Below are positions 1-56,719 of a stretch of 56,719 nucleotides of DNA, piece by piece. Position 1 is the stretch's first letter; each line of letters opens with the position of its first letter. The position numbers and the translations under genes are program-made. Source of the DNA: a virus; the IMG/VR virus record IMGVR_UViG_3300024243_000022, positions 1 to 56,719 of that record; one strand, given 5' to 3'. The notes under the pieces were generated by a model that searched no databases, was not told the origin of the DNA, and saw only the letters and a list, made by a program, of their open reading frames with translations.

Positions 1-13
1 ATGGGCGTAAACT

Positions 14-166
14 ATGGATGAATCTTTATATGATAAATGGGTAGAAGAAGAAATAGAAGATATGCAAACAGCATTATTACATCGTGGTGTTGATGGATTG
101 TTTTTTGAGTTTGAACGATGGGTTAAAGAAAATTATAACGTAACCCAAAAGGATAAAAAAATATGA
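14..166 (+). CDS. Small acidic protein, paralogue of the 47-aa protein at 48636-48779
   Basis: This is a 50-residue ORF starting at ATG 14. Its pattern W(V/L)xE(E/D)(I/V)(E/D)D(M/L)xxALLxxG(V/I)xG(L/I)xxxFE(R/D)W(V/L)K is shared with the product of 48636-48779, so the two look like diverged copies. The start lies inside the end of the gene that closes across the window junction (stop at 42-44), and the stop overlaps the next start by ATGA (163-166), as in a tightly packed operon. Charged amphipathic helices are visible. The function is unknown. No strong Shine-Dalgarno sequence precedes the ATG, so translation may be coupled to the upstream gene. Confidence 0.7.
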   Translation: MDESLYDKWVEEEIEDMQTALLHRGVDGLFFEFERWVKENYNVTQKDKKI

Positions 167-294
167 CAAGAGGTGGTCAAAGAAAAGGTGCAGGGCGAAA
201 GCCCTCACCTGACAAAAAGAAAGGCTATTCGACTAAGCTAAGATCATTGTGCAATGGGTTCAATAATAAACGTAGAACAATTGGACATATTTAG
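163..294 (+). CDS. Small basic protein with GGQRKGAGRKP motif
   Basis: This 43-residue, strongly basic protein begins with a GGQRKGAGRKP motif. That glycine/arginine-rich sequence recurs at the N-termini of many small phage proteins and DNA-binding or terminase-associated proteins. The start overlaps the upstream stop (ATGA). No folded domain is recognisable after the motif. Nucleic-acid binding is an inference from charge; a short relic of a longer protein is equally possible. Confidence 0.65.
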   Translation: MTRGGQRKGAGRKPSPDKKKGYSTKLRSLCNGFNNKRRTIGHI

Positions 295-301
295 CGGCGT
301 T

Positions 302-353
302 GCTGGAAAATCCAGCCAATAAGCCATTGCAGCAGGCTGCGCAAGCTTGCTGC
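302..353 (+). other. Two short hairpins in the gap before the 390 gene
   Basis: A perfect 5-bp stem GCTGG/CCAGC with an AAAAT loop (302-316) is followed by a second imperfect stem, GCAGCA/TGCTGC (329-334 with 348-353). There is no clear T-run downstream, so a rho-independent terminator is not well supported. An RNA processing or stability structure is possible. Confidence 0.35.
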
Positions 354-389
354 TGAATTTAATATTATAAAAATTGCTTGGAGGTAAAA

Positions 390-614
390 ATGGAAAGATA
401 CAAAGTTGATGAGCGTGTGGGGTGTATCGCAATTCTTGACACTGATATACCAACACCCAGTAACGGTTTGCATAGTGATGACAGACACATCGTAAAATAC
501 TGGCAGGGTGTCAATCTTTATAAGTGTTACAATAATCAAACCATGTGGCATGTGCCTGTTTTCCTTCGTCGTAGGGCCAGGAAGCTTTGTTATGCTATGA
601 ACGCAATTTTATAA
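390..614 (+). CDS. Hypothetical 74-aa protein
   Basis: ATG 390 follows GGAGGT at 380-385 with good spacing; an upstream in-frame TTG at 378 lies inside the ribosome site and is less likely. The product has a mixed hydrophobic core (GCIAILD), several Trp/Tyr residues and a basic patch (FLRRRARK) near the C-terminus. I recognise no family. It sits among small unassigned genes of the early block. Confidence 0.7.
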   Translation: MERYKVDERVGCIAILDTDIPTPSNGLHSDDRHIVKYWQGVNLYKCYNNQTMWHVPVFLRRRARKLCYAMNAIL

Positions 615-669
615 TAAGCCGTTACACCTGATTGCTTCGCACAGGTGAACTTCTTATTGGACGGACTAA

Positions 670-855
670 ATGAATAATGAACCGTGGTGCAAAAAACATA
701 ATACCTTCTTATGGGACTGTGGATGCCCTGATCCAAGGGCCGTCCAATACTCAGATGCAACGAGTTTAAAGCCCTGCGCTCGTTCCTACCATAAGAAATG
801 GCAAAAAAAGGGTTTCGATTTCTGCTCAAAGTGTGGAAGGGCTTTAAATCGGTGA
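670..855 (+). CDS. Small zinc-ribbon-like protein (61 aa)
   Basis: The product has cysteine/histidine pairs CKKH near residue 7, CGC near 18 and a closing CSKCGRAL knuckle at residues 53-60, which suggests one or two structural zinc sites. The ribosome site is weak (GGACGG just upstream). A small hairpin (CACCTG/CAGGTG, about 625-648) lies ahead of the gene. Family unknown; binding of nucleic acid or a host protein is inferred only from the zinc-ribbon look. Confidence 0.7.
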   Translation: MNNEPWCKKHNTFLWDCGCPDPRAVQYSDATSLKPCARSYHKKWQKKGFDFCSKCGRALNR

Positions 856-885
856 TCCCCGACATTATTTTTCTTGGAGGCTTCG

Positions 886-1071
886 ATGAAAATTGTAATT
901 CGTATAACCAGAACGAACAAGGCAGAGGCATACACCGAATACACATCAACCGGGGTAATGCCATCTATAAAAACCAAAACAACTTTTACCACTGTTGATA
1001 TTCCTGATGATGATGACCGATTCGTCTTCGACAGCGTTTCAGTAGAGGAGCGCAAAGTATGGATAAAATAA
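886..1071 (+). CDS. Hypothetical 61-aa protein, beta-strand rich
   Basis: ATG 886 lies 6 bp after TTGGAGG (874-880); an earlier in-frame TTG falls within that ribosome site. The sequence alternates hydrophobic and polar residues (KIVIRITRT, TTFTTVDI) with a DDDD run, consistent with a small beta protein. Its 3' end overlaps the next gene by 13 bp. No family is recognised. Confidence 0.65.
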   Translation: MKIVIRITRTNKAEAYTEYTSTGVMPSIKTKTTFTTVDIPDDDDRFVFDSVSVEERKVWIK

Positions 1072-1328
1072 CAGAGGATTTTTTAAAGCATAGCAATATT
1101 AAAACATCGCTAAAAGGTATGGACAACAACACAATATGTAAGATGATATTAACTCATGTATGGTGCAGCTTAGACAGTACCTCTATAGAAGCTGCTTTAT
1201 TAGGCGAAGCAATTCATAGGCTTAAAGAGGCTGATAAAAAATACGATTGTTCAGCATGGCATGAAGCCAATCAGGATAAAGACGATATATGCTGCTATTG
1301 TAATAAACCTCTTAACCCAGATTTTTAA
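1059..1328 (+). CDS. Hypothetical 89-aa protein with C-terminal CCYC motif
   Basis: The helical N-terminal two thirds are followed by DICCYCNKPLNPDF. With upstream Cys64 and His68 the motif could complete a zinc site, but this is uncertain. The start lies inside the preceding gene, with a GAGGAG-like site upstream, so the two are probably co-translated. No family is recognised. Confidence 0.65.
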   Translation: MDKITEDFLKHSNIKTSLKGMDNNTICKMILTHVWCSLDSTSIEAALLGEAIHRLKEADKKYDCSAWHEANQDKDDICCYCNKPLNPDF

Positions 1329-1349
1329 CCTTATTATATAGGAGGTATG

Positions 1350-1805
1350 ATGTACACTGACTATGAGTTTCTTGACAAGACAGCTTTTGTCAAGATGAAG
1401 CGTAATATTTCCAATTGGAATAAGACCGCAAGTATCATCTACAATACAACAGATCTTGATATAATAAGGCATGTGTTGTATGTTGAGAAGACTGTGTATT
1501 CACGTGAGTATAACAAGCAACGTATTTACATGCGGTTTAGTAGAGTTAGAAGTGATTGGGAAAAGCGGCATATGAGTCTGTTCCTCAAAGACGTGGAAGT
1601 TGAATCTACTTATCAAGATGTGCTTAAGAGTCAATACACATTGGCACACTATTTAAAGCATTGGCGTGTTAACATTAACAGAACTCTTGCGCTTCTTAAG
1701 ACTGAGTATGAAGGTCAACGCCGTCCTCATATAATGAAGGCCCTTCATAGCAGACTTAATAAGCTTAGGAAAAAACAGGATATGGTGAGCATGGATGGAA
1801 TCTGA
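1350..1805 (+). CDS. Hypothetical basic helical protein (151 aa)
   Basis: Tandem ATG codons occur at 1347 and 1350. GGAGG at 1341-1345 is too close for the first, so 1350 is preferred. The protein is Lys/Arg/Tyr rich and predicted mostly helical, with a strongly basic C-terminus (HSRLNKLRKKQD). It overlaps the VRR-NUC gene by 11 bp. The position just before a nuclease and a ligase suggests a nucleic-acid role, which is inference only. Confidence 0.7.
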   Translation: MYTDYEFLDKTAFVKMKRNISNWNKTASIIYNTTDLDIIRHVLYVEKTVYSREYNKQRIYMRFSRVRSDWEKRHMSLFLKDVEVESTYQDVLKSQYTLAHYLKHWRVNINRTLALLKTEYEGQRRPHIMKALHSRLNKLRKKQDMVSMDGI

Positions 1806-2094
1806 GAAAGATGTAGAAAGGTATTTAGTAGAACAAGTAGAGGCAATTGGAGGCTTATGCCGCAAGTACGTATCACCAGGTGTAAGAGGAGTTCCTGACC
1901 GCTTATGCTTTATGCCTGGTGCATTTCTTATGGCTGTCGAGTTAAAATCTGAGACTGAAGAACCAACAACGCAACAAGAACGCGAGCATACGCGTATAAG
2001 AAGCTGTGGGTTTAAAGTTTATGTAGTTGATACAAAGGTAAAAGTAGATAAACTCTTACGAGAATGGATATATGAATACGGACAAACAGATTAA
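1795..2094 (+). CDS. VRR-NUC domain nuclease
   Basis: This is a stand-alone VRR-NUC protein of 99 aa, the usual phage length. The restriction-endonuclease-like core is visible as GVRGVPDR (about 29-36), AVELK (about 47-51) and a Gln pair at 59-60 (TTQQ), corresponding to the PD...(D/E)xK...Q signature. Members of the family cleave branched or flapped DNA; phage copies usually travel with SNF2-type helicases and PolA polymerases, as here (helicase at 3458-4822). It overlaps the upstream gene and is followed closely by ligase, forming a DNA-repair or recombination sub-operon. The assignment is firm; the exact substrate is not known. Confidence 0.92.
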   Translation: MESEKDVERYLVEQVEAIGGLCRKYVSPGVRGVPDRLCFMPGAFLMAVELKSETEEPTTQQEREHTRIRSCGFKVYVVDTKVKVDKLLREWIYEYGQTD

Positions 2095-2105
2095 GGAGAT
2101 GAATA

Positions 2106-3269
2106 ATGAATCACATTGAAACATTCAAAGCTTTACGTGCAACACGAAGTCGTAATGAAAAAATTGACATACTCAAACAATCAGATGATATAACACAGTA
2201 CATACTAGCAGCTGCATATAATCCATTTCTACATTACTTCATTAATAAGAAGTTAGTGTACAAGCCAGAGGATATGATACTGTACACATTAGATAGCGCG
2301 CCAGGTTTTGCAAGAATACTAAGCCGACTTTCTACTAGGATATTATCTGGTCATGATGCCATCACAGCAGCTACACGATTTATGAATACTTTGCAAAAAG
2401 ATGACGCCGAGCTATTCATGCAGATTCTTAAAAAGGACCTTCGCTGTGGTATATCTGCAAAGACTATCAACGCTGCAATTCCAGGACTCATTCCTGAGTT
2501 TGGTGCTATGTTAGCGAAGAAGTGGGAAGAGAGTCGGTTCAACAAGAACTTAGTTATGTCACTCAAGTATGACGGCTTACGTGCCATATTTAAAGGAGGC
2601 AAGTTTTACTCTCGCAACGGTCATGAATTCCAAGGGCTACAACACCTCGAGCAAATCATACCCAAAGAATATTCATTTGACGGTGAGCTACTCATGCCAG
2701 GTGAACACTTTCAGGACTCATCAGGCAAGCTGCGTAGTGATGATCCTACTCCTGGAGCAGTCTACATGGTGTTTGACATACCTGAGAGTACCATGGAATT
2801 TACTCGACGCTATCAGCTATACAAAGATGTATGTGAGCAACTGGACAGTAGTTTTGTGAAGCCTGTTAAGCACATCAACGTACGAAGCCTAGGACATATA
2901 GACCGTACATTTGAGATGTCTCTCGACAAGAAGTATGAGGGCTTAGTCATCAAGACAAAGGGTCATCGGTATCAAACCAAAAGATCCTGGGACTGGATGA
3001 AGCTCAAGGCACAGAATGATGAAGACTTAGAAATTGTAGAGTATTATGAAGGCGAAGGAAAGTATGAAGGCATGCTAGGTGGTTTTATTGTGGACTATAA
3101 AGGAAAAGAAGTACGCGTAGGAAGTGGCTTCAGTGACGCAGAACGACACGATTTATGGTTTAGTAAACATAGCCAGATAGGTAATATTATTGAAGTAAAG
3201 TATCATGAGGTGACTCCAGATGGAAGCTTACGTCATCCTGTATTTGGCGGATTTAGATATGACAAGTAA
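2106..3269 (+). CDS. ATP-dependent DNA ligase
   Basis: This nucleotidyltransferase-superfamily DNA ligase seals nicks using ATP. Motif I is KYDGLR at residues 154-159 with Lys154 as the predicted adenylated residue. Motif III is FDGEL (191-195), motif IIIa is VYMVFD, motif IV is YEGLVIK and motif V contains MKLKA. A C-terminal OB-fold region (EIVEYYEGEG to RHPVFGGF) follows. At 387 aa it is near the size of T7-type phage ligases. The N-terminal about 140 residues are helical and extend beyond the minimal core. AAGGAGATGAATAATG gives a clear start. Its stop overlaps the next ATG (TAATG). It probably joins Okazaki fragments and repairs nicks alongside the phage polymerase. Confidence 0.95.
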   Translation: MNHIETFKALRATRSRNEKIDILKQSDDITQYILAAAYNPFLHYFINKKLVYKPEDMILYTLDSAPGFARILSRLSTRILSGHDAITAATRFMNTLQKDDAELFMQILKKDLRCGISAKTINAAIPGLIPEFGAMLAKKWEESRFNKNLVMSLKYDGLRAIFKGGKFYSRNGHEFQGLQHLEQIIPKEYSFDGELLMPGEHFQDSSGKLRSDDPTPGAVYMVFDIPESTMEFTRRYQLYKDVCEQLDSSFVKPVKHINVRSLGHIDRTFEMSLDKKYEGLVIKTKGHRYQTKRSWDWMKLKAQNDEDLEIVEYYEGEGKYEGMLGGFIVDYKGKEVRVGSGFSDAERHDLWFSKHSQIGNIIEVKYHEVTPDGSLRHPVFGGFRYDK

Positions 3270-3457
3270 TGGCATCTGACAACGAGCACAGTGATAAAGA
3301 CATCACAATAGCGAGGTGTCCTAGATGTGGAAGACTTCACAAAGTCTTTATCTTCTGGACTGGTCGAGGCAGGCCACGCATATACTGTGAATCATGTCTT
3401 GCTATACTGGCACAGAGAGATAACGTAAGATACCACGTACACTTAAAGGATGATTAA
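3269..3457 (+). CDS. Small zinc-ribbon protein between ligase and helicase
   Basis: This 62-aa protein has two CxxC knuckles, CPRCGR (about 17-22) and CESC (about 40-43), a classic four-cysteine zinc ribbon. It is translationally coupled to the ligase (TAATG overlap) and directly abuts the helicase start. Its place suggests an accessory DNA-binding factor for ligase or helicase, but no named family is recognised. Confidence 0.8.
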   Translation: MASDNEHSDKDITIARCPRCGRLHKVFIFWTGRGRPRIYCESCLAILAQRDNVRYHVHLKDD

Positions 3458-4822
3458 ATGACACTACCAAAGATGCATCCATACCAAACTAAAGCTTTGC
3501 AGTTTAGCTTAGTCAACCCTCAAACTTATCTGGCGTTAGATATGGGGCTCGGAAAAACTCGCATAGCTTTAGAATGGGCAAAACCAAAGTTAGACAAAGG
3601 AGTGCTTGTCATAGCTCCACTAAAAGCCATCTATACTACATGGCCAGATGAAATCGAGAAGTGGGAGTTTGGCTACTCGTACACTATACTTCATGACACT
3701 GAGAAGCTTGATAGGTTAGGGTTGAAACGTGACATGTACTTTCTTAACTTTGAAGGCATACAGTGGCTATTTGACTCTATGAAGCAGCTCTACAAGTTAA
3801 CCAAGAGAGTACCATTTAGATACATCATAATTGATGAAGGCTCAATGATCAAGAGCCCCAAGACTAAGCGGTTCAAGGTAATGCGTAAGCTCAGAGATAT
3901 ATTTCATGGAGCTACGATCTTGAGTGGCACACCTGCACCTCAATCTCTACTAAATCTCTGGTCACAGTATTTCTTTCTGGATGGTGGTGTTCGTCTAGGT
4001 AAGACGTATGGTAAATTTCAAGAGAAGTACTTCATGCCTCTGGACTATAAGCAGTTCACTTGGGGCATACAAAGTGAAGAGAAGAAGCAAGAGATATATG
4101 AGCGGATCAAGGACATCACGTATAGACTTGATGCAGGTGACTACATTAAGTTGCCACCTAGGATTGACAACATCATCAAGCTCAAGATGCCGCCTGAACA
4201 CATGGCGCAGTACAAGACACTCGAGAAGAAGTTCTTCCTGAAGCTGGAAGAGTCTGAGATTGAAGTATTTAACTCTGCAGCTCTGTCAATGAAGCTTCGG
4301 CAGTTTATACAAGGCGGAGTATACACAGATAAGAAAGGTACTTACGAGATAATCCACAAAGAGAAACTTGAGAAGCTTAAAGAGCTTGTTGAAGCTGCAA
4401 ATGGCCAGGGGATACTCTGTCCTATCCAATTTAAGTTTGAGCTTGAGATGATCAAGAAAGTGTGGCCCAAGGTACCTGCTCTAGTGGGTGGCATAGCAAT
4501 CAAGGAATCTGCTAAGCACATTAGGAATTGGAACAAAGGCAAGATTCCTCTACTGATATGCCATCCCAAGAGTGTAAGTCATGCTCTCAACCTGCAGACA
4601 GGATCACACTTAATTGTGTGGTACGGCTTGACCTGGAGCACAGAGCAATACTTACAACTTAACAAGCGTGTACATCGACAAGGACAGAAGAACACAGTCA
4701 TTGTACATCACTTAGTTATGCAGAATACTATCGACACGTCAATCATGAACGCACTTAAGGCTAACATTAAGACACAAGCGGAGTTATTAGACTTTATTAA
4801 AAACTATAGAGAGGAAGAATAA
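3458..4822 (+). CDS. SNF2-family DEAD/DEAH-type helicase/translocase
   Basis: This superfamily 2 ATPase of 454 aa is typical of compact phage SNF2 proteins. Walker A is DMGLGKT (28-34), the Walker B/DEAH-like box is IIIDEGS (123-129), motif III is SGTPAP, and the C-terminal RecA lobe ends with QLNKRVHRQGQ (motif VI with the arginine finger). No extra reader domains are fused. It starts immediately after the upstream stop and overlaps the next gene by TAATG. Phage SNF2 proteins are thought to act in replication or recombination with VRR-NUC and PolA; that pairing is present here. Confidence 0.95.
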   Translation: MTLPKMHPYQTKALQFSLVNPQTYLALDMGLGKTRIALEWAKPKLDKGVLVIAPLKAIYTTWPDEIEKWEFGYSYTILHDTEKLDRLGLKRDMYFLNFEGIQWLFDSMKQLYKLTKRVPFRYIIIDEGSMIKSPKTKRFKVMRKLRDIFHGATILSGTPAPQSLLNLWSQYFFLDGGVRLGKTYGKFQEKYFMPLDYKQFTWGIQSEEKKQEIYERIKDITYRLDAGDYIKLPPRIDNIIKLKMPPEHMAQYKTLEKKFFLKLEESEIEVFNSAALSMKLRQFIQGGVYTDKKGTYEIIHKEKLEKLKELVEAANGQGILCPIQFKFELEMIKKVWPKVPALVGGIAIKESAKHIRNWNKGKIPLLICHPKSVSHALNLQTGSHLIVWYGLTWSTEQYLQLNKRVHRQGQKNTVIVHHLVMQNTIDTSIMNALKANIKTQAELLDFIKNYREEE

Positions 4823-5049
4823 TGAAGCTCATTAAAGACTTAGATGAAGATATTGAGTATCTTGACCTGGAAGAAACAGATATAGATTGTCACGATATGC
4901 ATATACATAATTGTGATGGATACGGCGCCTATGATGTTCAAGTATTAGATTATATACTAACTTGGGCACAAGTCGACGTACTTAAGAACGGTATCGCCGA
5001 AGCTGAGAGATTATGGAGAAAAGATAATAAATCGGATAAAAGCGAGTAG
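4822..5049 (+). CDS. Small acidic hypothetical protein (75 aa)
   Basis: It is very acidic at the N-terminus (DLDEDIEYLDLEETDID), followed by a helical segment with Trp residues and a Lys-rich end. The start overlaps the helicase stop (TAATG). Acidic small phage proteins often mimic DNA or bind host enzymes, but nothing specific supports that here. Confidence 0.75.
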   Translation: MKLIKDLDEDIEYLDLEETDIDCHDMHIHNCDGYGAYDVQVLDYILTWAQVDVLKNGIAEAERLWRKDNKSDKSE

Positions 5050-5182
5050 AAAAGATGAAAAATCATTTATCTCGGAGCCACCACTATAGCCAGAAACTCG
5101 TTTTCAGCTTTTCTGAGTATAGTAGATCGAGTAAATGAGAGATATGGAATTTGTGTATATTAACTAAAATAAGGAGAAACAC

Positions 5183-5404
5183 ATGGGAGATGAAATTAAA
5201 ATTAAAATTGACAATAAGTTGTATTCAGTGGAAGACGCTAAAGCAATTTTTCAAGCGTTAAAAGATGTTTTTGAACCTACACCAGCGCCAGTGCATATCT
5301 GGTATCCTGTAGCATACCCAGCATACCCAACATATCCTGACCCAATGAATCCGCTTCCAATTACATATAGTCCATCTACAGGAACATCAAATGGAAACAA
5401 CTAA
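5183..5404 (+). CDS. Small protein with Pro/Tyr-rich tail (73 aa)
   Basis: A clear AAGGAGAAACAC ribosome site precedes ATG 5183. The N-terminal 30 residues look folded (alternating KIKIDNKLYS, then a helix). The rest is a low-complexity Pro/Tyr stretch with repeated YPAYPxYP units and a Ser/Gly/Asn end, probably disordered. It overlaps the deaminase gene by 14 bp. The 5050-5182 gap before it shows no convincing gene. Confidence 0.75.
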   Translation: MGDEIKIKIDNKLYSVEDAKAIFQALKDVFEPTPAPVHIWYPVAYPAYPTYPDPMNPLPITYSPSTGTSNGNN

Positions 5405-5819
5405 GCAAGCTTTATGGGATAAAAGGCACTTAGGCTTGGCAAGACATGTAGCAGGGTGGTCAAAGGACCCAAGAAAACGAGTTGGATCAGTGGTGACCAA
5501 AGATAATTACGTTAGAGGAGTCGGCTACAATGGCTTTCCCCGAGGCATAGCTGACACTAAGGCGAGACTTGCCGATCCTGCTATCAAGCTTGCTCTGATC
5601 ATACACGCTGAAGTGAATGCCTTAGCAGCGGCAGAGGACGGTGACTGCATATACGTGTACCCCTGTTTACCTTGTACACTGTGCCTCGGACAGATCATAC
5701 AACGCGGCATCAAGCGGATTGTGACCATGAAAAGCAAGCCTAAGACAAAGTGGTCACCCGACTTGGTACTATCACTGGCTGAAGAAGCTGACATGGAAGT
5801 TGTGATTATTAAAATATAA
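5391..5819 (+). CDS. Deoxycytidylate (dCMP) deaminase family protein
   Basis: This zinc-dependent CDA-fold deaminase would convert dCMP to dUMP. The zinc-binding and catalytic motifs are HAE (residues 72-74) and PCLPC (Cys92 and Cys95). The N-terminal substrate region DPRKRVGSVVTKDNYV and GYNGFPRG match the dCMP/ComEB group. The length of 142 aa is normal. The product dUMP is the substrate of the ThyX encoded at 50959, so the phage carries a deaminase-to-dTMP route. The start overlaps the preceding gene. Confidence 0.92.
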   Translation: METTKQALWDKRHLGLARHVAGWSKDPRKRVGSVVTKDNYVRGVGYNGFPRGIADTKARLADPAIKLALIIHAEVNALAAAEDGDCIYVYPCLPCTLCLGQIIQRGIKRIVTMKSKPKTKWSPDLVLSLAEEADMEVVIIKI

Positions 5820-5828
5820 GGAGGTAAT

Positions 5829-5942
5829 ATGAGAGCTGCGTGGATACTAGTAATTATATTTTCGTGCATAGGGCTTGGTGTAACTACTGTCGGAATATTA
5901 TGGGTAGTTAGTAAAATATTACAACTAATACTAGGAGGTTAA
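5829..5942 (+). CDS. Tiny single-span membrane protein (37 aa)
   Basis: Too short for ordinary gene finders but with a good GGAGGTAAT site directly before ATG 5829. Almost the whole peptide is one hydrophobic helix (AWILVIIFSCIGLGVTTVGILW and onward), with Arg2 and Lys near the ends. Its AGGAGG-containing 3' end serves as the ribosome site of the next small gene. A membrane-active early protein is likely; function unknown. Confidence 0.6.
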   Translation: MRAAWILVIIFSCIGLGVTTVGILWVVSKILQLILGG

Positions 5943-5943
5943 A

Positions 5944-6033
5944 ATGGGTTATAAAAAGTTTTTTGAACGACATGGTGAGGATAACTTAATGTATCACGAC
6001 TACCCTGAGCATGGTCCAGGGGTATTAAAGTAG
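5944..6033 (+). CDS. Micro-ORF (29 aa), hypothetical
   Basis: ATG 5944 lies just after CTAGGAGGTTAA, an excellent ribosome site shared with the end of the previous gene. The peptide has a basic/aromatic start (GYKKFFERHG) and an acidic, His/Pro-rich end. The case rests on ribosome site and packing only. Confidence 0.5.
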   Translation: MGYKKFFERHGEDNLMYHDYPEHGPGVLK

Positions 6034-6038
6034 AGGAT

Positions 6039-6125
6039 ATGTACAAAGCTTTTAAAGAGCGGATACTTAATGAACATAACATAGTGCTGAAGTGGTACTT
6101 AGAAGGGCACGAGGAGGCTAAATGA
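6039..6125 (+). CDS. Micro-ORF (28 aa), helical
   Basis: ATG 6039 follows AGAGGAT; the reading frame ends in TGA overlapping the next ATG by ATGA (6122-6125). The short peptide looks like one amphipathic helix (FKERILNEHNIVLKWYLEGHEE). Support is the tight coupling to its neighbours. Confidence 0.5.
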   Translation: MYKAFKERILNEHNIVLKWYLEGHEEAK

Positions 6126-6316
6126 CTGAACTTAAGTACTTTGAAGAAAAAGCAACTGAGTGTCATTACGGTAAGCAAGGTATTGTTCTAGGCCGGATAT
6201 TTTCTCTTCGAAAGACTAAGAATACAATTGTAATCACAGAAGATGGCTATAAGCTACACTGTAATAGACAAGGTATCTCGACAAGAGATACTAGGCTATA
6301 CAGCATATTGGGATAA
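6122..6316 (+). CDS. Hypothetical 64-aa protein, last gene of the plus-strand block
   Basis: It overlaps the upstream stop by ATGA and has GAGGAGGCTAA as ribosome site. The product is basic with a beta-rich centre (NTIVITEDGYKLHCN). No family is recognised. It is the last plus-strand gene before the convergent boundary with the late block. Confidence 0.7.
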   Translation: MTELKYFEEKATECHYGKQGIVLGRIFSLRKTKNTIVITEDGYKLHCNRQGISTRDTRLYSILG

Positions 6317-6319
6317 ACA

Positions 6320-6350
6320 AAGAGAAAAACAGGCTCCCAAGCAGCGGGAG
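6320..6350 (-). terminator. Rho-independent terminator of the late (minus) strand
   Basis: Read on the minus strand, the stop of the 6358 gene is followed by a 5-bp stem CTCCC/GGGAG (6346-6350 with 6334-6338, loop of 7) and then a T-rich run, CCTGTTTTTCTCTTT. This is a good intrinsic terminator placed exactly at the end of the late transcription block. The plus strand has no T-run after the stem, so it should act in one direction only. Confidence 0.75.
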
Positions 6351-6357
6351 AAGAGGA

Positions 6358-6585
6358 CTACTTGATCCGCCGGTTCTTCTCTTTGGCCATTACGGCAAGG
6401 TTACCGAGAGAGCTATTCTTGACATTACGATCTTTATGATGAACATCCTTGCCATCGCCTTTTCGGACCTTACCTTTTCGTGCCATCATACGACGTGCTT
6501 TGTTACGCAGAGCACGTCGTTTTATTTCTTTTTTCTTTCCGTGATATAATTCATATTCTCGCTTGTAGTTTCGTTTCTTAGGCAT
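6358..6585 (-). CDS. Small basic HNH-like protein
   Basis: This is a 75-aa, very basic protein. The C-terminal half reads KDVHHKDRN then a gap and SSLGNLAVM, the DVHHKDGN...N..NL signature of small phage HNH proteins. The N-terminus is a Lys/Arg-rich helix. Start 6585 overlaps the upstream stop (TGATG) and follows AAGGAGAG; a GTG one codon earlier is possible. Short HNH proteins assist packaging cleavage in some phages, but activity here is unproven. Confidence 0.8.
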   Translation of the reverse strand: MPKKRNYKREYELYHGKKKEIKRRALRNKARRMMARKGKVRKGDGKDVHHKDRNVKNSSLGNLAVMAKEKNRRIK

Positions 6586-7136
6586 CACGTCTCTCCTTGC
6601 TGAATGATAAATCCACCAGCAGCTTGAATTAAGTTAACACATAATGTAGGATGAACAGTCCAAGGTCTCACAGTACTCCACTTCAGTGCTTTGACGATAG
6701 GAGTAATAAGTTCCTCTGAGCAGAAAGTTTTCTCTGGGTCTTCTTTGATGAATTTGTATCTAAAGTTGACAATACCGGCCCAGTCGTATTCTTTCTTATC
6801 TTCACATGACTTAACATAATGCGCTAAGCAGTACTCCCAGTCAAGTCTTGACATATTAAGTGCCCATATCTCATAAGGTGTTCCTGAAGTGTGGTCGTGC
6901 ATGTCATTGTAGTCCATCCAGGATTTTATACGACCGCTATGCGGCCACTGCTCCATTAAGTTCATCTGATCAAGCTTTATCTTGGTTGCTCGTTCTTCGC
7001 CGATAAGAGTCTTGATATATAGACGTTCTGCGTCATCAATATAAACTGCGCTGTGTGAGTAAGGTCCTGTCTGATTCTGAATAACTTTTGATATAGTTGA
7101 TAATCCGTAGAAGTGTGCTGATTTCAGTGTGATCAT
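6585..7136 (-). CDS. Permuted papain-fold (YiiX/NlpC-P60-like) hydrolase
   Basis: The arrangement YSHSAVYI (His28) followed much later by EYDWAGIVNFRY and TFCSEEL (Cys139) matches circularly permuted NlpC/P60 enzymes of the YiiX/DUF830 type, in which His precedes the catalytic Cys. At 183 aa it is a single domain. There is no signal peptide. It lies beside three small membrane proteins at the end of the late operon. It could cut a peptide or ester bond in the envelope at lysis or entry. Family assignment is moderate, substrate unknown. Confidence 0.7.
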   Translation of the reverse strand: MITLKSAHFYGLSTISKVIQNQTGPYSHSAVYIDDAERLYIKTLIGEERATKIKLDQMNLMEQWPHSGRIKSWMDYNDMHDHTSGTPYEIWALNMSRLDWEYCLAHYVKSCEDKKEYDWAGIVNFRYKFIKEDPEKTFCSEELITPIVKALKWSTVRPWTVHPTLCVNLIQAAGGFIIQQGET

Positions 7137-7291
7137 TTCTTAGCGTCCTTTACTTTATCAAATAAACTTAACAGCAGATCAAAGTCACCAGAATATGCTG
7201 CAGCAATAATAAGTGTTACTAATATTAATGTGATACAACCCATAGCCCATCTCTTTGTCGCTGGTTCCCAGTCTTTAATCCACTTAATCAT
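7133..7291 (-). CDS. Small single-span membrane protein (52 aa), holin-like candidate
   Basis: The ORF runs from ATG 7291 to a TGA overlapping the hydrolase start (ATGA). After a basic N-terminus (IKWIKDWEPATKRW) comes one hydrophobic helix (about residues 17-33) and a charged tail ending KDAKK. The size and location, between a membrane-anchored protein and a papain-like hydrolase, suit a holin or pinholin, but a single-span topology alone is not diagnostic. Confidence 0.6.
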   Translation of the reverse strand: MIKWIKDWEPATKRWAMGCITLILVTLIIAAAYSGDFDLLLSLFDKVKDAKK

Positions 7292-7293
7292 AA

Positions 7294-7740
7294 TTAACTC
7301 CGTTCTACATAGAAGGGATCACTAAATGCAGTCACAGTGACCTCTCTTAAAGGATTTACTTTATATACGCCTTCCCACTTAAACACATACTCCCCTGGTT
7401 CTGCTGAACTCGGAATCTTAAGTTTGACTTTCATTTTTCTCTTACCTACAGGTATATTTCCGTATATAGGAGAGTACGTAATAATGAAGTCGTTGATAAG
7501 CTGTTTGTTTATCACAGCCGCCAAGGGTAATTTTTTATCTACATCCATTTCATACACCAAGTATTGTCCAGGCTGTACAACTCGATCTGAGTTACAAATC
7601 TTTATATTGTTAACCACAAATGGATTATAGGGCCAGAATAGCCAGAAGGTTACAATACAATAGCCGCTGATAACAAGAGCTGAGATGCATCTGTGTCTCA
7701 GTAGTTTAAAACGTGATTTATCTGTTCTACGCTTATTCAT
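7294..7740 (-). CDS. Membrane-anchored extracytoplasmic protein (148 aa)
   Basis: A basic N-terminal segment (KRRTDKSRFKLLRHR) precedes one hydrophobic helix (about residues 18-36), giving an N-in signal anchor. The remaining about 110 residues are beta-rich with PGQYLVYEMDVD and PGEYVFKWEG, resembling an Ig-like or sandwich fold outside the membrane. No Cys-linked lipobox is seen. It is packed between two other small membrane proteins, suggesting a lysis or superinfection-exclusion role. Unnamed family. Confidence 0.75.
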   Translation of the reverse strand: MNKRRTDKSRFKLLRHRCISALVISGYCIVTFWLFWPYNPFVVNNIKICNSDRVVQPGQYLVYEMDVDKKLPLAAVINKQLINDFIITYSPIYGNIPVGKRKMKVKLKIPSSAEPGEYVFKWEGVYKVNPLREVTVTAFSDPFYVERS

Positions 7741-7961
7741 GGTATAATTACCTCGCCTCCTGGTTTAGAGTGTTTATGTTTGAAGAGCTTCTTAAGAGTT
7801 TCAGTTCGCTCAACACAAGTATCAACTGTAACTTTACTGTTTAACCTCACCTCTATTTTATCCACGTCTTTATTAAGCTTGATCATCCAACTTTTGACAA
7901 AGAACCCAGATATTACAAATAGAAATGAAATCGCGCCCCATAGCATTTGTTCTTTCGTCAT
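7737..7961 (-). CDS. Small protein with N-terminal membrane helix and coiled tail (74 aa)
   Basis: The hydrophobic stretch AISFLFVISGFFVKSWMI (about 10-27) is followed by a charged helical segment with heptad character (LNKDVDKIEVRLNSKV) and a Gly/Pro end. It overlaps the next gene by ATGG. AAGGAGTTTTAT precedes the ATG. Proteins of this shape occur in many phage lysis regions, sometimes annotated as holin-like; function is inferred only. Confidence 0.7.
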   Translation of the reverse strand: MTKEQMLWGAISFLFVISGFFVKSWMIKLNKDVDKIEVRLNSKVTVDTCVERTETLKKLFKHKHSKPGGEVIIP

Positions 7962-8056
7962 ATAAAACTCCTTAATAAGTCTCTGTACTCAACGATAAGC
8001 CACCGAGCTGATAAACCAAATAGCCGGTATACCCAGGGATTGTTATTAGTATTCAT
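7958..8056 (-). CDS. Possible micro-ORF (32 aa)
   Basis: A 32-codon frame ends in TGA overlapping the next ATG (ATGA). It reads with several aromatic and hydrophobic residues (WVYRLFGLSARWLIVEYRD). No ribosome site precedes ATG 8056, so it may be a remnant. It lies in a 243-bp stretch otherwise without confident genes. Confidence 0.3.
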   Translation of the reverse strand: MNTNNNPWVYRLFGLSARWLIVEYRDLLRSFI

Positions 8057-8062
8057 ACAGTA

Positions 8063-8200
8063 CTAGTACACTATGTGAGGTTTCTTTGCACTGATAAAAT
8101 GAACGAAAAATATAATAATGCAACTCCTGACTAAAACAACACACCCATTCTCATCTTGGAGCTTCATACCGTCTGTTGTTCCACCGCTTATACCAACCAT
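8063..8200 (-). CDS. Possible small membrane protein (45 aa)
   Basis: ATG 8200 lies five bases after the stop of the 8205-8474 gene, whose terminal TGAGGTAA can serve as ribosome site. The peptide begins with a polar Gly/Thr segment and ends with a hydrophobic run (CIIIFFVHFI). Support is limited to the ribosome site and packing. Confidence 0.4.
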   Translation of the reverse strand: MVGISGGTTDGMKLQDENGCVVLVRSCIIIFFVHFISAKKPHIVY

Positions 8201-8204
8201 TGTG

Positions 8205-8474
8205 TTACCTCAGTACCATCAAAACTAGATTTGGTGTACCAGCAGACGCTTTAGCGTAAAATATAGTCTCACCTTTAGCTTGTGCTATATCTATATTAAA
8301 AGTTTGATTTGCTAAAGTTAAGCCATTTACTGTACCTGCTGTAGTATCAGATATATAAAATGCTGTTCCGTCGTCTACCCAAAAACTAATTGACCCGCAG
8401 CTTTGTGAAGCACCTAGCGATATAGCAGTGTAGGTACTTGTGTTTAGCGCTGTTACGACCAGAGGTTGAATCAT
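8205..8474 (-). CDS. Small beta-rich virion-type protein (89 aa)
   Basis: The sequence is Thr/Ser/Ala/Gly rich with alternating hydrophobics (TYTAISLGASQSCGSISFWVD) and no charged helices, typical of small phage structural or decoration proteins. It overlaps the start codon region of its neighbour (8471-8474), so it is co-transcribed with the giant virion protein. Role unknown. Confidence 0.65.
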   Translation of the reverse strand: MIQPLVVTALNTSTYTAISLGASQSCGSISFWVDDGTAFYISDTTAGTVNGLTLANQTFNIDIAQAKGETIFYAKASAGTPNLVLMVLR

Positions 8475-11400
8475 AATGTACTCCTTTGTTTTTCGTACTT
8501 GTTTGGTTTAAAAGTTTGCTTCAAATTTCTATTTAGCCATTTGCCAGTTATATAAGGTATCAAGAGCTTGGGCTTAGAAGTATACACTGCATTGTTGTAT
8601 GCACGTATCTTGTCTGCTAAGTCCATTAATATTTCTGGGTCTTGCTTATATAGTGGCAAAGTGTAAAATCTGTTGTAGCGTCGTAGTATGTCAGACCGGT
8701 CTGCAGTGTACTCTCTACGTTCTTGCGTCTCTGACCATTGACGGTCACGGATAGCCGAGAGTCTTGACGGACTGAATGAGAAGAGTCTGAGTATAACTTC
8801 ATACGGTGTGCTCTTCAGTGGTGTCGTACCGTGATACACAGGTGCATATGAACCAGTAGTAAGTCCTTCAGTAAACTCTCGTTTACCCTTGATGATATTA
8901 CCCAGTGCTCTAGGTGCTAAGTCCTCAAGTCCTTTCTCAGTTTCACCAAATGTGAAGTGCTCGTACGCTTTGGCAAAGTCTGACCATATGGCAAGTGGTG
9001 CACCACCAATCTCTATGACCTTCTTAGGAAATGGACTATTCATCTGGAGTGATCCAGTCATGTCTATTCCAGTTGTTGCACCAATTAAACCTGTACGAGC
9101 TATAGTATCTGATCCAGTTAAGTCTTCAATAAATTGGTAGAACCTTTCTTCTGGGTCTTCGTGTCCTGGCCACATAGCTTTGATAAGTGTAGTTAACATA
9201 GTAGCTGGTACTCCAGCCAATAGAGCTGGCGCCATCAGCATATACAGTGGCGCAATAATCTGTTTCTTGTTAAGTCCAAGGTCAAGCATGTTCAGTATGT
9301 AGTTGTGCTGAAACTTCATAAATGTAAAGGGCAAGTCAAGTAGTCGTATCTTCTGGATAACCCAAGGCTTGGCTGCTTTACCATATGTACCATGAGCTTG
9401 ACTTGATATTTCTTTGGCATGCTGCAGCAGTTCTTTATGCGCTTTCTCAATCAGCTTGGGGTCTTTAGAAGAGTTCAAGGTAGTGTTAATTCTCTTATAC
9501 ATCTCCTTATCAGACTGTCTTAGAGCTTTATAAGCAGCAAATATAGTTGTAGCACGATTCACCTTCTCAGTTGCTCCAAACATGACCATAGCGTGTTTTA
9601 GAATCTCATTAAAGACTCTAGAACCTATACCTTGTATTACACGAGCAGCCTCATAGTTGAAATTTGCTTCATCCCAGCCTTGACTTGTTATGTAGTCAAA
9701 TATCGCCTTATCTTCAGCTGATAACGTGCCTGAACCAACCAGACTATGTATACCTAGTTTCTTAGATAAGCCAGCTCTGTATTTTGTATACTGAGTAACA
9801 CTGTTTGCTACATGCTTTCCAGACTGTGCAAGATTTAAGCCAGTGTAACCAGTAATTGTAGCAGGTACAGCAAGTACCATATTTGTCAAGTTGACTGCTG
9901 CTGAACTTACACGACCACCTAAGTACATGACGACTGCTAAAGCTTTGAAGTAACCAACAGCTCTGTCAAACCCTGTATCAGGCTTTAAGAAGAACTGCAT
10001 GTATAAACGTGTTGCTTTATATAATCCTTTCTGGGTAGTAGGATCAATTGCTTTTTTCTTTACTTCAGTCAAGTAGTCCGTGTACGTGCCTTTCTTGTTA
10101 GTCTTCTGCCAGTCTTTAAATGACGTTTCACGACCTGTAAAAGCTAGGAGCATGTTACGTGTTGTTGTACGACGTGCTTCACCAGCAGCAAGTCGCTGTG
10201 CGTAACTTGTAAAAGCTTTATTCATGTCAGTCTCGAAGCCAGCGTAGTATCTTTTAGATCGCTGTTTACGTGATGTCAGTCTACCTTTTATCTTATACAC
10301 GTCTGCAATGTTCTGCGCCATTTGATTGTGTATAGACTGCAGTACTTTAGTATCAGCGTCTTTCTTAACATTTTCTTCTGCGTTCTTAAGTAACGAGTCC
10401 ATAGATGTTATGAGCCCAGGAACATCAAAGATCACATCAGTAGGTGTAGGAGTTACTTTTATACTTACGTCATAACCGAGTGCTTTAAGACGTCTTGCTT
10501 CCACACCAACTGGCATTCTTGTATTAATCAACTGACGTGTCTTATTTACCCAAGGAGAAGACAATACGTTCTGTGGCAGATACCCTGAGTAAGTCTTTGT
10601 CACTAACTTACCGTTTGAGTGCTCCGCTTTTAGAACATAGGCTTTACTCTGTCGTTCTCTAGGAAAGTAAGTACCTCGTAAGTCGCCTATCCTTGTTATT
10701 AACTGGCTAATGGCGAGCTGCCGTGTTTTGCCTTTGTCATCTGTATATTGTGCTGTAGGAGCTTTAAGTCCATTCTCTTTGGCACTTGCAACTTGGCGTC
10801 TTAGCTCTTCTGTTAGTAGTGTAAAGCCTCGGTCAGTCAACAAACGTGCTTCTTTCACCATGTCCAGAGATGCTTGATTGAACTTGCGTTTCTTGAGCAT
10901 CTGCTGCTCGAATGATATCATCTTGCGTGTGGCTTCTTCTTCAGTCTTAGCTCTTCCAACAACTTTGTTAGATGGGTTCATCACTAGCCATGTAGTCTTC
11001 ACCACTTTAGCGTTCTCAGTCTTTGTCACTGTGCTCTTAGTCTTTACTGAATATCCTCTACCTGTTGCATCTGTCTGCAGTAAGTAGTCATTAGCAATCT
11101 TGTAAGCTTTCTTGTAGCCACTAGTCTTCTTAAGATTCTTAATCAAGTTAGTCCAGTTACCGAGCACGAACTTCTCAATAGTATATTTAAGGTTATCTTC
11201 TCGTAATGCATGACTCATAACCTTCTTGGCTTGTGCACCACGTCTCAAGTAATACTCAGGAGAGTTAAACAGTAAGCCCATGATACCGATGTTCTGCTCA
11301 TGTGCTTTCCTTGTGAAGCCGTCACTTTCATCAAGCTTGTCAGATTCGTCAATCACGTTGTTGAATAGCTTAGCAATCTTAGCACGTAAAGGCACTTTAG

Positions 11401-14400
11401 AGGTTTCTTGATCTTTCATCACGTCTCTAAAGAGCTTCTCTGCCTCTGCCTTATTGTCACCCAATATCTCGCCATCTAGTTTAGCTTGTTCAGCTTTAGT
11501 ACGCACCTTAGCTGCGAGTGGTACTTTATCAGCAGATACGGTGTCGATAAGCTCTTGATTAAACTCAAACGAATTAAATTCTTTACCTGCTTTTGCGTAG
11601 TCTTTTATCTTGGTTGTAGTTAACTTACCACCGCCATATGGTTTAAATAACTTAGTAATAGTTTGTGGAAGATACTCTGTGTACTTCTTTACTATACCAT
11701 CAACTATTTGAATACCTTCAGTTGAGTCATATATCCATTTACCATCAGCATCTTGTCTAAAATTACTAGGCCAACCTTCTATAGCTGCTACATGATAAGG
11801 AGTCTTTGCCCAGATAAGTTTTGTGTGTCCTAGTGCTACGGCTTCCATAACCGCTCGTTTAAGAGCTAACTGAGTAGAATTGTCTTTAAATGGAAGATCG
11901 GGCTGTGCTCTAAGACTTTTTTTAGCTAAGAATGCTGGTTCTATAAGTTTTTCCATAACTTTTGAATCACGAATTATACTTTCTACGTCTTGTACAGAGA
12001 TAGATTTACGTACGTCTCTAGACAATCCACGTATTATATTAATCGCTAAATCTTCTGCGTCTACGTAAATAGCGGGACTATATGGACCAAAAGGACCAAA
12101 GAAACGTCCTTCCACGTGTATTTTAAAGTTTCTTTTTACGTCTTTATCATCTAAGTTTTTCTTCGTTATAGGAATAGTATCGTGCATCTTATTGACTATA
12201 TAGTTTACATAATGTTTAACTTTGGCATTTCCAGGTTCAGTTAACTGCCTTAGTTTAAGCGTATTTTTATCATATGTTTTTTTATCAGTATACCCGTACT
12301 TCTTTGCGTCTTGATGAGTATCAGACTGAATCTCGTGTATATATAATCCGTCACCTATAGAAGATACACGTAAATGTACTACTTCATTTTCTAACCTAAA
12401 GTGTTTACCTTTTTTACTAAGTTCAGTGTCTTTTATAGCTGGAATTTGTATAATTATCTCTTGGTAGTCTTTTAAACCTGTGGCTGTTGGTAAAGTAACA
12501 TAGTCAGCTTCAACAGGCGCATTTCTATAAGCATCGCTAAATAAGGCGTCTTGTACCTCAGTTAAGTAACCTTGATCTTGTACAGCGTCTCGAATAATTC
12601 GCCAGTCTTCTACTAAGTCTTCGTCAGCAAGTAAAAAGTCTTTGCTTTGTTTACTCATTAAGTCAGAGCTAATTGGAGCTAAACTATCTCTAAGAGAATT
12701 ACTGTCTAAAGATGTGTCGTTTAAAACATTAATTAAAAGATGATCCCGTACTTCAGGATATACACCTAAATTGTCTAACTTATCACGAATTATGTCTCTG
12801 AATACTATATACTTATCATCCACAGCTACAATTAGTGTAGCAAAAGTATAAGACTCGCCTTTATTAAAATCACCATTTATATCTGGATACTCAGTTTCAT
12901 TAATAGGCTTTGTTAAAAGTTCATTAACTCTATTAACAGCAGGTCCCGAAAACCCACTAGCTCGTTCAGCTATATAGTCTTCTGGATTTATACCTTCTTC
13001 ATGTAACTGATCAAATAGTGTTATATCGCGACCACCTAGTACAGTCTCATCCATTCTTGCTTTTAGGCCGTACTTAGCTAAGTGGTCCATAACTTGCTGC
13101 TTAGTAACTTTGCCTTTCTGTTTCTGCATCCACTCACGTAAATTAGAAAAGAAGAACTCTTCTTTTACATGAATCGGCATAGACTTGTTTGTCCAAGACT
13201 TAAATGTGTTAAGCCAGTTTTCAGGAGTCGCTTTACCTGGACCCTTAGCTTGTATGAAGTCGTCTTCAAGTCGTGAAGAAAACTTAGGTGCCAACTTAGA
13301 AGCTTTAGGTTTCGTTGGCGGTTTTAAAGGCAGTATATCAGCGTTCTTTCTGTCTTTGGCTTTCTCTAGTACGGTAATATTTCCAGGTGTTGTCATACCA
13401 CCCTGAGGCTTAGCTTTATAACCACCAAAAGCGTCATCATATACTTTTGCAAAAGCTATCATGCCAGAAGTTAAAAAATCATATCGTTGTTCTAACTCAG
13501 CTTTTAACTTCGTGTACTCCCTAAATTTAAAAATACCTATTTCAGCTGTTAAAGCTTGCTTAGCATTCCATATTTTCTTTCTAGCTTGTACGTCAGTATC
13601 TTCAGCTTTTATACCTGTTGCAGCGTCCCAAATTTTAAAAACTTCAGGTCGCATAGCATAATAAACTCGATCAGCTACTTCTACAGGAGTAATTGCAATT
13701 CTGTCGTTTACCGACGTTTTATCGTAAGCCGACTTTGCAGGGAATTTTATTATTTTAGAAGCTAAGGGAATATCATTACGTTTTTTAACTACAGTTTGAT
13801 TTAGTATTTTTTGATCCCATATAACGTAGTTAAAAGTTTTTCTTTCGTATCTTTTATACCGCGTCCAACCATCAATGAAACGTAAACCTGGAATACCAAA
13901 TTTTTTAAACTCTAATGACGCAGCTTTATCTGATCCAAGCGCTTTAGATACGGCTCTGTATATATAACTACCTAGAGTATTATTATTTATACGCCGCATG
14001 TGAAGCTTGTTTTTGTATGGCACACTGTTTTTTCTTTGTACACTGTTAATAAGCTTGTGCATCTTTGCTCGTGCCATTGGTTTTTGTTGACCTAATGTTC
14101 TATCCCAATGAAAAAGTTGACTTATAGCAGGCGAAGGCATTTCTAACTTATACAAAGACGCGTCTTTATTAGTTGAGCGCGTAAAGTTTATCTTAGCTTG
14201 TTTAAGTTTCCAAGCATTTATAAGATGCCCTGCTTGATCATATAAAGGCAGTAGCCGTGCATTTTCAAAAGATGCTTGATCACGACGTAAGGCTTCAAGT
14301 TCAATATCTAAATACCACAAAGCATCTTCATATATTTCTTGTGTGTCGTGTATATGTGTAGTACCATTAAATGCAAATCCTACATATGCAAGTGCTATAT

Positions 14401-17400
14401 CTTCAGCAGTATTAGCGTCAACAAACTGGCCGAATAAAATTTTAGTATTATATGCAGTAGGATTGAACTTAATTTTCTTGCCATTTACTGTTACACCTGT
14501 TATATTATACGCTGGAAACTGAAAATACTTATAGTAGTCTAATCCAGTAGCCTTCATTTGGGCCCCATAAAAACCCCAACCATAAGTTTGTACGCCTGAT
14601 CCAGTACTCATTTTATCTAAACGCGGTCTACCGTGTTTAAATCTTGATTCTTTTTGCCAAGTAACTGGACTGCCATGATATACTCTAGACGCAAGTGGAG
14701 CTGAACTTGTTAGTGTAGTATGTCCAAGCTTATTTCTGAGAATGTTACCGACGATCAAACCCATCTCATATCCAGATAAGTTCTCGGTCATGCCTAACTT
14801 ACGTTTCAACCAAGCTTTAAGCTTGAAAACCATCTCTTTATAGAACGGGAGCTTTGTGTTAGCTTCATTCTGGATGTAGTGCATCAGAGTTTCTTCTTCC
14901 CATACTTCTGGTTTACTAGGATACTGTTCCTTTACCCAGTTATGTATATCGAGCAGGACTTTATCTGTCTTGATTCTCTTGGCTGCTGACGCTATGAAGC
15001 TGTTATACATTGCTTTGAATTGCTTGTCTGAAGCCAAAAGTAGATGACCGCCTTCATGGAGTATAACACCCTTGGCTCCACCAGCTCTCACAAGATTCTC
15101 AAGCACTAAATATAGCTTGCCTTTCCAGTAAACACCAGCAACTCTGTTCTTTTCACCTTTGGAGTACTTAGGATCGTCAAAGTCAAGTTCCTGAGTTGAG
15201 TCATATTCTTCGAGGTTAAACTCTTTCTTCACTCCATCTGGTAAGTCTTCCTGGTAGTCTACTGCCTCTACTTTTGACAGGGGGTCATCGATACCCATGT
15301 CTTGCATATCCTGCACAACTTGTGACTCTACGCCTCGAATTTTTATTTGTTCAGCTTTAGTTCTTTTAATGACTTTTTTCTTAGGTTTGGAGCCTTTCTT
15401 AGCTGGTTTCGAGCTCTTTTTAGCTTTCTTAGTAGTAGCGCTAGTCTTCTTCTTTTTAGTCGATTTTTGGCTATCTATAGGCTCCGACTTTTCTACTTTT
15501 TTCTTAGCTTCGCTCTGTGATTCAAGCTCGCGTATTTTATCTTCTATTTGTTTAGCAAATTCAGGGTCTTTCTTCTTATACTCAGTCAGCATACCTTTTA
15601 ATTCAGCTATGCGCTTGTTAATAGCTTTAACAGATGGAGTACCACCAAAGAACCTATCAATAGCTGCACTCATTTCTTTTTTATCGGTGATAGGAGAAGA
15701 TTCTTCTTTTTTAGCTTCGCTCTGTGATTTCTTAAGGTTCATTGTAGCATGCAGACGCTTTACTTTTAAATCATGAATTATCTTTTTTGTATCAGTTATA
15801 ACGTCTTTATGTGCGCCACCTTCTTTGGCATGCTTTAATACATACTGCTGCCCGGCTATCTTGGCGTTAATTTTATCTAACTCAGATTGTTCTTTTGATA
15901 TTACTTTTGTGTCTTTATTCTTTGGCTTTGGAAGCTTGGTACTCTTCTTTTTTGTCTTTGGCTTTTCTACTTTCGTCTTCTCTTTAGACTTAACCTGGCC
16001 TTTCTTATCTTTTGTAATTGTCTTCTCTTTGAACTTGGGTTTCCAGTCAATTGGTACCCAGCGAACTCTGCCGTCATCAAACTCAGCTCGTTTTATAAAA
16101 CCTTTTTTCTCAAGGACTTTAAATGTCTGTGCAGTAACACCAGTTTTAGGACGCTCTTCTTTTTCCATGGCGTCAATGGCTTTTTGATTAAGCCACTTGA
16201 AATTACCAACAATTTTCTTACCATCCATAATTACAGGATAAGGCTTATAATCGTTTTCATCCAGGAGAGATTCCTGTATTTGACCTAAAGCTAGACGTTG
16301 AAATTTACTCAGAGGCTTTTGCTCGCTTGCTTCAGCAGCGTTAAACGGTGTAAACTCTTTCTCTGTTTCATTCGATTGTACATATGGGCCAACTTTAGTC
16401 TTAGTATTTTGTTTTTTAAGCTGAGCTGAATATACTGTACTTGCAAACTCCGCTTGCATTACTTGTACTTCTTTTTTGTCTTTTGGTAGTCCTGTGTCAT
16501 TCGTTTTTTTATTTACATACGCAGTAAAGCTGGAGTGCTTCTTAGCAAAAGTTAACTTTTGAGCAAGAGACATCTTACCCCATTTTATAGTATCTGGCAC
16601 AGGTAGTATAGAGTCTTTGTCTTTTACTTCTTCTGTCTCTTTCTTTAAGCCCTTAGTCTCGACCTTAATACTCTTCATATTAGCTTCGCCACGTAACTCA
16701 TTCTTCTGAGCTGCTGAGTATCCTTTCCAGTCTTCTTCTGTTACGTTGGCAAGCTTGATTACTTCAGCATCAGATAGCTTCTTCGGCTTAGGTGTTTTCT
16801 TGGGTGCAGCTTCTGCTTCACCAGTGTCTTCACGTATAACAAAACCACCCTTAACTTGCTGAACTTTAAACTTTTTCTCTGGATCAAGCTTCCGTATCTT
16901 AAGAGCACCTTCTGCTTTTTTCTTTGTTGTATATGGCTTAGTACTACGTGCAGGAAGTAAGTCACTTTCAAGCATGTCACTTAAGTCTTCTTCAGTGATT
17001 ACTTCTTCTGCATCTGTGGTTTCTTCAGTTTCTTCTTCCTCTGTTTCTTCTATTGTTTCTTCTTCAGCATTCTCAGCAAACTGAGTAGTAGTTGGTTCTT
17101 GCTGTACTTCGTCTTGAATACTGTCAGGTACAGATAAGTCTTTTTTAATACCTGACTTAGTTGCTGCTACAAATGCACCAGCACCGCCTATAGCACCACC
17201 TGATACACCAGATTCTACTATACGTTTTATATTCTCAGGTGTCAGAAACTTCTCATCTGTATTAGCAACAATATTAAGTATTGAACTTACTTCCTGACCA
17301 GCTTCCTGTAACATTTCTGATGGTATATTTGTAAGCAGTTTTTTAGCAGCACGTTTTAAGTATGACCCAGGCATGCCTTTAGCAATAGCACCTACAAAGT

Positions 17401-18298
17401 CGTCAACTAAACCGATATTGCCACCTGCGAGTTCCATAAGACCAGAAAGAACGCCAAAACCTAGTGAAGACATAGGAGCGTCTACGCCGTGCTCAGTCAA
17501 AAGCTCTCCGTAATTAAGACCTGCTTCAAGCTGAGATACTGTACCAACCATACCAGCTTTAGTAAGCTTCGCAACAGTTTTACGACCGCTAGCCTTCATA
17601 TAGCCTTTAAGTAAGGCTTTTTCGAGTTGTTTCTCAGTAGCCTCTCGTGCAGTTTCTTTTATGACCTTATTTTTGATTTGGTGTGCAACTGCTGCCTTAG
17701 CTTTTTCTCTGACCATTTTTCTCAAGCCATGTTTTACTACAGAGTATCCGACACCAGCAGATAGAGTTGTACCGATAATTGTTTCAGCTATAATAGGAAC
17801 TTGGGATGCAATTAAACCTTGAAACCAATCTACTCCTGTTCCTATACCTTTTACTTCATCAAGACTCAGAGTAGGATACTGACTTGCTTCGTCTTCGTAC
17901 TGCGCGTACTTATCCATACTAAAATCTTGAACAGCACTACCAGTGTCTTTAACAATGTCTATACCAAGTTTTTCTCCTGCGTACTTTGCTAAAGAACCAA
18001 GCACACCACCAAAGCCAGCCACACCTTGTTTAGTCGTAGCTATACCTTGTTTTAGACCGCGCTCTACATCTCCTAAGCGCAGCTTATTTGCTTCAGCTTG
18101 ACGCTGTCTTAAAAGCTGGTGCTGCCAGTCTTCTTCATTAATACCAGACATAGTACGCGCGATTTGACCAAAGGGAACGCCTTGCTCAACAAGTGGTCGA
18201 ATATCTACACCTTGATTTACTGCTAGACCTATAGCGATCTCTTGATCTGACATACCTTCTTGTAAGGCCGTCATATAATTTTCAGGAGTAAAGGGCAT
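8471..18298 (-). CDS. Giant polyvalent internal virion/ejection protein (3275 aa)
   Basis: This single unbroken reading frame covers 17% of the genome. Order of parts (approximate residues): helical N-terminus; hydrophobic segments near 160-190, 275-300 and 365-385; a Glu-rich linker near 400-450; a long Lys-rich region to about 1000; a zincin-like metallopeptidase with HEGGH (HExxH) near 1080; an ADP-ribosyltransferase-like domain opening YHGSP near 1204 with GWGFYGA; a domain with IHEIQSD near 1988 and PDLPFKDN followed by LALKRAV, a motif set seen in phage and plasmid polyvalent proteins; then a helical C-terminal region resembling LPD38-type domains with hydrophobic spans near 2783-2816 and 3016-3043. 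It follows three internal-protein genes in the late operon. Inference: packaged and delivered into the host on infection to form a conduit and act on host targets. No RNA polymerase motifs were seen. Confidence 0.85.
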   Translation of the reverse strand: MPFTPENYMTALQEGMSDQEIAIGLAVNQGVDIRPLVEQGVPFGQIARTMSGINEEDWQHQLLRQRQAEANKLRLGDVERGLKQGIATTKQGVAGFGGVLGSLAKYAGEKLGIDIVKDTGSAVQDFSMDKYAQYEDEASQYPTLSLDEVKGIGTGVDWFQGLIASQVPIIAETIIGTTLSAGVGYSVVKHGLRKMVREKAKAAVAHQIKNKVIKETAREATEKQLEKALLKGYMKASGRKTVAKLTKAGMVGTVSQLEAGLNYGELLTEHGVDAPMSSLGFGVLSGLMELAGGNIGLVDDFVGAIAKGMPGSYLKRAAKKLLTNIPSEMLQEAGQEVSSILNIVANTDEKFLTPENIKRIVESGVSGGAIGGAGAFVAATKSGIKKDLSVPDSIQDEVQQEPTTTQFAENAEEETIEETEEEETEETTDAEEVITEEDLSDMLESDLLPARSTKPYTTKKKAEGALKIRKLDPEKKFKVQQVKGGFVIREDTGEAEAAPKKTPKPKKLSDAEVIKLANVTEEDWKGYSAAQKNELRGEANMKSIKVETKGLKKETEEVKDKDSILPVPDTIKWGKMSLAQKLTFAKKHSSFTAYVNKKTNDTGLPKDKKEVQVMQAEFASTVYSAQLKKQNTKTKVGPYVQSNETEKEFTPFNAAEASEQKPLSKFQRLALGQIQESLLDENDYKPYPVIMDGKKIVGNFKWLNQKAIDAMEKEERPKTGVTAQTFKVLEKKGFIKRAEFDDGRVRWVPIDWKPKFKEKTITKDKKGQVKSKEKTKVEKPKTKKKSTKLPKPKNKDTKVISKEQSELDKINAKIAGQQYVLKHAKEGGAHKDVITDTKKIIHDLKVKRLHATMNLKKSQSEAKKEESSPITDKKEMSAAIDRFFGGTPSVKAINKRIAELKGMLTEYKKKDPEFAKQIEDKIRELESQSEAKKKVEKSEPIDSQKSTKKKKTSATTKKAKKSSKPAKKGSKPKKKVIKRTKAEQIKIRGVESQVVQDMQDMGIDDPLSKVEAVDYQEDLPDGVKKEFNLEEYDSTQELDFDDPKYSKGEKNRVAGVYWKGKLYLVLENLVRAGGAKGVILHEGGHLLLASDKQFKAMYNSFIASAAKRIKTDKVLLDIHNWVKEQYPSKPEVWEEETLMHYIQNEANTKLPFYKEMVFKLKAWLKRKLGMTENLSGYEMGLIVGNILRNKLGHTTLTSSAPLASRVYHGSPVTWQKESRFKHGRPRLDKMSTGSGVQTYGWGFYGAQMKATGLDYYKYFQFPAYNITGVTVNGKKIKFNPTAYNTKILFGQFVDANTAEDIALAYVGFAFNGTTHIHDTQEIYEDALWYLDIELEALRRDQASFENARLLPLYDQAGHLINAWKLKQAKINFTRSTNKDASLYKLEMPSPAISQLFHWDRTLGQQKPMARAKMHKLINSVQRKNSVPYKNKLHMRRINNNTLGSYIYRAVSKALGSDKAASLEFKKFGIPGLRFIDGWTRYKRYERKTFNYVIWDQKILNQTVVKKRNDIPLASKIIKFPAKSAYDKTSVNDRIAITPVEVADRVYYAMRPEVFKIWDAATGIKAEDTDVQARKKIWNAKQALTAEIGIFKFREYTKLKAELEQRYDFLTSGMIAFAKVYDDAFGGYKAKPQGGMTTPGNITVLEKAKDRKNADILPLKPPTKPKASKLAPKFSSRLEDDFIQAKGPGKATPENWLNTFKSWTNKSMPIHVKEEFFFSNLREWMQKQKGKVTKQQVMDHLAKYGLKARMDETVLGGRDITLFDQLHEEGINPEDYIAERASGFSGPAVNRVNELLTKPINETEYPDINGDFNKGESYTFATLIVAVDDKYIVFRDIIRDKLDNLGVYPEVRDHLLINVLNDTSLDSNSLRDSLAPISSDLMSKQSKDFLLADEDLVEDWRIIRDAVQDQGYLTEVQDALFSDAYRNAPVEADYVTLPTATGLKDYQEIIIQIPAIKDTELSKKGKHFRLENEVVHLRVSSIGDGLYIHEIQSDTHQDAKKYGYTDKKTYDKNTLKLRQLTEPGNAKVKHYVNYIVNKMHDTIPITKKNLDDKDVKRNFKIHVEGRFFGPFGPYSPAIYVDAEDLAINIIRGLSRDVRKSISVQDVESIIRDSKVMEKLIEPAFLAKKSLRAQPDLPFKDNSTQLALKRAVMEAVALGHTKLIWAKTPYHVAAIEGWPSNFRQDADGKWIYDSTEGIQIVDGIVKKYTEYLPQTITKLFKPYGGGKLTTTKIKDYAKAGKEFNSFEFNQELIDTVSADKVPLAAKVRTKAEQAKLDGEILGDNKAEAEKLFRDVMKDQETSKVPLRAKIAKLFNNVIDESDKLDESDGFTRKAHEQNIGIMGLLFNSPEYYLRRGAQAKKVMSHALREDNLKYTIEKFVLGNWTNLIKNLKKTSGYKKAYKIANDYLLQTDATGRGYSVKTKSTVTKTENAKVVKTTWLVMNPSNKVVGRAKTEEEATRKMISFEQQMLKKRKFNQASLDMVKEARLLTDRGFTLLTEELRRQVASAKENGLKAPTAQYTDDKGKTRQLAISQLITRIGDLRGTYFPRERQSKAYVLKAEHSNGKLVTKTYSGYLPQNVLSSPWVNKTRQLINTRMPVGVEARRLKALGYDVSIKVTPTPTDVIFDVPGLITSMDSLLKNAEENVKKDADTKVLQSIHNQMAQNIADVYKIKGRLTSRKQRSKRYYAGFETDMNKAFTSYAQRLAAGEARRTTTRNMLLAFTGRETSFKDWQKTNKKGTYTDYLTEVKKKAIDPTTQKGLYKATRLYMQFFLKPDTGFDRAVGYFKALAVVMYLGGRVSSAAVNLTNMVLAVPATITGYTGLNLAQSGKHVANSVTQYTKYRAGLSKKLGIHSLVGSGTLSAEDKAIFDYITSQGWDEANFNYEAARVIQGIGSRVFNEILKHAMVMFGATEKVNRATTIFAAYKALRQSDKEMYKRINTTLNSSKDPKLIEKAHKELLQHAKEISSQAHGTYGKAAKPWVIQKIRLLDLPFTFMKFQHNYILNMLDLGLNKKQIIAPLYMLMAPALLAGVPATMLTTLIKAMWPGHEDPEERFYQFIEDLTGSDTIARTGLIGATTGIDMTGSLQMNSPFPKKVIEIGGAPLAIWSDFAKAYEHFTFGETEKGLEDLAPRALGNIIKGKREFTEGLTTGSYAPVYHGTTPLKSTPYEVILRLFSFSPSRLSAIRDRQWSETQERREYTADRSDILRRYNRFYTLPLYKQDPEILMDLADKIRAYNNAVYTSKPKLLIPYITGKWLNRNLKQTFKPNKYEKQRSTL

Positions 18299-18308
18299 AT
18301 ATCCTCTC

Positions 18309-19913
18309 TTATGCTTGTACTGCTTGTGAACGTTCCTGAGCTATTTGAGCGATAGCCAGTTTAATAATCTGGTCTTTCGTGTTCAAAGGCTCTCCTGACT
18401 CTTCTTTTGCAATAAGTTTTCTAAGCCAATTTTGTATTATAGCCATTCCGCCTTTTTTTAATTCTTCTGCTGTGCTTTGCACGGCAGCTTGTATTTTAGG
18501 CGACAACTGTTGCTGACCTGGCTGACTAGCAGTATTACCTTTTAAGATATTATCAAGCGCTCCGCCAGGTATAGTTTCAGAACTTATAGGGTTGTTTTGC
18601 TGTGTAGCTGGTCCAGTAGGTATTCCAGAAGAATGGAATTTATCAAGAACTGATTTAGCTTTAATTGAAGCTGGGACTGGGTCAGTTAAGTCTTGTATTG
18701 TTATGCCATCTACTGTCATTGTAGGCGCTGGAGCATTAGTAGGTATCGTGCCAGCGTCTGTAGGTACTGTCCCGCCTGCAAATGCAGGTATACCTGATGT
18801 GCTAGTAGGTGCTTGAGCATTAACTGTAGGTCTTATTGAAGATGGTATCGCACCTCCTGCACTAGCTGGTATACTTGATGTATCAATAGGTGTTTGTTTT
18901 ACGGGTGTATTTACTACATGACTTGGTAAAGCTTCTTTAGGAGCTTCTGACTGTGCTTGTATAAGTGCTAATTTCTTTGCAGAGTCTTTAGGAGTTAAAG
19001 TTGCAGGCGTATCACTTGGATTGTCACCTACTATTTTTGCCACATTTGGATTAGCCATTTTTAAAGCCATTAGTCGTACTGCAACTGGATCAGCTCCGAC
19101 TTTAAACCAATGTCCTTCATTTCCGTTTACTTTTTCTTGTTTACTTTTACCAAATGTTTTAAGACCCATAGATTTTAACATGGTTCTAAATTCTTTTATA
19201 TCACTTATTTTTGCGTCTTTAGGACTTAACGGAATATGTATTCTGTAAGAATTTGGACTACCAGCCATACCTGGTACAGTTTCTGTGGGCCAAATTACAC
19301 CAGTTGCTTTAGATACATAACCGTTAATCTCATTTATTCGGTTATTAATAACTGAAGTAGCGTACTCTAGTTGATCTTTATTAGACGCATTTAAAGGAGG
19401 CGGTGTTTCGCGTTCTTTTATTTGGGATAGTATATTTAACTTATCTAAATGTGCTTTTGATGCTGCTGTTTTATTAGCTGACTGAGTCTGCACATCTGTT
19501 AAGTATGTGGCTGGACTATTTGTTTTAAGTTTATCTGTATAGTTAGCTATGGCATCTACGTTACCTGTTCGTCTAGCCTCAGTAAGATTTGCCAAAGTCT
19601 TAGTTGTTTTATTTGCATTCACACGTGACTGACCCTCAAACATATCTCTACCGACTGCCATAGCTGTCTTAACTGCTGCCATTACAACAGGTGCAGGATA
19701 CCCTTTACTTTGTAGCGCTTGCAGTACCTTACTCATAACATCTGAGTTAGTTTTTTCTTCATCTGACAAGCCACCTAGCATCTGCAACACATCTTGAGCT
19801 GCAGCTGTTACTTGATCACGTAGTGTACTAGCTTCTCTTCTATCAGCAAAATTTGCCATTGTAGTAGCAAAACTCGATGCGTTAGTGGATGATTGTGGAC
19901 TAAAAAATGCCAT
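18309..19913 (-). CDS. Internal virion protein, Ser/Thr/Pro/Ala-rich (534 aa)
   Basis: It has a helical N-terminal third and a central region with SYRIHIPLSPKDAKISDI and KSMGLKTFG that looks folded. A low-complexity segment with repeated IP(A/T)xAGG units (about residues 340-410) follows, then a helical C-terminus. It overlaps the 19900 gene by 14 bp and precedes the giant protein. Composition and position match podovirus internal core or ejection proteins; no named family is recognised. Confidence 0.7.
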   Translation of the reverse strand: MAFFSPQSSTNASSFATTMANFADRREASTLRDQVTAAAQDVLQMLGGLSDEEKTNSDVMSKVLQALQSKGYPAPVVMAAVKTAMAVGRDMFEGQSRVNANKTTKTLANLTEARRTGNVDAIANYTDKLKTNSPATYLTDVQTQSANKTAASKAHLDKLNILSQIKERETPPPLNASNKDQLEYATSVINNRINEINGYVSKATGVIWPTETVPGMAGSPNSYRIHIPLSPKDAKISDIKEFRTMLKSMGLKTFGKSKQEKVNGNEGHWFKVGADPVAVRLMALKMANPNVAKIVGDNPSDTPATLTPKDSAKKLALIQAQSEAPKEALPSHVVNTPVKQTPIDTSSIPASAGGAIPSSIRPTVNAQAPTSTSGIPAFAGGTVPTDAGTIPTNAPAPTMTVDGITIQDLTDPVPASIKAKSVLDKFHSSGIPTGPATQQNNPISSETIPGGALDNILKGNTASQPGQQQLSPKIQAAVQSTAEELKKGGMAIIQNWLRKLIAKEESGEPLNTKDQIIKLAIAQIAQERSQAVQA

Positions 19914-21366
19914 ATTTTGTCTCCTTGTCTAATCCTGTAATAGCGCCCCATAGGTCAACTAAGCCAGTGCTTGCTTTACCCAGAGATAATATATTGTCAA
20001 ATAATCCTGGTTTGTTTGCATCTATTTTTACATTCGCAATGTCTACGTCCTTGTCGATGCCGTACTTCTTGAGTGCAAGTTCTATATTGCCCAAGTTAAG
20101 TGTTTCATCCCGCACACCAGTTGCTCCTAGCAGAGCTAAGTACTGTAGTATGCCTTTAGCAGGTGAACGGTCACTCACAGTTGCGTACTTCTTATCTTCT
20201 GCATTGATTGAGTTGGTCATCTGATTGGCAGCCAGAAGAGCTTGAAGTGCCCCTTCGTCTTTCTTGAACTTAGGAATGTATGAGTAGTCTTTGCCACCTA
20301 TGTTTACGGTAGTAGGAGTATACGCACCTGTGCCAGTAGCTAAGTTCTTTTCAAGGCCTTGTAGAACTGCGTTGTTCTTATTCGTAGCTGTGTCAATTGC
20401 AGTGCCGTAACCCTCAGCTTCTGTCTTCTTGAAGTTCGCATCATTCTTAATTGCTTCTTCTGCTTCAGCAGTAAACTTATCTATATAAGTATCCCACATA
20501 GACATTGGATCACTTGGGTCACTTGTTGTGCCTGTTGTATCAGCTGTCACGAGATTTCCGTCCTTATCCAAAGATAGCTTACCTAAGGTGTCTAACCCTC
20601 CTGGTGTATTTGTGTTCAGTCCGTTATTTTTTGATACTCTTGAATTGTTAAGGTAGTCTTTAAGCCATTTGGGAGTACCAACCTCTCTTGCTTTATCCCA
20701 GGCCCCTGAACCTGTGTTCCAGTTTTGAACAAGGGTATCTACTTGTTGGTTGTAATCTTGGAGGTCTTTACCACCAGCAGGAGGAGGCCCCATCACTACT
20801 TGAGCCATGATCTTGTCAGCCTCTTTCTGTGGCAGCGTTCCATCTAAGGCACTCTGAATTTTTGCGTCATTCAAAACAGACTTCATGTATGTTAATTTAT
20901 CTGGTCGACTGTCTTGATCTAACGCACTCCACGCAGCACTTACCTCAGCAAGAATCTCATTGCCAGTCTTTTCACCATAGTTAGCAAGTATAGCGTCATT
21001 TGCTGCTTTAATAGTCTTCATGTTATTAAAACTATCAATTAGTAATGAAAGCTTACTTAAGCCCCACTTAGCAGATTTCTTAAACATCTTTTTACCAAGA
21101 CTAGATAGAAGTGCTAGCTGAGCTTCAATAGCTTGGTTCTTCTCAAAGTCATTGATATATTTAGCAGCTGCATTTGGGTCACCTTCAAACGCTGGAACAC
21201 TTCCCATAATACTAGCCATCTGAGACGCTCCAAAGCCAACAGGAGGACCACTACCAGAGCCACCTCCAACGTTGCCACCATCTGACGCACCGCCTTGAGG
21301 ACCGTCAACTCCAGGGCCATAAGAGTTAATCAGCCAATGGAGTTTCTTTGAGTTATTAAAAATCAT
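19900..21366 (-). CDS. Internal virion protein with Gly-rich N-terminus (488 aa)
   Basis: Residues about 17-50 are a flexible Gly/Ser/Pro stretch (GPQGGASDGGNVGGGSGSG), followed by long helices (FEKNQAIEAQLALLSSLGKKMFKKSAKWGL) and an Ala/Asp/Thr-rich body. The C-terminus mentions a repeated DKD/KYGIDKDVD theme but no catalytic motif. It sits between two other presumed internal proteins of the late operon. Confidence 0.7.
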   Translation of the reverse strand: MIFNNSKKLHWLINSYGPGVDGPQGGASDGGNVGGGSGSGPPVGFGASQMASIMGSVPAFEGDPNAAAKYINDFEKNQAIEAQLALLSSLGKKMFKKSAKWGLSKLSLLIDSFNNMKTIKAANDAILANYGEKTGNEILAEVSAAWSALDQDSRPDKLTYMKSVLNDAKIQSALDGTLPQKEADKIMAQVVMGPPPAGGKDLQDYNQQVDTLVQNWNTGSGAWDKAREVGTPKWLKDYLNNSRVSKNNGLNTNTPGGLDTLGKLSLDKDGNLVTADTTGTTSDPSDPMSMWDTYIDKFTAEAEEAIKNDANFKKTEAEGYGTAIDTATNKNNAVLQGLEKNLATGTGAYTPTTVNIGGKDYSYIPKFKKDEGALQALLAANQMTNSINAEDKKYATVSDRSPAKGILQYLALLGATGVRDETLNLGNIELALKKYGIDKDVDIANVKIDANKPGLFDNILSLGKASTGLVDLWGAITGLDKETKYGIF

Positions 21367-21378
21367 ACGATGCTCCTT

Positions 21379-22461
21379 TTAATTTCCGTAAATATCTTTT
21401 GATAAAGCTGTTAGCATTAATTCTAAAGGTAGTAAAAATTGTGTAGCAGTCTGTGCGTTTGTATTGAGTGCCTGTGACATAAGTTCTGGAATCTTCATCT
21501 TCAGTTCTGCGCCTTTCATGACCGCATCACTTGACTTGCTTGCTACGTCAGTTGCTATCTTACTCAAAGCTGAACTCATAGTGTCTGATGTTATACTAGA
21601 CTTGAGCATATTCTTGGTTGCCATTTCATCAAGCACACTCTGACTGACACCCTTGATCATGTTACGACCTTCTGATCGCGCACCTTGTTGTGCTGCAGCG
21701 ATGTACTTATCTATATCGTCATTTAGACCAGTTATTTTAGTTTGTAAAGCTGTGTTAAGAGCTGAGTTATCAAACGTATTACTATCGATATAGCCTTGTA
21801 TTTGTTCTATAATTCCTGCGAATGGTGACTGTTGTCCGGTGTTGGGGTCTACTCCTGGATCGGGCCCTGGTGAAGGCTTCCCTGGGTCAAGGTGTATTTT
21901 CATGTTAGCCTTTAAAGTATCATATGGTATACCTGTAAGGTTCGCCATGTCGATATAAGATGCACCTGTTGTGTTCATATACGCAGAAATAAACTCATTT
22001 TTATCGGGAGCCGCATCATAAAGTTTTGTGAACCCTGCCTGGTCATTGGTGAAAAATTCAGTGCCTTGCTGAGTTGTTGTGTTGCCACCTGACACTCGGT
22101 TCACTGCATTAATCAAGTCCTGTTTAGAGGCTCCGTATGTGCCTAAGTCTTGGTAAACTTGAGTAGGAGTGGCAGTTTTAATATAGTCTGATACATCGTT
22201 TTCAGTGCCTGACCATGTGCCTATTGTTACAGGTTTTGATGGTTCAGGTGCTTTTGGCAACACACCATAATCTATAAAGGAATCCGCTTGAGATGCTGTA
22301 TAATCAGAACCAGGGTTAAGGTCATTTATAATATTCGACAATGTAGCACCTGATACACCGTATTTAATTGCATCACTTCTAATTTGGCCCGGTGTATTTC
22401 CAGCGAAATAAGACTTTAAATCGTCTGCTGTATAGTCCGTCCCACCTATATTATATGCCAT
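21379..22461 (-). CDS. Virion protein with repeated N-terminal modules (360 aa)
   Basis: The first 200 residues contain related units of about 40-60 residues: YTADDLKSYFAGNTPGQIRS, then GTENDVSDYIKTATPTQVYQ, then FISAYMNTTGASYIDMANLT, each with a Y/F-x-hydrophobic helix and a Gly-Ala-Ser turn. A Pro/Gly/Asp-rich linker (about 200-220) leads into a long helical, Ala/Ser-rich C-terminal domain. AGGAGAAAGGGTAAA precedes the ATG. It is probably the first internal core protein; no family name. Confidence 0.7.
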   Translation of the reverse strand: MAYNIGGTDYTADDLKSYFAGNTPGQIRSDAIKYGVSGATLSNIINDLNPGSDYTASQADSFIDYGVLPKAPEPSKPVTIGTWSGTENDVSDYIKTATPTQVYQDLGTYGASKQDLINAVNRVSGGNTTTQQGTEFFTNDQAGFTKLYDAAPDKNEFISAYMNTTGASYIDMANLTGIPYDTLKANMKIHLDPGKPSPGPDPGVDPNTGQQSPFAGIIEQIQGYIDSNTFDNSALNTALQTKITGLNDDIDKYIAAAQQGARSEGRNMIKGVSQSVLDEMATKNMLKSSITSDTMSSALSKIATDVASKSSDAVMKGAELKMKIPELMSQALNTNAQTATQFLLPLELMLTALSKDIYGN

Positions 22462-22474
22462 TTTACCCTTTCTC

Positions 22475-22685
22475 CTACATTACTATATTAATTATATCCA
22501 TTCTATCCACGTCACCAATTATAGGAAGATTAACAAGGTCTCCATAATCCCATTTGATTGCTGTATTTTGGCTGTCCCTGAATCTTATAACCTTTTCTCC
22601 GTCTGGTTTTACACAAACTGCAATCCTGAAAGAGTGACCGCAACTGCGTATCGCTGTAAGCTTTTCCGTTTAATAAGTAACTCAC
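22475..22685 (-). pseudogene. Frame-disrupted small gene downstream of the M15 peptidase
   Basis: A GTG start at 22685 overlaps the peptidase stop (GTGA) after AAGGAGAACATT, giving a 51-aa frame ending at 22530 (start MSYLLNGKAYSDTQL). From about 22670 to 22475 the +1 frame is open and more protein-like (FRIAVCVKPDGEKVIRF, then WDYGDLVNLPIIGDVD), but it has no start of its own. The simplest reading is one gene of about 70 codons with a +1 shift near GATACGCAGTTGCGG. This could be a sequencing indel, a real mutation or programmed frameshifting. Confidence 0.45.
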
Positions 22686-23044
22686 AATGTTCTCCTTGTG
22701 TTTTGGTGCACTTGTATATGAAAATGTAAAACTCCGGTTTTTGTTTTATGTAATAAAGCTACTCTCATAGTTGGTCTCTCATAGTCATATACCCAGTTAT
22801 CGTTAATCCAACGCTCTATTTCTTTTGGTTCTAAATAAACCCATTCTGTTAAGTCTATCGCTCTTACTGGTCGTACGCCGTGTAGATCGTTTCTGTGCAT
22901 CTTTGGTCTGTATGACTCTGACATTCTGAGTCCAAACTTATCAGCTATAGCGCATATAATATTAACCAAAAGAGGCTCATAATTATACTCCATTAGACCA
23001 CGTAGAACACTAGTATCTTTTATTACTATTTTGCCTGGTTTCAT
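22682..23044 (-). CDS. M15-type zinc peptidase, candidate endolysin
   Basis: This compact 120-aa protein has the metal-site layout of M15 (DD-/LD-carboxypeptidase-like) peptidases: SESYRP near 42-47, His55 and Asp64 in LHGVRPVRAIDL, then HFH (107-109) near the C-terminus. It would cut peptide stems of peptidoglycan. No signal peptide is present, so export would need a holin; a 42-aa membrane protein overlaps its start (23010-23138). The residues around the first His differ from the usual SxHxxGxAxD pattern, so activity deserves checking. It lies in the middle of the late operon, between fibre and internal protein genes. Confidence 0.75.
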   Translation of the reverse strand: MKPGKIVIKDTSVLRGLMEYNYEPLLVNIICAIADKFGLRMSESYRPKMHRNDLHGVRPVRAIDLTEWVYLEPKEIERWINDNWVYDYERPTMRVALLHKTKTGVLHFHIQVHQNTRRTL

Positions 23045-23138
23045 ATACCCAAAATATAACTAAAATGTTTCCCCATACTAGTAAGCATACCACTAGAGCT
23101 CCGATCGTTATTGCAATACAGCCAATGAGCTGTTCCAT
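23010..23138 (-). CDS. Small membrane protein overlapping the M15 peptidase (holin candidate)
   Basis: This 42-aa frame starts directly after the stop of the 23139 gene (TGAATG) with AAGGATGA upstream. Residues 4-32 are one long hydrophobic stretch (LIGCIAITIGALVVCLLVWG onward), ending in a short polar, basic tail. It overlaps the peptidase start by 35 bp, a typical holin/endolysin packing. The assignment as holin is inference. Confidence 0.6.
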   Translation of the reverse strand: MEQLIGCIAITIGALVVCLLVWGNILVIFWVYETRQNSNKRY

Positions 23139-23885
23139 TCATACTGTCATCCTTAAAATTCTTATTTCATCATATTTGGAATAAGGTGGTTTATCTCCAT
23201 ATTTCCAAACAAAAGTTTCCACCTGTGGATCGTACATCCATAGATCCATGTTGTCATCAAGGATATGAGTGATTGCGTGTTTAATTATATCCTGCCCTTC
23301 ATACCTTAATATTACATCAGACCTTTTGCCAAAGACCAGATTGCCGTAGTTCCACCTTGACAACCATCCAGTTGTTTCATTAACAAAGTCATCGCAGTCG
23401 TGGGATTCTTCAATATATAATCGTCTGTCTGCTGGATTGGCAACACAAACAGGTTTAATCATCTCTGGTTTTATCAACCTAAAAATCATATCATCTTCGT
23501 AAATATCAAAGGGATGAATACCTGTGAGTGTTCTTATCCTTTGCCTTGCTTCATAAACTGATATTTCTCTCATTTCACCAAGATCAGGTACAGGAGGATT
23601 TAAAATATCTGCGTAACCTTGAGCTTTAAACATTGACCAATCCCCTGCAAGCCACGCCACTAATTCATCCCCTGTTATCAACCCCATCGGATTAAGTATC
23701 TCAGCAATTAAAATATCAGGATGGATTGAAGGCTTCGGGCATTTCTCTTTAACAGCGATAGAAACCATCTGAAGCTGTACGCTGTCTGGCTGACCGAAAC
23801 AAGCTATGCAATCTGCGTATAGACGTTCGTATTGAGTAAAATGGTAATATCCGCCTTCTATGAGATAGTCTTTAATTGTTTTCAT
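23139..23885 (-). CDS. Transglutaminase/papain-like protein (248 aa)
   Basis: The C-terminal half carries DCDDF with Cys164, then KHAITHILDD with His203, then MYDPQ with an Asp, in the Cys-His-Asp order of transglutaminase-like cysteine enzymes often found near phage tail genes. The N-terminal half (ECLs of about 150 residues) has no recognised motif. It is flanked by the receptor-binding fibre and the lysis pair. It may process envelope peptides or be a tail-associated enzyme; no signal peptide. Confidence 0.6.
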   Translation of the reverse strand: MKTIKDYLIEGGYYHFTQYERLYADCIACFGQPDSVQLQMVSIAVKEKCPKPSIHPDILIAEILNPMGLITGDELVAWLAGDWSMFKAQGYADILNPPVPDLGEMREISVYEARQRIRTLTGIHPFDIYEDDMIFRLIKPEMIKPVCVANPADRRLYIEESHDCDDFVNETTGWLSRWNYGNLVFGKRSDVILRYEGQDIIKHAITHILDDNMDLWMYDPQVETFVWKYGDKPPYSKYDEIRILRMTV

Positions 23886-23941
23886 TGCTGCCCACCTGTG
23901 CCGTTGCTGTAGTATTGTATTAGTGCTTGTTTAATGTCCAT
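23882..23941 (-). CDS. Possible 19-aa leader peptide
   Basis: A 20-codon frame starts at ATG 23941 just after CGGAGTAACA at the end of the fibre gene and stops overlapping the next ATG (TGA/ATG sharing). It ends in YYSNGTGGQQ. A coupling micro-ORF is possible, but chance cannot be excluded. Confidence 0.3.
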   Translation of the reverse strand: MDIKQALIQYYSNGTGGQQ

Positions 23942-23943
23942 TG

Positions 23944-26289
23944 TTACTCCGCATATATGTTGTCGAGATAATAGTCTAAGGCAAACGAAAAAGTGTCTGA
24001 ACCTTGATTGCCAGAGTCTATCCCGTTCAAAGTCCAATCATTAGCATTTCCGCTTACGTCATTTCCCATATCACCAGATGCTGCAAAATCGACATGAAAA
24101 CCGTTTGTGCCGTATGTCCCAGAGAAAGTCTTTGGAATCAGAACACCACCCTTAGTTTCTGTAAAAGATGCTGGTGTAAGAGCGTACCCATCAATAAAAT
24201 AAATATCTGCTATTGCCCCCGTCATCGGAATTAAGCCTGAGTTATATGCCCCTATACCATGAAGTGCGGCACTATTAAATCCAGGCTCTGCATTTTGAAC
24301 TGGAGTTATAGACGTAGTAAGTGCTTGATCCGCTGCGTTAACATATATTTTCATACGGTCAGCAGATGTTGCATTTGCTGAATCGTATACAAGCGTTATA
24401 TGATACCATGTACTTGTTGTATTAAAAGCATTATCCGTGGTAACATTCCCCTTTGCAACACCGCTTGAGTTCATTTCCCAGGTAAATTTGCCTGTTGTAT
24501 GCCAGTAAACATCATCGTGGTTAGTTCCATCAATAGCGTTAAAAACATCTGTTATCGTTGAAAAATCAGTGCTATATACCCACGCACTAAATGTCCATAG
24601 TTTCTGGTTTCCGCTTCCTGGGGTTTGGGTTAAATATTCATCTGTTCCATTTAAAGTACAAGTGTCCATAGTTGGGCCTGTGTCTACAACCTTCGCCTGA
24701 ATCTGGTCAATAGCATCCTTATCCGCATCAGCAACCCCTGAGATATCCCACGAGTCTGTTTGGTATGTGTCTGCTGAGGTTATGTCTATTGTGTGGGTTG
24801 TGAAAGGGTCTTTATACAGTGTTGCCGATTCAGCATCTGATATTATTTTATCAAAATATCGAACTTGATCTATTTCGCCATTAAAAAAATGAGAGCCATT
24901 AAATGAGCCGATCCGTGTATATTGACCATTTGTCCACGCAACACTTGCTTGCCCTGATATCTCAGTTTTAACTCCGTTCATTATTGTCTTTATACTGCCA
25001 GAAGAATAATCATAAGATATAGTTACAAAATTCCATGCATCTATTGTATAATCATTTGTAGTTAATTCTGCGTATGTCGCACCCGCACCTACGATACCGG
25101 CATAACATTGTAATTTATAATTACCAGTTGTGTTATTCATACCAATTGAAAAAGTATACGGTGGAACGTGCTCAGTTGAAATTAAAGATTCTATTTCAGC
25201 ATTAGGTTTGAACCACATTGAAATCGTAAAATCTGTAAAGGCTTGGAGAGTGGATTCTTGTGTAGTAGATGTACTACCATTAAAAACAGCACATTGATTA
25301 TATACCCCATCTGTGTATGTAATGTCTGTAGGAGTAGCATCGTTATTGCCACTTTCATCTGTTGCATCATTATTAAATAAATATAGGGCTTTACAAGAAC
25401 TATCAGAAAATATGTCAAGTGTTGTTTCATCTGAGTACTCATTCCTGATATTAAACTCCAAATTACTACCAGTGCCAGTTGACCGGGCATCGAGCTTGAT
25501 TGTGTTCTTGCCTGTGAGATCGAGAATATCCCCGCCTGTTAAGGTCTTGGTAACTGTTTCGTTAAGGCTGTCTGTTGTCGCTGAGAGTTTAAGTGCGTAA
25601 TCGCCTTGGGTTTTTATTGTGGATTCGGAGAATGAGTTTAGGGCTGTGGTTTGGAGTTCTATGTGTCTAACCCCTTGAAATTGGACACCTCCATAATTAT
25701 CAGCAAACTTAAATGCGTAATATCTATAAGCTGTTGAATTTGTAAAAGTTATGTACTTTGGATCAGCTACGTTGGATGCTGTATGTTGGTCAAAAGTAGA
25801 TTGCGAAAGTCCGGTAATTTGAGTCCAGTTAGTGTCTGTGGCATATGTTAATTCAGCAAAAGCTGCCGCATTATCTGATCCCCATAAAGTAAAATTCTGG
25901 ACACCGTTTGTCGTGCTGTTGCCGGAATCGTGACTATTTTCATAATAAACTCTATTAATTATTTTGCTTGACCCTAAATCAATATGGAATCTCTGATTTG
26001 TTATCTCGTCATCACTCAACCAGTTTGTATCAGTATCGCTCCCAGTTAAAGATGCAGTAGGGTCTGTCGCAGCCCACGGTGGTGTAGCAGCACTATTATA
26101 GGTTGTAGCTTTAACATAAGTAGTGCTTTGTGCAGTAGGAAACTGCCCCGTATAAGCCGTTGCAGACGTAACATAAGCACTCTGAGCAGCACCGTCTGTG
26201 GCGTACTCCATGTAGTCTATTTCGAGGGCAGCAGGACTTGAACCTCTGATAAAGGCAAGAACTCTTTTATGAGCTAATTGAATAGTCAT
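23944..26289 (-). CDS. Tail fibre / receptor-binding protein with discoidin and LamG-like domains
   Basis: The start is ATG 26289 after CCGGAGGTTTAAC; a longer upstream frame lacks such a site. The N-terminus (MTIQLAHKRVLAFIRG) probably attaches to the tail. Residues about 70-200 match an F5/8 type C (discoidin) fold (NQRFHIDLGSSKIINRVYYE, then YRYYAFKFADNYGG). Two concanavalin A-like/LamG-type domains follow: CKALYLFNND...FTISMWFKP, then YLTQTPGSGNQKLWTFSAWV with a closing GNDVSGNANDW. These bind carbohydrates in known families, so the protein probably contacts host surface glycans. It overlaps the upstream fibre gene by translation coupling. Confidence 0.85.
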   Translation of the reverse strand: MTIQLAHKRVLAFIRGSSPAALEIDYMEYATDGAAQSAYVTSATAYTGQFPTAQSTTYVKATTYNSAATPPWAATDPTASLTGSDTDTNWLSDDEITNQRFHIDLGSSKIINRVYYENSHDSGNSTTNGVQNFTLWGSDNAAAFAELTYATDTNWTQITGLSQSTFDQHTASNVADPKYITFTNSTAYRYYAFKFADNYGGVQFQGVRHIELQTTALNSFSESTIKTQGDYALKLSATTDSLNETVTKTLTGGDILDLTGKNTIKLDARSTGTGSNLEFNIRNEYSDETTLDIFSDSSCKALYLFNNDATDESGNNDATPTDITYTDGVYNQCAVFNGSTSTTQESTLQAFTDFTISMWFKPNAEIESLISTEHVPPYTFSIGMNNTTGNYKLQCYAGIVGAGATYAELTTNDYTIDAWNFVTISYDYSSGSIKTIMNGVKTEISGQASVAWTNGQYTRIGSFNGSHFFNGEIDQVRYFDKIISDAESATLYKDPFTTHTIDITSADTYQTDSWDISGVADADKDAIDQIQAKVVDTGPTMDTCTLNGTDEYLTQTPGSGNQKLWTFSAWVYSTDFSTITDVFNAIDGTNHDDVYWHTTGKFTWEMNSSGVAKGNVTTDNAFNTTSTWYHITLVYDSANATSADRMKIYVNAADQALTTSITPVQNAEPGFNSAALHGIGAYNSGLIPMTGAIADIYFIDGYALTPASFTETKGGVLIPKTFSGTYGTNGFHVDFAASGDMGNDVSGNANDWTLNGIDSGNQGSDTFSFALDYYLDNIYAE

Positions 26290-26290
26290 G

Positions 26291-27610
26291 TTAAACCTCC
26301 GGTGTCCAACCATTAGTTGTGATAAGCCAATCGTCTGCTGTGTAGTATTGAAAGACCGCTATATCTCCAGCGGTTGACAAGTTCGTAAGGTTCTTACCTT
26401 CAGCGTTTGTTGTGCCGTCCATTAGATAACCATCATTGGCATTTGTATCTACGATAACCTCTATTGCTCCGAGTGTTATAATGGTGAAGTTCATTCCTGC
26501 TACCATTAGCGGGAGTTGACAAGTGCCGGTTACGTTGCAAATGAACGTACCACCGTAAAGATTAGCTCCGGTAAAGTTTGCTGCGAAATTTGCTGCTGAG
26601 TCTGTAACCGGAGTAAGACTTGGTAAAGCTCCCGCACTTGTAAGTCCTGTTAATGATGTAATGTCACTATTAGCACCATCTGAAGCAGCATTGGCAACTT
26701 TGGCCAAGGGTATACCATCGTTGTCAAGACCTGTCATTGAGGTGATGCTAGAGTTAACTGGACTTATACTTGCCACTGCAGCGTCTGCTAATACTACATC
26801 TGCGTTAGTTGTTACTACATCTGCGTTAGTTAGTACTACATCTGCTGCTGTATCTATAGCGTCTTGTGCTGTAGTTGCTGCGTCTGCGGCAGTATCTATG
26901 GCGTCTTGTGTCGTTGTCACTACATCTGCATTTGTTGATACTACATCTGCGTTAGTCAGTACAACATCAGCATTTGTTAGAACTAAATCTGCTGCTGTCG
27001 CGATTTCATCAAGTGCTGTTGCAGCAGCGTCTGCTGTAGTTGTTACTACGTCTGCATTCGTTAGTACAACATCAGCGTTAGTTGATACTACATCAGCATT
27101 TGTTGACACCACGTCTGCAGCTGTTGCAGTTGCATCTGCGTCAGTTAGTATCTCATCTGCTGCAGCCGCAGCTGCAGACACAGCAGCAGCAGCAGCAGAT
27201 GCAGCAGCAGCAGTAGTATATGAAGATACGCTACTCATGAGTATAAACTGAGTATTGGCTAAATCATAGCTCAACATAGCTAAACCAGCTGCAGGTAAGT
27301 CACCAGCAGCTAAAGCTGTACCGTCTGGTTGAACAATTGACTTAACACCAATAGAATCTATATTTATAGTACTAGCACCAGTATTTGCGTCTGTAACACG
27401 CATCAAGACGGGCAAACCATCTGTGTATGAAGTAATTGTATTTGTCATTGCCAGAGTATACGCATCAGCTGCACCGCCAGTATCTACGATTCCATAGTTC
27501 TCAAACTTAGCAGCAAGGCCAAACAATTCTGTCATATCGGCTTGTAATCTTGTTATGAGAATCGTTCCCATAGTGTCTGATGTTGCATAAGTATCTTGTG
27601 ACACACTCAT
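26291..27610 (-). CDS. Fibre protein with seven-residue repeat stalk (439 aa)
   Basis: The N-terminal about 130 residues form a folded attachment region. Then an Ala-rich segment leads into about 16 consecutive heptads of the type ADVVxTN (about residues 150-280), variants being ADVVSTN, ADVVLTN, ADVVTTT and QDAIDTA. The strict seven-residue period predicts a parallel trimeric coiled-coil stalk. The C-terminal about 150 residues are beta-type (GAIEVIVDTNANDGYLMDG, WLITTNGW), typical of a fibre tip or adaptor. It is probably the base of the fibre that carries the 23944 protein. Confidence 0.8.
   Translation of the reverse strand: MSVSQDTYATSDTMGTILITRLQADMTELFGLAAKFENYGIVDTGGAADAYTLAMTNTITSYTDGLPVLMRVTDANTGASTINIDSIGVKSIVQPDGTALAAGDLPAAGLAMLSYDLANTQFILMSSVSSYTTAAAASAAAAAVSAAAAAADEILTDADATATAADVVSTNADVVSTNADVVLTNADVVTTTADAAATALDEIATAADLVLTNADVVLTNADVVSTNADVVTTTQDAIDTAADAATTAQDAIDTAADVVLTNADVVTTNADVVLADAAVASISPVNSSITSMTGLDNDGIPLAKVANAASDGANSDITSLTGLTSAGALPSLTPVTDSAANFAANFTGANLYGGTFICNVTGTCQLPLMVAGMNFTIITLGAIEVIVDTNANDGYLMDGTTNAEGKNLTNLSTAGDIAVFQYYTADDWLITTNGWTPEV
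26780..27140 (-). repeat. 21-bp tandem repeats encoding the fibre heptads
   Basis: Near-identical 21-bp units of the form (A/T)ACTACATCTGCGTTAGT on the plus strand recur about 16 times in phase with the reading frame, so copy number can change by recombination without frameshift. Third-position differences between units show that the array is not freshly expanded throughout. Confidence 0.8.
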
Positions 27611-27611
27611 A

Positions 27612-29615
27612 TTAAATCTCCAATTGATAGAATTTAAACATCATTCCGTTTATAAATACTGGCTTTCCAGCTATGTGTATACTTGAAACTTTGACTTGAA
27701 ATGAATAGCAATTTATGTTAAGATCAAAGTACAATAATGAGCCAACTGGAGTCAACGTTACGTTTTCTAAGTCGGCCAGAGGTATATTTTCTATATCAGC
27801 TAGTGTAATTGCGTCCGAGATTGCTAAAGCTAAAGACTTAGTTAACTCAGAAGTGCCTCTCTGGCCGTTCTTGTAGAAGTCAAATACAATATTTGAGCCA
27901 TTGATACTTGAGGCCATAATCTGACCTTGTACTAAGTCTCGTGTTCCAAATGGCATTTCTACGTAAGCTGTTTTATAAGACGGTGCTATTTGTGTAGTGC
28001 CTAAGTCTTTGTACTGTGTAGTACCTATTTCGTACATGTAGCCATCAGAACAACCTATTACAAACTTTGCACCAATTTGTTTAAAAAACGTAGGTGTCAC
28101 AGGTAATTTATACCTCGACCAGGGATAACGTACTTTGCCATTCTTCATTCTAATTGGTTGTTTTGTATGGCATATGTATGTATATGTACCACCTAAGTTT
28201 AACCAGTATTGACCATCCGCTGCATGATACCCTGCGATAGCTGTACCTGTTACCCAGTTAGTAAAAGCATCTCTTATAGGATCAGAGAATGAGTCTGTAC
28301 GTAGATCACCAAACTCTTGTATACCAGTTAGATTATCTGTGCCTGTCGCTGAGCTAAACCATAAGTCATTATTTGTATTGACCAAAGTTTTAATTGTAGA
28401 CCAAGACTTCTGAAACAGTAGTGGAAGTTTATACGTACTTGGAGTCGAGCCTTCTAACTTACACATGAATGAATGTTCTTCTGTACCTAGTACGTAAAGT
28501 GTGCCATATAAATCTTCAAATCCACCAATCGGGAATGAGTTAGCATTATCGTCTACTACACCAACATAACCACCGCCACCACTTGTAGACCAATCAAGAT
28601 GTGTTAAGTTACCATAGTATGCACGACCTGGTTCATCTGGATTCTTGATCCACGGTCTGTTACCAGCAACTACGCCATAAGATGCTTTAGGCGGACGACC
28701 AGGATAAACCTTCATTATAGGATCACTTGTTGCTGTCTGAGCCCACGATCCTGTCCATACCCATGCAGCACCAGCGCTTGCTACTGTAGTACCTTGAACT
28801 AAGAAATTTGATCCTTCTAGACAAGCATAGTACGCTGTGCTCGGTAGCATTTCAGATGATACATCTGCACTTGTAAACACTATAGATATATAGTCTGCTG
28901 ATGCACTTGGTACAATGCCTGTATAAGCTTTAGTTGCTACAACTGCGTCTGATGATACAAGTCTTAATGTGGCGGTGATTGCCGCAGTACCGCCTGATTC
29001 TTGTACTTTAGCTTCTATTTTAGTAATTGGAATAGTGTACCCAGCATCCCAAGCTTGACTTGTAAACTTAGCTGCTATGCGATCGTCTGTACCAGCAGTA
29101 AGAACTGCTGCAGCATCGTCTTGACCAGAATAGTTATCGTATTGTGTACCATCGTCGCCACCATCATATGCTATCTTAATTGTAGTTGTATCTTCACAGT
29201 ATTTAAGATACGAACCATCACATATTAGCGCTACGTCGTTGTACGATACAAGCGTAGTAAGACCAACCATTGTCTTGGTGTCTACTTGTGTCGGTGTTAG
29301 CGTACTCATGTAATATACTTTATATACACTACTAGCATTATCAGTACATAGTGTATACTCAGTGCCACCTAGAGTCACTGATGCAGCATCTACGAGTGAC
29401 CCTATAGCAGTATCTGACCATTTATATACTGCACCACGTGTTTCTAACTGGCCGCCTGGATTAAGCTTTAAATCGATACACTCAGCTAGTTCTTCTCGTT
29501 CCAGTTGAAAGGAAGGTACTGATGTATTCTCACCTAGTGGCCACCCAACAAATGCAATACCTTCTTCTTCAAGAGGTTGTGTTTGTGAGTTTATATATGC
29601 TGGAATTTCTCTCAT
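27612..29615 (-). CDS. Tail nozzle-type protein (gp12-like, 667 aa)
   Basis: It is a large beta-rich protein (LTTLVSYNDVALICDGSYLK, GGFEDLYGTLYVLGTEEHSF, KFVIGCSDGYMYEIG) with repeated strand-turn patterns like a propeller. In podoviruses the gene after the tail adaptor encodes the nozzle or tubular B protein; size and order fit. A long insertion near residues 170-300 (SGGTAAITATLRLVSS...ADYISIVFTSADVSSE) looks like an extra carbohydrate-binding-type sandwich. Family match is by context, not by motif. Confidence 0.65.
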   Translation of the reverse strand: MREIPAYINSQTQPLEEEGIAFVGWPLGENTSVPSFQLEREELAECIDLKLNPGGQLETRGAVYKWSDTAIGSLVDAASVTLGGTEYTLCTDNASSVYKVYYMSTLTPTQVDTKTMVGLTTLVSYNDVALICDGSYLKYCEDTTTIKIAYDGGDDGTQYDNYSGQDDAAAVLTAGTDDRIAAKFTSQAWDAGYTIPITKIEAKVQESGGTAAITATLRLVSSDAVVATKAYTGIVPSASADYISIVFTSADVSSEMLPSTAYYACLEGSNFLVQGTTVASAGAAWVWTGSWAQTATSDPIMKVYPGRPPKASYGVVAGNRPWIKNPDEPGRAYYGNLTHLDWSTSGGGGYVGVVDDNANSFPIGGFEDLYGTLYVLGTEEHSFMCKLEGSTPSTYKLPLLFQKSWSTIKTLVNTNNDLWFSSATGTDNLTGIQEFGDLRTDSFSDPIRDAFTNWVTGTAIAGYHAADGQYWLNLGGTYTYICHTKQPIRMKNGKVRYPWSRYKLPVTPTFFKQIGAKFVIGCSDGYMYEIGTTQYKDLGTTQIAPSYKTAYVEMPFGTRDLVQGQIMASSINGSNIVFDFYKNGQRGTSELTKSLALAISDAITLADIENIPLADLENVTLTPVGSLLYFDLNINCYSFQVKVSSIHIAGKPVFINGMMFKFYQLEI

Positions 29616-30223
29616 TAGAAACCTGCGTCTTTAATGGCTTGTTGACGTACTCTACGAACGGTCTTAGATACTATGGTCTGTCTGAAAAACTCATGTAAAG
29701 CAAAGTCACCAACTATCTTACGTTCATTTCTGTTCTTCGCAATTATTATAACTCCTCCACGGAGTTCGTTGTTAAACTCATCATTGTATGGCATTGAGTT
29801 GCCACTAACTAGAGTTGTAGATTTCTGGTTGTATTGTAAAAAAACTGTTTGCTCTGATGATGCTGTTCTTTCGAAAATCATATTTGTTTTATGAATACCA
29901 TAGTAACTAGGTATTCCAGTAGCGTTTTCTTGGAGTTCTTCATTTATCCAAGCAACACTCTTTTTCACTAAATCTGTATCGTCAATTTGTACTAATATGT
30001 CTGTACTGAAGTCAGTAGGTAGTGCAACACTGCTATTCGATATTGGTAGAGTTAAAGAAGTTGAATTAAATACCCAGTCTGACTGAACTGAGCCAAGGAA
30101 AGTTGCTAAGGCCTCAATTACTCTGTTGTAGAAAGCTAGTACCATAGTAGCTGAGTATTGCGTGGAATCCTCATCGCGTATATCAAACCTTGTCTGTGTT
30201 ATTTCTGCATCTATAGTTGCCAT
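29615..30223 (-). CDS. Head-tail adaptor / tail tubular A-type protein (202 aa)
   Basis: The N-terminal helices (STQYSATMVLAFYNRVIEALATF) and the following beta segment (LPISNSSVALPTDFSTDILVQI) with a helical end (DFALHEFFRQTIVSKTVRR) match the pattern of gp4/gp11-type short-tail adaptors. Its position between capsid genes and the nozzle supports this. It shares one base with the next gene's start. Confidence 0.65.
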   Translation of the reverse strand: MATIDAEITQTRFDIRDEDSTQYSATMVLAFYNRVIEALATFLGSVQSDWVFNSTSLTLPISNSSVALPTDFSTDILVQIDDTDLVKKSVAWINEELQENATGIPSYYGIHKTNMIFERTASSEQTVFLQYNQKSTTLVSGNSMPYNDEFNNELRGGVIIIAKNRNERKIVGDFALHEFFRQTIVSKTVRRVRQQAIKDAGF

Positions 30224-30230
30224 GTTAAAT

Positions 30231-30254
30231 ATGGGAGGGATTGCTCCCTCCCAT
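30231..30254 (-). other. Strong GNRA-capped hairpin between capsid and tail genes
   Basis: A perfect 10-bp stem ATGGGAGGGA/TCCCTCCCAT closes a TTGC loop, which reads GCAA (a GNRA tetraloop) in the minus-strand RNA. It lies after the 30262 gene and before the adaptor start. The following ATTTAAC is not a real U-run, so it may act as a partial terminator or 3' stabiliser that lowers tail expression relative to capsid. Confidence 0.7.
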
Positions 30255-30261
30255 CCTCAAA

Positions 30262-30948
30262 TTAATGATTAATGCAAAGTGCAACTACTTCAAATTTAGC
30301 GCCGTCAAGATCAACGTCACCGTTAGTTGTAGAAGCTACGATGTCAATAGTATCTGCAGAAGCGAAGTACAATGGAGAAGCTGCCCTAGGTGCCTTAAGT
30401 ACAAAAACCTCTGCTGTAGCGGACGCTAAATCAATAGCCCCTCCAGTGTTATTTGCAAGTACAACAGACACTGTATCTTCTGCTGTAACAGTTGCTGTAA
30501 TAACAAGGTCTACAAGATCTACACCAAGTGTAACTAAAACAGGATTACCTATCGCAGCACCTGCAACAGTTATATCTTTAACTTCTTCATTACCGTCGTC
30601 AATTGACGCTGCATCCCATGTAGAAGTCGCTGTTAGAACTGTTGATGCATTACCAGTAGCATCTAAATTGAGGTCTTGGCCCCAGTAATCAGTATCAGAA
30701 CCATAACCAAGATGAACTGTAGCATCTGCTGTTTCCGCTGTAATAACATTAATATACGCATTTAACACTGTAGTGCGAGCTGGAATAGCTAAACACTGCG
30801 CTACATCAGTTTCACCTGCATCAATTGTCTGAATTGAACAGTCAATAGTGTTTCTGCGAACTTGAAAATCTGGGTCAATAAGGAGCTTCTGTGTAGCTGT
30901 TGCACCCCCGGTGACTGAACCATCACAAAAATTATATGTGGTTGCCAT
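30262..30948 (-). CDS. Capsid accessory/decoration protein, long paralogue (228 aa)
   Basis: The first about 100 and last about 40 residues align with the 151-aa product of 30961-31416 (both start MATTYNF, share AETA(D/N)xTVxLGYG and end with DxDLDGxKxEV). Between them lies an extra about 80-residue sandwich-type segment (TSTWDAASIDDGNEEVKDIT, GNPVLVTLGVDL, DTVSVVLANNTGGAIDLAS), a motif set common in phage head decoration or major head-associated proteins. The gene lies directly after its paralogue and the major capsid gene. Confidence 0.7.
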   Translation of the reverse strand: MATTYNFCDGSVTGGATATQKLLIDPDFQVRRNTIDCSIQTIDAGETDVAQCLAIPARTTVLNAYINVITAETADATVHLGYGSDTDYWGQDLNLDATGNASTVLTATSTWDAASIDDGNEEVKDITVAGAAIGNPVLVTLGVDLVDLVITATVTAEDTVSVVLANNTGGAIDLASATAEVFVLKAPRAASPLYFASADTIDIVASTTNGDVDLDGAKFEVVALCINH

Positions 30949-30960
30949 GTCTCACCTCCT

Positions 30961-31416
30961 TTAATAAGTGTCGACGTGTTTAAGGCAAACAGCAAAAACT
31001 TCTACTTTAAGTCCGTCCAAGTCAACATCTGCGCCGTCTGTAGTCGCAGTAAGGTCAATAGTGTCAGCAGCAGCGAAATAAACTGGAACATTACTTCCAA
31101 GCCCACCTACCGTTACATCAGCAGCAGCGGCAACATCAAGAGCGTCGCCCCACTGATCAGCGTTTCCACCATAACCTAGGTCAACGGTACCATTAGCGGT
31201 TTCTGCAGTCATCACTCGTACGTAAGCAGTGAGTACTGTAGTAGCTGCAGGAATAATCAGACACTGCGCGACATCAGCCGCGCCAGCTTCAATATTCTGC
31301 AATGAAAAATCAACAATGTGCCGGAGTATAGTTAACTCATTTTCCCGAAGGGTAGTCTGAGTCATTCTAGGAACACCAGCGATACTTCCATCTGTAAAAT
31401 TATATGTGGTTGCCAT
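30961..31416 (-). CDS. Capsid accessory protein, short paralogue (151 aa)
   Basis: A Thr/Ala/Asp-rich beta protein beginning MATTYNFTDGSIAG. A dense AGGTGA-type ribosome site upstream and the slot directly behind the major capsid gene indicate abundant synthesis. It shares both ends with the 228-aa neighbour but lacks its central insertion. Probable cement or decoration protein; function from context. Confidence 0.7.
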   Translation of the reverse strand: MATTYNFTDGSIAGVPRMTQTTLRENELTILRHIVDFSLQNIEAGAADVAQCLIIPAATTVLTAYVRVMTAETANGTVDLGYGGNADQWGDALDVAAAADVTVGGLGSNVPVYFAAADTIDLTATTDGADVDLDGLKVEVFAVCLKHVDTY

Positions 31417-31429
31417 TTAGGTCACCTCC

Positions 31430-32500
31430 TTAACTATGCGCAGCAGCATAAGAGCTAATGGTCATAACCCCAAAGTCTTTGCTGTTGAAACGGGTTTTTT
31501 GCATACCAAAACAACTGCCGGCTGCAAGACCTTTTTTGTTACCATAATCCTGGCTTTTTTCAACCCAGGTAATATAGTTGTCTTTACCAACTTTCTTTTG
31601 GTCCATTCTGTCATAAGCATTACCCAACGCAAAAACACCAGCTTGTGCACCCAGGAAGAGATTCCTTCGTACGTTAGTTGTAGGTGTGTAAATACGATTT
31701 GATTCATAGATGATGCATTTATTGTAAACACCAAGAGCTCCGTTAAAGATCGGATTCTTGAGTCCACGAATATTTGCATACTGCTGAATTTCATGCCATT
31801 TAACACTTGAAGAACCTGTACCAAGGGACAATTTCATGTCAGTCACTGAGTAAGGATGAAGCACAACTACAAAGTAGTCGTCGCCATCGATACGAACAGG
31901 ACGCATGGGAACGTCATTGGTAGTCGCTTTTTCTTTTGCGTAATCAATATCTTCAAGCAGGAATTTATCATTTGAATCCAGGGCGCCAGTGCTTGTTTCA
32001 GCAGTTGCGTTACCAGAATAAATGATATGATCTGAGTCAGGAGTTCGGCCAGTGTTGCTACCGTGGGTCAACGAGGTGTCACCGCAAAGATACCTGAACA
32101 TATACTCTTCAAGCTTGTTGCTCCACCATCTTGACAAGGCCCACTGTCCGTCCTTTCTAAGATTATGAATTGTTCTCTGCTGGGACATTTTTCCAAAGAT
32201 ATGTGCATGTCTCAGCTGATTGATTTTAATACTGTCCTGATAAAAAGTCAACTGTTCTTCGTTGCCTTCCAGGGTGTTGTCTCCAGTTACGCCAGCGCCT
32301 TCCATCTCAACTAAGAGATCGTAGACTATATTATCACCAGCGTTCTTCTCGAGGTCTTTTGCCATATAAAGGATCGCATCTTCATTAGTTCCGAGAAACT
32401 TGCGGAAGAACAAGGTACCCTTAAGGGCCTCGTACCATGTCTTTTTAGACCAAAGTTTCACCGTTTGACTTGACGATGTGCCGAACTCTGTCTCTGCCAT
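31430..32500 (-). CDS. Major capsid protein (N4-gp56 / DUF4043 family)
   Basis: The 356-aa sequence has the family's opening (VKLWSKKTWYEALKGTLFF), LEKNAGDNIVYDL, then GDNTLEGNEEQLTFYQDSI with KINQLRHA and a GKMSQQR motif, all characteristic of N4 gp56-type HK97-fold capsid proteins. The middle has PVRIDGDDYFVVVLHPYS and the end is conserved (KKGLAAGSCFGMQKTRF). Standard AGGAG site before ATG. It forms the icosahedral shell with the scaffold encoded two genes upstream. Confidence 0.9.
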   Translation of the reverse strand: MAETEFGTSSSQTVKLWSKKTWYEALKGTLFFRKFLGTNEDAILYMAKDLEKNAGDNIVYDLLVEMEGAGVTGDNTLEGNEEQLTFYQDSIKINQLRHAHIFGKMSQQRTIHNLRKDGQWALSRWWSNKLEEYMFRYLCGDTSLTHGSNTGRTPDSDHIIYSGNATAETSTGALDSNDKFLLEDIDYAKEKATTNDVPMRPVRIDGDDYFVVVLHPYSVTDMKLSLGTGSSSVKWHEIQQYANIRGLKNPIFNGALGVYNKCIIYESNRIYTPTTNVRRNLFLGAQAGVFALGNAYDRMDQKKVGKDNYITWVEKSQDYGNKKGLAAGSCFGMQKTRFNSKDFGVMTISSYAAAHS

Positions 32501-32519
32501 TTGTGACTCCTGTTAATAA

Positions 32520-33152
32520 TTATGAATATTTATCTTTATACTCCACAACTTTGTGTAGTAGATCTTCGTTTGACTCTATTGTACCTAGTAAAGTATTACA
32601 TCTAGGACACAGTAACCCTCTAACCTTATTTGTATCATGGTCATGATCTATGGATGCTCTAGTAGATAACTCACTGAAATCTTTACTGCAAATTTCACAG
32701 CAGCCTTTTTGTTGATTCATCATATCTTGAAAATCAACTTCAGTTAAGCCATAACTTGTTTTAATACTAGCCATACGAAAATAATGATCACGTTGTTTAC
32801 GTTCAGCATTATTTTTTGCACCAGTAGGGTTATACTGTTTTCGTCGTAAGTGCTCACAAGTTTTACAGTTAACCATTAAACCATTTTTATCTCGGTTGTC
32901 AACTCCGAATAATTTAACTGATAAAGTTTGTTTACACGACGGACAATACTTTTTACCTTGTTTAAGCTGCTGAACGCGTCGATTAGTTTCTTCGACACTT
33001 TTCTTGCCTTTACCATTTGCCCAGCATTTTTTATTTGACTTACTTGCACATTGTCTACAGTATGATTTTAAACCGTCTTTACTTCGCGCTTGTTTGTTAA
33101 ACTCAGTAATACTTTTTTCTACTTTACATCCACTACACGTTTTAGTCTTCAT
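32520..33152 (-). CDS. Endonuclease VII-type HNH homing endonuclease
   Basis: Starting at ATG 33152 (GCGAGGG upstream) the product is 210 aa. Two N-terminal zinc-finger modules (CSGCKVEK...CRQC and CPSCKQTL...CKTC) probably bind DNA. The C-terminus carries CEICSKDF, then IDHDHDTNKVRGLLCPRCN and LG, the recombination endonuclease VII/HNH core. It is a free-standing gene wedged between scaffold and major capsid genes, which are normally adjacent, so it is most likely a homing endonuclease. A hairpin may cover its ribosome site. The frame also extends upstream to 33257 without a good start. Confidence 0.88.
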   Translation of the reverse strand: MKTKTCSGCKVEKSITEFNKQARSKDGLKSYCRQCASKSNKKCWANGKGKKSVEETNRRVQQLKQGKKYCPSCKQTLSVKLFGVDNRDKNGLMVNCKTCEHLRRKQYNPTGAKNNAERKQRDHYFRMASIKTSYGLTEVDFQDMMNQQKGCCEICSKDFSELSTRASIDHDHDTNKVRGLLCPRCNTLLGTIESNEDLLHKVVEYKDKYS

Positions 33153-33160
33153 TTTACTAG

Positions 33161-33193
33161 CCCTCGCTATTTCCTGTAAAATAAATACGAGGG
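33161..33193 (-). promoter_or_regulatory. Hairpin that could hide the homing-endonuclease ribosome site
   Basis: CCCTCG (33161-33166) pairs perfectly with CGAGGG (33188-33193), with a 21-nt loop. In the minus-strand RNA the 3' arm is the GCGAGGG immediately ahead of ATG 33152, so folding would block translation from the late read-through transcript. Similar occlusion is known for several phage homing endonucleases. Confidence 0.5.
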
Positions 33194-33268
33194 AAAGAAT
33201 GTAGGTTGCATCCCTTTTCGACTTGCATTGTCTATCCCTCATAACTGTATAATTCATATCAGTTTTCC

Positions 33269-34246
33269 TTAACCTGTTTTTTCCAGTAGACGATCGATTT
33301 TCGCCATCGTTCGAGCGTCTAAGTTCATGAATTCTTCAGTCGGCATATTTGCAACTCTAGCAAGTAGAGTCTCGTTTACTTCGCCTCCTGAAGAGTTTGC
33401 TCTTGCTAGTGAAGCTGGTCGATCTGTATCCAATAGTTCATTGGTGTTGTTAGCTTCAGTTATTGCAAGGTTTAAGGCTTTTCGTACATACCGTGGGGTC
33501 GCAATCAAGTGCGCTTCCAAAACACTTTCCATGTTTAAAGACGGAAACTTCTTTGTAAAAGCGTCATTGATTGTTTTCGAGTTCAACGCGATGTCAATAG
33601 CTTGATCAGCTGTAGTAGGCGCTGCAATTCCGCGCTTTACTAAGTAGTCATCAAATAAGTCATCTTTCAAGTAATCCCACGCGCTTGAAACTTTTTTGTG
33701 AGCGTCAGCATAGCCTTCGTTCTCGCTCAATAAAGTGTTTAACGCTTCGCTTTCTGACGCTTTAGTATGCATAGTTGTAGTTGCATTTCGCAACATGTCA
33801 ACCTGATTCTTAAGCTCCAAAAGTTCAGCATTATCTCCAGTACTCAGGTTCATCAATTTAGAAGTATCCAGGTAGAGATTCCCTTCTTCATCAAAGTCGA
33901 TAGGGATGTTGGAGTACTTCTTGTCATCAAGTTCGTTCTCCAAGTCCTTAGTCTCTTTGAAAGTTGCTACGGCAGTTTTAATTTCATCTAACTGCTCCTG
34001 TAGTCCCTGTCTAATACCTCTTTGTGCTGATAAAGATTTAATTAAACCTTTATTGGCAATTTCTAACTCAGACATCTTCTTAGCAATAGATTGTACGTCG
34101 TCTACATCCTGATCTGCATCATCATCTGCATCATCATCCACATCATCCACATCTGCAAATTCATCCAACACATCTGTGTCATCAACGTCAACTTCATCTA
34201 GTGCTGCGAGTTCTTCTTTTGTTAGATTTTTGTTATCCTCAGCCAT
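33269..34246 (-). CDS. Scaffolding protein (325 aa)
   Basis: The N-terminal 50 residues are an almost pure Asp/Val/Glu tract (VDDVDDDADDDADQDVDDV), followed by coiled-coil-prone helices (about 55-110 and 140-175) and a helical C-terminus. Extreme acidity, helicity and the slot between portal and capsid genes are typical of podovirus scaffolds. AAAAGGAG precedes the ATG. Confidence 0.8.
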   Translation of the reverse strand: MAEDNKNLTKEELAALDEVDVDDTDVLDEFADVDDVDDDADDDADQDVDDVQSIAKKMSELEIANKGLIKSLSAQRGIRQGLQEQLDEIKTAVATFKETKDLENELDDKKYSNIPIDFDEEGNLYLDTSKLMNLSTGDNAELLELKNQVDMLRNATTTMHTKASESEALNTLLSENEGYADAHKKVSSAWDYLKDDLFDDYLVKRGIAAPTTADQAIDIALNSKTINDAFTKKFPSLNMESVLEAHLIATPRYVRKALNLAITEANNTNELLDTDRPASLARANSSGGEVNETLLARVANMPTEEFMNLDARTMAKIDRLLEKTG

Positions 34247-34288
34247 ACTAACTCCTTTTCGCCCGATCCCCGGCGTCGGTAGTCACCC

Positions 34289-36376
34289 TTATGTAGGTGT
34301 CACATTTGTTGGTGTATTATTCTGTGGTGCTGCAGCCTGTTTCTCTGACGCACTCACCACAAATTTAAGTAGCTCAAGCATAGAACTTTTCTCGTCTGCG
34401 TCCATATCAGCCATCTTAGCAGCTAAGTCACGCTTAGAGTCAGTGTCTTTCTGAGCTATTTGCTCCCTTGATATTGCACCGTCTTGCATCTTGCCTTTCG
34501 CCATTATTTCTAACTTCTTGCTCTCGTTTTGTACCTGTGCTGTTTTATGCTTATCGTCACTTTCCAGCTTTTTGGCTTTCATCTGCATCTCAATACCTTG
34601 CAGTTTCTGTTTGCCTTCTTCTTGTTGCTTAATGTAGTTTTTCCAGTTTGCTTTTTCAATTGGAGATAAATCAAGTTTGTCAATCACAGTGAATGGATCA
34701 ACTGGGAAGCCTTTTTCCATCATTTCCATAAAGGTTGCCAGCTCAGCCATCATCTTAGTTAAGCCACCAGGGGCTTCTTCCATTCGAATATTGTAATTTA
34801 GGTCACGAATTTTTCTAATCGGCGCAATCATTCCACGCTGTTGATCTACTATATAACCTTGTTGAAAAGTGTATTTCTCAGTTTCACCGAGTATCTTTCT
34901 AATCTGTGTCTCAGGCATAAAGCGTACGATTATCTCAATCTTCCGCTTGTATACTTCTTTAAGTGCAGCTCGATGATTAGCAAATAACTTAGCCAAGATA
35001 GTAAGTCCTTGCTGTTGTCTCAAACGAAGATTTATTCCTGGTTCACGACGCTGCTGTGCAATACCCATCAAGTCAGGATTCACACCACTGATCATCTTCA
35101 TTGCTTCCCGGTTCATCTCTTCAAGCTTCATTGGTGCATCAGGGAATTGTGGAACAGATTTTTCTTTAACCTTGTTCAAACCCCCCTTGGTCATAAACGT
35201 AATTGCATCAGGATCAGCCCATGAGTCTTGCGCTTGTGTGAGATCATGAAATGCATCAATCTCAGCCATGACGCCAACGCCTTGCTTACCCAGGAGTTTA
35301 AGTGTATGCATCCAACGTCTATTGCATTCTTTCTGTGGGTCAATCATACCCTTCACAAGCCCATAGGCCTTGTGCTGCCGGGTTGATCGATCGATATATG
35401 CTCTTGCACGACAGAGTGAGAAGTTCTTCTTATAGACAGGTGAATCACCTTCCCACAAAATCCGGTCATGTGTGTAGTGCAGCCAATGAATCTTAGTGTC
35501 ATATACTTGAGTCAGTTGACCAGATATTTTTTCTTTCTTCAGGAGGTTGTATTCTTTCTTTGTTAGCTCAGTAATTTCCTTCTTGTCACTTATAAAGTAG
35601 TATCGCAGATACGCAATTCTGTACTCTAAATGTGAGACCAAAACTCGCTTGTTTTGTGAGTCGTAGAACTCAAAAGAATCTGCTTGCACTACGTCTTGGT
35701 CTAGATAACCAAGAGAGTGATCTGAATGCTTACCTAGTCCTTCCAGGCCATCAGTAAAAATTTCTTCCATATCCTTAATGTGCTTAGGATACCTGATGTG
35801 AAAGTCTTCTGCTGTAATCCACTTCTCATAGATGATGTACCGTGCATCACTAAGGTTCGACTTCCTACACATTGGATCAACTAATACCTCATACCCTTCT
35901 AATGAGAATTCGTAGAACTGAAGTTCTTCAGGATTTGCCGGATCAGGTCCTACGTCGACTACTACATCACCAACACCTGTGATAAGTTCATTCTCAAATA
36001 GTGTCTTGTGCTCATCTGCTGCGTCAAGTTGACTTGTGTCAATGTACTTGACAATATCCTCAAGTACTTCACATAAGAAGTCATCACTCTTCTCAACTGG
36101 GTATGGATAAATACGTACTGGATTTTGCGACTCAATCCCAACGGCTAGTTCTACAGTAGGATGGATGTAGTTCCATACTAAAGCTTCACGACCCTGCTGC
36201 TCTAGCTTAAACTTCTCATCATCACTCCACTGGTCACCGGCTTTAAACTTCTGCGCAAGCTGAGCTGACTCAAGCCACTCTAGATTTGCAGTCCAAGCTT
36301 CGTCTCGCATCTCTTTCGCAACTGTCAGTCGATCTTCTTTTGAGAGCTCAGTAAATGATGTATACCAACCAGCCAT
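34289..36376 (-). CDS. Portal protein (695 aa)
   Basis: It has the layout of P22/N4-like portals: an N-terminal helical region (AKEMRDEAWTANLEWLESAQ), GREALVWNYIHPTVELAVG, a wing with GVGDVVVDVGPDP and YEVLVDPMCRKSNLSDARYI, a clip/stem segment and a long helical C-terminus rich in Lys/Gln/Met (TAQVQNESKKLEIMAKG). The length suits a dodecameric portal with a C-terminal barrel. It lies directly downstream of the terminase genes in the packaging module. Confidence 0.9.
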   Translation of the reverse strand: MAGWYTSFTELSKEDRLTVAKEMRDEAWTANLEWLESAQLAQKFKAGDQWSDDEKFKLEQQGREALVWNYIHPTVELAVGIESQNPVRIYPYPVEKSDDFLCEVLEDIVKYIDTSQLDAADEHKTLFENELITGVGDVVVDVGPDPANPEELQFYEFSLEGYEVLVDPMCRKSNLSDARYIIYEKWITAEDFHIRYPKHIKDMEEIFTDGLEGLGKHSDHSLGYLDQDVVQADSFEFYDSQNKRVLVSHLEYRIAYLRYYFISDKKEITELTKKEYNLLKKEKISGQLTQVYDTKIHWLHYTHDRILWEGDSPVYKKNFSLCRARAYIDRSTRQHKAYGLVKGMIDPQKECNRRWMHTLKLLGKQGVGVMAEIDAFHDLTQAQDSWADPDAITFMTKGGLNKVKEKSVPQFPDAPMKLEEMNREAMKMISGVNPDLMGIAQQRREPGINLRLRQQQGLTILAKLFANHRAALKEVYKRKIEIIVRFMPETQIRKILGETEKYTFQQGYIVDQQRGMIAPIRKIRDLNYNIRMEEAPGGLTKMMAELATFMEMMEKGFPVDPFTVIDKLDLSPIEKANWKNYIKQQEEGKQKLQGIEMQMKAKKLESDDKHKTAQVQNESKKLEIMAKGKMQDGAISREQIAQKDTDSKRDLAAKMADMDADEKSSMLELLKFVVSASEKQAAAPQNNTPTNVTPT

Positions 36377-36389
36377 AATAAGTCACCTT

Positions 36390-36611
36390 TTATTTTTTTG
36401 GAGTAGGCTTAACTGTGCCAACTGCCGGAATCTTCGCAGTTTCTTTTGTACCAATGTAGATGACCGCGGCAGACTTAAGTACATCACCGCTCTCAAGATG
36501 CACACTGTTCTCTACATTTCGTGTAACCATCTTCATCAGTCTCTCATGATCGTACTGAGCCAACTCAATTGTGTTACCGTCAATCATTCTTGCATAGTAT
36601 CTTGTTCCCAT
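36390..36611 (-). CDS. Hypothetical 73-aa protein between terminase and portal
   Basis: It has a GGGAGAAGAGTA ribosome site. The product is small and mixed alpha/beta with a Lys/Pro-rich C-terminal tail. Its fixed place in the packaging module suggests a role in head assembly or packaging, but no family is recognised. Confidence 0.7.
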   Translation of the reverse strand: MGTRYYARMIDGNTIELAQYDHERLMKMVTRNVENSVHLESGDVLKSAAVIYIGTKETAKIPAVGTVKPTPKK

Positions 36612-36623
36612 TACTCTTCTCCC

Positions 36624-38078
36624 TTACATTACCATTCTTCGTTGTTTATATTTCGCCATCAGTGCGTCTACTTCATTCAGGCGTTCCTTTGTATAGCCAG
36701 AAAGGCCCCTGATACGCATCATCACATACTGAAGAGCATCGTGGACATGACTGTACTTATTCTTGGCAGGCGTATCTGCAAATCTCTCTTCACCAACAAC
36801 CTGCAGTCTTCTAAACTTATAGCCTCCATTAAATCCCTTTCTCAAATGGTTGCAGTCAGGATGTAAGTTGAATGCAGGCTTGCCGTCCCTGAGTGCAGTA
36901 AGATAGAATCGTACTGCTTCAAGACGTGGATCTAGCACATTGGTATTTGCTTCTTCACACATGATACCTAAGTCGGCTAGTTCTTTAAAAACTGTTTGTT
37001 CGTCTGTTTGTGCACGTTGATTGCCGGCTGGGTCACCGATGAATGAGATATCTGTGTCGGGGTAGTGCTGCTGAATATGTGGCAGTAAGCAGGTCTCAGC
37101 AAACTGCTTAATACCCATGTCAAAGGAGACTACTTCAGACAGCACATTCACACCGCCACGTGTTGTTGGTTGTACAAATACTGCAGAGGGAGTTAAGCCA
37201 AAGTCAAGGCCGCACAGTAATTCCTGATCCTCAACATGCACGATATGTTCATTTAGATGAAGGGCTTCTGACCACTGTTCTTTGTAAATCGGCCTTCCAT
37301 CTTCAACACTCCCGAATTGATTTGCTAGGTTGACCTTTATCCAACTGTGTGTCTTACCTTCTTTTCCTCTAGTGTAGTATCCCTCAGGTAAGTTTTGTAT
37401 GTTCTCAGCCAAAGGATTGGATTCCCATTCTCTAGTTACGGGGTTCTCTATTAACCCACCAGGTTGTGTAAAAAAGGTCCAGTCCCTTGGCTTGGTAACT
37501 TCTTGCAGTTCGTAAAGCCAGTGATCATCATCCACTTGATTGGTGTCACCGATTATCCCGTACCATGACGGCCCGCCATCAATAGCTGACGGATATCTGC
37601 CGATACGAAAGTCGAGCATATCCAGGATAGCTTTCGGTAATTCTTTTATTTCGTTGAGCCAGGCCCCAGTCAACTGTGATCCCCTCACCTTCTTGACAGC
37701 TTGCGGTCTGTCAAGAGCTATGAAGACTAGGTCTGAGTCAACGATGGTCTTATCTGATAGTTTAAATTTTATATGGTGGTTGGGTGGTTGAATACCAGAC
37801 CCTTTAGAAAACTTCCCTAGATGCTCGAATAAGTCAAGCCAATCCTTGATCGTAGTAGAGAAGAGTTCTCCATATGTGTTCCTGACAGCGTACCATCTAC
37901 TTTTGCGTATGCCTTGCCGGTTTGGTCGCTGCTCAGTCATCTGTGTCAAGATGCGTTCACAAGAGCCATAAGTTTTGCCGCTACCTAATGGCCCTGTGAT
38001 AATACCAACACGCCCTCGATGATGAATGTAGTCACCGAGTACCTGCCCTTGCGCCTTGGTTTTCATCACAAACTTCAT
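36624..38078 (-). CDS. Terminase large subunit
   Basis: This packaging motor has an N-terminal ATPase and a C-terminal RNase H-like nuclease. Walker A is GPLGSGKT (29-36); the hydrophobic strand LVFIALDRP is followed by GAWLNEIKE with the catalytic Glu at 143. Nuclease acidic residues appear in CGLDFG (Asp292), SFIGDPAG (Asp349) and VHDALQY (Asp447). At 484 aa it matches short-tailed phage enzymes. Its start follows the small subunit stop by three bases. Confidence 0.95.
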   Translation of the reverse strand: MKFVMKTKAQGQVLGDYIHHRGRVGIITGPLGSGKTYGSCERILTQMTEQRPNRQGIRKSRWYAVRNTYGELFSTTIKDWLDLFEHLGKFSKGSGIQPPNHHIKFKLSDKTIVDSDLVFIALDRPQAVKKVRGSQLTGAWLNEIKELPKAILDMLDFRIGRYPSAIDGGPSWYGIIGDTNQVDDDHWLYELQEVTKPRDWTFFTQPGGLIENPVTREWESNPLAENIQNLPEGYYTRGKEGKTHSWIKVNLANQFGSVEDGRPIYKEQWSEALHLNEHIVHVEDQELLCGLDFGLTPSAVFVQPTTRGGVNVLSEVVSFDMGIKQFAETCLLPHIQQHYPDTDISFIGDPAGNQRAQTDEQTVFKELADLGIMCEEANTNVLDPRLEAVRFYLTALRDGKPAFNLHPDCNHLRKGFNGGYKFRRLQVVGEERFADTPAKNKYSHVHDALQYVMMRIRGLSGYTKERLNEVDALMAKYKQRRMVM

Positions 38079-38081
38079 ATC

Positions 38082-38591
38082 TTAAACTCCACTCAAGTCT
38101 CGGATGATCACAGTGGGGAGCCCAGACTCATCTTTGCCCATCGAAATTGCACTGTTGAGTCCCTGAATGTCCTTGGTCAGCGCTTGAAACACGCCAGAGA
38201 GTGTGGCAATATCTCTAACACTCTCTTCATCGACTGCCTCAATCGCACTGCGAGCTTTTGCCAGTAACTTAGTTTCTAAGTCAGCATATAATTCGACAAG
38301 TGCGAGTTGCTTGGCCATGTTAAACACTTGAAGTCTTTTTCGGTTTTTATCCAGGAATTGATCTGCGCGAACGGTAAAGATATCTTCACCCTCTAAAAGC
38401 TCTTCACCCTCTGTACCTTCAACCAGAGAGAAGGAGGACGAATCGTCTTCTGAAAACCACTGCTGCCATTCTTGTTCTTTGGCAATCTTCTCCATCATAG
38501 AGAGAGGTAAACCTAGAGTATCTGCAAGATCTTTAAGAGGGACGCCTAGAATCTCGTAAGATAATCTAGGTACTTTCATATTGGTTTCCAT
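38082..38591 (-). CDS. Terminase small subunit (169 aa)
   Basis: First gene of the late operon. The N-terminus reads LSYEILGVPLKDLADTLGLPLSMMEKIAKEQ, a helix-turn-helix-like DNA-binding segment that would recognise the packaging site, followed by an acidic linker and long oligomerisation helices (about 75-150). Position directly before the large subunit supports the call. AAGGAGCTGAT precedes the ATG. Confidence 0.8.
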   Translation of the reverse strand: METNMKVPRLSYEILGVPLKDLADTLGLPLSMMEKIAKEQEWQQWFSEDDSSSFSLVEGTEGEELLEGEDIFTVRADQFLDKNRKRLQVFNMAKQLALVELYADLETKLLAKARSAIEAVDEESVRDIATLSGVFQALTKDIQGLNSAISMGKDESGLPTVIIRDLSGV

Positions 38592-38811
38592 ATCAGCTCC
38601 TTTTACTTTCTTATTTAATTATAAGCTATATATTTGGATTTGTACAGCTTTATTTGAAAATAAAATACAGTAATACCACTCGTGGGAAAAGTGTATCATA
38701 CCATATTATATAGGCGAATTTTTTCTACAGTTTTGATCTTTTTTAGTATAAGCACATCAGTTTGGCAGAGCAATACACGTATTATAGTATTTTAGTATCG
38801 GGGTTATACTT
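38592..38811. other. AT-rich part of the divergent non-coding region, before the direct repeats
   Basis: The gap between the first late gene and the first early gene spans 38592-39428. This first part holds a candidate late promoter (38618-38646), a GGGAAAAGTGTATCA partial copy of the later repeat near 38682-38696, and otherwise no ORF or hairpin that I can support. Confidence 0.6.
38618..38646 (-). promoter_or_regulatory. Candidate late promoter driving the packaging genes
   Basis: On the minus strand TGTACA (38641-38646) and a perfect TATAAT (38618-38623) are separated by exactly 17 bp and lie about 30 bp before the small terminase start. The -35 matches the consensus at four of six positions. 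It lacks the TGn extension and CACCAA/TTGGTG pair of the middle promoters. Confidence 0.5.
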
Positions 38812-39023
38812 GTGTAAAAAGTGTATATTTTAGTAAAAACAGAGAAATTTTTTTGTTTAGTTTCTCGGTGTTATACTTGTGTAAAAAGTGTATATTTTAG
38901 TAAAAACAGAGAAATTTTTTTGTTGGGATTCACAGAAGAGTGGTGTAAAAAGTGTATATTTCACTGTGTACGAGAAATTTTTTTGTTGGGATTCACAGAA
39001 GAGTGGTGTAAAAAGTGTATATT
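38812..39023. repeat. Four direct repeats of an 18-bp iteron
   Basis: GTGTAAAAAGTGTATATT occurs perfectly at 38812, 38879, 38943 and 39006, spaced 67, 64 and 63 bp. The segments between are also related: each contains GAGAAATTTTTTTG, and units 2-3 share GTTGGGATTCACAGAAGAGTG. Units 1 and 2 are preceded by TTATACTT. Iteron-like arrays beside an A/T tract are usual in replication origins or partition sites. Confidence 0.75.
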
Positions 39024-39094
39024 CTATTGTTTACGAGAAATTTTTTTGTCGGGATTTACATAAGCAGAGCTTATTAACCCACGGGCCCCCTATA

Positions 39095-39265
39095 CCCCAT
39101 ATTATATATTTATTTTATTTTAAAATATTTTTAAATAAATATTATATTATATATTAAATTTTATTAAAAATATATAAAAATTTATTTAATTTTTTTATTT
39201 ACAAATTTATTTTTTTATTATATAATATATATATTAAATAAATAATAATTATTTATTTAATAGAT
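39095..39265. other. Nearly pure A/T tract, possible DNA-unwinding element
   Basis: About 170 bp consist almost only of A and T (many TATATAT/TTTATTTAAT runs), unlike any coding part. It lies between the iteron-like repeats and the early promoter. This fits an unwinding element or an UP-type promoter region; no gene is possible here. Confidence 0.7.
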
Positions 39266-39267
39266 CT

Positions 39268-39296
39268 TTGACATAATATAAAAGCTTTTATATGAG
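39268..39296 (+). promoter_or_regulatory. Candidate early promoter
   Basis: TTGACA (39268-39273) is a perfect -35 followed 17 bp later by TATGAG (four of six). The A/T tract just upstream could act as UP element. It would drive the first early genes from 39429. It differs from the six TTTAC-type middle promoters, consistent with immediate recognition by host RNA polymerase. Confidence 0.5.
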
Positions 39297-39298
39297 AA

Positions 39299-39399
39299 GG
39301 CTAGAAGACTTCACTCTTCTGTAAGAAGAGCGCGAGACTGAATAGCCTGCTTATAAGAAGAGTGTATAACTGTGAGACTCTGATACTGAAGAGTCTCAC
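39299..39399 (+). other. Structured early leader RNA
   Basis: Three stems are visible: GGCTA/TAGCC (39299-39303 with 39343-39347) enclosing CTCTTC/GAAGAG (39314-39319 with 39325-39330), and then a perfect 9-bp GTGAGACTC/GAGTCTCAC (39372-39380 with 39391-39399). It sits between the early promoter and the first ribosome site. No T-run follows, so a processing or stability leader is more likely than a terminator. It does not fold as a tRNA. Confidence 0.55.
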
Positions 39400-39428
39400 T
39401 CGATGGCCTAAGCACAAGGAGACTTACT

Positions 39429-39614
39429 ATGAAATCACTAAACTTTGAAACTAACGAAGCTTATATCGCATGTGATTTTGAAGAAACATTCGACAGAACA
39501 CACTTCAACGAATACTTGAAGAATACTGAGATACATGATATGACTGAGTATCTCGAAACTCTTGTACCAGTGTACAGAGCATCGCACACTGACTTTGTTA
39601 AACGCCCGTACTAA
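39429..39614 (+). CDS. First early gene, acidic 61-aa protein
   Basis: ACAAGGAGACTTACT gives a strong start. The product is acidic (FETNEAYIACDFEETFDRTH) and helical at the end. As the first gene after the early promoter and a structured leader it is likely made immediately on infection; a host-takeover role is inferred from place only. Confidence 0.75.
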   Translation: MKSLNFETNEAYIACDFEETFDRTHFNEYLKNTEIHDMTEYLETLVPVYRASHTDFVKRPY

Positions 39615-39693
39615 TCAACACAAACATCCGAACAGCGCTCGGGCGATGTAAAACTAAGCGCGTTTACAACACTCAACTTATAAGGAGTACATC

Positions 39694-40020
39694 ATGGCCA
39701 AAGCAAAAGAACAAAGCGTACAGTTGACTAACACTACAGAGCTGAAAAGCTGGACCAAACCTGAACTTGTAACTGCAGTAATTGAGTATGAAGACTTGCT
39801 CCTTGCACTTGAGAGTAAAATCTCAAGTGTGAAGGTGCCTGTAACAGGGCGCAAAGAACAAGTACTGAAAATCTTGAAGTCAGCTGGACACATAAGCGTC
39901 TCAGCTATTGCGACGCGCATTGGCATCAGCCAACGCAATGTGTCTTCGCAGATGACATACCTCCGCAAGGACGGTCATGCAATCGCGACCGACTCGCTCG
40001 GTCGTAAATTTCTTGAGTAA
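39694..40020 (+). CDS. Winged-helix-type regulator, paralogue 1 (108 aa)
   Basis: The C-terminal half reads RKEQVLKILKSAGHISVSAI, then ATRIGISQRNVSSQMTYLR and KDGHAIATDSLGRKFLE, a helix-turn-helix with a following wing. It is about 70% identical in that half to the 41545 product (RIGIS.RNVSSQMTYLRKDG.AIATDSLGRKFLE) and shares SSQMTYLR-type helices with 40368 and 50391. The N-terminal half is helical and probably oligomerises. Probable DNA-binding regulator of phage promoters. Confidence 0.8.
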   Translation: MAKAKEQSVQLTNTTELKSWTKPELVTAVIEYEDLLLALESKISSVKVPVTGRKEQVLKILKSAGHISVSAIATRIGISQRNVSSQMTYLRKDGHAIATDSLGRKFLE

Positions 40021-40048
40021 TTAACTGATGTCTTCTAGCCTTCTATAT

Positions 40049-40072
40049 GCGCTGCTCAATAACGAGCAGCGC
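40049..40072 (+). repeat. Hairpin cassette copy 1
   Basis: Perfect 9-bp stem GCGCTGCTC/GAGCAGCGC with AATAAC loop, followed by AACCCTTAACAAGGAG and a start codon. The whole unit of about 45 bp recurs at 40321 and 40564 ahead of the next two genes. Confidence 0.85.
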
Positions 40073-40095
40073 AACCCTTAACAAGGAGAATGACT

Positions 40096-40311
40096 ATGGC
40101 TATTGTTTATGTAGTAATGCTTGACGTAAAGTATGAAGGTTCAACACTCAGAAATTTGTTTAGCAATGAAAACGCAGCACGCAAGTACTGCGCGGCTAAT
40201 GCCAACGACGTCGAGTATGATGACGTGAGCTTCTCAATTCACGAGATGACTGTGATTGACGAAGTAAATGTTACCGAGGCTGATGACAAGTATGATCATT
40301 ACGACTACTAA
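40096..40311 (+). CDS. Hypothetical 71-aa acidic protein
   Basis: ATG 40096 is seven bases from AAGGAG; an ATG at 40090 is too close. The product has a beta-strand start (AIVYVVMLDVKYEG) and an alpha helix (NENAARKYCAANA), then acidic strands and a DDKYDHYDY end. No family is recognised. It is the first of three genes headed by the same hairpin cassette. Confidence 0.7.
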   Translation: MAIVYVVMLDVKYEGSTLRNLFSNENAARKYCAANANDVEYDDVSFSIHEMTVIDEVNVTEADDKYDHYDY

Positions 40312-40320
40312 CCTTAACAT

Positions 40321-40344
40321 GCGCTGCTCAATAACGAGCAGCGC
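40321..40344 (+). repeat. Hairpin cassette copy 2
   Basis: Identical 9-bp stem and AATAAC loop to copy 1, placed 10 bases after the preceding stop and followed by ACAAGGAGGATGATT before ATG 40368. Confidence 0.85.
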
Positions 40345-40367
40345 AACCCTTAACAAGGAGGATGATT

Positions 40368-40553
40368 ATGACTAACCCTAACCGATCTAAAGTTCTCAAT
40401 GCTGTTCAAACATCAATCAAATCAAACGGTTATTACCGTAATGATATGATTGCCAAACAACTCGGTATCCCTAAGCGTGAGGTAAGCAAGATGCTTACTT
40501 ACCTTAGATGCGATAACGGCCACGACTTCACGCGGTATAGAATGAACCGCTAA
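40368..40553 (+). CDS. Minimal helix-turn-helix protein, paralogue 2 (61 aa)
   Basis: This is the shortest of the four related proteins: YRNDMIAKQLGIPKREVSKM followed by LTYLR. It aligns with the recognition helix of 39694, 41545 and 50391 but lacks the N-terminal helical part and most of the wing. It may act as a competitor or a half-domain regulator. ATG 40368 is chosen because it lies at normal distance from AAGGAGG. Confidence 0.7.
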   Translation: MTNPNRSKVLNAVQTSIKSNGYYRNDMIAKQLGIPKREVSKMLTYLRCDNGHDFTRYRMNR

Positions 40554-40563
40554 CCTTTAACAT

Positions 40564-40587
40564 GCGCTGCTCAATAACGAGCAGCGC
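40564..40587 (+). repeat. Hairpin cassette copy 3
   Basis: Third identical GCGCTGCTC/GAGCAGCGC hairpin with AATAAC loop, followed by ACAAGGAGAATGACT and ATG 40611. Confidence 0.85.
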
Positions 40588-40610
40588 AACCCTTAACAAG
40601 GAGAATGACT

Positions 40611-40802
40611 ATGTCTAAACGTGTTAACATTTCAATGCCTGAAGAATTATATGCAGACGTTAAGAAATATAATCTTAATACTTCTAAAGTATGTCAAAAA
40701 GCTTTAGAGACTGCAATACGATTTGAGAAAGGTAAACGCCGACACCGTCAAAGCATGATTGATAATGCTCATCACATTATCAAAGCTTTACAGCGTGCTT
40801 AA
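40611..40802 (+). CDS. Ribbon-helix-helix regulator (63 aa)
   Basis: RVNISMPEELYADVKKYNLN at the N-terminus, followed by a helix with SKVCQKALETAI, matches MetJ/Arc-type ribbon-helix-helix proteins such as CcdA or ParD antitoxin DNA-binding domains. The C-terminus is basic. No toxin partner is next to it, so a phage transcription regulator is the more likely role. Confidence 0.8.
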   Translation: MSKRVNISMPEELYADVKKYNLNTSKVCQKALETAIRFEKGKRRHRQSMIDNAHHIIKALQRA

Positions 40803-40885
40803 AACTCAATGCCTTAACCATCCGACGCGTCTGGGTGATGTAAAACTTGGCGCACTAACTCTAACCCTTAACAAGGAGGATGATT

Positions 40886-41227
40886 ATGACTGAAACATTA
40901 TTTACATGTATGACACTGGCTGAAGCATTAACTAAAGAAGCTGACGCAGTAAGAAAAACTGAAGACGACATGATGTCTTATGTCGAATGTTACAACGGCC
41001 TCGAGCGTATACACCACGATCTGTATACACATGCTGAACTCGATGATCTTAGCGAGACGCTTGAAGCGAACGGCACATGTGACATAAGCATGGACCTTGT
41101 ACGAATAATGAACATATGTCTTGACGGCTTCGGTAAATCTGACGTAGCAAATACACTACGACTACCGATTAGCAACAAGATAATGCAACTCGTACACTTT
41201 CTTCATTATCTGCACAACATGAGTTAA
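40886..41227 (+). CDS. Acidic helical protein, paralogue of 43092-43433 (113 aa)
   Basis: ATG 40886 follows AAGGAGGATGATT. The motif N-x-L-x-R-x-x-x-x-LYT ... LExxGTxDIxMxL is shared with the 43092 product, showing an internal duplication. It is all helical and acidic with several Met/Cys residues. Function unknown; as an early gene copied twice it may target a host protein. Confidence 0.7.
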   Translation: MTETLFTCMTLAEALTKEADAVRKTEDDMMSYVECYNGLERIHHDLYTHAELDDLSETLEANGTCDISMDLVRIMNICLDGFGKSDVANTLRLPISNKIMQLVHFLHYLHNMS

Positions 41228-41241
41228 CCACTAACAAACAC

Positions 41242-41298
41242 CAATGCCTCATTGCTTATGATTTACTATCATAGGCGGTGAGGCATTGATGATAGTAA
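41242..41298 (+). promoter_or_regulatory. Two mutually exclusive RNA/DNA stems
   Basis: Structure A: CAATGCCTCA/TGAGGCATTG (41242-41251 with 41279-41288) with an inner TATGAT/ATCATA stem (41257-41262 with 41268-41273). Structure B: TTACTATCAT (41263-41272) pairs with ATGATAGTAA (41289-41298). B uses bases needed by A's inner stem and flanks its outer stem, so they compete. This is the geometry of an attenuator or switch, but no ligand is implied. Confidence 0.5.
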
Positions 41299-41299
41299 G

Positions 41300-41327
41300 C
41301 CCGGCCCAGTGGGAGAGCGCGGCCAAG
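41300..41327. repeat. GC-rich 28-bp repeat, copy 1
   Basis: Shares CCCGGCCC, GGAGAGC and CGGCCAAG in the same order with copies at 41390-41417 and (diverged) 42316-42341. In an AT-rich genome its G+C richness stands out. The two later copies are each preceded by TTTACTATCA; here the inverse, ATGATAGTAA, precedes it. Confidence 0.6.
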
Positions 41328-41379
41328 TATCAACCAGTACAGAAGATCACGGTCCAGCATCAGCTCACCATCGTCCCAA

Positions 41380-41417
41380 TTTACTATCACCCGGCCCCGC
41401 TGGAGAGCTCGGCCAAG
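41380..41417. repeat. TTTACTATCA plus GC-rich repeat, copy 2
   Basis: TTTACTATCA (41380-41389) followed by CCCGGCCCCGCTGGAGAGC and TCGGCCAAG. It lies just upstream of the promoter at 41435. No -10 element follows at proper distance, so it is not itself a promoter. Confidence 0.6.
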
Positions 41418-41434
41418 CGCGATACCCAGTCCCA

Positions 41435-41482
41435 CACCAATTGCACCCGGCTATTTACTTCCCCGTGCTTTGGTGATATAAT
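41435..41482 (+). promoter_or_regulatory. Middle promoter P1 with CACCAA/TTGGTG pair
   Basis: TTTACT (41454-41459), 17-bp spacer and TGATATAAT (TATAAT 41477-41482) form an extended -10 promoter. CACCAA at 41435-41440 and TTGGTG at 41470-41475 are inverted copies exactly 35 bp apart, one ahead of the -35 and one between -35 and -10. It drives 41545-42265 up to the terminator at 42271. Confidence 0.8.
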
Positions 41483-41544
41483 TATATTATAAAGAGTGAG
41501 GGAATAATCCTTCATTTAATAAATACCAAGCAAGGAGGTCCAAC

Positions 41545-41874
41545 ATGGCCAAAGAATTGATGAGTATGACCAAAGAAGAATTGGTGGCAATGATTGAAGC
41601 ACAGTCAGTAGAGATCAACAAAGTGAAGGATGCAGCTGGTGGCCGGAAACTTCAGGTATTGAAGATACTTCAGACTGGAGACCACACCACAGTGAAAGCC
41701 ATCGCTGCAAGAATCGGTATCTCAGACAGGAATGTCTCATCTCAAATGACGTACCTCCGCAAGGACGGATATGCCATCGCAACAGACAGTCTTGGCCGGA
41801 AGTTTCTTGAATCCACAGGTCAGGTGCATGAATCAGCTGGAGCCAAGGTTATAACCAGAAAGAAAGCAGTATAA
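41545..41874 (+). CDS. Winged-helix-type regulator, paralogue 3 (109 aa)
   Basis: It is closely related to the 39694 product across AAGRKLQVLKILQTGD-type helix, ARIGISDRNVSSQMTYLR and the wing AIATDSLGRKFLE, with a different N-terminal helix (SMTKEELVAMIEAQSVEINK) and an added basic C-terminus (VITRKKAV). It is the first gene behind promoter P1, so it may regulate its own unit and those with the same operator pair. GCAAGGAGGTCCAAC precedes the ATG. Confidence 0.82.
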   Translation: MAKELMSMTKEELVAMIEAQSVEINKVKDAAGGRKLQVLKILQTGDHTTVKAIAARIGISDRNVSSQMTYLRKDGYAIATDSLGRKFLESTGQVHESAGAKVITRKKAV

Positions 41875-41883
41875 CAAATAACC

Positions 41884-41910
41884 TGTGCGGTGAGTCTATC
41901 TCACCGCACA
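41884..41910 (+). other. Perfect 11-bp hairpin between 41545 and 41933 genes
   Basis: TGTGCGGTGAG pairs with CTCACCGCACA around a TCTAT loop. No U-run follows (ATTTAATC), so it may stabilise or partly terminate the upstream regulator message rather than end transcription. Confidence 0.7.
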
Positions 41911-41932
41911 ATTTAATCAGGAGGAACTCAGT

Positions 41933-42061
41933 ATGGTTGATTATTATGATGAGTACAGCGACGAAGAGTATGAGGATCTTGACATTGAATTCTTTGTACC
42001 CGACTCGCCAGGTAGACGGTGTAACTGTGAAGACGCACCGTGTTGTGGATGCAATCAATAA
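41933..42061 (+). CDS. Acidic micro-protein with C-terminal cysteine cluster (42 aa)
   Basis: Starting after CAGGAGGAACTCAGT, the first 25 residues are Asp/Glu/Tyr rich (VDYYDEYSDEEYEDLDIEFF), and the end is CNCEDAPCCGC, five cysteines in 11 residues that could bind a metal. The identical GGAGGAACTCAGTATG precedes the next gene too, suggesting cassette duplication. Function unknown. Confidence 0.65.
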   Translation: MVDYYDEYSDEEYEDLDIEFFVPDSPGRRCNCEDAPCCGCNQ

Positions 42062-42076
42062 CGGGAGGAACTCAGT

Positions 42077-42265
42077 ATGGCCAAGAAGAGAGTCTTTAAA
42101 GAGCATATCGTCACGGCTGTGATCATCAATCACCAGCTGTATGTGATGGACTTTGTTGAGCAGTATGAATCAGTAGAACATGCGATCTTTGCAAAGTTCG
42201 GCATCGACGCTGACAATGAAAATTATCACGTACTGTGGAGTGGTCCACGATACCACATAGGTTAA
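42077..42265 (+). CDS. Hypothetical 62-aa protein
   Basis: Strong GGGAGGAACTCAGT site. The product has a basic start (AKKRVFKEHI), beta strands (VTAVIINHQLYVMDFV) and a closing WSGPRYHIG. It is the last gene before an intrinsic terminator. No family is recognised. Confidence 0.7.
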   Translation: MAKKRVFKEHIVTAVIINHQLYVMDFVEQYESVEHAIFAKFGIDADNENYHVLWSGPRYHIG

Positions 42266-42270
42266 CAGTA

Positions 42271-42308
42271 ATGCCCGGGCATCTCAATGTGTCCGGGCAT
42301 TTTTATTT
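42271..42308 (+). terminator. Rho-independent terminator of the P1 unit
   Basis: ATGCCCGG (42271-42278) pairs perfectly with CCGGGCAT (42293-42300), directly followed by TTTTTATTT. This is a textbook intrinsic terminator six bases after the 42077 gene's stop. Confidence 0.85.
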
Positions 42309-42341
42309 ACTATCATCGGCGGGACTGGAGAGCTCGACCAA
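42306..42341. repeat. TTTACTATCA plus GC-rich repeat, copy 3
   Basis: TTTACTATCA (42306-42315) followed by TCGGC...CTGGAGAGCTCGACCAA, 75-80% like copy 2 and in the same arrangement. It starts in the U-run of the terminator. Confidence 0.55.
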
Positions 42342-42988
42342 ATAAGATCTGGATTCTAGAAAAATGAGCGACCGCTCATTGTGGCTACTTCATAGCTACA
42401 TTTGCTCTAAGCTACTGATTTTACTACATATAACCAGAGGTAAAATCGAGCTAAATTTAGGTCTTTTTATATTCTATTAACTCTTTTTATCTAACTACTT
42501 GTTTTTATTATATATATTAATAAAATTGAAAGAATTAAGAGAAATATAATATAATAGAAATACAAGGTTGTAAAAGACCTGGGGTTATTGTATATATAGG
42601 CTACGGTGTATGTATTATTGATCCTTTTTACCCTTCTGTAGCTTAAAAGGATAGAAAAGTTTTTATTGAAATTAGCTCATGCTCTTCAAAAAAGGACAGA
42701 ATATCTAATAAAATCAGCTACTTAGAAAATAAGAGTCATTTTAAGCAAAATGAGAATACCTAGTTATATCAGCTACTTAGAGACAAAGAATTACCGCGAG
42801 GCTCTTTGTAGACTACGCACTTTTTGAGAGAATACCTAATAAAATCAATAGCTTAGGCCCATTTTCTCGAAATATACACGAAATAAATTATCTAATAATA
42901 TCAGCTACTTAAGTTTGAGCCGTCATTCATTTTTTATTAGCTCATTTAACCTGAAATATTAACCCACAAACACACAAAGTGCGCTCAA
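42342..42988. repeat. AT-rich non-coding region with dispersed about 26-bp repeats
   Basis: No gene is credible here. A unit near AATACCTAATAAAATCAGCT+ACTTAG recurs at about 42700, 42755, 42829 and 42887, with an inverted partial copy near 42406-42428. Spacing is irregular (55-75 bp). A small TGAGCG/CGCTCA-type hairpin lies near 42365. Together with AT richness this resembles an iteron-type origin or a regulator array. Confidence 0.6.
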
Positions 42989-43036
42989 CACCAATTATCT
43001 CTGGCTATTTACTTTCCAGCTCTTTGGTGATATAAT
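42989..43036 (+). promoter_or_regulatory. Middle promoter P2 with CACCAA/TTGGTG pair
   Basis: TTTACT (43008-43013), 17-bp spacer, TGATATAAT (TATAAT 43031-43036). CACCAA 42989-42994 and TTGGTG 43024-43029 are again 35 bp apart. It drives 43092-44025. Confidence 0.8.
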
Positions 43037-43091
43037 TATATTATAGAAGTGAGAAGGAATTAAAAATCAACACTTAAGCAAGGAGTCCCGT

Positions 43092-43433
43092 ATGAGAGAC
43101 ACATTAACACTAGAGGCTATCCGTGAAGACTTAACCAGTGTGCGCAAGCTCATCAGAGTGCGCAAGCCAGAAACAAAAGAGTATGACTTAGACTACTACA
43201 ACGCAAGAGACTTACTTATTAGGTTGAACAACAACTTATACACACTACCTATCTCTGGTTGGCTAGAGAATGAAGGCACACTAGATATAGACATGGCACT
43301 AATTGATCTAATCTACTTCATCAACAACCACAAGCTCAAACAACTCAATGAAGCACTTTATCAAACTATTAATCTGGTTGACGCGATCAGCTACAGATGC
43401 GCAACACGATTTGACTCACTGACCGAGGTATAA
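43092..43433 (+). CDS. Helical protein, paralogue of 40886-41227 (113 aa)
   Basis: Basic N-terminal helix (SVRKLIRVRKPETKE) followed by the shared NARDLLIRLNNNLYT and LENEGTLDIDMALIDL segments, matching the early 40886 product in order and spacing. GCAAGGAGTCCCGT precedes ATG 43092. First gene behind P2. Function unknown. Confidence 0.7.
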   Translation: MRDTLTLEAIREDLTSVRKLIRVRKPETKEYDLDYYNARDLLIRLNNNLYTLPISGWLENEGTLDIDMALIDLIYFINNHKLKQLNEALYQTINLVDAISYRCATRFDSLTEV

Positions 43434-43473
43434 CAAAGTTAAAATTAACACCAAAAGCAAGGAGGCCAACATC

Positions 43474-43806
43474 ATGGCACAGCATGATCCAAGACACCGC
43501 AACTCACTCCACAAGCTAAGTAACAATGAAGCATACCTTAACTTAGGGTTCATACCCATCACGACAGGCAGAGGCCAACAAGCTCTGTACATGGTAACTA
43601 CGTTCGGCTCCTATTTCTGGTTAACAGACTTAAACGGCGACGCTCTGCCCAAGGACTCAGACAAACAACTCTCATTCTGCATGTACGATGGAGACACTAA
43701 CGCACTGCTCTACTACAAAGACATTCCAAACTTAGTTACTAATGTCGTCATGCACATCTCTCTGGCTGTTGATGACTACATACTTAAAACAAGGAGGCCA
43801 AACTAA
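43474..43806 (+). CDS. Hypothetical 110-aa protein
   Basis: GCAAGGAGGCCAACATC gives a clear start. The sequence is alpha/beta (FIPITTGRGQQALYMVTTFG, SYFWLTDLNGDALPK, FCMYDGDTNALLYY) with a basic C-terminus. It is adjacent to the 43807 gene without gap. No family is recognised. Confidence 0.7.
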   Translation: MAQHDPRHRNSLHKLSNNEAYLNLGFIPITTGRGQQALYMVTTFGSYFWLTDLNGDALPKDSDKQLSFCMYDGDTNALLYYKDIPNLVTNVVMHISLAVDDYILKTRRPN

Positions 43807-44025
43807 ATGATTAGCAACGCTGAATTATCACAAAGGCAAACTCTGCGTGACCGTGGCGAAAGCCCTGACAAGTTAGACAAGGAGACGACTGAGGAGTTTC
43901 TGCAACGAGGTGGTAGGATTGCAAAGATTCCGAGGGGTATGAGTGGTGAGACATTTAACGCGTTCCAATGCACGAAGGAGGCACATAAGGATGGCACAGT
44001 CAACGATCCAAAAGAAACAAAATAA
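43807..44025 (+). CDS. Small phage protein with GGRIAKIPRGMSG motif (72 aa)
   Basis: AAGGAGGCCAAACTAA precedes ATG 43807. The centre EEFLQRGGRIAKIPRGMSGE is a motif seen in many small phage proteins of unknown role. The ends are charged and helical. Last gene of the P2 unit. Confidence 0.7.
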   Translation: MISNAELSQRQTLRDRGESPDKLDKETTEEFLQRGGRIAKIPRGMSGETFNAFQCTKEAHKDGTVNDPKETK

Positions 44026-44054
44026 GAAATCTGTATTTTATTTTTCTCGGGGTA

Positions 44055-44083
44055 TTTACAAACCGGTCTTTTTATGTTATAAT
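44055..44083 (+). promoter_or_regulatory. Promoter for the prim-pol/helicase (no operator pair)
   Basis: TTTACA (44055-44060), 17-bp spacer, TGTTATAAT (TATAAT 44078-44083). Same class as P1-P5 but without the CACCAA/TTGGTG pair, so it may escape the shared regulator. Confidence 0.7.
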
Positions 44084-44133
44084 AAGAAGATAGGGTAAAA
44101 GAGGATTAGTAAGACTCTCCTTGTTGTTGAGTG

Positions 44134-44173
44134 GTTGGAGAAACTTAGAACTAGGCCACTAGGTTTCTCCAAC
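44134..44173 (+). promoter_or_regulatory. 11-bp leader hairpin upstream of the prim-pol/helicase
   Basis: GTTGGAGAAAC (44134-44144) pairs with GTTTCTCCAAC (44163-44173); the loop contains CTAG-GCCA-CTAG, able to form an inner stem. Partly complementary GGTTGG/CCAACA flanks may extend it. It lies in a 146-nt leader between the promoter and ATG 44230, which lacks a strong ribosome site, so it may control translation or RNA processing. Confidence 0.6.
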
Positions 44174-44229
44174 ATCCTAACCAACACTCGCAGCACCCAC
44201 ATATAACTCTACAACAACAGAGGATATTT

Positions 44230-46614
44230 ATGGCAACTACAGTACTACGTAAAGACGATCCACATTTACTAACACTCACACAACTCAACTTTAAGAAAAT
44301 TCCCAACTCCCTTAAGCAGCATCCCTTCTGGATACTATGGCAACCTCGGCATCAGCACAACTCTACAAAGATACTTAAGACCCCATTCGGTGGCAAAGCA
44401 TGGCAGAAACAGATACAGTCCTGGGATGACATTGTGCCGCACTATGGCAAGCAACAAAAGAACATACCGACTGGACTGGGTTTCGTGTTCACCAAGGACC
44501 ATCCATTTGTGTGCATCGACATTGACGACGTCACACCGACCAACTCAAGGATGCAAAAAGAACTTGACTCATACACTGAGCGATCTCCTTCTCTCTTGGG
44601 TACGCATGTCTGGGTGCAGCTCTTCAGCATCAAGGACAAAGCGAAGTTAGAATCCTACTTCGGCACTAAACGATTTAATAAGACACACAAACGTGATTTG
44701 TTTATATCATCTGGCTATTGTACTATCACTGGGGGACATGTCAAGACTACCCCGACTGATGTGCGCATTTACTCCTTTGAGGACTTAGTTGACATACTAG
44801 GCCAGTACTTCAATCAAAAGATTGTCTCCCTGGAAGAGCACCGTCAAGAAGCAGTTCAAACAAGCAAGGTACTATTCCCCCGCACCAAGCGACAAGCACC
44901 AATCTCTGCAGAACAAGCAAGACTCCTACTACGTAAAATCGACGTCCGCACCTTGACATCTGACATATTCGACAACTTGACTCATCCTACAAGACTAGCG
45001 ATCCTAAACCCAGATGAGACAGAAGAAGCGCGTGAACCATGGATGACAATCTGTCAAGCAATTCATCATAACTTTGGTGGTGAGCCAGATGGTCTTCTAC
45101 TTCTACATGAGTGGAGTAAGAAGGGTAACAAGTATGACAAAGAGGCACTCATGTCGGTGTACGAGTCATTCTCTACGGCGCCAGAGTTTCTTAATCAACA
45201 AAAACCAATAACAATCGGTACACTCATTGCGCTGGTCAAAGCACAGAGACCGGACTTCAACGATCTATCTCCGAAGGGAAAGCCTGTCTCCACAATTCAA
45301 AACTTAGAGGCGTACTTCAAGTTCTACAAGTATCATATGGCGTTTAACATCGTCACACGTGAGGTAGACATAGCGATGCCTAAAGCCATAGTAACAACTC
45401 TGGCCGACAAGACTATTAGAATCTTTGATATAGACAGAGCATATCGTATCATCGCGTCTGAGTTATTGAAGCTCGGTTTCGCGAATAAGAACTTTATAAA
45501 TCTAAGAGAGTCAATTCTAGACTATGCTAAAGTAAACTCATATAATCCAATAGAAAACTACTTTAATAAGATATATGCTGAATATGATGAAGCTCAAGAT
45601 CCATTAGAGGATCTTATGAACACTATCACGTTCGACAATACGATACGGACTAAGAATGCTCAAGCAGCGGTCAAGGTGTTCTTTAAGAAGTGGCTGACAC
45701 AAGTTGTCGCGGCGGCGAATACCTCACAAACACACTCGACCAGGATATTCAACAACCTGATGATCTTGATCGGTGAACAGGGTGTAGGTAAGACTAAGTG
45801 GGTTGCTTCGCTCTTTCCAAAAGAGATTCAACAATTCTGTGCAGGTAGTGGCAACTTACAGATTAACCAATTTAGAACTGACAACGTGAAGCAAGCTATT
45901 GAGTTACAGCGCACGTTGATCTGCAACATCAATGAAGTAGACTTACTGTTCAAGGAAGGCTCGTACTCAAAGTTCAAGCAACTTCTGGATGAGACGACCA
46001 ACTCGATGGTGTTACCTTATGGCAAGACTGCTGTGCAGATGACACGACGAACAGTATTTATAGGTAGCACGAACAAGCGTCACTTCTTAGTAGATCAAAC
46101 AGGTAACAGAAGGATAACTCTGGTCCATGTTGACGACATGAACTCAGAACATACTATGGACCTAGGGCAACTTTGGGCACATGCTGTGCACTGGTACCGT
46201 GAAGAAAAATGCTGGTGGCTTGACCCTAAGAATCCAGAAGATAAGGTGGCAATTGAGGTGCAAAACAAACTAAATATGCAAGGTATGTACATTGGTGATG
46301 ACGGCTTGATGGAAGACTTAGATCACTACTTCAAGCTAGACGCTAAGTCAATCCACTACAAGAAAGTAACATTTAAAGACATACGAATGCTGATGCCAAG
46401 TCTACATGGTGTAAAGCTCAACTCTAGGGCATTCAATGTAGCAAAGATGACTTTTCATAACTGGCTAAATCAAACTAAGTTTGGCGAAGTTATGAAGAAG
46501 AAAAGTGGCGTTCGTGCCCAGCAATTCTATTTAGTTCCCCCTATCCGCGAAAAGAAACAAGCTGCATCATTCAAGCAAGCTGCACTACTAGATGAACTAG
46601 AATCTCTCGCCTAG
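44230..46614 (+). CDS. Primase-polymerase fused to VapE/DUF5906-type helicase
   Basis: The N-terminal archaeo-eukaryotic-type prim-pol domain shows GLGFVFTKDHPFVCIDIDD (catalytic Asp97/Asp99), LLGTHVWV near 123-129 and RDLFISSGYCTITGG, matching the usual order. The C-terminal superfamily 3-like ATPase has GEQGVGKT (Walker A, residues 515-522), CNINEVDLL (Walker B) and GSTNKRHFL with GNRRI. At 794 aa this is the expected size of phage replicative prim-pol/helicases, which prime and unwind the fork for the PolA polymerase at 53952. The ribosome site is weak. Confidence 0.92.
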   Translation: MATTVLRKDDPHLLTLTQLNFKKIPNSLKQHPFWILWQPRHQHNSTKILKTPFGGKAWQKQIQSWDDIVPHYGKQQKNIPTGLGFVFTKDHPFVCIDIDDVTPTNSRMQKELDSYTERSPSLLGTHVWVQLFSIKDKAKLESYFGTKRFNKTHKRDLFISSGYCTITGGHVKTTPTDVRIYSFEDLVDILGQYFNQKIVSLEEHRQEAVQTSKVLFPRTKRQAPISAEQARLLLRKIDVRTLTSDIFDNLTHPTRLAILNPDETEEAREPWMTICQAIHHNFGGEPDGLLLLHEWSKKGNKYDKEALMSVYESFSTAPEFLNQQKPITIGTLIALVKAQRPDFNDLSPKGKPVSTIQNLEAYFKFYKYHMAFNIVTREVDIAMPKAIVTTLADKTIRIFDIDRAYRIIASELLKLGFANKNFINLRESILDYAKVNSYNPIENYFNKIYAEYDEAQDPLEDLMNTITFDNTIRTKNAQAAVKVFFKKWLTQVVAAANTSQTHSTRIFNNLMILIGEQGVGKTKWVASLFPKEIQQFCAGSGNLQINQFRTDNVKQAIELQRTLICNINEVDLLFKEGSYSKFKQLLDETTNSMVLPYGKTAVQMTRRTVFIGSTNKRHFLVDQTGNRRITLVHVDDMNSEHTMDLGQLWAHAVHWYREEKCWWLDPKNPEDKVAIEVQNKLNMQGMYIGDDGLMEDLDHYFKLDAKSIHYKKVTFKDIRMLMPSLHGVKLNSRAFNVAKMTFHNWLNQTKFGEVMKKKSGVRAQQFYLVPPIREKKQAASFKQAALLDELESLA

Positions 46615-46662
46615 CACCAATTCTCTCCAGCTATTTACAATTCAGTACTTTGGTGATATAAT
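46615..46662 (+). promoter_or_regulatory. Middle promoter P3 with CACCAA/TTGGTG pair
   Basis: TTTACA (46634-46639), 17-bp spacer, TGATATAAT (TATAAT 46657-46662). CACCAA 46615-46620 overlaps the end of the prim-pol gene by two codons' distance; TTGGTG is at 46650-46655, 35 bp away. Drives the small-gene operon from 46718. Confidence 0.8.
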
Positions 46663-46717
46663 TATTTTATAAGTTGATGAAGGTAAAAACTTTAACTACA
46701 AAACGAGGAGGCTTAGT

Positions 46718-46927
46718 ATGATTAAATGGTTAGGTGAAACAGAATGTAATGTATGCCACAAAGATGCTACAAAAGCCAAGTGGTTTGCTGATGCAAAGAC
46801 CAAGTACGGTCCCTGGGCATTAGTATGTGACAAATGCTGTAAGAAGCACTGCATAGCTGTTGGACAGATGTATGATCCAAAGACAAAGGAAAAGATATGC
46901 GATTTAAAACAAGAACATATGTCGTAA
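46718..46927 (+). CDS. Small zinc-ribbon protein (69 aa)
   Basis: TECNVCHKD near 8-14 and ALVCDKCCKKHC near 36-47 supply two CxxC pairs; KYGPWALVC is a motif common in small phage zinc-ribbon proteins. ACGAGGAGGCTTAGT precedes the ATG. First gene behind P3. Confidence 0.8.
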   Translation: MIKWLGETECNVCHKDATKAKWFADAKTKYGPWALVCDKCCKKHCIAVGQMYDPKTKEKICDLKQEHMS

Positions 46928-46951
46928 ACACAAGAACTTACAGGAGGCCTA

Positions 46952-47098
46952 ATGTTAAGATTCTGGAAAGTCTGTCTGGTAATTCACTTCTGCTTATTAA
47001 TAAGCTCCGCAAATGTCTATACAAGCTCGATCTTATTGGTCACATTCTTAATTAGTGGCGTAGGCTACTACACAACAAAGGAGAGACTAGATGTCTAA
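46952..47098 (+). CDS. Small two-span membrane protein (48 aa)
   Basis: ATG 46952 follows ACAGGAGGCCTA. Two hydrophobic segments (about 6-19 and 25-40) separated by a polar turn (SSANVYTSS) suggest a hairpin membrane protein. The end overlaps the next gene by 8 bp. Early-block membrane proteins sometimes block superinfection; that is inference. Confidence 0.65.
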   Translation: MLRFWKVCLVIHFCLLISSANVYTSSILLVTFLISGVGYYTTKERLDV

Positions 47099-47294
47099 TG
47101 TAGAATACTTAGAAATAAGCGAACTTGTAAGTGAAAAAGGTTGGTACTTCTGGGATGAAACAGGAGACGCAATCGGACCATGGAAAAACAAGTGGGCTGC
47201 AGAAAAAGTTTTTTCAGCGTATATTTTTAATGTAATTGAAGGTCAAGACTTTCTTCATTTACATCTTGACAAATTCTTACAACTAAGTCGGTAA
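47091..47294 (+). CDS. Hypothetical 67-aa protein with WYFWDETG motif
   Basis: AAAGGAGAGACTAG precedes the ATG. GWYFWDETGDAIGPWKNKWAAE is a short motif recurring in small phage proteins (aromatic strand, then GP and helix). The rest is hydrophobic helix. Function unknown. Confidence 0.72.
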   Translation: MSNVEYLEISELVSEKGWYFWDETGDAIGPWKNKWAAEKVFSAYIFNVIEGQDFLHLHLDKFLQLSR

Positions 47295-47307
47295 AGGAGA
47301 GATTAAC

Positions 47308-47778
47308 ATGACAAGCAAACCATTTTACTATGAACACATAGAGCTGGAAAAAAAAGCAGCCAAACGAACTTATGAAAATAGTCTTGCAGACATTACTAGT
47401 ACCAGGGAAGACTTCTACAATGTTGTAAGAGATGTGGCTGAGGAACTTGAGTTGGTTGATTATAAATCTACTATAATGATTGGCTCATGGCCCAAACGAG
47501 CATACGTCAGTGTCAAGTTGAAGAAACACGATACTATCACCAATGGGGTCAATGAGGTTATAGATACTGTTGAAGAGATTCTTACACCACTTGACTTTAA
47601 GATGGACTTAGACTGCTCCAAACAACAAGAAGGTTACTATGAACTATACTACAATAAAGGTGTGTTTGTAATTAACATATCTGTATTTATTGCGTCATCA
47701 GATAAGTGCAAAGCTAGACAAGTAGAAGTGACAAAGACTAATACAGAAACAATCTATACATGTGAGGAGGTTGAATAA
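47308..47778 (+). CDS. Hypothetical 156-aa protein
   Basis: AAAGGAGAGATTAAC site. N-terminal helices rich in Lys/Glu are followed by a beta-alpha region (STIMIGSWPKRAYVSVKLKK, EEILTPLDFKMDL, GVFVINISVFIAS) that looks like a compact alpha/beta sandwich. The stop overlaps the next ATG (TAATG). No family is recognised. Confidence 0.7.
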   Translation: MTSKPFYYEHIELEKKAAKRTYENSLADITSTREDFYNVVRDVAEELELVDYKSTIMIGSWPKRAYVSVKLKKHDTITNGVNEVIDTVEEILTPLDFKMDLDCSKQQEGYYELYYNKGVFVINISVFIASSDKCKARQVEVTKTNTETIYTCEEVE

Positions 47779-47948
47779 TGTATTTCTATAAAAACAACTG
47801 GTACAAAAAGAACAAACAAGGTATGTGGATGATCGGGTGTTACGGCAACACAAAGTCTAAGACTGCCAAGACATGGTTTAGGTATACAGGCCGATCAGAC
47901 TTTATGAAAAAAGTGATGAAAGATGGAGACTGCCTTCATGAACTTTAA
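47778..47948 (+). CDS. Small basic aromatic protein (56 aa)
   Basis: Coupled to the upstream gene (TAATG, with GTGAGGAGG upstream). Very rich in Lys, Tyr, Trp and Met (YFYKNNWYKKNKQGMWMIGCYG). Basic beta protein, perhaps nucleic-acid binding. It overlaps the next gene by 11 bp. Confidence 0.65.
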   Translation: MYFYKNNWYKKNKQGMWMIGCYGNTKSKTAKTWFRYTGRSDFMKKVMKDGDCLHEL

Positions 47949-48120
47949 TACTTTTTTACTGATACTGATTCTGCTATGCATTTGTGTAGTAGCTAAAGGC
48001 TTAGATATATATAACGCAAATATCCAAGCTCAGTTAAACACGATACAGTATCAAACTTCTGGTTGCTATCCGCATCCAACAGAGATACTTAAAGACGTGA
48101 AACTAAAGGAGAAGAACTAA
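47938..48120 (+). CDS. Small single-span membrane protein (60 aa)
   Basis: ATG 47938 is eight bases after GGAGA; an in-frame ATG at 47923 lies before it without a site. Residues 5-24 are a hydrophobic anchor (FLLILILLCICVVAKG), followed by a polar helix. Function unknown. Confidence 0.65.
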   Translation: MNFNTFLLILILLCICVVAKGLDIYNANIQAQLNTIQYQTSGCYPHPTEILKDVKLKEKN

Positions 48121-48121
48121 T

Positions 48122-48451
48122 ATGAGACATCACTCAACACAACTACAAATCTTTAAGGCCCAAACGTACTTACAGGAACATAGAGCTGAGCTTGAAGTAA
48201 TGAAGCTCGCAGACGCCACAAGAGCAATCAACACTGCATGTGCCACAGCTGTGTCAGCGAATACAGTTAAGAACTGGTCTATTATGTTCAGCATCACATT
48301 CGCCAAGTCGTACAACAAAGGTATGAACAAAACAAACTGTCGTATCAAAACTCTGGCCAACGCTATTGCAGAACTTTATGAGGACGTAGGTTCTAAACAG
48401 CATCCTGGAGTTGCAAAGATTCTTGAAGACTTGAATGGAGGCGACAAATGA
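48122..48451 (+). CDS. Helix-turn-helix-like protein (109 aa)
   Basis: AAAGGAGAAGAACTAAT site. The region RAINTACATAVSANTVKNWSIMF resembles a helix-turn-helix with its recognition helix at VSANTVKNW. A helical C-terminus may dimerise. Possible DNA-binding regulator, less certain than the 41545 family. Confidence 0.65.
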   Translation: MRHHSTQLQIFKAQTYLQEHRAELEVMKLADATRAINTACATAVSANTVKNWSIMFSITFAKSYNKGMNKTNCRIKTLANAIAELYEDVGSKQHPGVAKILEDLNGGDK

Positions 48452-48636
48452 ATCCAGACATAATGAAACAAGCAGGCTTTGGTGAAGAATTAAAAGCTGT
48501 TAACATGGGTAAGTGTCCTGGCTGTCACGAAGATGTAGGGCCAAACGACTTCAGAGATACACTATCACGCAAGGAGTACTTTATCTCAGGACTCTGCCAA
48601 CAATGCCAAGACAAAGTATTTGGAGGAGGTGAGTAA
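48448..48636 (+). CDS. Small zinc-ribbon protein with SGLCQQCQD motif (62 aa)
   Basis: CPGCHEDVGPNDFRDTLSRKE followed by SGLCQQCQDKVFGG is a recurring phage four-cysteine ribbon. Overlaps both neighbours by one codon (ATGA upstream, TAATG downstream), so it is strictly operonic. Function unknown. Confidence 0.8.
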   Translation: MNPDIMKQAGFGEELKAVNMGKCPGCHEDVGPNDFRDTLSRKEYFISGLCQQCQDKVFGGGE

Positions 48637-48779
48637 TGAATACTGCTTTATGGCAAAAATGGCTAAACGAAGATGTAGATGATCTTAAAGAGGCTTTACT
48701 ATACTACGGTATAACTGGAATCCTGGCTCGCTTTGAAGATTGGTTAAAGTTTAACAAACACTTAATAAAGGAGGACTAA
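48636..48779 (+). CDS. Small acidic protein, paralogue of 14-166 (47 aa)
   Basis: GGAGGAGGTGAGTAATG gives start and overlap. The core WLNEDVDDLKEALLYYGITG matches WVEEEIEDMQTALLHRGVDG from the window's first gene in register, with FEDWLK against FERWVK. One copy lies near each end of the linear window, i.e. about 8 kb apart on the closed circle. Function unknown. Confidence 0.72.
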   Translation: MNTALWQKWLNEDVDDLKEALLYYGITGILARFEDWLKFNKHLIKED

Positions 48780-49972
48780 TGCACAGTAAGTATTCACCCT
48801 CACAACTACCTAGGATCGTAACATGTCCAGGAAGTGTGATTAGTACAAAGGACGTATCAAAAGAGACTTCTTCATACGCTGAGGAAGGTACAATGCTGCA
48901 TGCTGTAGTGGAAGAATGTTTGACTCTGAATGAGCACACAATACCAGAGGCCACGAAACTGAACTTCAACATCGCTGATGATGAGAGCAAGGAACTTGTT
49001 GAGGCAGTCCAAGAAGTACTAGACTGGGTTGTATCTCTACGACTGAAGTACGCTGACTATGAAGATGCGTATGAAGTAGTAGAGCAGCGAGTGTACATGT
49101 CACCGTACATCAAGGCAACAGGTTGTCAGATGCTCAATGATGTACACGGCACACTTGACTACTCCTTCATCATACCATCTGCAGGAGTTGTGTACATCGT
49201 AGACTGGAAATTTGGTAAAGGAGTAGAGGTGTGGCCAGACTCAGAGCAACTATACGCCTATGCTCTTGGCAAGTTAGCGTCCGTGAAGTTCGAAGTCAAG
49301 AAAGTATTTCTGGTCATTGGACAACCAAGATTATATTCAGGTGAACTATTCAAGATTGTTGAAACTACACCTGAAGCACTTAAGTCTTGGTTAGTGTCAT
49401 CCCTGGTTCCTGCACTGAACAACAGCATGTCTAAGCACCCAATCTATAAGCCAACAGAGAAGGCTTGTATGTGGTGCGCGATAAAACGTACATGTAAGTA
49501 TCGTAAAGACATGGCGATGCAAGCTGCAGCAGATGTATTTAAGATTCACGCAAAGCTGCCTGACAAAACAGACGATGAAGAGTTATCAGACTTCTTATTC
49601 AAGCTACCTGACTTAAAGAAGTACATTAGCGACATTGAGTTATATGCTATGAACATCTTAAGAGCAGGTCGTGACCTTCCTAAATGGAAACTTGTTGCAG
49701 GACGCAGCATTCGCAAATGGAAGGATGAAAAAGAAGCTAAGTTATTTTATGCAAACTTGGAAGAGTATGATGCCGAAGACCTTACTATCACCAAGTTCAA
49801 GAGTCCTACACAGATTGAGAAACTGGTAGGGAAGAAAAATGTTACAGAAGAAATGCTGGCGTTAGTGGTTAAGCCACCTGGCAAGCCAACGCTAGTACGT
49901 GAGACTGATAAACGCCCCGCACTCGAGTTTGAGACAGCAGAAGATAAGTTCAAATCATATGTGGAAGATTAA
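48779..49972 (+). CDS. DUF2800-type PD-(D/E)XK nuclease (397 aa)
   Basis: RecB/Cas4-like fold: EEGTMLH (Glu36, His41), GTLD (Asp127), DWKFG (Asp142, Lys144) and QLYAYALG follow the PD-(D/E)XK order. Cys230, Cys233 and Cys239 in KACMWCAIKRTC resemble the iron-sulphur/zinc cluster of Cas4-like nucleases. Phage DUF2800 proteins act in recombination-dependent replication with the DUF2815 SSB (52253 here) and PolA polymerase. Coupled to the upstream gene. Confidence 0.88.
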   Translation: MHSKYSPSQLPRIVTCPGSVISTKDVSKETSSYAEEGTMLHAVVEECLTLNEHTIPEATKLNFNIADDESKELVEAVQEVLDWVVSLRLKYADYEDAYEVVEQRVYMSPYIKATGCQMLNDVHGTLDYSFIIPSAGVVYIVDWKFGKGVEVWPDSEQLYAYALGKLASVKFEVKKVFLVIGQPRLYSGELFKIVETTPEALKSWLVSSLVPALNNSMSKHPIYKPTEKACMWCAIKRTCKYRKDMAMQAAADVFKIHAKLPDKTDDEELSDFLFKLPDLKKYISDIELYAMNILRAGRDLPKWKLVAGRSIRKWKDEKEAKLFYANLEEYDAEDLTITKFKSPTQIEKLVGKKNVTEEMLALVVKPPGKPTLVRETDKRPALEFETAEDKFKSYVED

Positions 49973-49981
49973 GGAGGAGAT

Positions 49982-50257
49982 ATGCAAGGAGAAGGAAGTG
50001 CTAAAATGCCTAAAAAAACTATGCAAATACGTGAGCAGACTGACATACTTGAGAACAGCACTGCTACAATACTCGACCAAGTTAGTAACTTAGAAGGTCG
50101 GTTACAAGCCATACTGCTGCCGTCAGACTGTACTGCTGAAAATGACTCGCCAGAACCATGTCTTGTACCATTGGCTTATAAGATATGGCAAGTAAATGAA
50201 AACTTAGCACGAGTTATGACAAGACTGAGCTCGTTGACGGAAAGACTAGAGCTATGA
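49982..50257 (+). CDS. Small coiled-coil protein (91 aa)
   Basis: AAGGAGGAGAT precedes ATG 49982. The N- and C-terminal segments have heptad-like hydrophobics (REQTDILENSTATILDQVSN, NENLARVMTRLSSLTERLEL) with a Cys-containing loop between. Placement between nuclease and a promoter; function unknown. Confidence 0.65.
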   Translation: MQGEGSAKMPKKTMQIREQTDILENSTATILDQVSNLEGRLQAILLPSDCTAENDSPEPCLVPLAYKIWQVNENLARVMTRLSSLTERLEL

Positions 50258-50297
50258 TGTAGCTATAAAATTATTTTCTAAAAAGTGAAAATAATTG

Positions 50298-50326
50298 TTT
50301 ACTTTCCCGCACTTTGGTGCTATTAT
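50298..50326 (+). promoter_or_regulatory. Middle promoter P4 (no upstream CACCAA)
   Basis: TTTACT (50298-50303), 17-bp spacer, TGCTATTAT (50318-50326). TTTGGTG is present in the spacer but no CACCAA 35 bp upstream. It drives the 50391 regulator and downstream genes. Confidence 0.7.
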
Positions 50327-50390
50327 AAAGATAATAAATGAATAAGAATAGTTCTTATTTTGCACTAAACAATTTAATTGGAGAAGAAGA

Positions 50391-50903
50391 ATGGCTGAAA
50401 AAATCAACAGAAGACAGCAGGTAATCGATGCAATCACAACAGGTGAAATGACAAAGAAAGAGATCGCAGAGCAGATCGGTGTCAAAGAATCAGGCATCAG
50501 TTCACAGATGACGTACCTCAGATGGATGGGATACTTCATTATCTTTGATGACGACAAAAAACTGTCCTTCACTGATGAAGCAGGATTCGCTGACTGGGAG
50601 GCTGATAAAAAAGCCAACCGTAAAACCAAATCTACCTCAACAAAGACACCAGCTGAACAGCACGCCACGTTGACCAAGACCATCGCCAACCAGGAAAAAG
50701 CAATGGCTAAGTTTGTTGACAAACAGACCTTGCTTGCTGACGAAGAAGATGCAGATGAAGATACTGTCAATGAAGTGGATGCGAACATCACACTCCTGGA
50801 TATCAAGATCAGGCGCAATGAAGCAAAACTCGACAACATTGATCTGAGTGATGAACCTGACGCTGAGCCAGAACCTGACGACGAAGACGAAGAACTTCTT
50901 TAA
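50391..50903 (+). CDS. Winged-helix-type regulator, paralogue 4, with acidic tail (170 aa)
   Basis: The N-terminal 65 residues align with the other three family members (KKEIAEQIGVKESGISSQMTYLR, then WMGYFI). Added to them is a helical region and a very acidic C-terminus (EDADEDTVNEVDANITL; DDEDEELL end), which could mimic DNA or contact RNA polymerase. Strong GGAGAAGAA site. Probable phage transcription regulator behind its own promoter P4. Confidence 0.8.
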   Translation: MAEKINRRQQVIDAITTGEMTKKEIAEQIGVKESGISSQMTYLRWMGYFIIFDDDKKLSFTDEAGFADWEADKKANRKTKSTSTKTPAEQHATLTKTIANQEKAMAKFVDKQTLLADEEDADEDTVNEVDANITLLDIKIRRNEAKLDNIDLSDEPDAEPEPDDEDEELL

Positions 50904-50912
50904 CTGACACTC

Positions 50913-50934
50913 GAGGGGAGGTAACACTCTCCTC
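50913..50934 (+). other. 8-bp hairpin after the 50391 gene
   Basis: GAGGGGAG pairs with CTCTCCTC (one G-U) around GTAACA. ATTCAAC follows, no U-run. Probable transcript stabiliser or weak terminator before ThyX. Confidence 0.5.
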
Positions 50935-50958
50935 ATTCAACAATGAAAGGTTTTGCTT

Positions 50959-51633
50959 ATGGAAATAAAAGTGTACGACCAGATGACTATTGAGCTGATG
51001 CAACAGCCTAAGTATCCTGCTGAGATAATAGCCATTGCCTTGAACCTCACAATGAAGTCAGACCCTACATTTGTACCAGCAAAGTTCACTGAGAAGCTCG
51101 GTAAGTTTCTATTGGATGCAGATCACACATCGCCACTAGAACATATCAACTACACAATACTTATTCAAAATGTATCACGATCATTCCTTGCACAGATAAC
51201 ACGGCACCGCATGGGCTCCTTCACTTCTGCATCACAACATTATCAATACTATGACGACTACCCAGTCATCATGGAGAAGTATAAAGAAGAGATGGAGTTT
51301 GCCTGTCAGACTGCGTTCACTATATATCGCAGCTTAGTTGACAAGGGTGTTAGAAAAGAAGAAGCTCGGCAAGTACTACCTAATGCTGCGGCTGTTAATC
51401 TACTCTGGACTGTGAATGCACGGTCATTGATTAACTTCTTTAGGCAACGACTATGCCTGAGAAATGTTAAAGAGATGCGGATGTTTGCCCAACGGTTACT
51501 ATCATTGGCTGAGCCCACCTTCCCTGAGCTCTTCAAACACGTCGGGCCGCAATGCTACGAAGGCAAGTGTAAGCAAGGTAAGATGAGCTGCGGCATTGGT
51601 CCTTGGGTTAAGTGGAATAAAAAGGAGAAGTAA
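50959..51633 (+). CDS. thyX: Flavin-dependent thymidylate synthase ThyX
   Basis: It methylates dUMP to dTMP with FAD and methylenetetrahydrofolate. The signature RHRX7S is RHRMGSFTSAS at residues 82-92. The family usually has S-x-R-Y next; here it is SQHY (His94), a change at a substrate-contacting position. C-terminal CYEGKCKQGKMSCG occurs in some phage ThyX proteins. 224 aa from ATG 50959 (GAAAGG upstream); a TTG at 50953 is less likely. Works with the dCMP deaminase at 5391. Confidence 0.93.
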   Translation: MEIKVYDQMTIELMQQPKYPAEIIAIALNLTMKSDPTFVPAKFTEKLGKFLLDADHTSPLEHINYTILIQNVSRSFLAQITRHRMGSFTSASQHYQYYDDYPVIMEKYKEEMEFACQTAFTIYRSLVDKGVRKEEARQVLPNAAAVNLLWTVNARSLINFFRQRLCLRNVKEMRMFAQRLLSLAEPTFPELFKHVGPQCYEGKCKQGKMSCGIGPWVKWNKKEK

Positions 51634-51977
51634 TGGAAGAAATACTTGTACGAATATCTGAGTACCAAAAAGCTATGGGGTATGACTTTGAGAACATGAC
51701 TCTGCAAGCTCGGATGCAGGCGTTTAGAAACTACGTATTTGCTTTAGCTGTTGAACAAGCCGAGCTTGCAACAGAGCTGCCAATTAAGCCCTGGAGACCA
51801 TACAAAGATCAGCTGTACTCAGCTCCCGAAGTACTTGCTGAGGAGTGGGTAGACTGTCTGTTCTTTCTGGTCGATCAAGCCTTGGTTCTGCAGCTTCCAC
51901 ATGATGTGATTAGAAAAGCATTTGAAGACAAAATGACAAAAAATTATAAACGTATAAAGGACGGCTATAATGGGTAG
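51633..51977 (+). CDS. All-alpha NTP pyrophosphatase (MazG/dUTPase-like, 114 aa)
   Basis: ALAVEQAELATELPIKPWRPYKD and VLAEEWVDCLFFLVDQAL carry the ExxE...ExxD metal-site pattern of all-alpha NTP pyrophosphatases. Directly behind thyX (stop and start share a base), so it probably hydrolyses dUTP or another (d)NTP to supply dUMP or clean the pool. Subfamily not certain. Confidence 0.78.
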   Translation: MEEILVRISEYQKAMGYDFENMTLQARMQAFRNYVFALAVEQAELATELPIKPWRPYKDQLYSAPEVLAEEWVDCLFFLVDQALVLQLPHDVIRKAFEDKMTKNYKRIKDGYNG

Positions 51978-52200
51978 CATGACTGACAAGCAGACCAAAG
52001 AAGTTGAGGGTCATATTAAAGATGCGTCCAGAGAAGAGTATAAGTGCAAGCTTACGATTTTGAAAGAGCAGTACTCTGTAATACTTGGTGAGAAAAGGCG
52101 GCACTTAGCTGACGCTGCGCATTGTGATAAAGGTTTAAATAATGTTGAACTACGTTTAATCGAACTAGTGAAAGGAGGGCTTATGCATAACGGAAGATAA
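51970..52200 (+). CDS. Small charged helical protein (76 aa)
   Basis: Overlaps the pyrophosphatase by 8 bp. Lys/Glu-rich helices (TKEVEGHIKDASREEYKCKL) and a Cys/His in the middle; no motif. Function unknown. Confidence 0.65.
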   Translation: MGSMTDKQTKEVEGHIKDASREEYKCKLTILKEQYSVILGEKRRHLADAAHCDKGLNNVELRLIELVKGGLMHNGR

Positions 52201-52252
52201 GACCAAAACGGCAAACACGCAAAACTATTAAAACTTTAAACAGGAGAAACAA

Positions 52253-52801
52253 ATGATCACAGGAGAAGTTATTATAAGCTACCCAGCTATCTGGGAGCCA
52301 AAAGCAAACCCAAGTGGTGCGATGAAATTTTCTTGCTCAGTTCTTATTGATAAGAAAGACAAAGCCACAGTTAAAGACTTCCAAGACGCTATTGCCAAAG
52401 CCACTGCAAAGGGCAAAGGTTCTATTTGGAACAACAAAATACCAAACTTCAGGTACAAACCATTGAGAGACGGCGATGAAGAACTCGAGTCTGGTGAGAA
52501 GACAGACAAAGTGTACAAAGGTAAGTACTTCATCAACTGCTCCTCAAATGACGCTCCAGGAGTTGTAGGTCCTGATGCTAAACCACTCATGGATCAAGAT
52601 GAGCTATATGCAGGCTGTATTGTACGCCTCGATGTGAACCCGTTCCCGTACAAAAACTCAGGTAACTCAGGGATTGGGTGGGGTCTAAATAATTTAATGC
52701 TTGTAAGAGAAGGCCCAAGACTCGACGGGCGACAAAGAGCTGTGGACGCGTTTGGCTCTTATGCGTCTAATGAAGTTAATGACGAAAATGATTTAATGTA
52801 G
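52253..52801 (+). CDS. DUF2815-type single-stranded DNA-binding protein (182 aa)
   Basis: The opening SYPAIWEPKANPSGAMKFSC with SVLI, the core GKYFINCSSNDAPGVVG, and DELYAGCIVRLDVNPFPY are the DUF2815 pattern, an OB-fold SSB of phages that carry DUF2800 and PolA polymerases. The C-terminus ends acidic (NDENDLM), as SSB tails do, to recruit polymerase or nuclease. AACAGGAGAAACAA site. Confidence 0.9.
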   Translation: MITGEVIISYPAIWEPKANPSGAMKFSCSVLIDKKDKATVKDFQDAIAKATAKGKGSIWNNKIPNFRYKPLRDGDEELESGEKTDKVYKGKYFINCSSNDAPGVVGPDAKPLMDQDELYAGCIVRLDVNPFPYKNSGNSGIGWGLNNLMLVREGPRLDGRQRAVDAFGSYASNEVNDENDLM

Positions 52802-52807
52802 TACTAC

Positions 52808-52836
52808 GAAGGGGAGTGGCTGTTACACTCCCCTTC
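52808..52836 (+). terminator. Perfect 11-bp hairpin after the SSB gene, probable terminator
   Basis: GAAGGGGAGTG pairs with CACTCCCCTTC around GCTGTTA, seven bases after the stop; AATTTAA follows, giving only a short U-run. It separates the P4 unit from promoter P5. Confidence 0.7.
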
Positions 52837-52846
52837 AATTTAACCA

Positions 52847-52864
52847 CGAATATACACTTTTTAC
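52847..52864 (-). repeat. Inverted remote copy of the 38.8-kb iteron
   Basis: AATATACACTTTTTAC is the reverse complement of GTAAAAAGTGTATATT; 17 of 18 bases agree with the four copies at 38812-39023. It lies in the gap just upstream of P5. An 18-bp near match 14 kb away is unlikely by chance in a sequence of this size. Confidence 0.65.
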
Positions 52865-52870
52865 GCTTAG

Positions 52871-52918
52871 CACCAATTAATTCCAGCTATTTACTTCTTG
52901 GTGTTTTGGTGATATAAT
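52871..52918 (+). promoter_or_regulatory. Middle promoter P5 with CACCAA/TTGGTG pair
   Basis: TTTACT (52890-52895), 17-bp spacer, TGATATAAT (TATAAT 52913-52918). CACCAA 52871-52876 and TTGGTG 52906-52911 are 35 bp apart. It drives the 52974 gene and the DNA polymerase unit. Confidence 0.8.
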
Positions 52919-52973
52919 TATTATATAAGTGAAAGAAGTATCTTTCATACAACACTTAACGAGGAGTGACACT

Positions 52974-53651
52974 ATGCATGAACTAAATCGCATCAACAAA
53001 CAAATCTTTGACTTACAGGCCCATAAGCGTCAGATTAAAGAAGCAATCCAGGTCATTGATACAAGCAACATGACCAAGCAAGAGATCATCGACAAAGCCA
53101 TGACACTGCCCGAGATACCAGAGCATCTCTGGGAAGCTATGCAAGACTTCGGTTTTCAGACAGGCTCCTCAGTATTTGGCAATATAAACACTCCATCAGA
53201 TATTGACTGGGTCGTGAACCTCCCAGCCTATGCCTTCTATTATTCTGGTTGTGCCTTAACGTGTGGCAAAATACAGGCCAACTACATTGACGAAGGCAGC
53301 AAAGACTTTGTTCCGTTCTATGCAAACAAAGACGGTAAGCTATACAACATCATCTGCATCGGAAGTTACTACAAGCTGGAAGCGTGGAAAGAAACCACAA
53401 GGATTATGACTGACTTATCTAACTATGACGCACTTAAAGACATCATGAAGACTAAGTGGAAACGTGTCAGGTTGTTCAGAGCCTTGACTGACGTCTTTGA
53501 GCCTGTCAAACCGCTGTATCATCGTCTTGATATCGCAGAAGCTCATCAATATGACATATGCTGCAGCTGTGGTCGTGAAGCCGTGAACTTTACATGCAAG
53601 GCTGCCAAGGATCATTACAAGGCAACAGGTGTTTGTGAGAGGTGTGCATAA
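52974..53651 (+). CDS. Nucleotidyltransferase-like protein with C-terminal zinc finger (225 aa)
   Basis: From ATG 52974 (ACGAGGAGTGACACT) the product has a coiled N-terminal helix, then GSSVFGNINTPSDIDWVV (Gly64-Ser65 ... Asp76-Asp78), the G[GS]x(n)DxD signature of pol beta-type nucleotidyltransferases. A further acidic residue for catalysis may be Asp near SDIDW plus a later one in the YNIICIGSY strand. The end has CCSCGRE and CERC, a four-cysteine zinc site. It is co-transcribed with DNA polymerase. Substrate unknown. Confidence 0.65.
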   Translation: MHELNRINKQIFDLQAHKRQIKEAIQVIDTSNMTKQEIIDKAMTLPEIPEHLWEAMQDFGFQTGSSVFGNINTPSDIDWVVNLPAYAFYYSGCALTCGKIQANYIDEGSKDFVPFYANKDGKLYNIICIGSYYKLEAWKETTRIMTDLSNYDALKDIMKTKWKRVRLFRALTDVFEPVKPLYHRLDIAEAHQYDICCSCGREAVNFTCKAAKDHYKATGVCERCA

Positions 53652-53962
53652 TGGATGTTAAAGAAACTTTGAAGGAAAGACAAGGCACACACGGCGCCTT
53701 TAGTGAGAACGCTGTGGCGTCTCAAGCCTTAAAGACTACTATCACTAACCAGAAAAGTACTCATGTGTACCTAGACGCCGTACAACAAGAAGTGCTGGAT
53801 GTTATATGTGCCAAGATTGCACGAATCATAACAGGCGATCCAGACCATACTGACTCATGGCACGATATAGCTGGCTATGCTATGCTTGCGGAGCAAGATA
53901 TAACTGATAAGTATAAAGACACAGGCAAAGAACCATGGGTAGGACACGTAGATGAACAGTAA
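53651..53962 (+). CDS. DUF6378-type phage protein (103 aa)
   Basis: TGHGAF-like opening, then QEVLDVICAKIARIITGDPDHTDSWHDIAGYAML, the D-P-x-x-x-DSW-DIAGYA pattern of this family, which resembles small all-alpha nucleotide-binding enzymes. Starts right after the zinc-finger stop (TAATG) and overlaps DNA polymerase by 11 bp. Likely nucleotide metabolism; not proven. Confidence 0.75.
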   Translation: MDVKETLKERQGTHGAFSENAVASQALKTTITNQKSTHVYLDAVQQEVLDVICAKIARIITGDPDHTDSWHDIAGYAMLAEQDITDKYKDTGKEPWVGHVDEQ

Positions 53963-55916
53963 ACTCTGGCTTGACTTTGAGTCGTACAGCGAAGTGGACC
54001 TGCGAAAGCATGGCTCACTTCGCTATGCACATCATGAGTCAACAAACGTAATTTGTCTAGGGTACGCTTTCGACGATGAACTTACACAACTGTGGACTCC
54101 TGCTCAAGAGTTTCCAGAAGCTATACGTGCATACATGGAGAATGGAGGACCTGTGTATGCACACAATGCGATATTTGACTACCGTATATGGAATGAAGTG
54201 TTAGTTCCGTCCTTTGATGAAATCCCCACCATGTCTCTACATCAGTGTGTAGACACCGCTGCGCTTTGTCTTACCTACACACTCCCAGCATCTCTGGCTA
54301 AAGCTGGTGCTGCGTTGAACATTAGCTTACCAAAACTTGAAGAGGGTGTGAGACTAATCAACAAGTGTTGCAAGCCTAACAAAGCTGGCGAGCAGCCATC
54401 ATACTTTGATATACCTGATACTTTCAAAGAACTATTCATGTACTGTAAAAGAGACGTTGACGCAATGCGTGAGATTGTCAACACTCTACCTCGGCAAGAG
54501 CTGCTTCCTATAGAACAAGAAGTATGGGAACTCACTGCCAGCATGAATAGAACTGGACTACCTGTTGACATACGTACTGTACGAAATGTCTTAGCGTACT
54601 TAAACAAGTATGTTAAAACAGAGATGTCCAAGGTTGCTACTATCACTGGGGGTCGTATACAGACTGTTGGTCAAACACAGAAGATAAGAGACTGGTGTGA
54701 AGAGAAAGGTGTTGTACTACCTAACTTACAAGCACCAACAGTTGCTGAAGCTATATCAGATGAACGTCTGCCAGAAGAAGTACTTAGCCTATTGAAGCTT
54801 AGACAAGAACTTGGTAGAACATCTACAGCCAAGTTTAAGAAGATCAAAGAACTTGAGATGGATGGTTACGTACACGATAACATTCAGTACCATGGAAGTA
54901 ACACTGGTCGATGGGCTGGTCGAGGCTTCCAGATGCATAACTTGCCTCGTGCCAAAGTTCCTAACCCAGAGCACTATATAGAGATGTTTAAAAGTAAGAA
55001 GATTATAGATGATCCAGTTACGATCGGAAAAGCTCTTATAAGGCCTATGATCTTAGCTCCTAAAGGTATGATGCTTATGGTATCAGATTATAGTTCTATT
55101 GAGAATAGGATACTAGCATGGCTTGCTGGAGACACTCATACACTAGATGTTTTTAGACAAGGCTTAGATCAATATAAGGACATGGCAACGCATCTTTATA
55201 AAGTAGAGTATGACGACGTTACCAAAGCACAGCGCCAGATGGCCAAGATGGTGGTTTTGGGATGCGGCTACCAAATGGGCTGGCGAAGGTTTAAAGAATC
55301 AGCTCAAGACTGGGACGTGTATCTAACAGACGAAGAAGCCAAGCATATAGTGGACATGTATCGAGAGAAGTACGACCTCATTGTAGACATGTGGAACGAC
55401 CTGAAGCTAGCAGGTATCAGAGCTATAATAACTGGTAAGAAACAAACCTTTGGTCAACTGAATCTAGGTACAGCACGTGTCAATGGTATACGATGGCTGG
55501 CGATGCAACTCCCTTCTGGAAAGAGCATCTATTATATGAACCCAAGTGTGCAAGAGAAGTACATCCCTGGGTATGAGACGATGGGTAAGGTGCCTACTAT
55601 CATGCACTGGGGAGTAAATCCATACAGCAAGAAATGGAGTGAACTTAAAGTAACTCCTGGTCGACTGACTGAGAATGCAACACAAGCCACAGCTCGTGAA
55701 GTTATGGCATATGGTATGCTGAATGTCCAGAAGAATATGCCTGAGGCTACACTGATAGGAACAGTACACGATGAGGCGTTAAGTTTGATTGATGAGAAAC
55801 TCGCTGTGTCAGAAACCATGGATAAGTTTAACCTTGAGTTGTGCACTGTACCATGGGCTAAGGACTGTCCTCTGGCAGCAGAAGGATACTTTGAGAAACG
55901 TTATAAGAAAGACTAA
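53952..55916 (+). CDS. DNA polymerase, family A (654 aa)
   Basis: A 3'-5' exonuclease domain comes first: LDFES (Asp8, Glu10), YAHNAIFDYRIWN and CKRDVDAMREI. The polymerase domain follows: motif A SDYSSIENRIL (Asp379), motif B RQMAKMVVLGCGYQMG (Arg428, Lys432, Tyr440) and motif C VHDE (His606-Asp607-Glu608). No 5'-3' exonuclease. Compact phage PolA of this kind replicates the genome with the prim-pol/helicase, DUF2815 SSB and ligase encoded here. Confidence 0.96.
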   Translation: MNSKLWLDFESYSEVDLRKHGSLRYAHHESTNVICLGYAFDDELTQLWTPAQEFPEAIRAYMENGGPVYAHNAIFDYRIWNEVLVPSFDEIPTMSLHQCVDTAALCLTYTLPASLAKAGAALNISLPKLEEGVRLINKCCKPNKAGEQPSYFDIPDTFKELFMYCKRDVDAMREIVNTLPRQELLPIEQEVWELTASMNRTGLPVDIRTVRNVLAYLNKYVKTEMSKVATITGGRIQTVGQTQKIRDWCEEKGVVLPNLQAPTVAEAISDERLPEEVLSLLKLRQELGRTSTAKFKKIKELEMDGYVHDNIQYHGSNTGRWAGRGFQMHNLPRAKVPNPEHYIEMFKSKKIIDDPVTIGKALIRPMILAPKGMMLMVSDYSSIENRILAWLAGDTHTLDVFRQGLDQYKDMATHLYKVEYDDVTKAQRQMAKMVVLGCGYQMGWRRFKESAQDWDVYLTDEEAKHIVDMYREKYDLIVDMWNDLKLAGIRAIITGKKQTFGQLNLGTARVNGIRWLAMQLPSGKSIYYMNPSVQEKYIPGYETMGKVPTIMHWGVNPYSKKWSELKVTPGRLTENATQATAREVMAYGMLNVQKNMPEATLIGTVHDEALSLIDEKLAVSETMDKFNLELCTVPWAKDCPLAAEGYFEKRYKKD

Positions 55917-55930
55917 AGGAAAATAAAAAA

Positions 55931-56245
55931 ATGCTTAATCCTTTTAAAAAAGCGATGCTTGAATGTGATGATCAGGATGGAAAAGAAAGACTGTGGGGAT
56001 GGTTTGAATTAAGTTATGCCAGTTTTTTAGTTATTCCAAGAGTTTTGATGCACTCGATGCCCGATGATTGGCAGAACCAAATGGCTTCCTTGCTTGAAGA
56101 ATATCAAGATACCTTTCCAAACCAACCAGATATTGGAACAAGGATTCAGGCTACAAAAAATGGCAAACTTACCAAAATGCCAGAATTTTTAAAAAACTAT
56201 CGGCACCCTGATCATAGGGTTATCGAAAAGATGAAAGGAAAATAA
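55931..56245 (+). CDS. Hypothetical 104-aa protein, MLNPFKK start
   Basis: The centre (LSYASFLVIPRVLMHSMPDDWQ, LLEEYQDTFPNQPDIGTRIQ) is a short conserved-looking helical unit of unknown function. It shares its first seven residues and about 30 bp around the start codon (GGAAAATAAAAA...ATGCTTAATCC) with the next gene. Confidence 0.7.
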   Translation: MLNPFKKAMLECDDQDGKERLWGWFELSYASFLVIPRVLMHSMPDDWQNQMASLLEEYQDTFPNQPDIGTRIQATKNGKLTKMPEFLKNYRHPDHRVIEKMKGK

Positions 56246-56247
56246 AA

Positions 56248-56523
56248 ATGCTTAATCCTTTTAAAAAAGAACGCTTCATAGTTTGGCACAATGATACTGC
56301 TGATCGTGTGATTGTTGAAAGAAATTGGTTTCAACGGTTGTTGTATCCTATTTGTTTTGCAACTTGTACCGAAATTATGAAGTCAAGCCAGATTAAAATA
56401 AAAATAGATTCTGCTGAAAAGTTTGTTGAGCATATAAAATCACATCTTGCCGATGATGAATATGTAGTTTGTAAGATATGTGGAAAATCCGTTGAAGAAA
56501 TATATATAGATTCAACTAACTAA
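56248..56523 (+). CDS. Hypothetical 91-aa protein, MLNPFKK start
   Basis: Starts MLNPFKKERFIVWHN, i.e. the same 5' unit as its neighbour and then unrelated sequence. The C-terminus has CKICGKS, a possible half zinc ribbon, after a hydrophobic middle (RLLYPICFATCTEIM). Function unknown. Confidence 0.7.
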   Translation: MLNPFKKERFIVWHNDTADRVIVERNWFQRLLYPICFATCTEIMKSSQIKIKIDSAEKFVEHIKSHLADDEYVVCKICGKSVEEIYIDSTN

Positions 56524-56550
56524 TATATATAATTTAAAGAGGTGGTTATT

Positions 56551-56719
56551 ATGACGTTTAGGCAAAAAGTTTTAAAACTTGCAAAAAGTTTTAAAGCTGC
56601 GGTGACTGTAGACAAAACAGAAAATGAGTTTGATATAGAAGTTCTCGCACCGGCTGGCTTCTATTGGGCAGAAGGTGGGGATTGTCATATACTCGTAGCA
56701 AATAAATACTACACTGAAA
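56551..56719 (+). CDS. Small phage protein that continues across the window ends
   Basis: ATG 56551 follows AAAGAGGTGGTTATT. The frame is open to the last base; joined to base 1 it continues NGRKLWMNLYMING and stops at 42-44, giving 70 aa. The segment EVLAPAGFYWAEGGDCHILV followed by KxxWxxLY is a pattern I know from small phage proteins. This is evidence that the window is circularly complete. Confidence 0.75.
   Translation, partial: MTFRQKVLKLAKSFKAAVTVDKTENEFDIEVLAPAGFYWAEGGDCHILVANKYYTE

Follow-up and report, generated by a model that had tools for sequence, protein, structure and literature searches.

The window, a stretch of 56,719 bases that is an entire virus record, encodes on its minus strand (8471..18298) a giant protein of 3275 residues with no cysteine. 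In our judgement this is, with good likelihood, an internal virion protein standing at the position of gp16, packaged and ejected together with three cysteine-free neighbours, and made of a C-terminal carrier joined to exchangeable enzyme-like cargo from which cysteine is excluded. As it combines the position of an ejection protein with a conserved carrier end joined to protease-like, ART-like and HEIQSD domains, the giant probably serves as a multi-tool that the phage delivers into its host cell when it infects. Judged by its architecture, it is a member of the phage polyvalent proteins and a divergent relative of the PLxRFG giants with a cargo of its own.

The gene runs through 3275 uninterrupted codons from an ATG at 18298, directly preceded by an AGAGGA ribosome site, to a stop at 8471, and the plus frame over the same bases is full of stops. 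The initial annotation had reported this reading frame and its length, without a strand, and had it filling 17% of the genome; we measure 17.3% of the record. The same gene is present at 100% in a second record of 131 kb (L001/G001), from whose terminase-to-giant offsets a circle 56,801 bases long follows. No DNA similarity of the stretch to cultured phages was found, and a promoter and terminator scan gave nothing above chance. The motifs that had been picked out by eye lie within a few residues of the positions given for them (HEGGH at 1081-1085, YHGSP at 1207, GWGFYGA at 1240 and IHEIQSD at 1987-1993), and from sequence comparison none of the four is a chance motif. All features described below are on the minus strand.

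The giant is the last gene of a same-strand run that comprises the terminase large subunit (36624..38078; phrog_2, E 7e-11), the portal protein (34289..36376; phrog_156, E 1e-71), the major head protein (31430..32500; phrog_334, E 4e-77), tail-type proteins and then three genes without cysteine, of 360 residues (21379..22461, in a gp14-like position), 488 residues (19900..21366) and 534 residues (18309..19913, directly upstream of the giant, in a gp15-like position), which are assigned here by gene order and composition. The ejection proteins of short-tailed phages are encoded last among the virion genes, in the order gp14-gp15-gp16, small, medium and large (PMC8954989), and the same progression after the tail genes is seen here with 360, 488, 534 and 3275 residues, so that the earlier placement of the gene where internal ejection proteins lie fits the context. 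None of the four proteins has a PHROG match to the gp14, gp15 or gp16 ejection proteins, the three smaller ones have no recognisable PHROG relative at all, and the giant has no sequence match to the ejection proteins of T7 or P22. The T7 gp14-gp15-gp16 and P22 gp7-gp20-gp16 sets share with the window the small-to-large order, the podovirus context and a block that is nearly or wholly free of cysteine, but show no detectable homology to it, and in size the giant exceeds known gp16 proteins, of 609-1337 aa (PMC8954989), by a factor of 2-5.

The cysteine-free composition, which the initial annotation had missed, is to our reading of the sequences the best evidence for ejection. The giant and the three preceding genes contain 0 cysteines in 4657 residues, whereas the remaining late genes contain 33 in 4505 residues (7.3 per 1000); about 34 would therefore be expected in the block, and the Poisson chance of finding none is near 1e-15. 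Tryptophan, histidine, methionine, phenylalanine and tyrosine are close to normal in the same four genes. Among known ejected proteins, T7 gp15 and gp16, P22 gp7, gp20 and gp16 and N4 gp50, gp51 and gp52 all have zero cysteine, and T7 gp14 has a single one at position 2, whereas most of the portals, tail proteins, terminases and polymerases of T7, P22 and N4 that were examined have cysteine, the N4 major capsid protein and a few others outside the ejected set being also without it. The PLxRFG giants of Klebsiella phage ZX1 (3867 aa), Serratia phage Parlo (3764 aa) and Ochrobactrum phage POI1126 (4841 aa) have none, and the nine giants that share the C-terminus of the window protein, itself included, total 34,656 residues with 3 cysteines, which all belong to one protein. 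Among eight related records, the gene directly upstream of the giant was read in five, and it is cysteine-free in all five. Open reading frames that bear the ART domain have 0.18 cysteines per 1000 residues against 8.64 in the other frames of the same loci, and those with the HEIQSD domain 0.16 against 4.14; as these backgrounds include mechanical open reading frames, the gene-based controls, that is the known phage proteins and the window's own late genes, are cleaner. The absence of cysteine has already been noted for N4-like virion RNA polymerases and tied to their passage into the cell (PMC3715699, PMC3915230, PMC2784036). We found no general statement on cysteine-free ejected proteins in the literature searched, which is weak evidence of novelty, and the word "cysteine" does not occur in a review of ejection proteins. 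A universal rule for injected proteins was considered and rejected: phage P1 DarB carries 9 cysteines among its 2255 residues, although it sits in the head of the virion and is believed to pass into the host (PMC9024508), so the absence of cysteine is not required of every injected protein.

The C-terminal module (residues 2321-3275; 8474..11338) defines the family to which the giant belongs, and most of the viral contigs that carry its relatives measure 48-59 kb. One further member, a giant of 2445 residues that contains one cysteine, is encoded in a genome bin of Desulfurivibrionaceae, on a contig of 339 kb. The initial annotation had called this end LPD38-like, a label that we reject as neither the whole protein nor its slices match the LPD38 Pfam model; what matches instead is the NCBIfam model NF032893, a PLxRFG 'tail-700' family, with an E-value of 1.6e-13 and with scores of 50 and 32 bits for two of the slices, below the curated cut-off of 100 bits. 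From these comparisons the module is homologous to the PLxRFG C-terminus but divergent and distinct from LPD38, and the P-L-x-R-F-G motif itself is not kept, the aligned segment reading YFPRERQS (in GTYFPRERQ at 2542). Searched whole and in slices against Pfam, NCBIfam and PHROG, the giant gave nothing above a curated cut-off. Hydrophobic spans had been noted near both ends; the C-terminal one (residues 3012-3044; 9167..9265) is strong and recurs in each of the nine giants with the module, roughly 230-270 residues before the end, whereas that near the N-terminus (161-181) is weak. Giants of 2445-4730 residues have the C-terminal ~950 residues in common but differ in their middles, and the middles of some relatives hold InPase, a DarB-type MTase-helicase, LPD3, LPD23 or ART-PolyVal; helicase domains occur in four relatives, two of which also have MTase matches, and one relative (L143) has two HEIQSD copies. 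Since the same C-terminus is found with different middles, the end of the protein is constant and the middle exchangeable, carrier and cargo being separable.

The window giant joins at least two unrelated functional domains, represented by the zincin and ART homologue families, to a conserved HEIQSD domain within the run of virion genes already described, and the earlier description of it as a polyvalent protein is thus backed by homologues. For the zincin-like metallopeptidase domain (residues ~1045-1190; 14729..15166), an iterated profile started from residues 1035-1204 recovered 31 homologous stretches, including those of the window's relatives, MetMV, ZX1, Parlo and POI1126. H1081, E1082 and H1085 of the HEGGH motif (15044..15058) are invariant in these 31 stretches and E1136 is found in 90%, which is the pattern of a putative metallopeptidase with an acidic third ligand. 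Zincin-type domains have been proposed to cut polyvalent proteins apart (PMC5512222). This part of the predicted model has a pLDDT of only about 40-55.

The adjacent ART-PolyVal-like ADP-ribosyltransferase region (residues ~1204-1500; 13799..14689) aligns with several dozen phage homologues. In an alignment of 37, 24 match Pfam ART-PolyVal (best E 5e-24), 7 match DUF3990 and 2 match PARP, whereas the window sequence itself matches none of these three models. H1208 and Y1244, the residues of the NAD-binding motifs, are kept in the window, as are Y1255 and N1490, the last of which takes the place of the catalytic glutamate of the last ART motif and is invariant in the subfamily, the position of the PARP glutamate having been matched by eye. 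The window region also carries a long insert relative to its homologues, and because its GTGEG loop reads STGSG the domain may be weakened; we regard it as belonging to the ART family, with uncertain activity. Structure prediction gave a confident core for the ART-like region (pLDDT >90), but no catalytic fold could be established from the models: a Foldseek search of the ART model against the PDB returned nothing, with no ART or zincin fold found, neither the ART nor the HEIQSD model had a PDB match below E = 0.001, and profile searches of the ART, HEIQSD and C-terminal alignments against solved structures gave no meaningful match.

The HEIQSD domain (residues ~1690-2275; 11474..13231) is covered by no Pfam model in any member and has no match among the Pfam LPD models. 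In 28 aligned homologues H1966, R1977, E1989, Q1991, S1992, D1993, P2136 and A2153 are invariant, six of them charged or polar, and E1947, N1971, Q1996 and K2147 are nearly so, all twelve being present in the window. The IHEIQSD motif (residues 1987-1993; 12320..12340) served to find some of these homologues, and the invariant residues outside it are for this reason the stronger evidence. These invariant polar residues make the domain an enzyme-like candidate. Several phage contigs also encode it on its own, adjacent to the portal gene, as a cysteine-free protein of ~640 residues. Its model has a mean pLDDT of 65, and Foldseek gave significant matches only to phage proteins of the predicted-structure library (best E 3.9e-11). 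GNAT acetyltransferases stand lower in that list with match probabilities of 0.80 and 0.63 but with non-significant E-values, and GNAT-fold entries recur in the PDB list over ~50 columns, none of them significant; hhalign of the HEIQSD alignment against three phage GNATs was negative, the GNAT alignment being thin. A GNAT identity is at this stage a lead only, suggested by structural models.

Ahead of these domains lie an N-terminal region that is variable in the family (residues 1-400; 17099..18298), with weak profile similarity to the phage virion protein phrog_6958 (E 5e-4), and, as earlier described, a Lys/Glu-rich linker of low complexity (residues ~401-1030; 15209..17098). A separate observation concerns the N-termini of such giants. 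In 17 of 59 non-redundant proteins (27 of 59 at p<=0.05) a short motif, in many cases aromatic and acidic, stands there in two copies, whereas such a pair is seen in one of the 59 internal windows and in none of the 80 other N-termini compared. The two copies resemble each other within one protein but differ from phage to phage. In the window giant the duplication is not significant (p = 0.60). Because the first 30 residues of P1 DarB suffice for capsid targeting (PMC9024508), it is a reasonable guess, by analogy, that the duplicated motif serves as a packaging tag.

Known systems resemble the window giant in different respects. The giants of ZX1, Parlo and POI1126 have a homologous C-terminal module and a related zincin, lack cysteine (3764-4841 aa) and come last among the large genes that follow the tail genes, but the window protein has only ~20% identity to them, reads PRERQS for PLxRFG, falls below the NF032893 cut-off and contains no detected MTase-helicase. 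The phage polyvalent proteins described by Iyer et al. 2017 (PMC5512222) likewise string zincin, ART and uncharacterised domains together in a single polypeptide encoded among virion genes, and differ in that HEIQSD has no counterpart among the LPD models of Pfam. Giants of methanogen viruses carry a related zincin-ART segment (MetMV) or a related ART segment (vir555, which also shows a podovirus-like order of internal virion proteins), but neither matches the C-terminal module of the window and each has three cysteines.

Several other explanations were weighed against an ejected giant with carrier and cargo. The protein could be purely structural, stacked in the core like T7 gp16 and aiding DNA exit and membrane crossing, its enzyme-like domains being relics; the gp16 position, the conserved hydrophobic C-terminal span, the degraded ART loop and the long insert that interrupts this domain would agree with such a role, which we hold to be unlikely since neither the zincin ligands nor any of the invariant HEIQSD residues have been lost and relatives retain MTase-helicase, InPase or ART domains at the corresponding place. 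A DarB-type antirestriction protein that shields incoming DNA from host restriction would account for the relationship of the C-terminus to the DarB-like proteins of Parlo and POI1126 and for the four relatives with helicase domains, two with MTase matches as well, but is quite improbable for the window protein, in which Pfam and NCBIfam scans detect neither an N6-MTase nor an SF2 helicase.

We give about as little weight to a late protein kept in the producing cell or on the tail exterior, such as a lysis or adsorption factor, with a lack of cysteine that reflects repetitive or secreted character. The giant does stand at the end of the late block and has weak PHROG matches labelled 'endolysin', but these cover the zincin/ART and HEIQSD regions and not a lysozyme fold, and the cysteine-free block coincides with the gp14-15-16 gene order. 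Least probable of all, by a clear step, is an N4-like virion RNA polymerase. N4 gp50 is an injected-type protein of ~3300-3500 residues with zero cysteine and an HExxH motif, and the N-terminus of the window giant has a weak match to this family (phrog_2206) at colinear positions; this match is limited to residues 172-387 with E = 0.064, and the polymerase part of the family is unmatched, no RNA polymerase domain being detected in the window protein. The polymerase and DarB identities were rejected, as their defining domains were not found in it.

In the ejected-protein reading, the giant would be packaged in the internal core of the capsid with its three cysteine-free neighbours and would leave through the tail, at least partly unfolded, ahead of or with the DNA. 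The C-terminal ~950 residues with their hydrophobic span would act as the common carrier and insert into the membrane, and the putative protease would probably cut the polypeptide into units after entry. The ART-like unit would then modify a host protein, and together with the HEIQSD unit would act on host targets in the first minutes of infection. The exclusion of cysteine would mean that no disulfides form during passage through the periplasm.

Phages inject proteins besides DNA, and finding those proteins has needed virion proteomics. As far as this analysis goes, what is new is the extent of cysteine exclusion in the giants, the duplicated N-terminal motif, and the HEIQSD family, which has no name in Pfam and also exists in a lone form. 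A bolder joint proposition, which we put forward tentatively and consider rather doubtful as a whole, is that HEIQSD is an enzyme not described before, perhaps an acyltransferase of GNAT-like type, occurring in cysteine-free giants and in the lone portal-adjacent form of ~640 residues, and that the strict exclusion of cysteine is a good enough mark of the short-tailed phage ejectome for injected effectors to be recognised directly from sequence. The trait is a simple one, thousands of residues devoid of cysteine, and goes together with proteins known to be ejected and with large multi-domain giants in which one carrier end bears different cargo; if it holds, it would offer a route to list injected effectors in uncultured phages. 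HEIQSD itself is a widespread and highly conserved candidate enzyme in a class of proteins that may act within minutes of infection.

The HEIQSD domain of the window protein is also encountered outside the window as lone Cys-free proteins of about 630-700 aa, encoded at loci L048 (5314-7266), L079 (8885-10804), L127 (9876-11765) and L043 (3156-5267). Each of these genes is immediately adjoined by a gene of ~774 aa, which in L048 is the portal according to PHROG and which in L079, L127 and L043 resembles the L048 portal. Two HEIQSD-type copies, at residues ~1577 and ~2452 with a zincin between them, are found in the 3948-aa giant of L143 (968-12814), the only one of the nine giants sharing the C-terminal carrier module to contain cysteines (3).

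Many Cys-free giant ORFs carry a short motif twice within their first ~90 residues (for example DVFDDILS/DVFDEILS, GLFDDTQ x2 and LSEEEFMG/LSDEEFLG), the two copies being similar inside one protein and dissimilar from phage to phage. This duplication was significant (p<=0.01) in 17 of 59 giants, versus 1/59 internal windows and 0/80 other N-termini used as controls. It was listed for the giants of loci L144-L148, L150, L154, L155, L162, L168, L172, L173, L180, L183, L187, L214, L224 and L229 and of the methanogen virus vir555 (L010), was not found in the window protein, and could possibly be a packaging tag.

Within the Lys-rich linker of the window protein, the segment ending TAQTFKVLEKKGFIKRAEFDDGRVRWVPI (window 16049-16318, residues ~661-750) is by eye a candidate winged helix. 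The 120-aa ORF preceding the Cys-free block (22682-23044) has no PHROG match and is by eye a candidate small peptidase-type endolysin.

A second record of the window phage, G001 (131 kb; locus L001), holds one full circle, implied to be 56,801 bases, followed by about 74 kb of other sequence, for which a chimera, a concatemer of strains or an integration are candidate readings. A 2445-aa relative of the window protein with one cysteine (L303, 5588-12925) is encoded on a contig from a Desulfurivibrionaceae genome bin, and the adjoining gene resembles, by eye, translation factor IF-2; this points to a probable prophage and gives a hint of the host group.

The same ART subfamily as in the window protein is present in the giants of vir555 and of the Methanosarcina virus MetMV (L011), the latter also containing the related zincin. 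As both viruses have archaeal hosts, this cargo crosses the host divide between bacteria and archaea.
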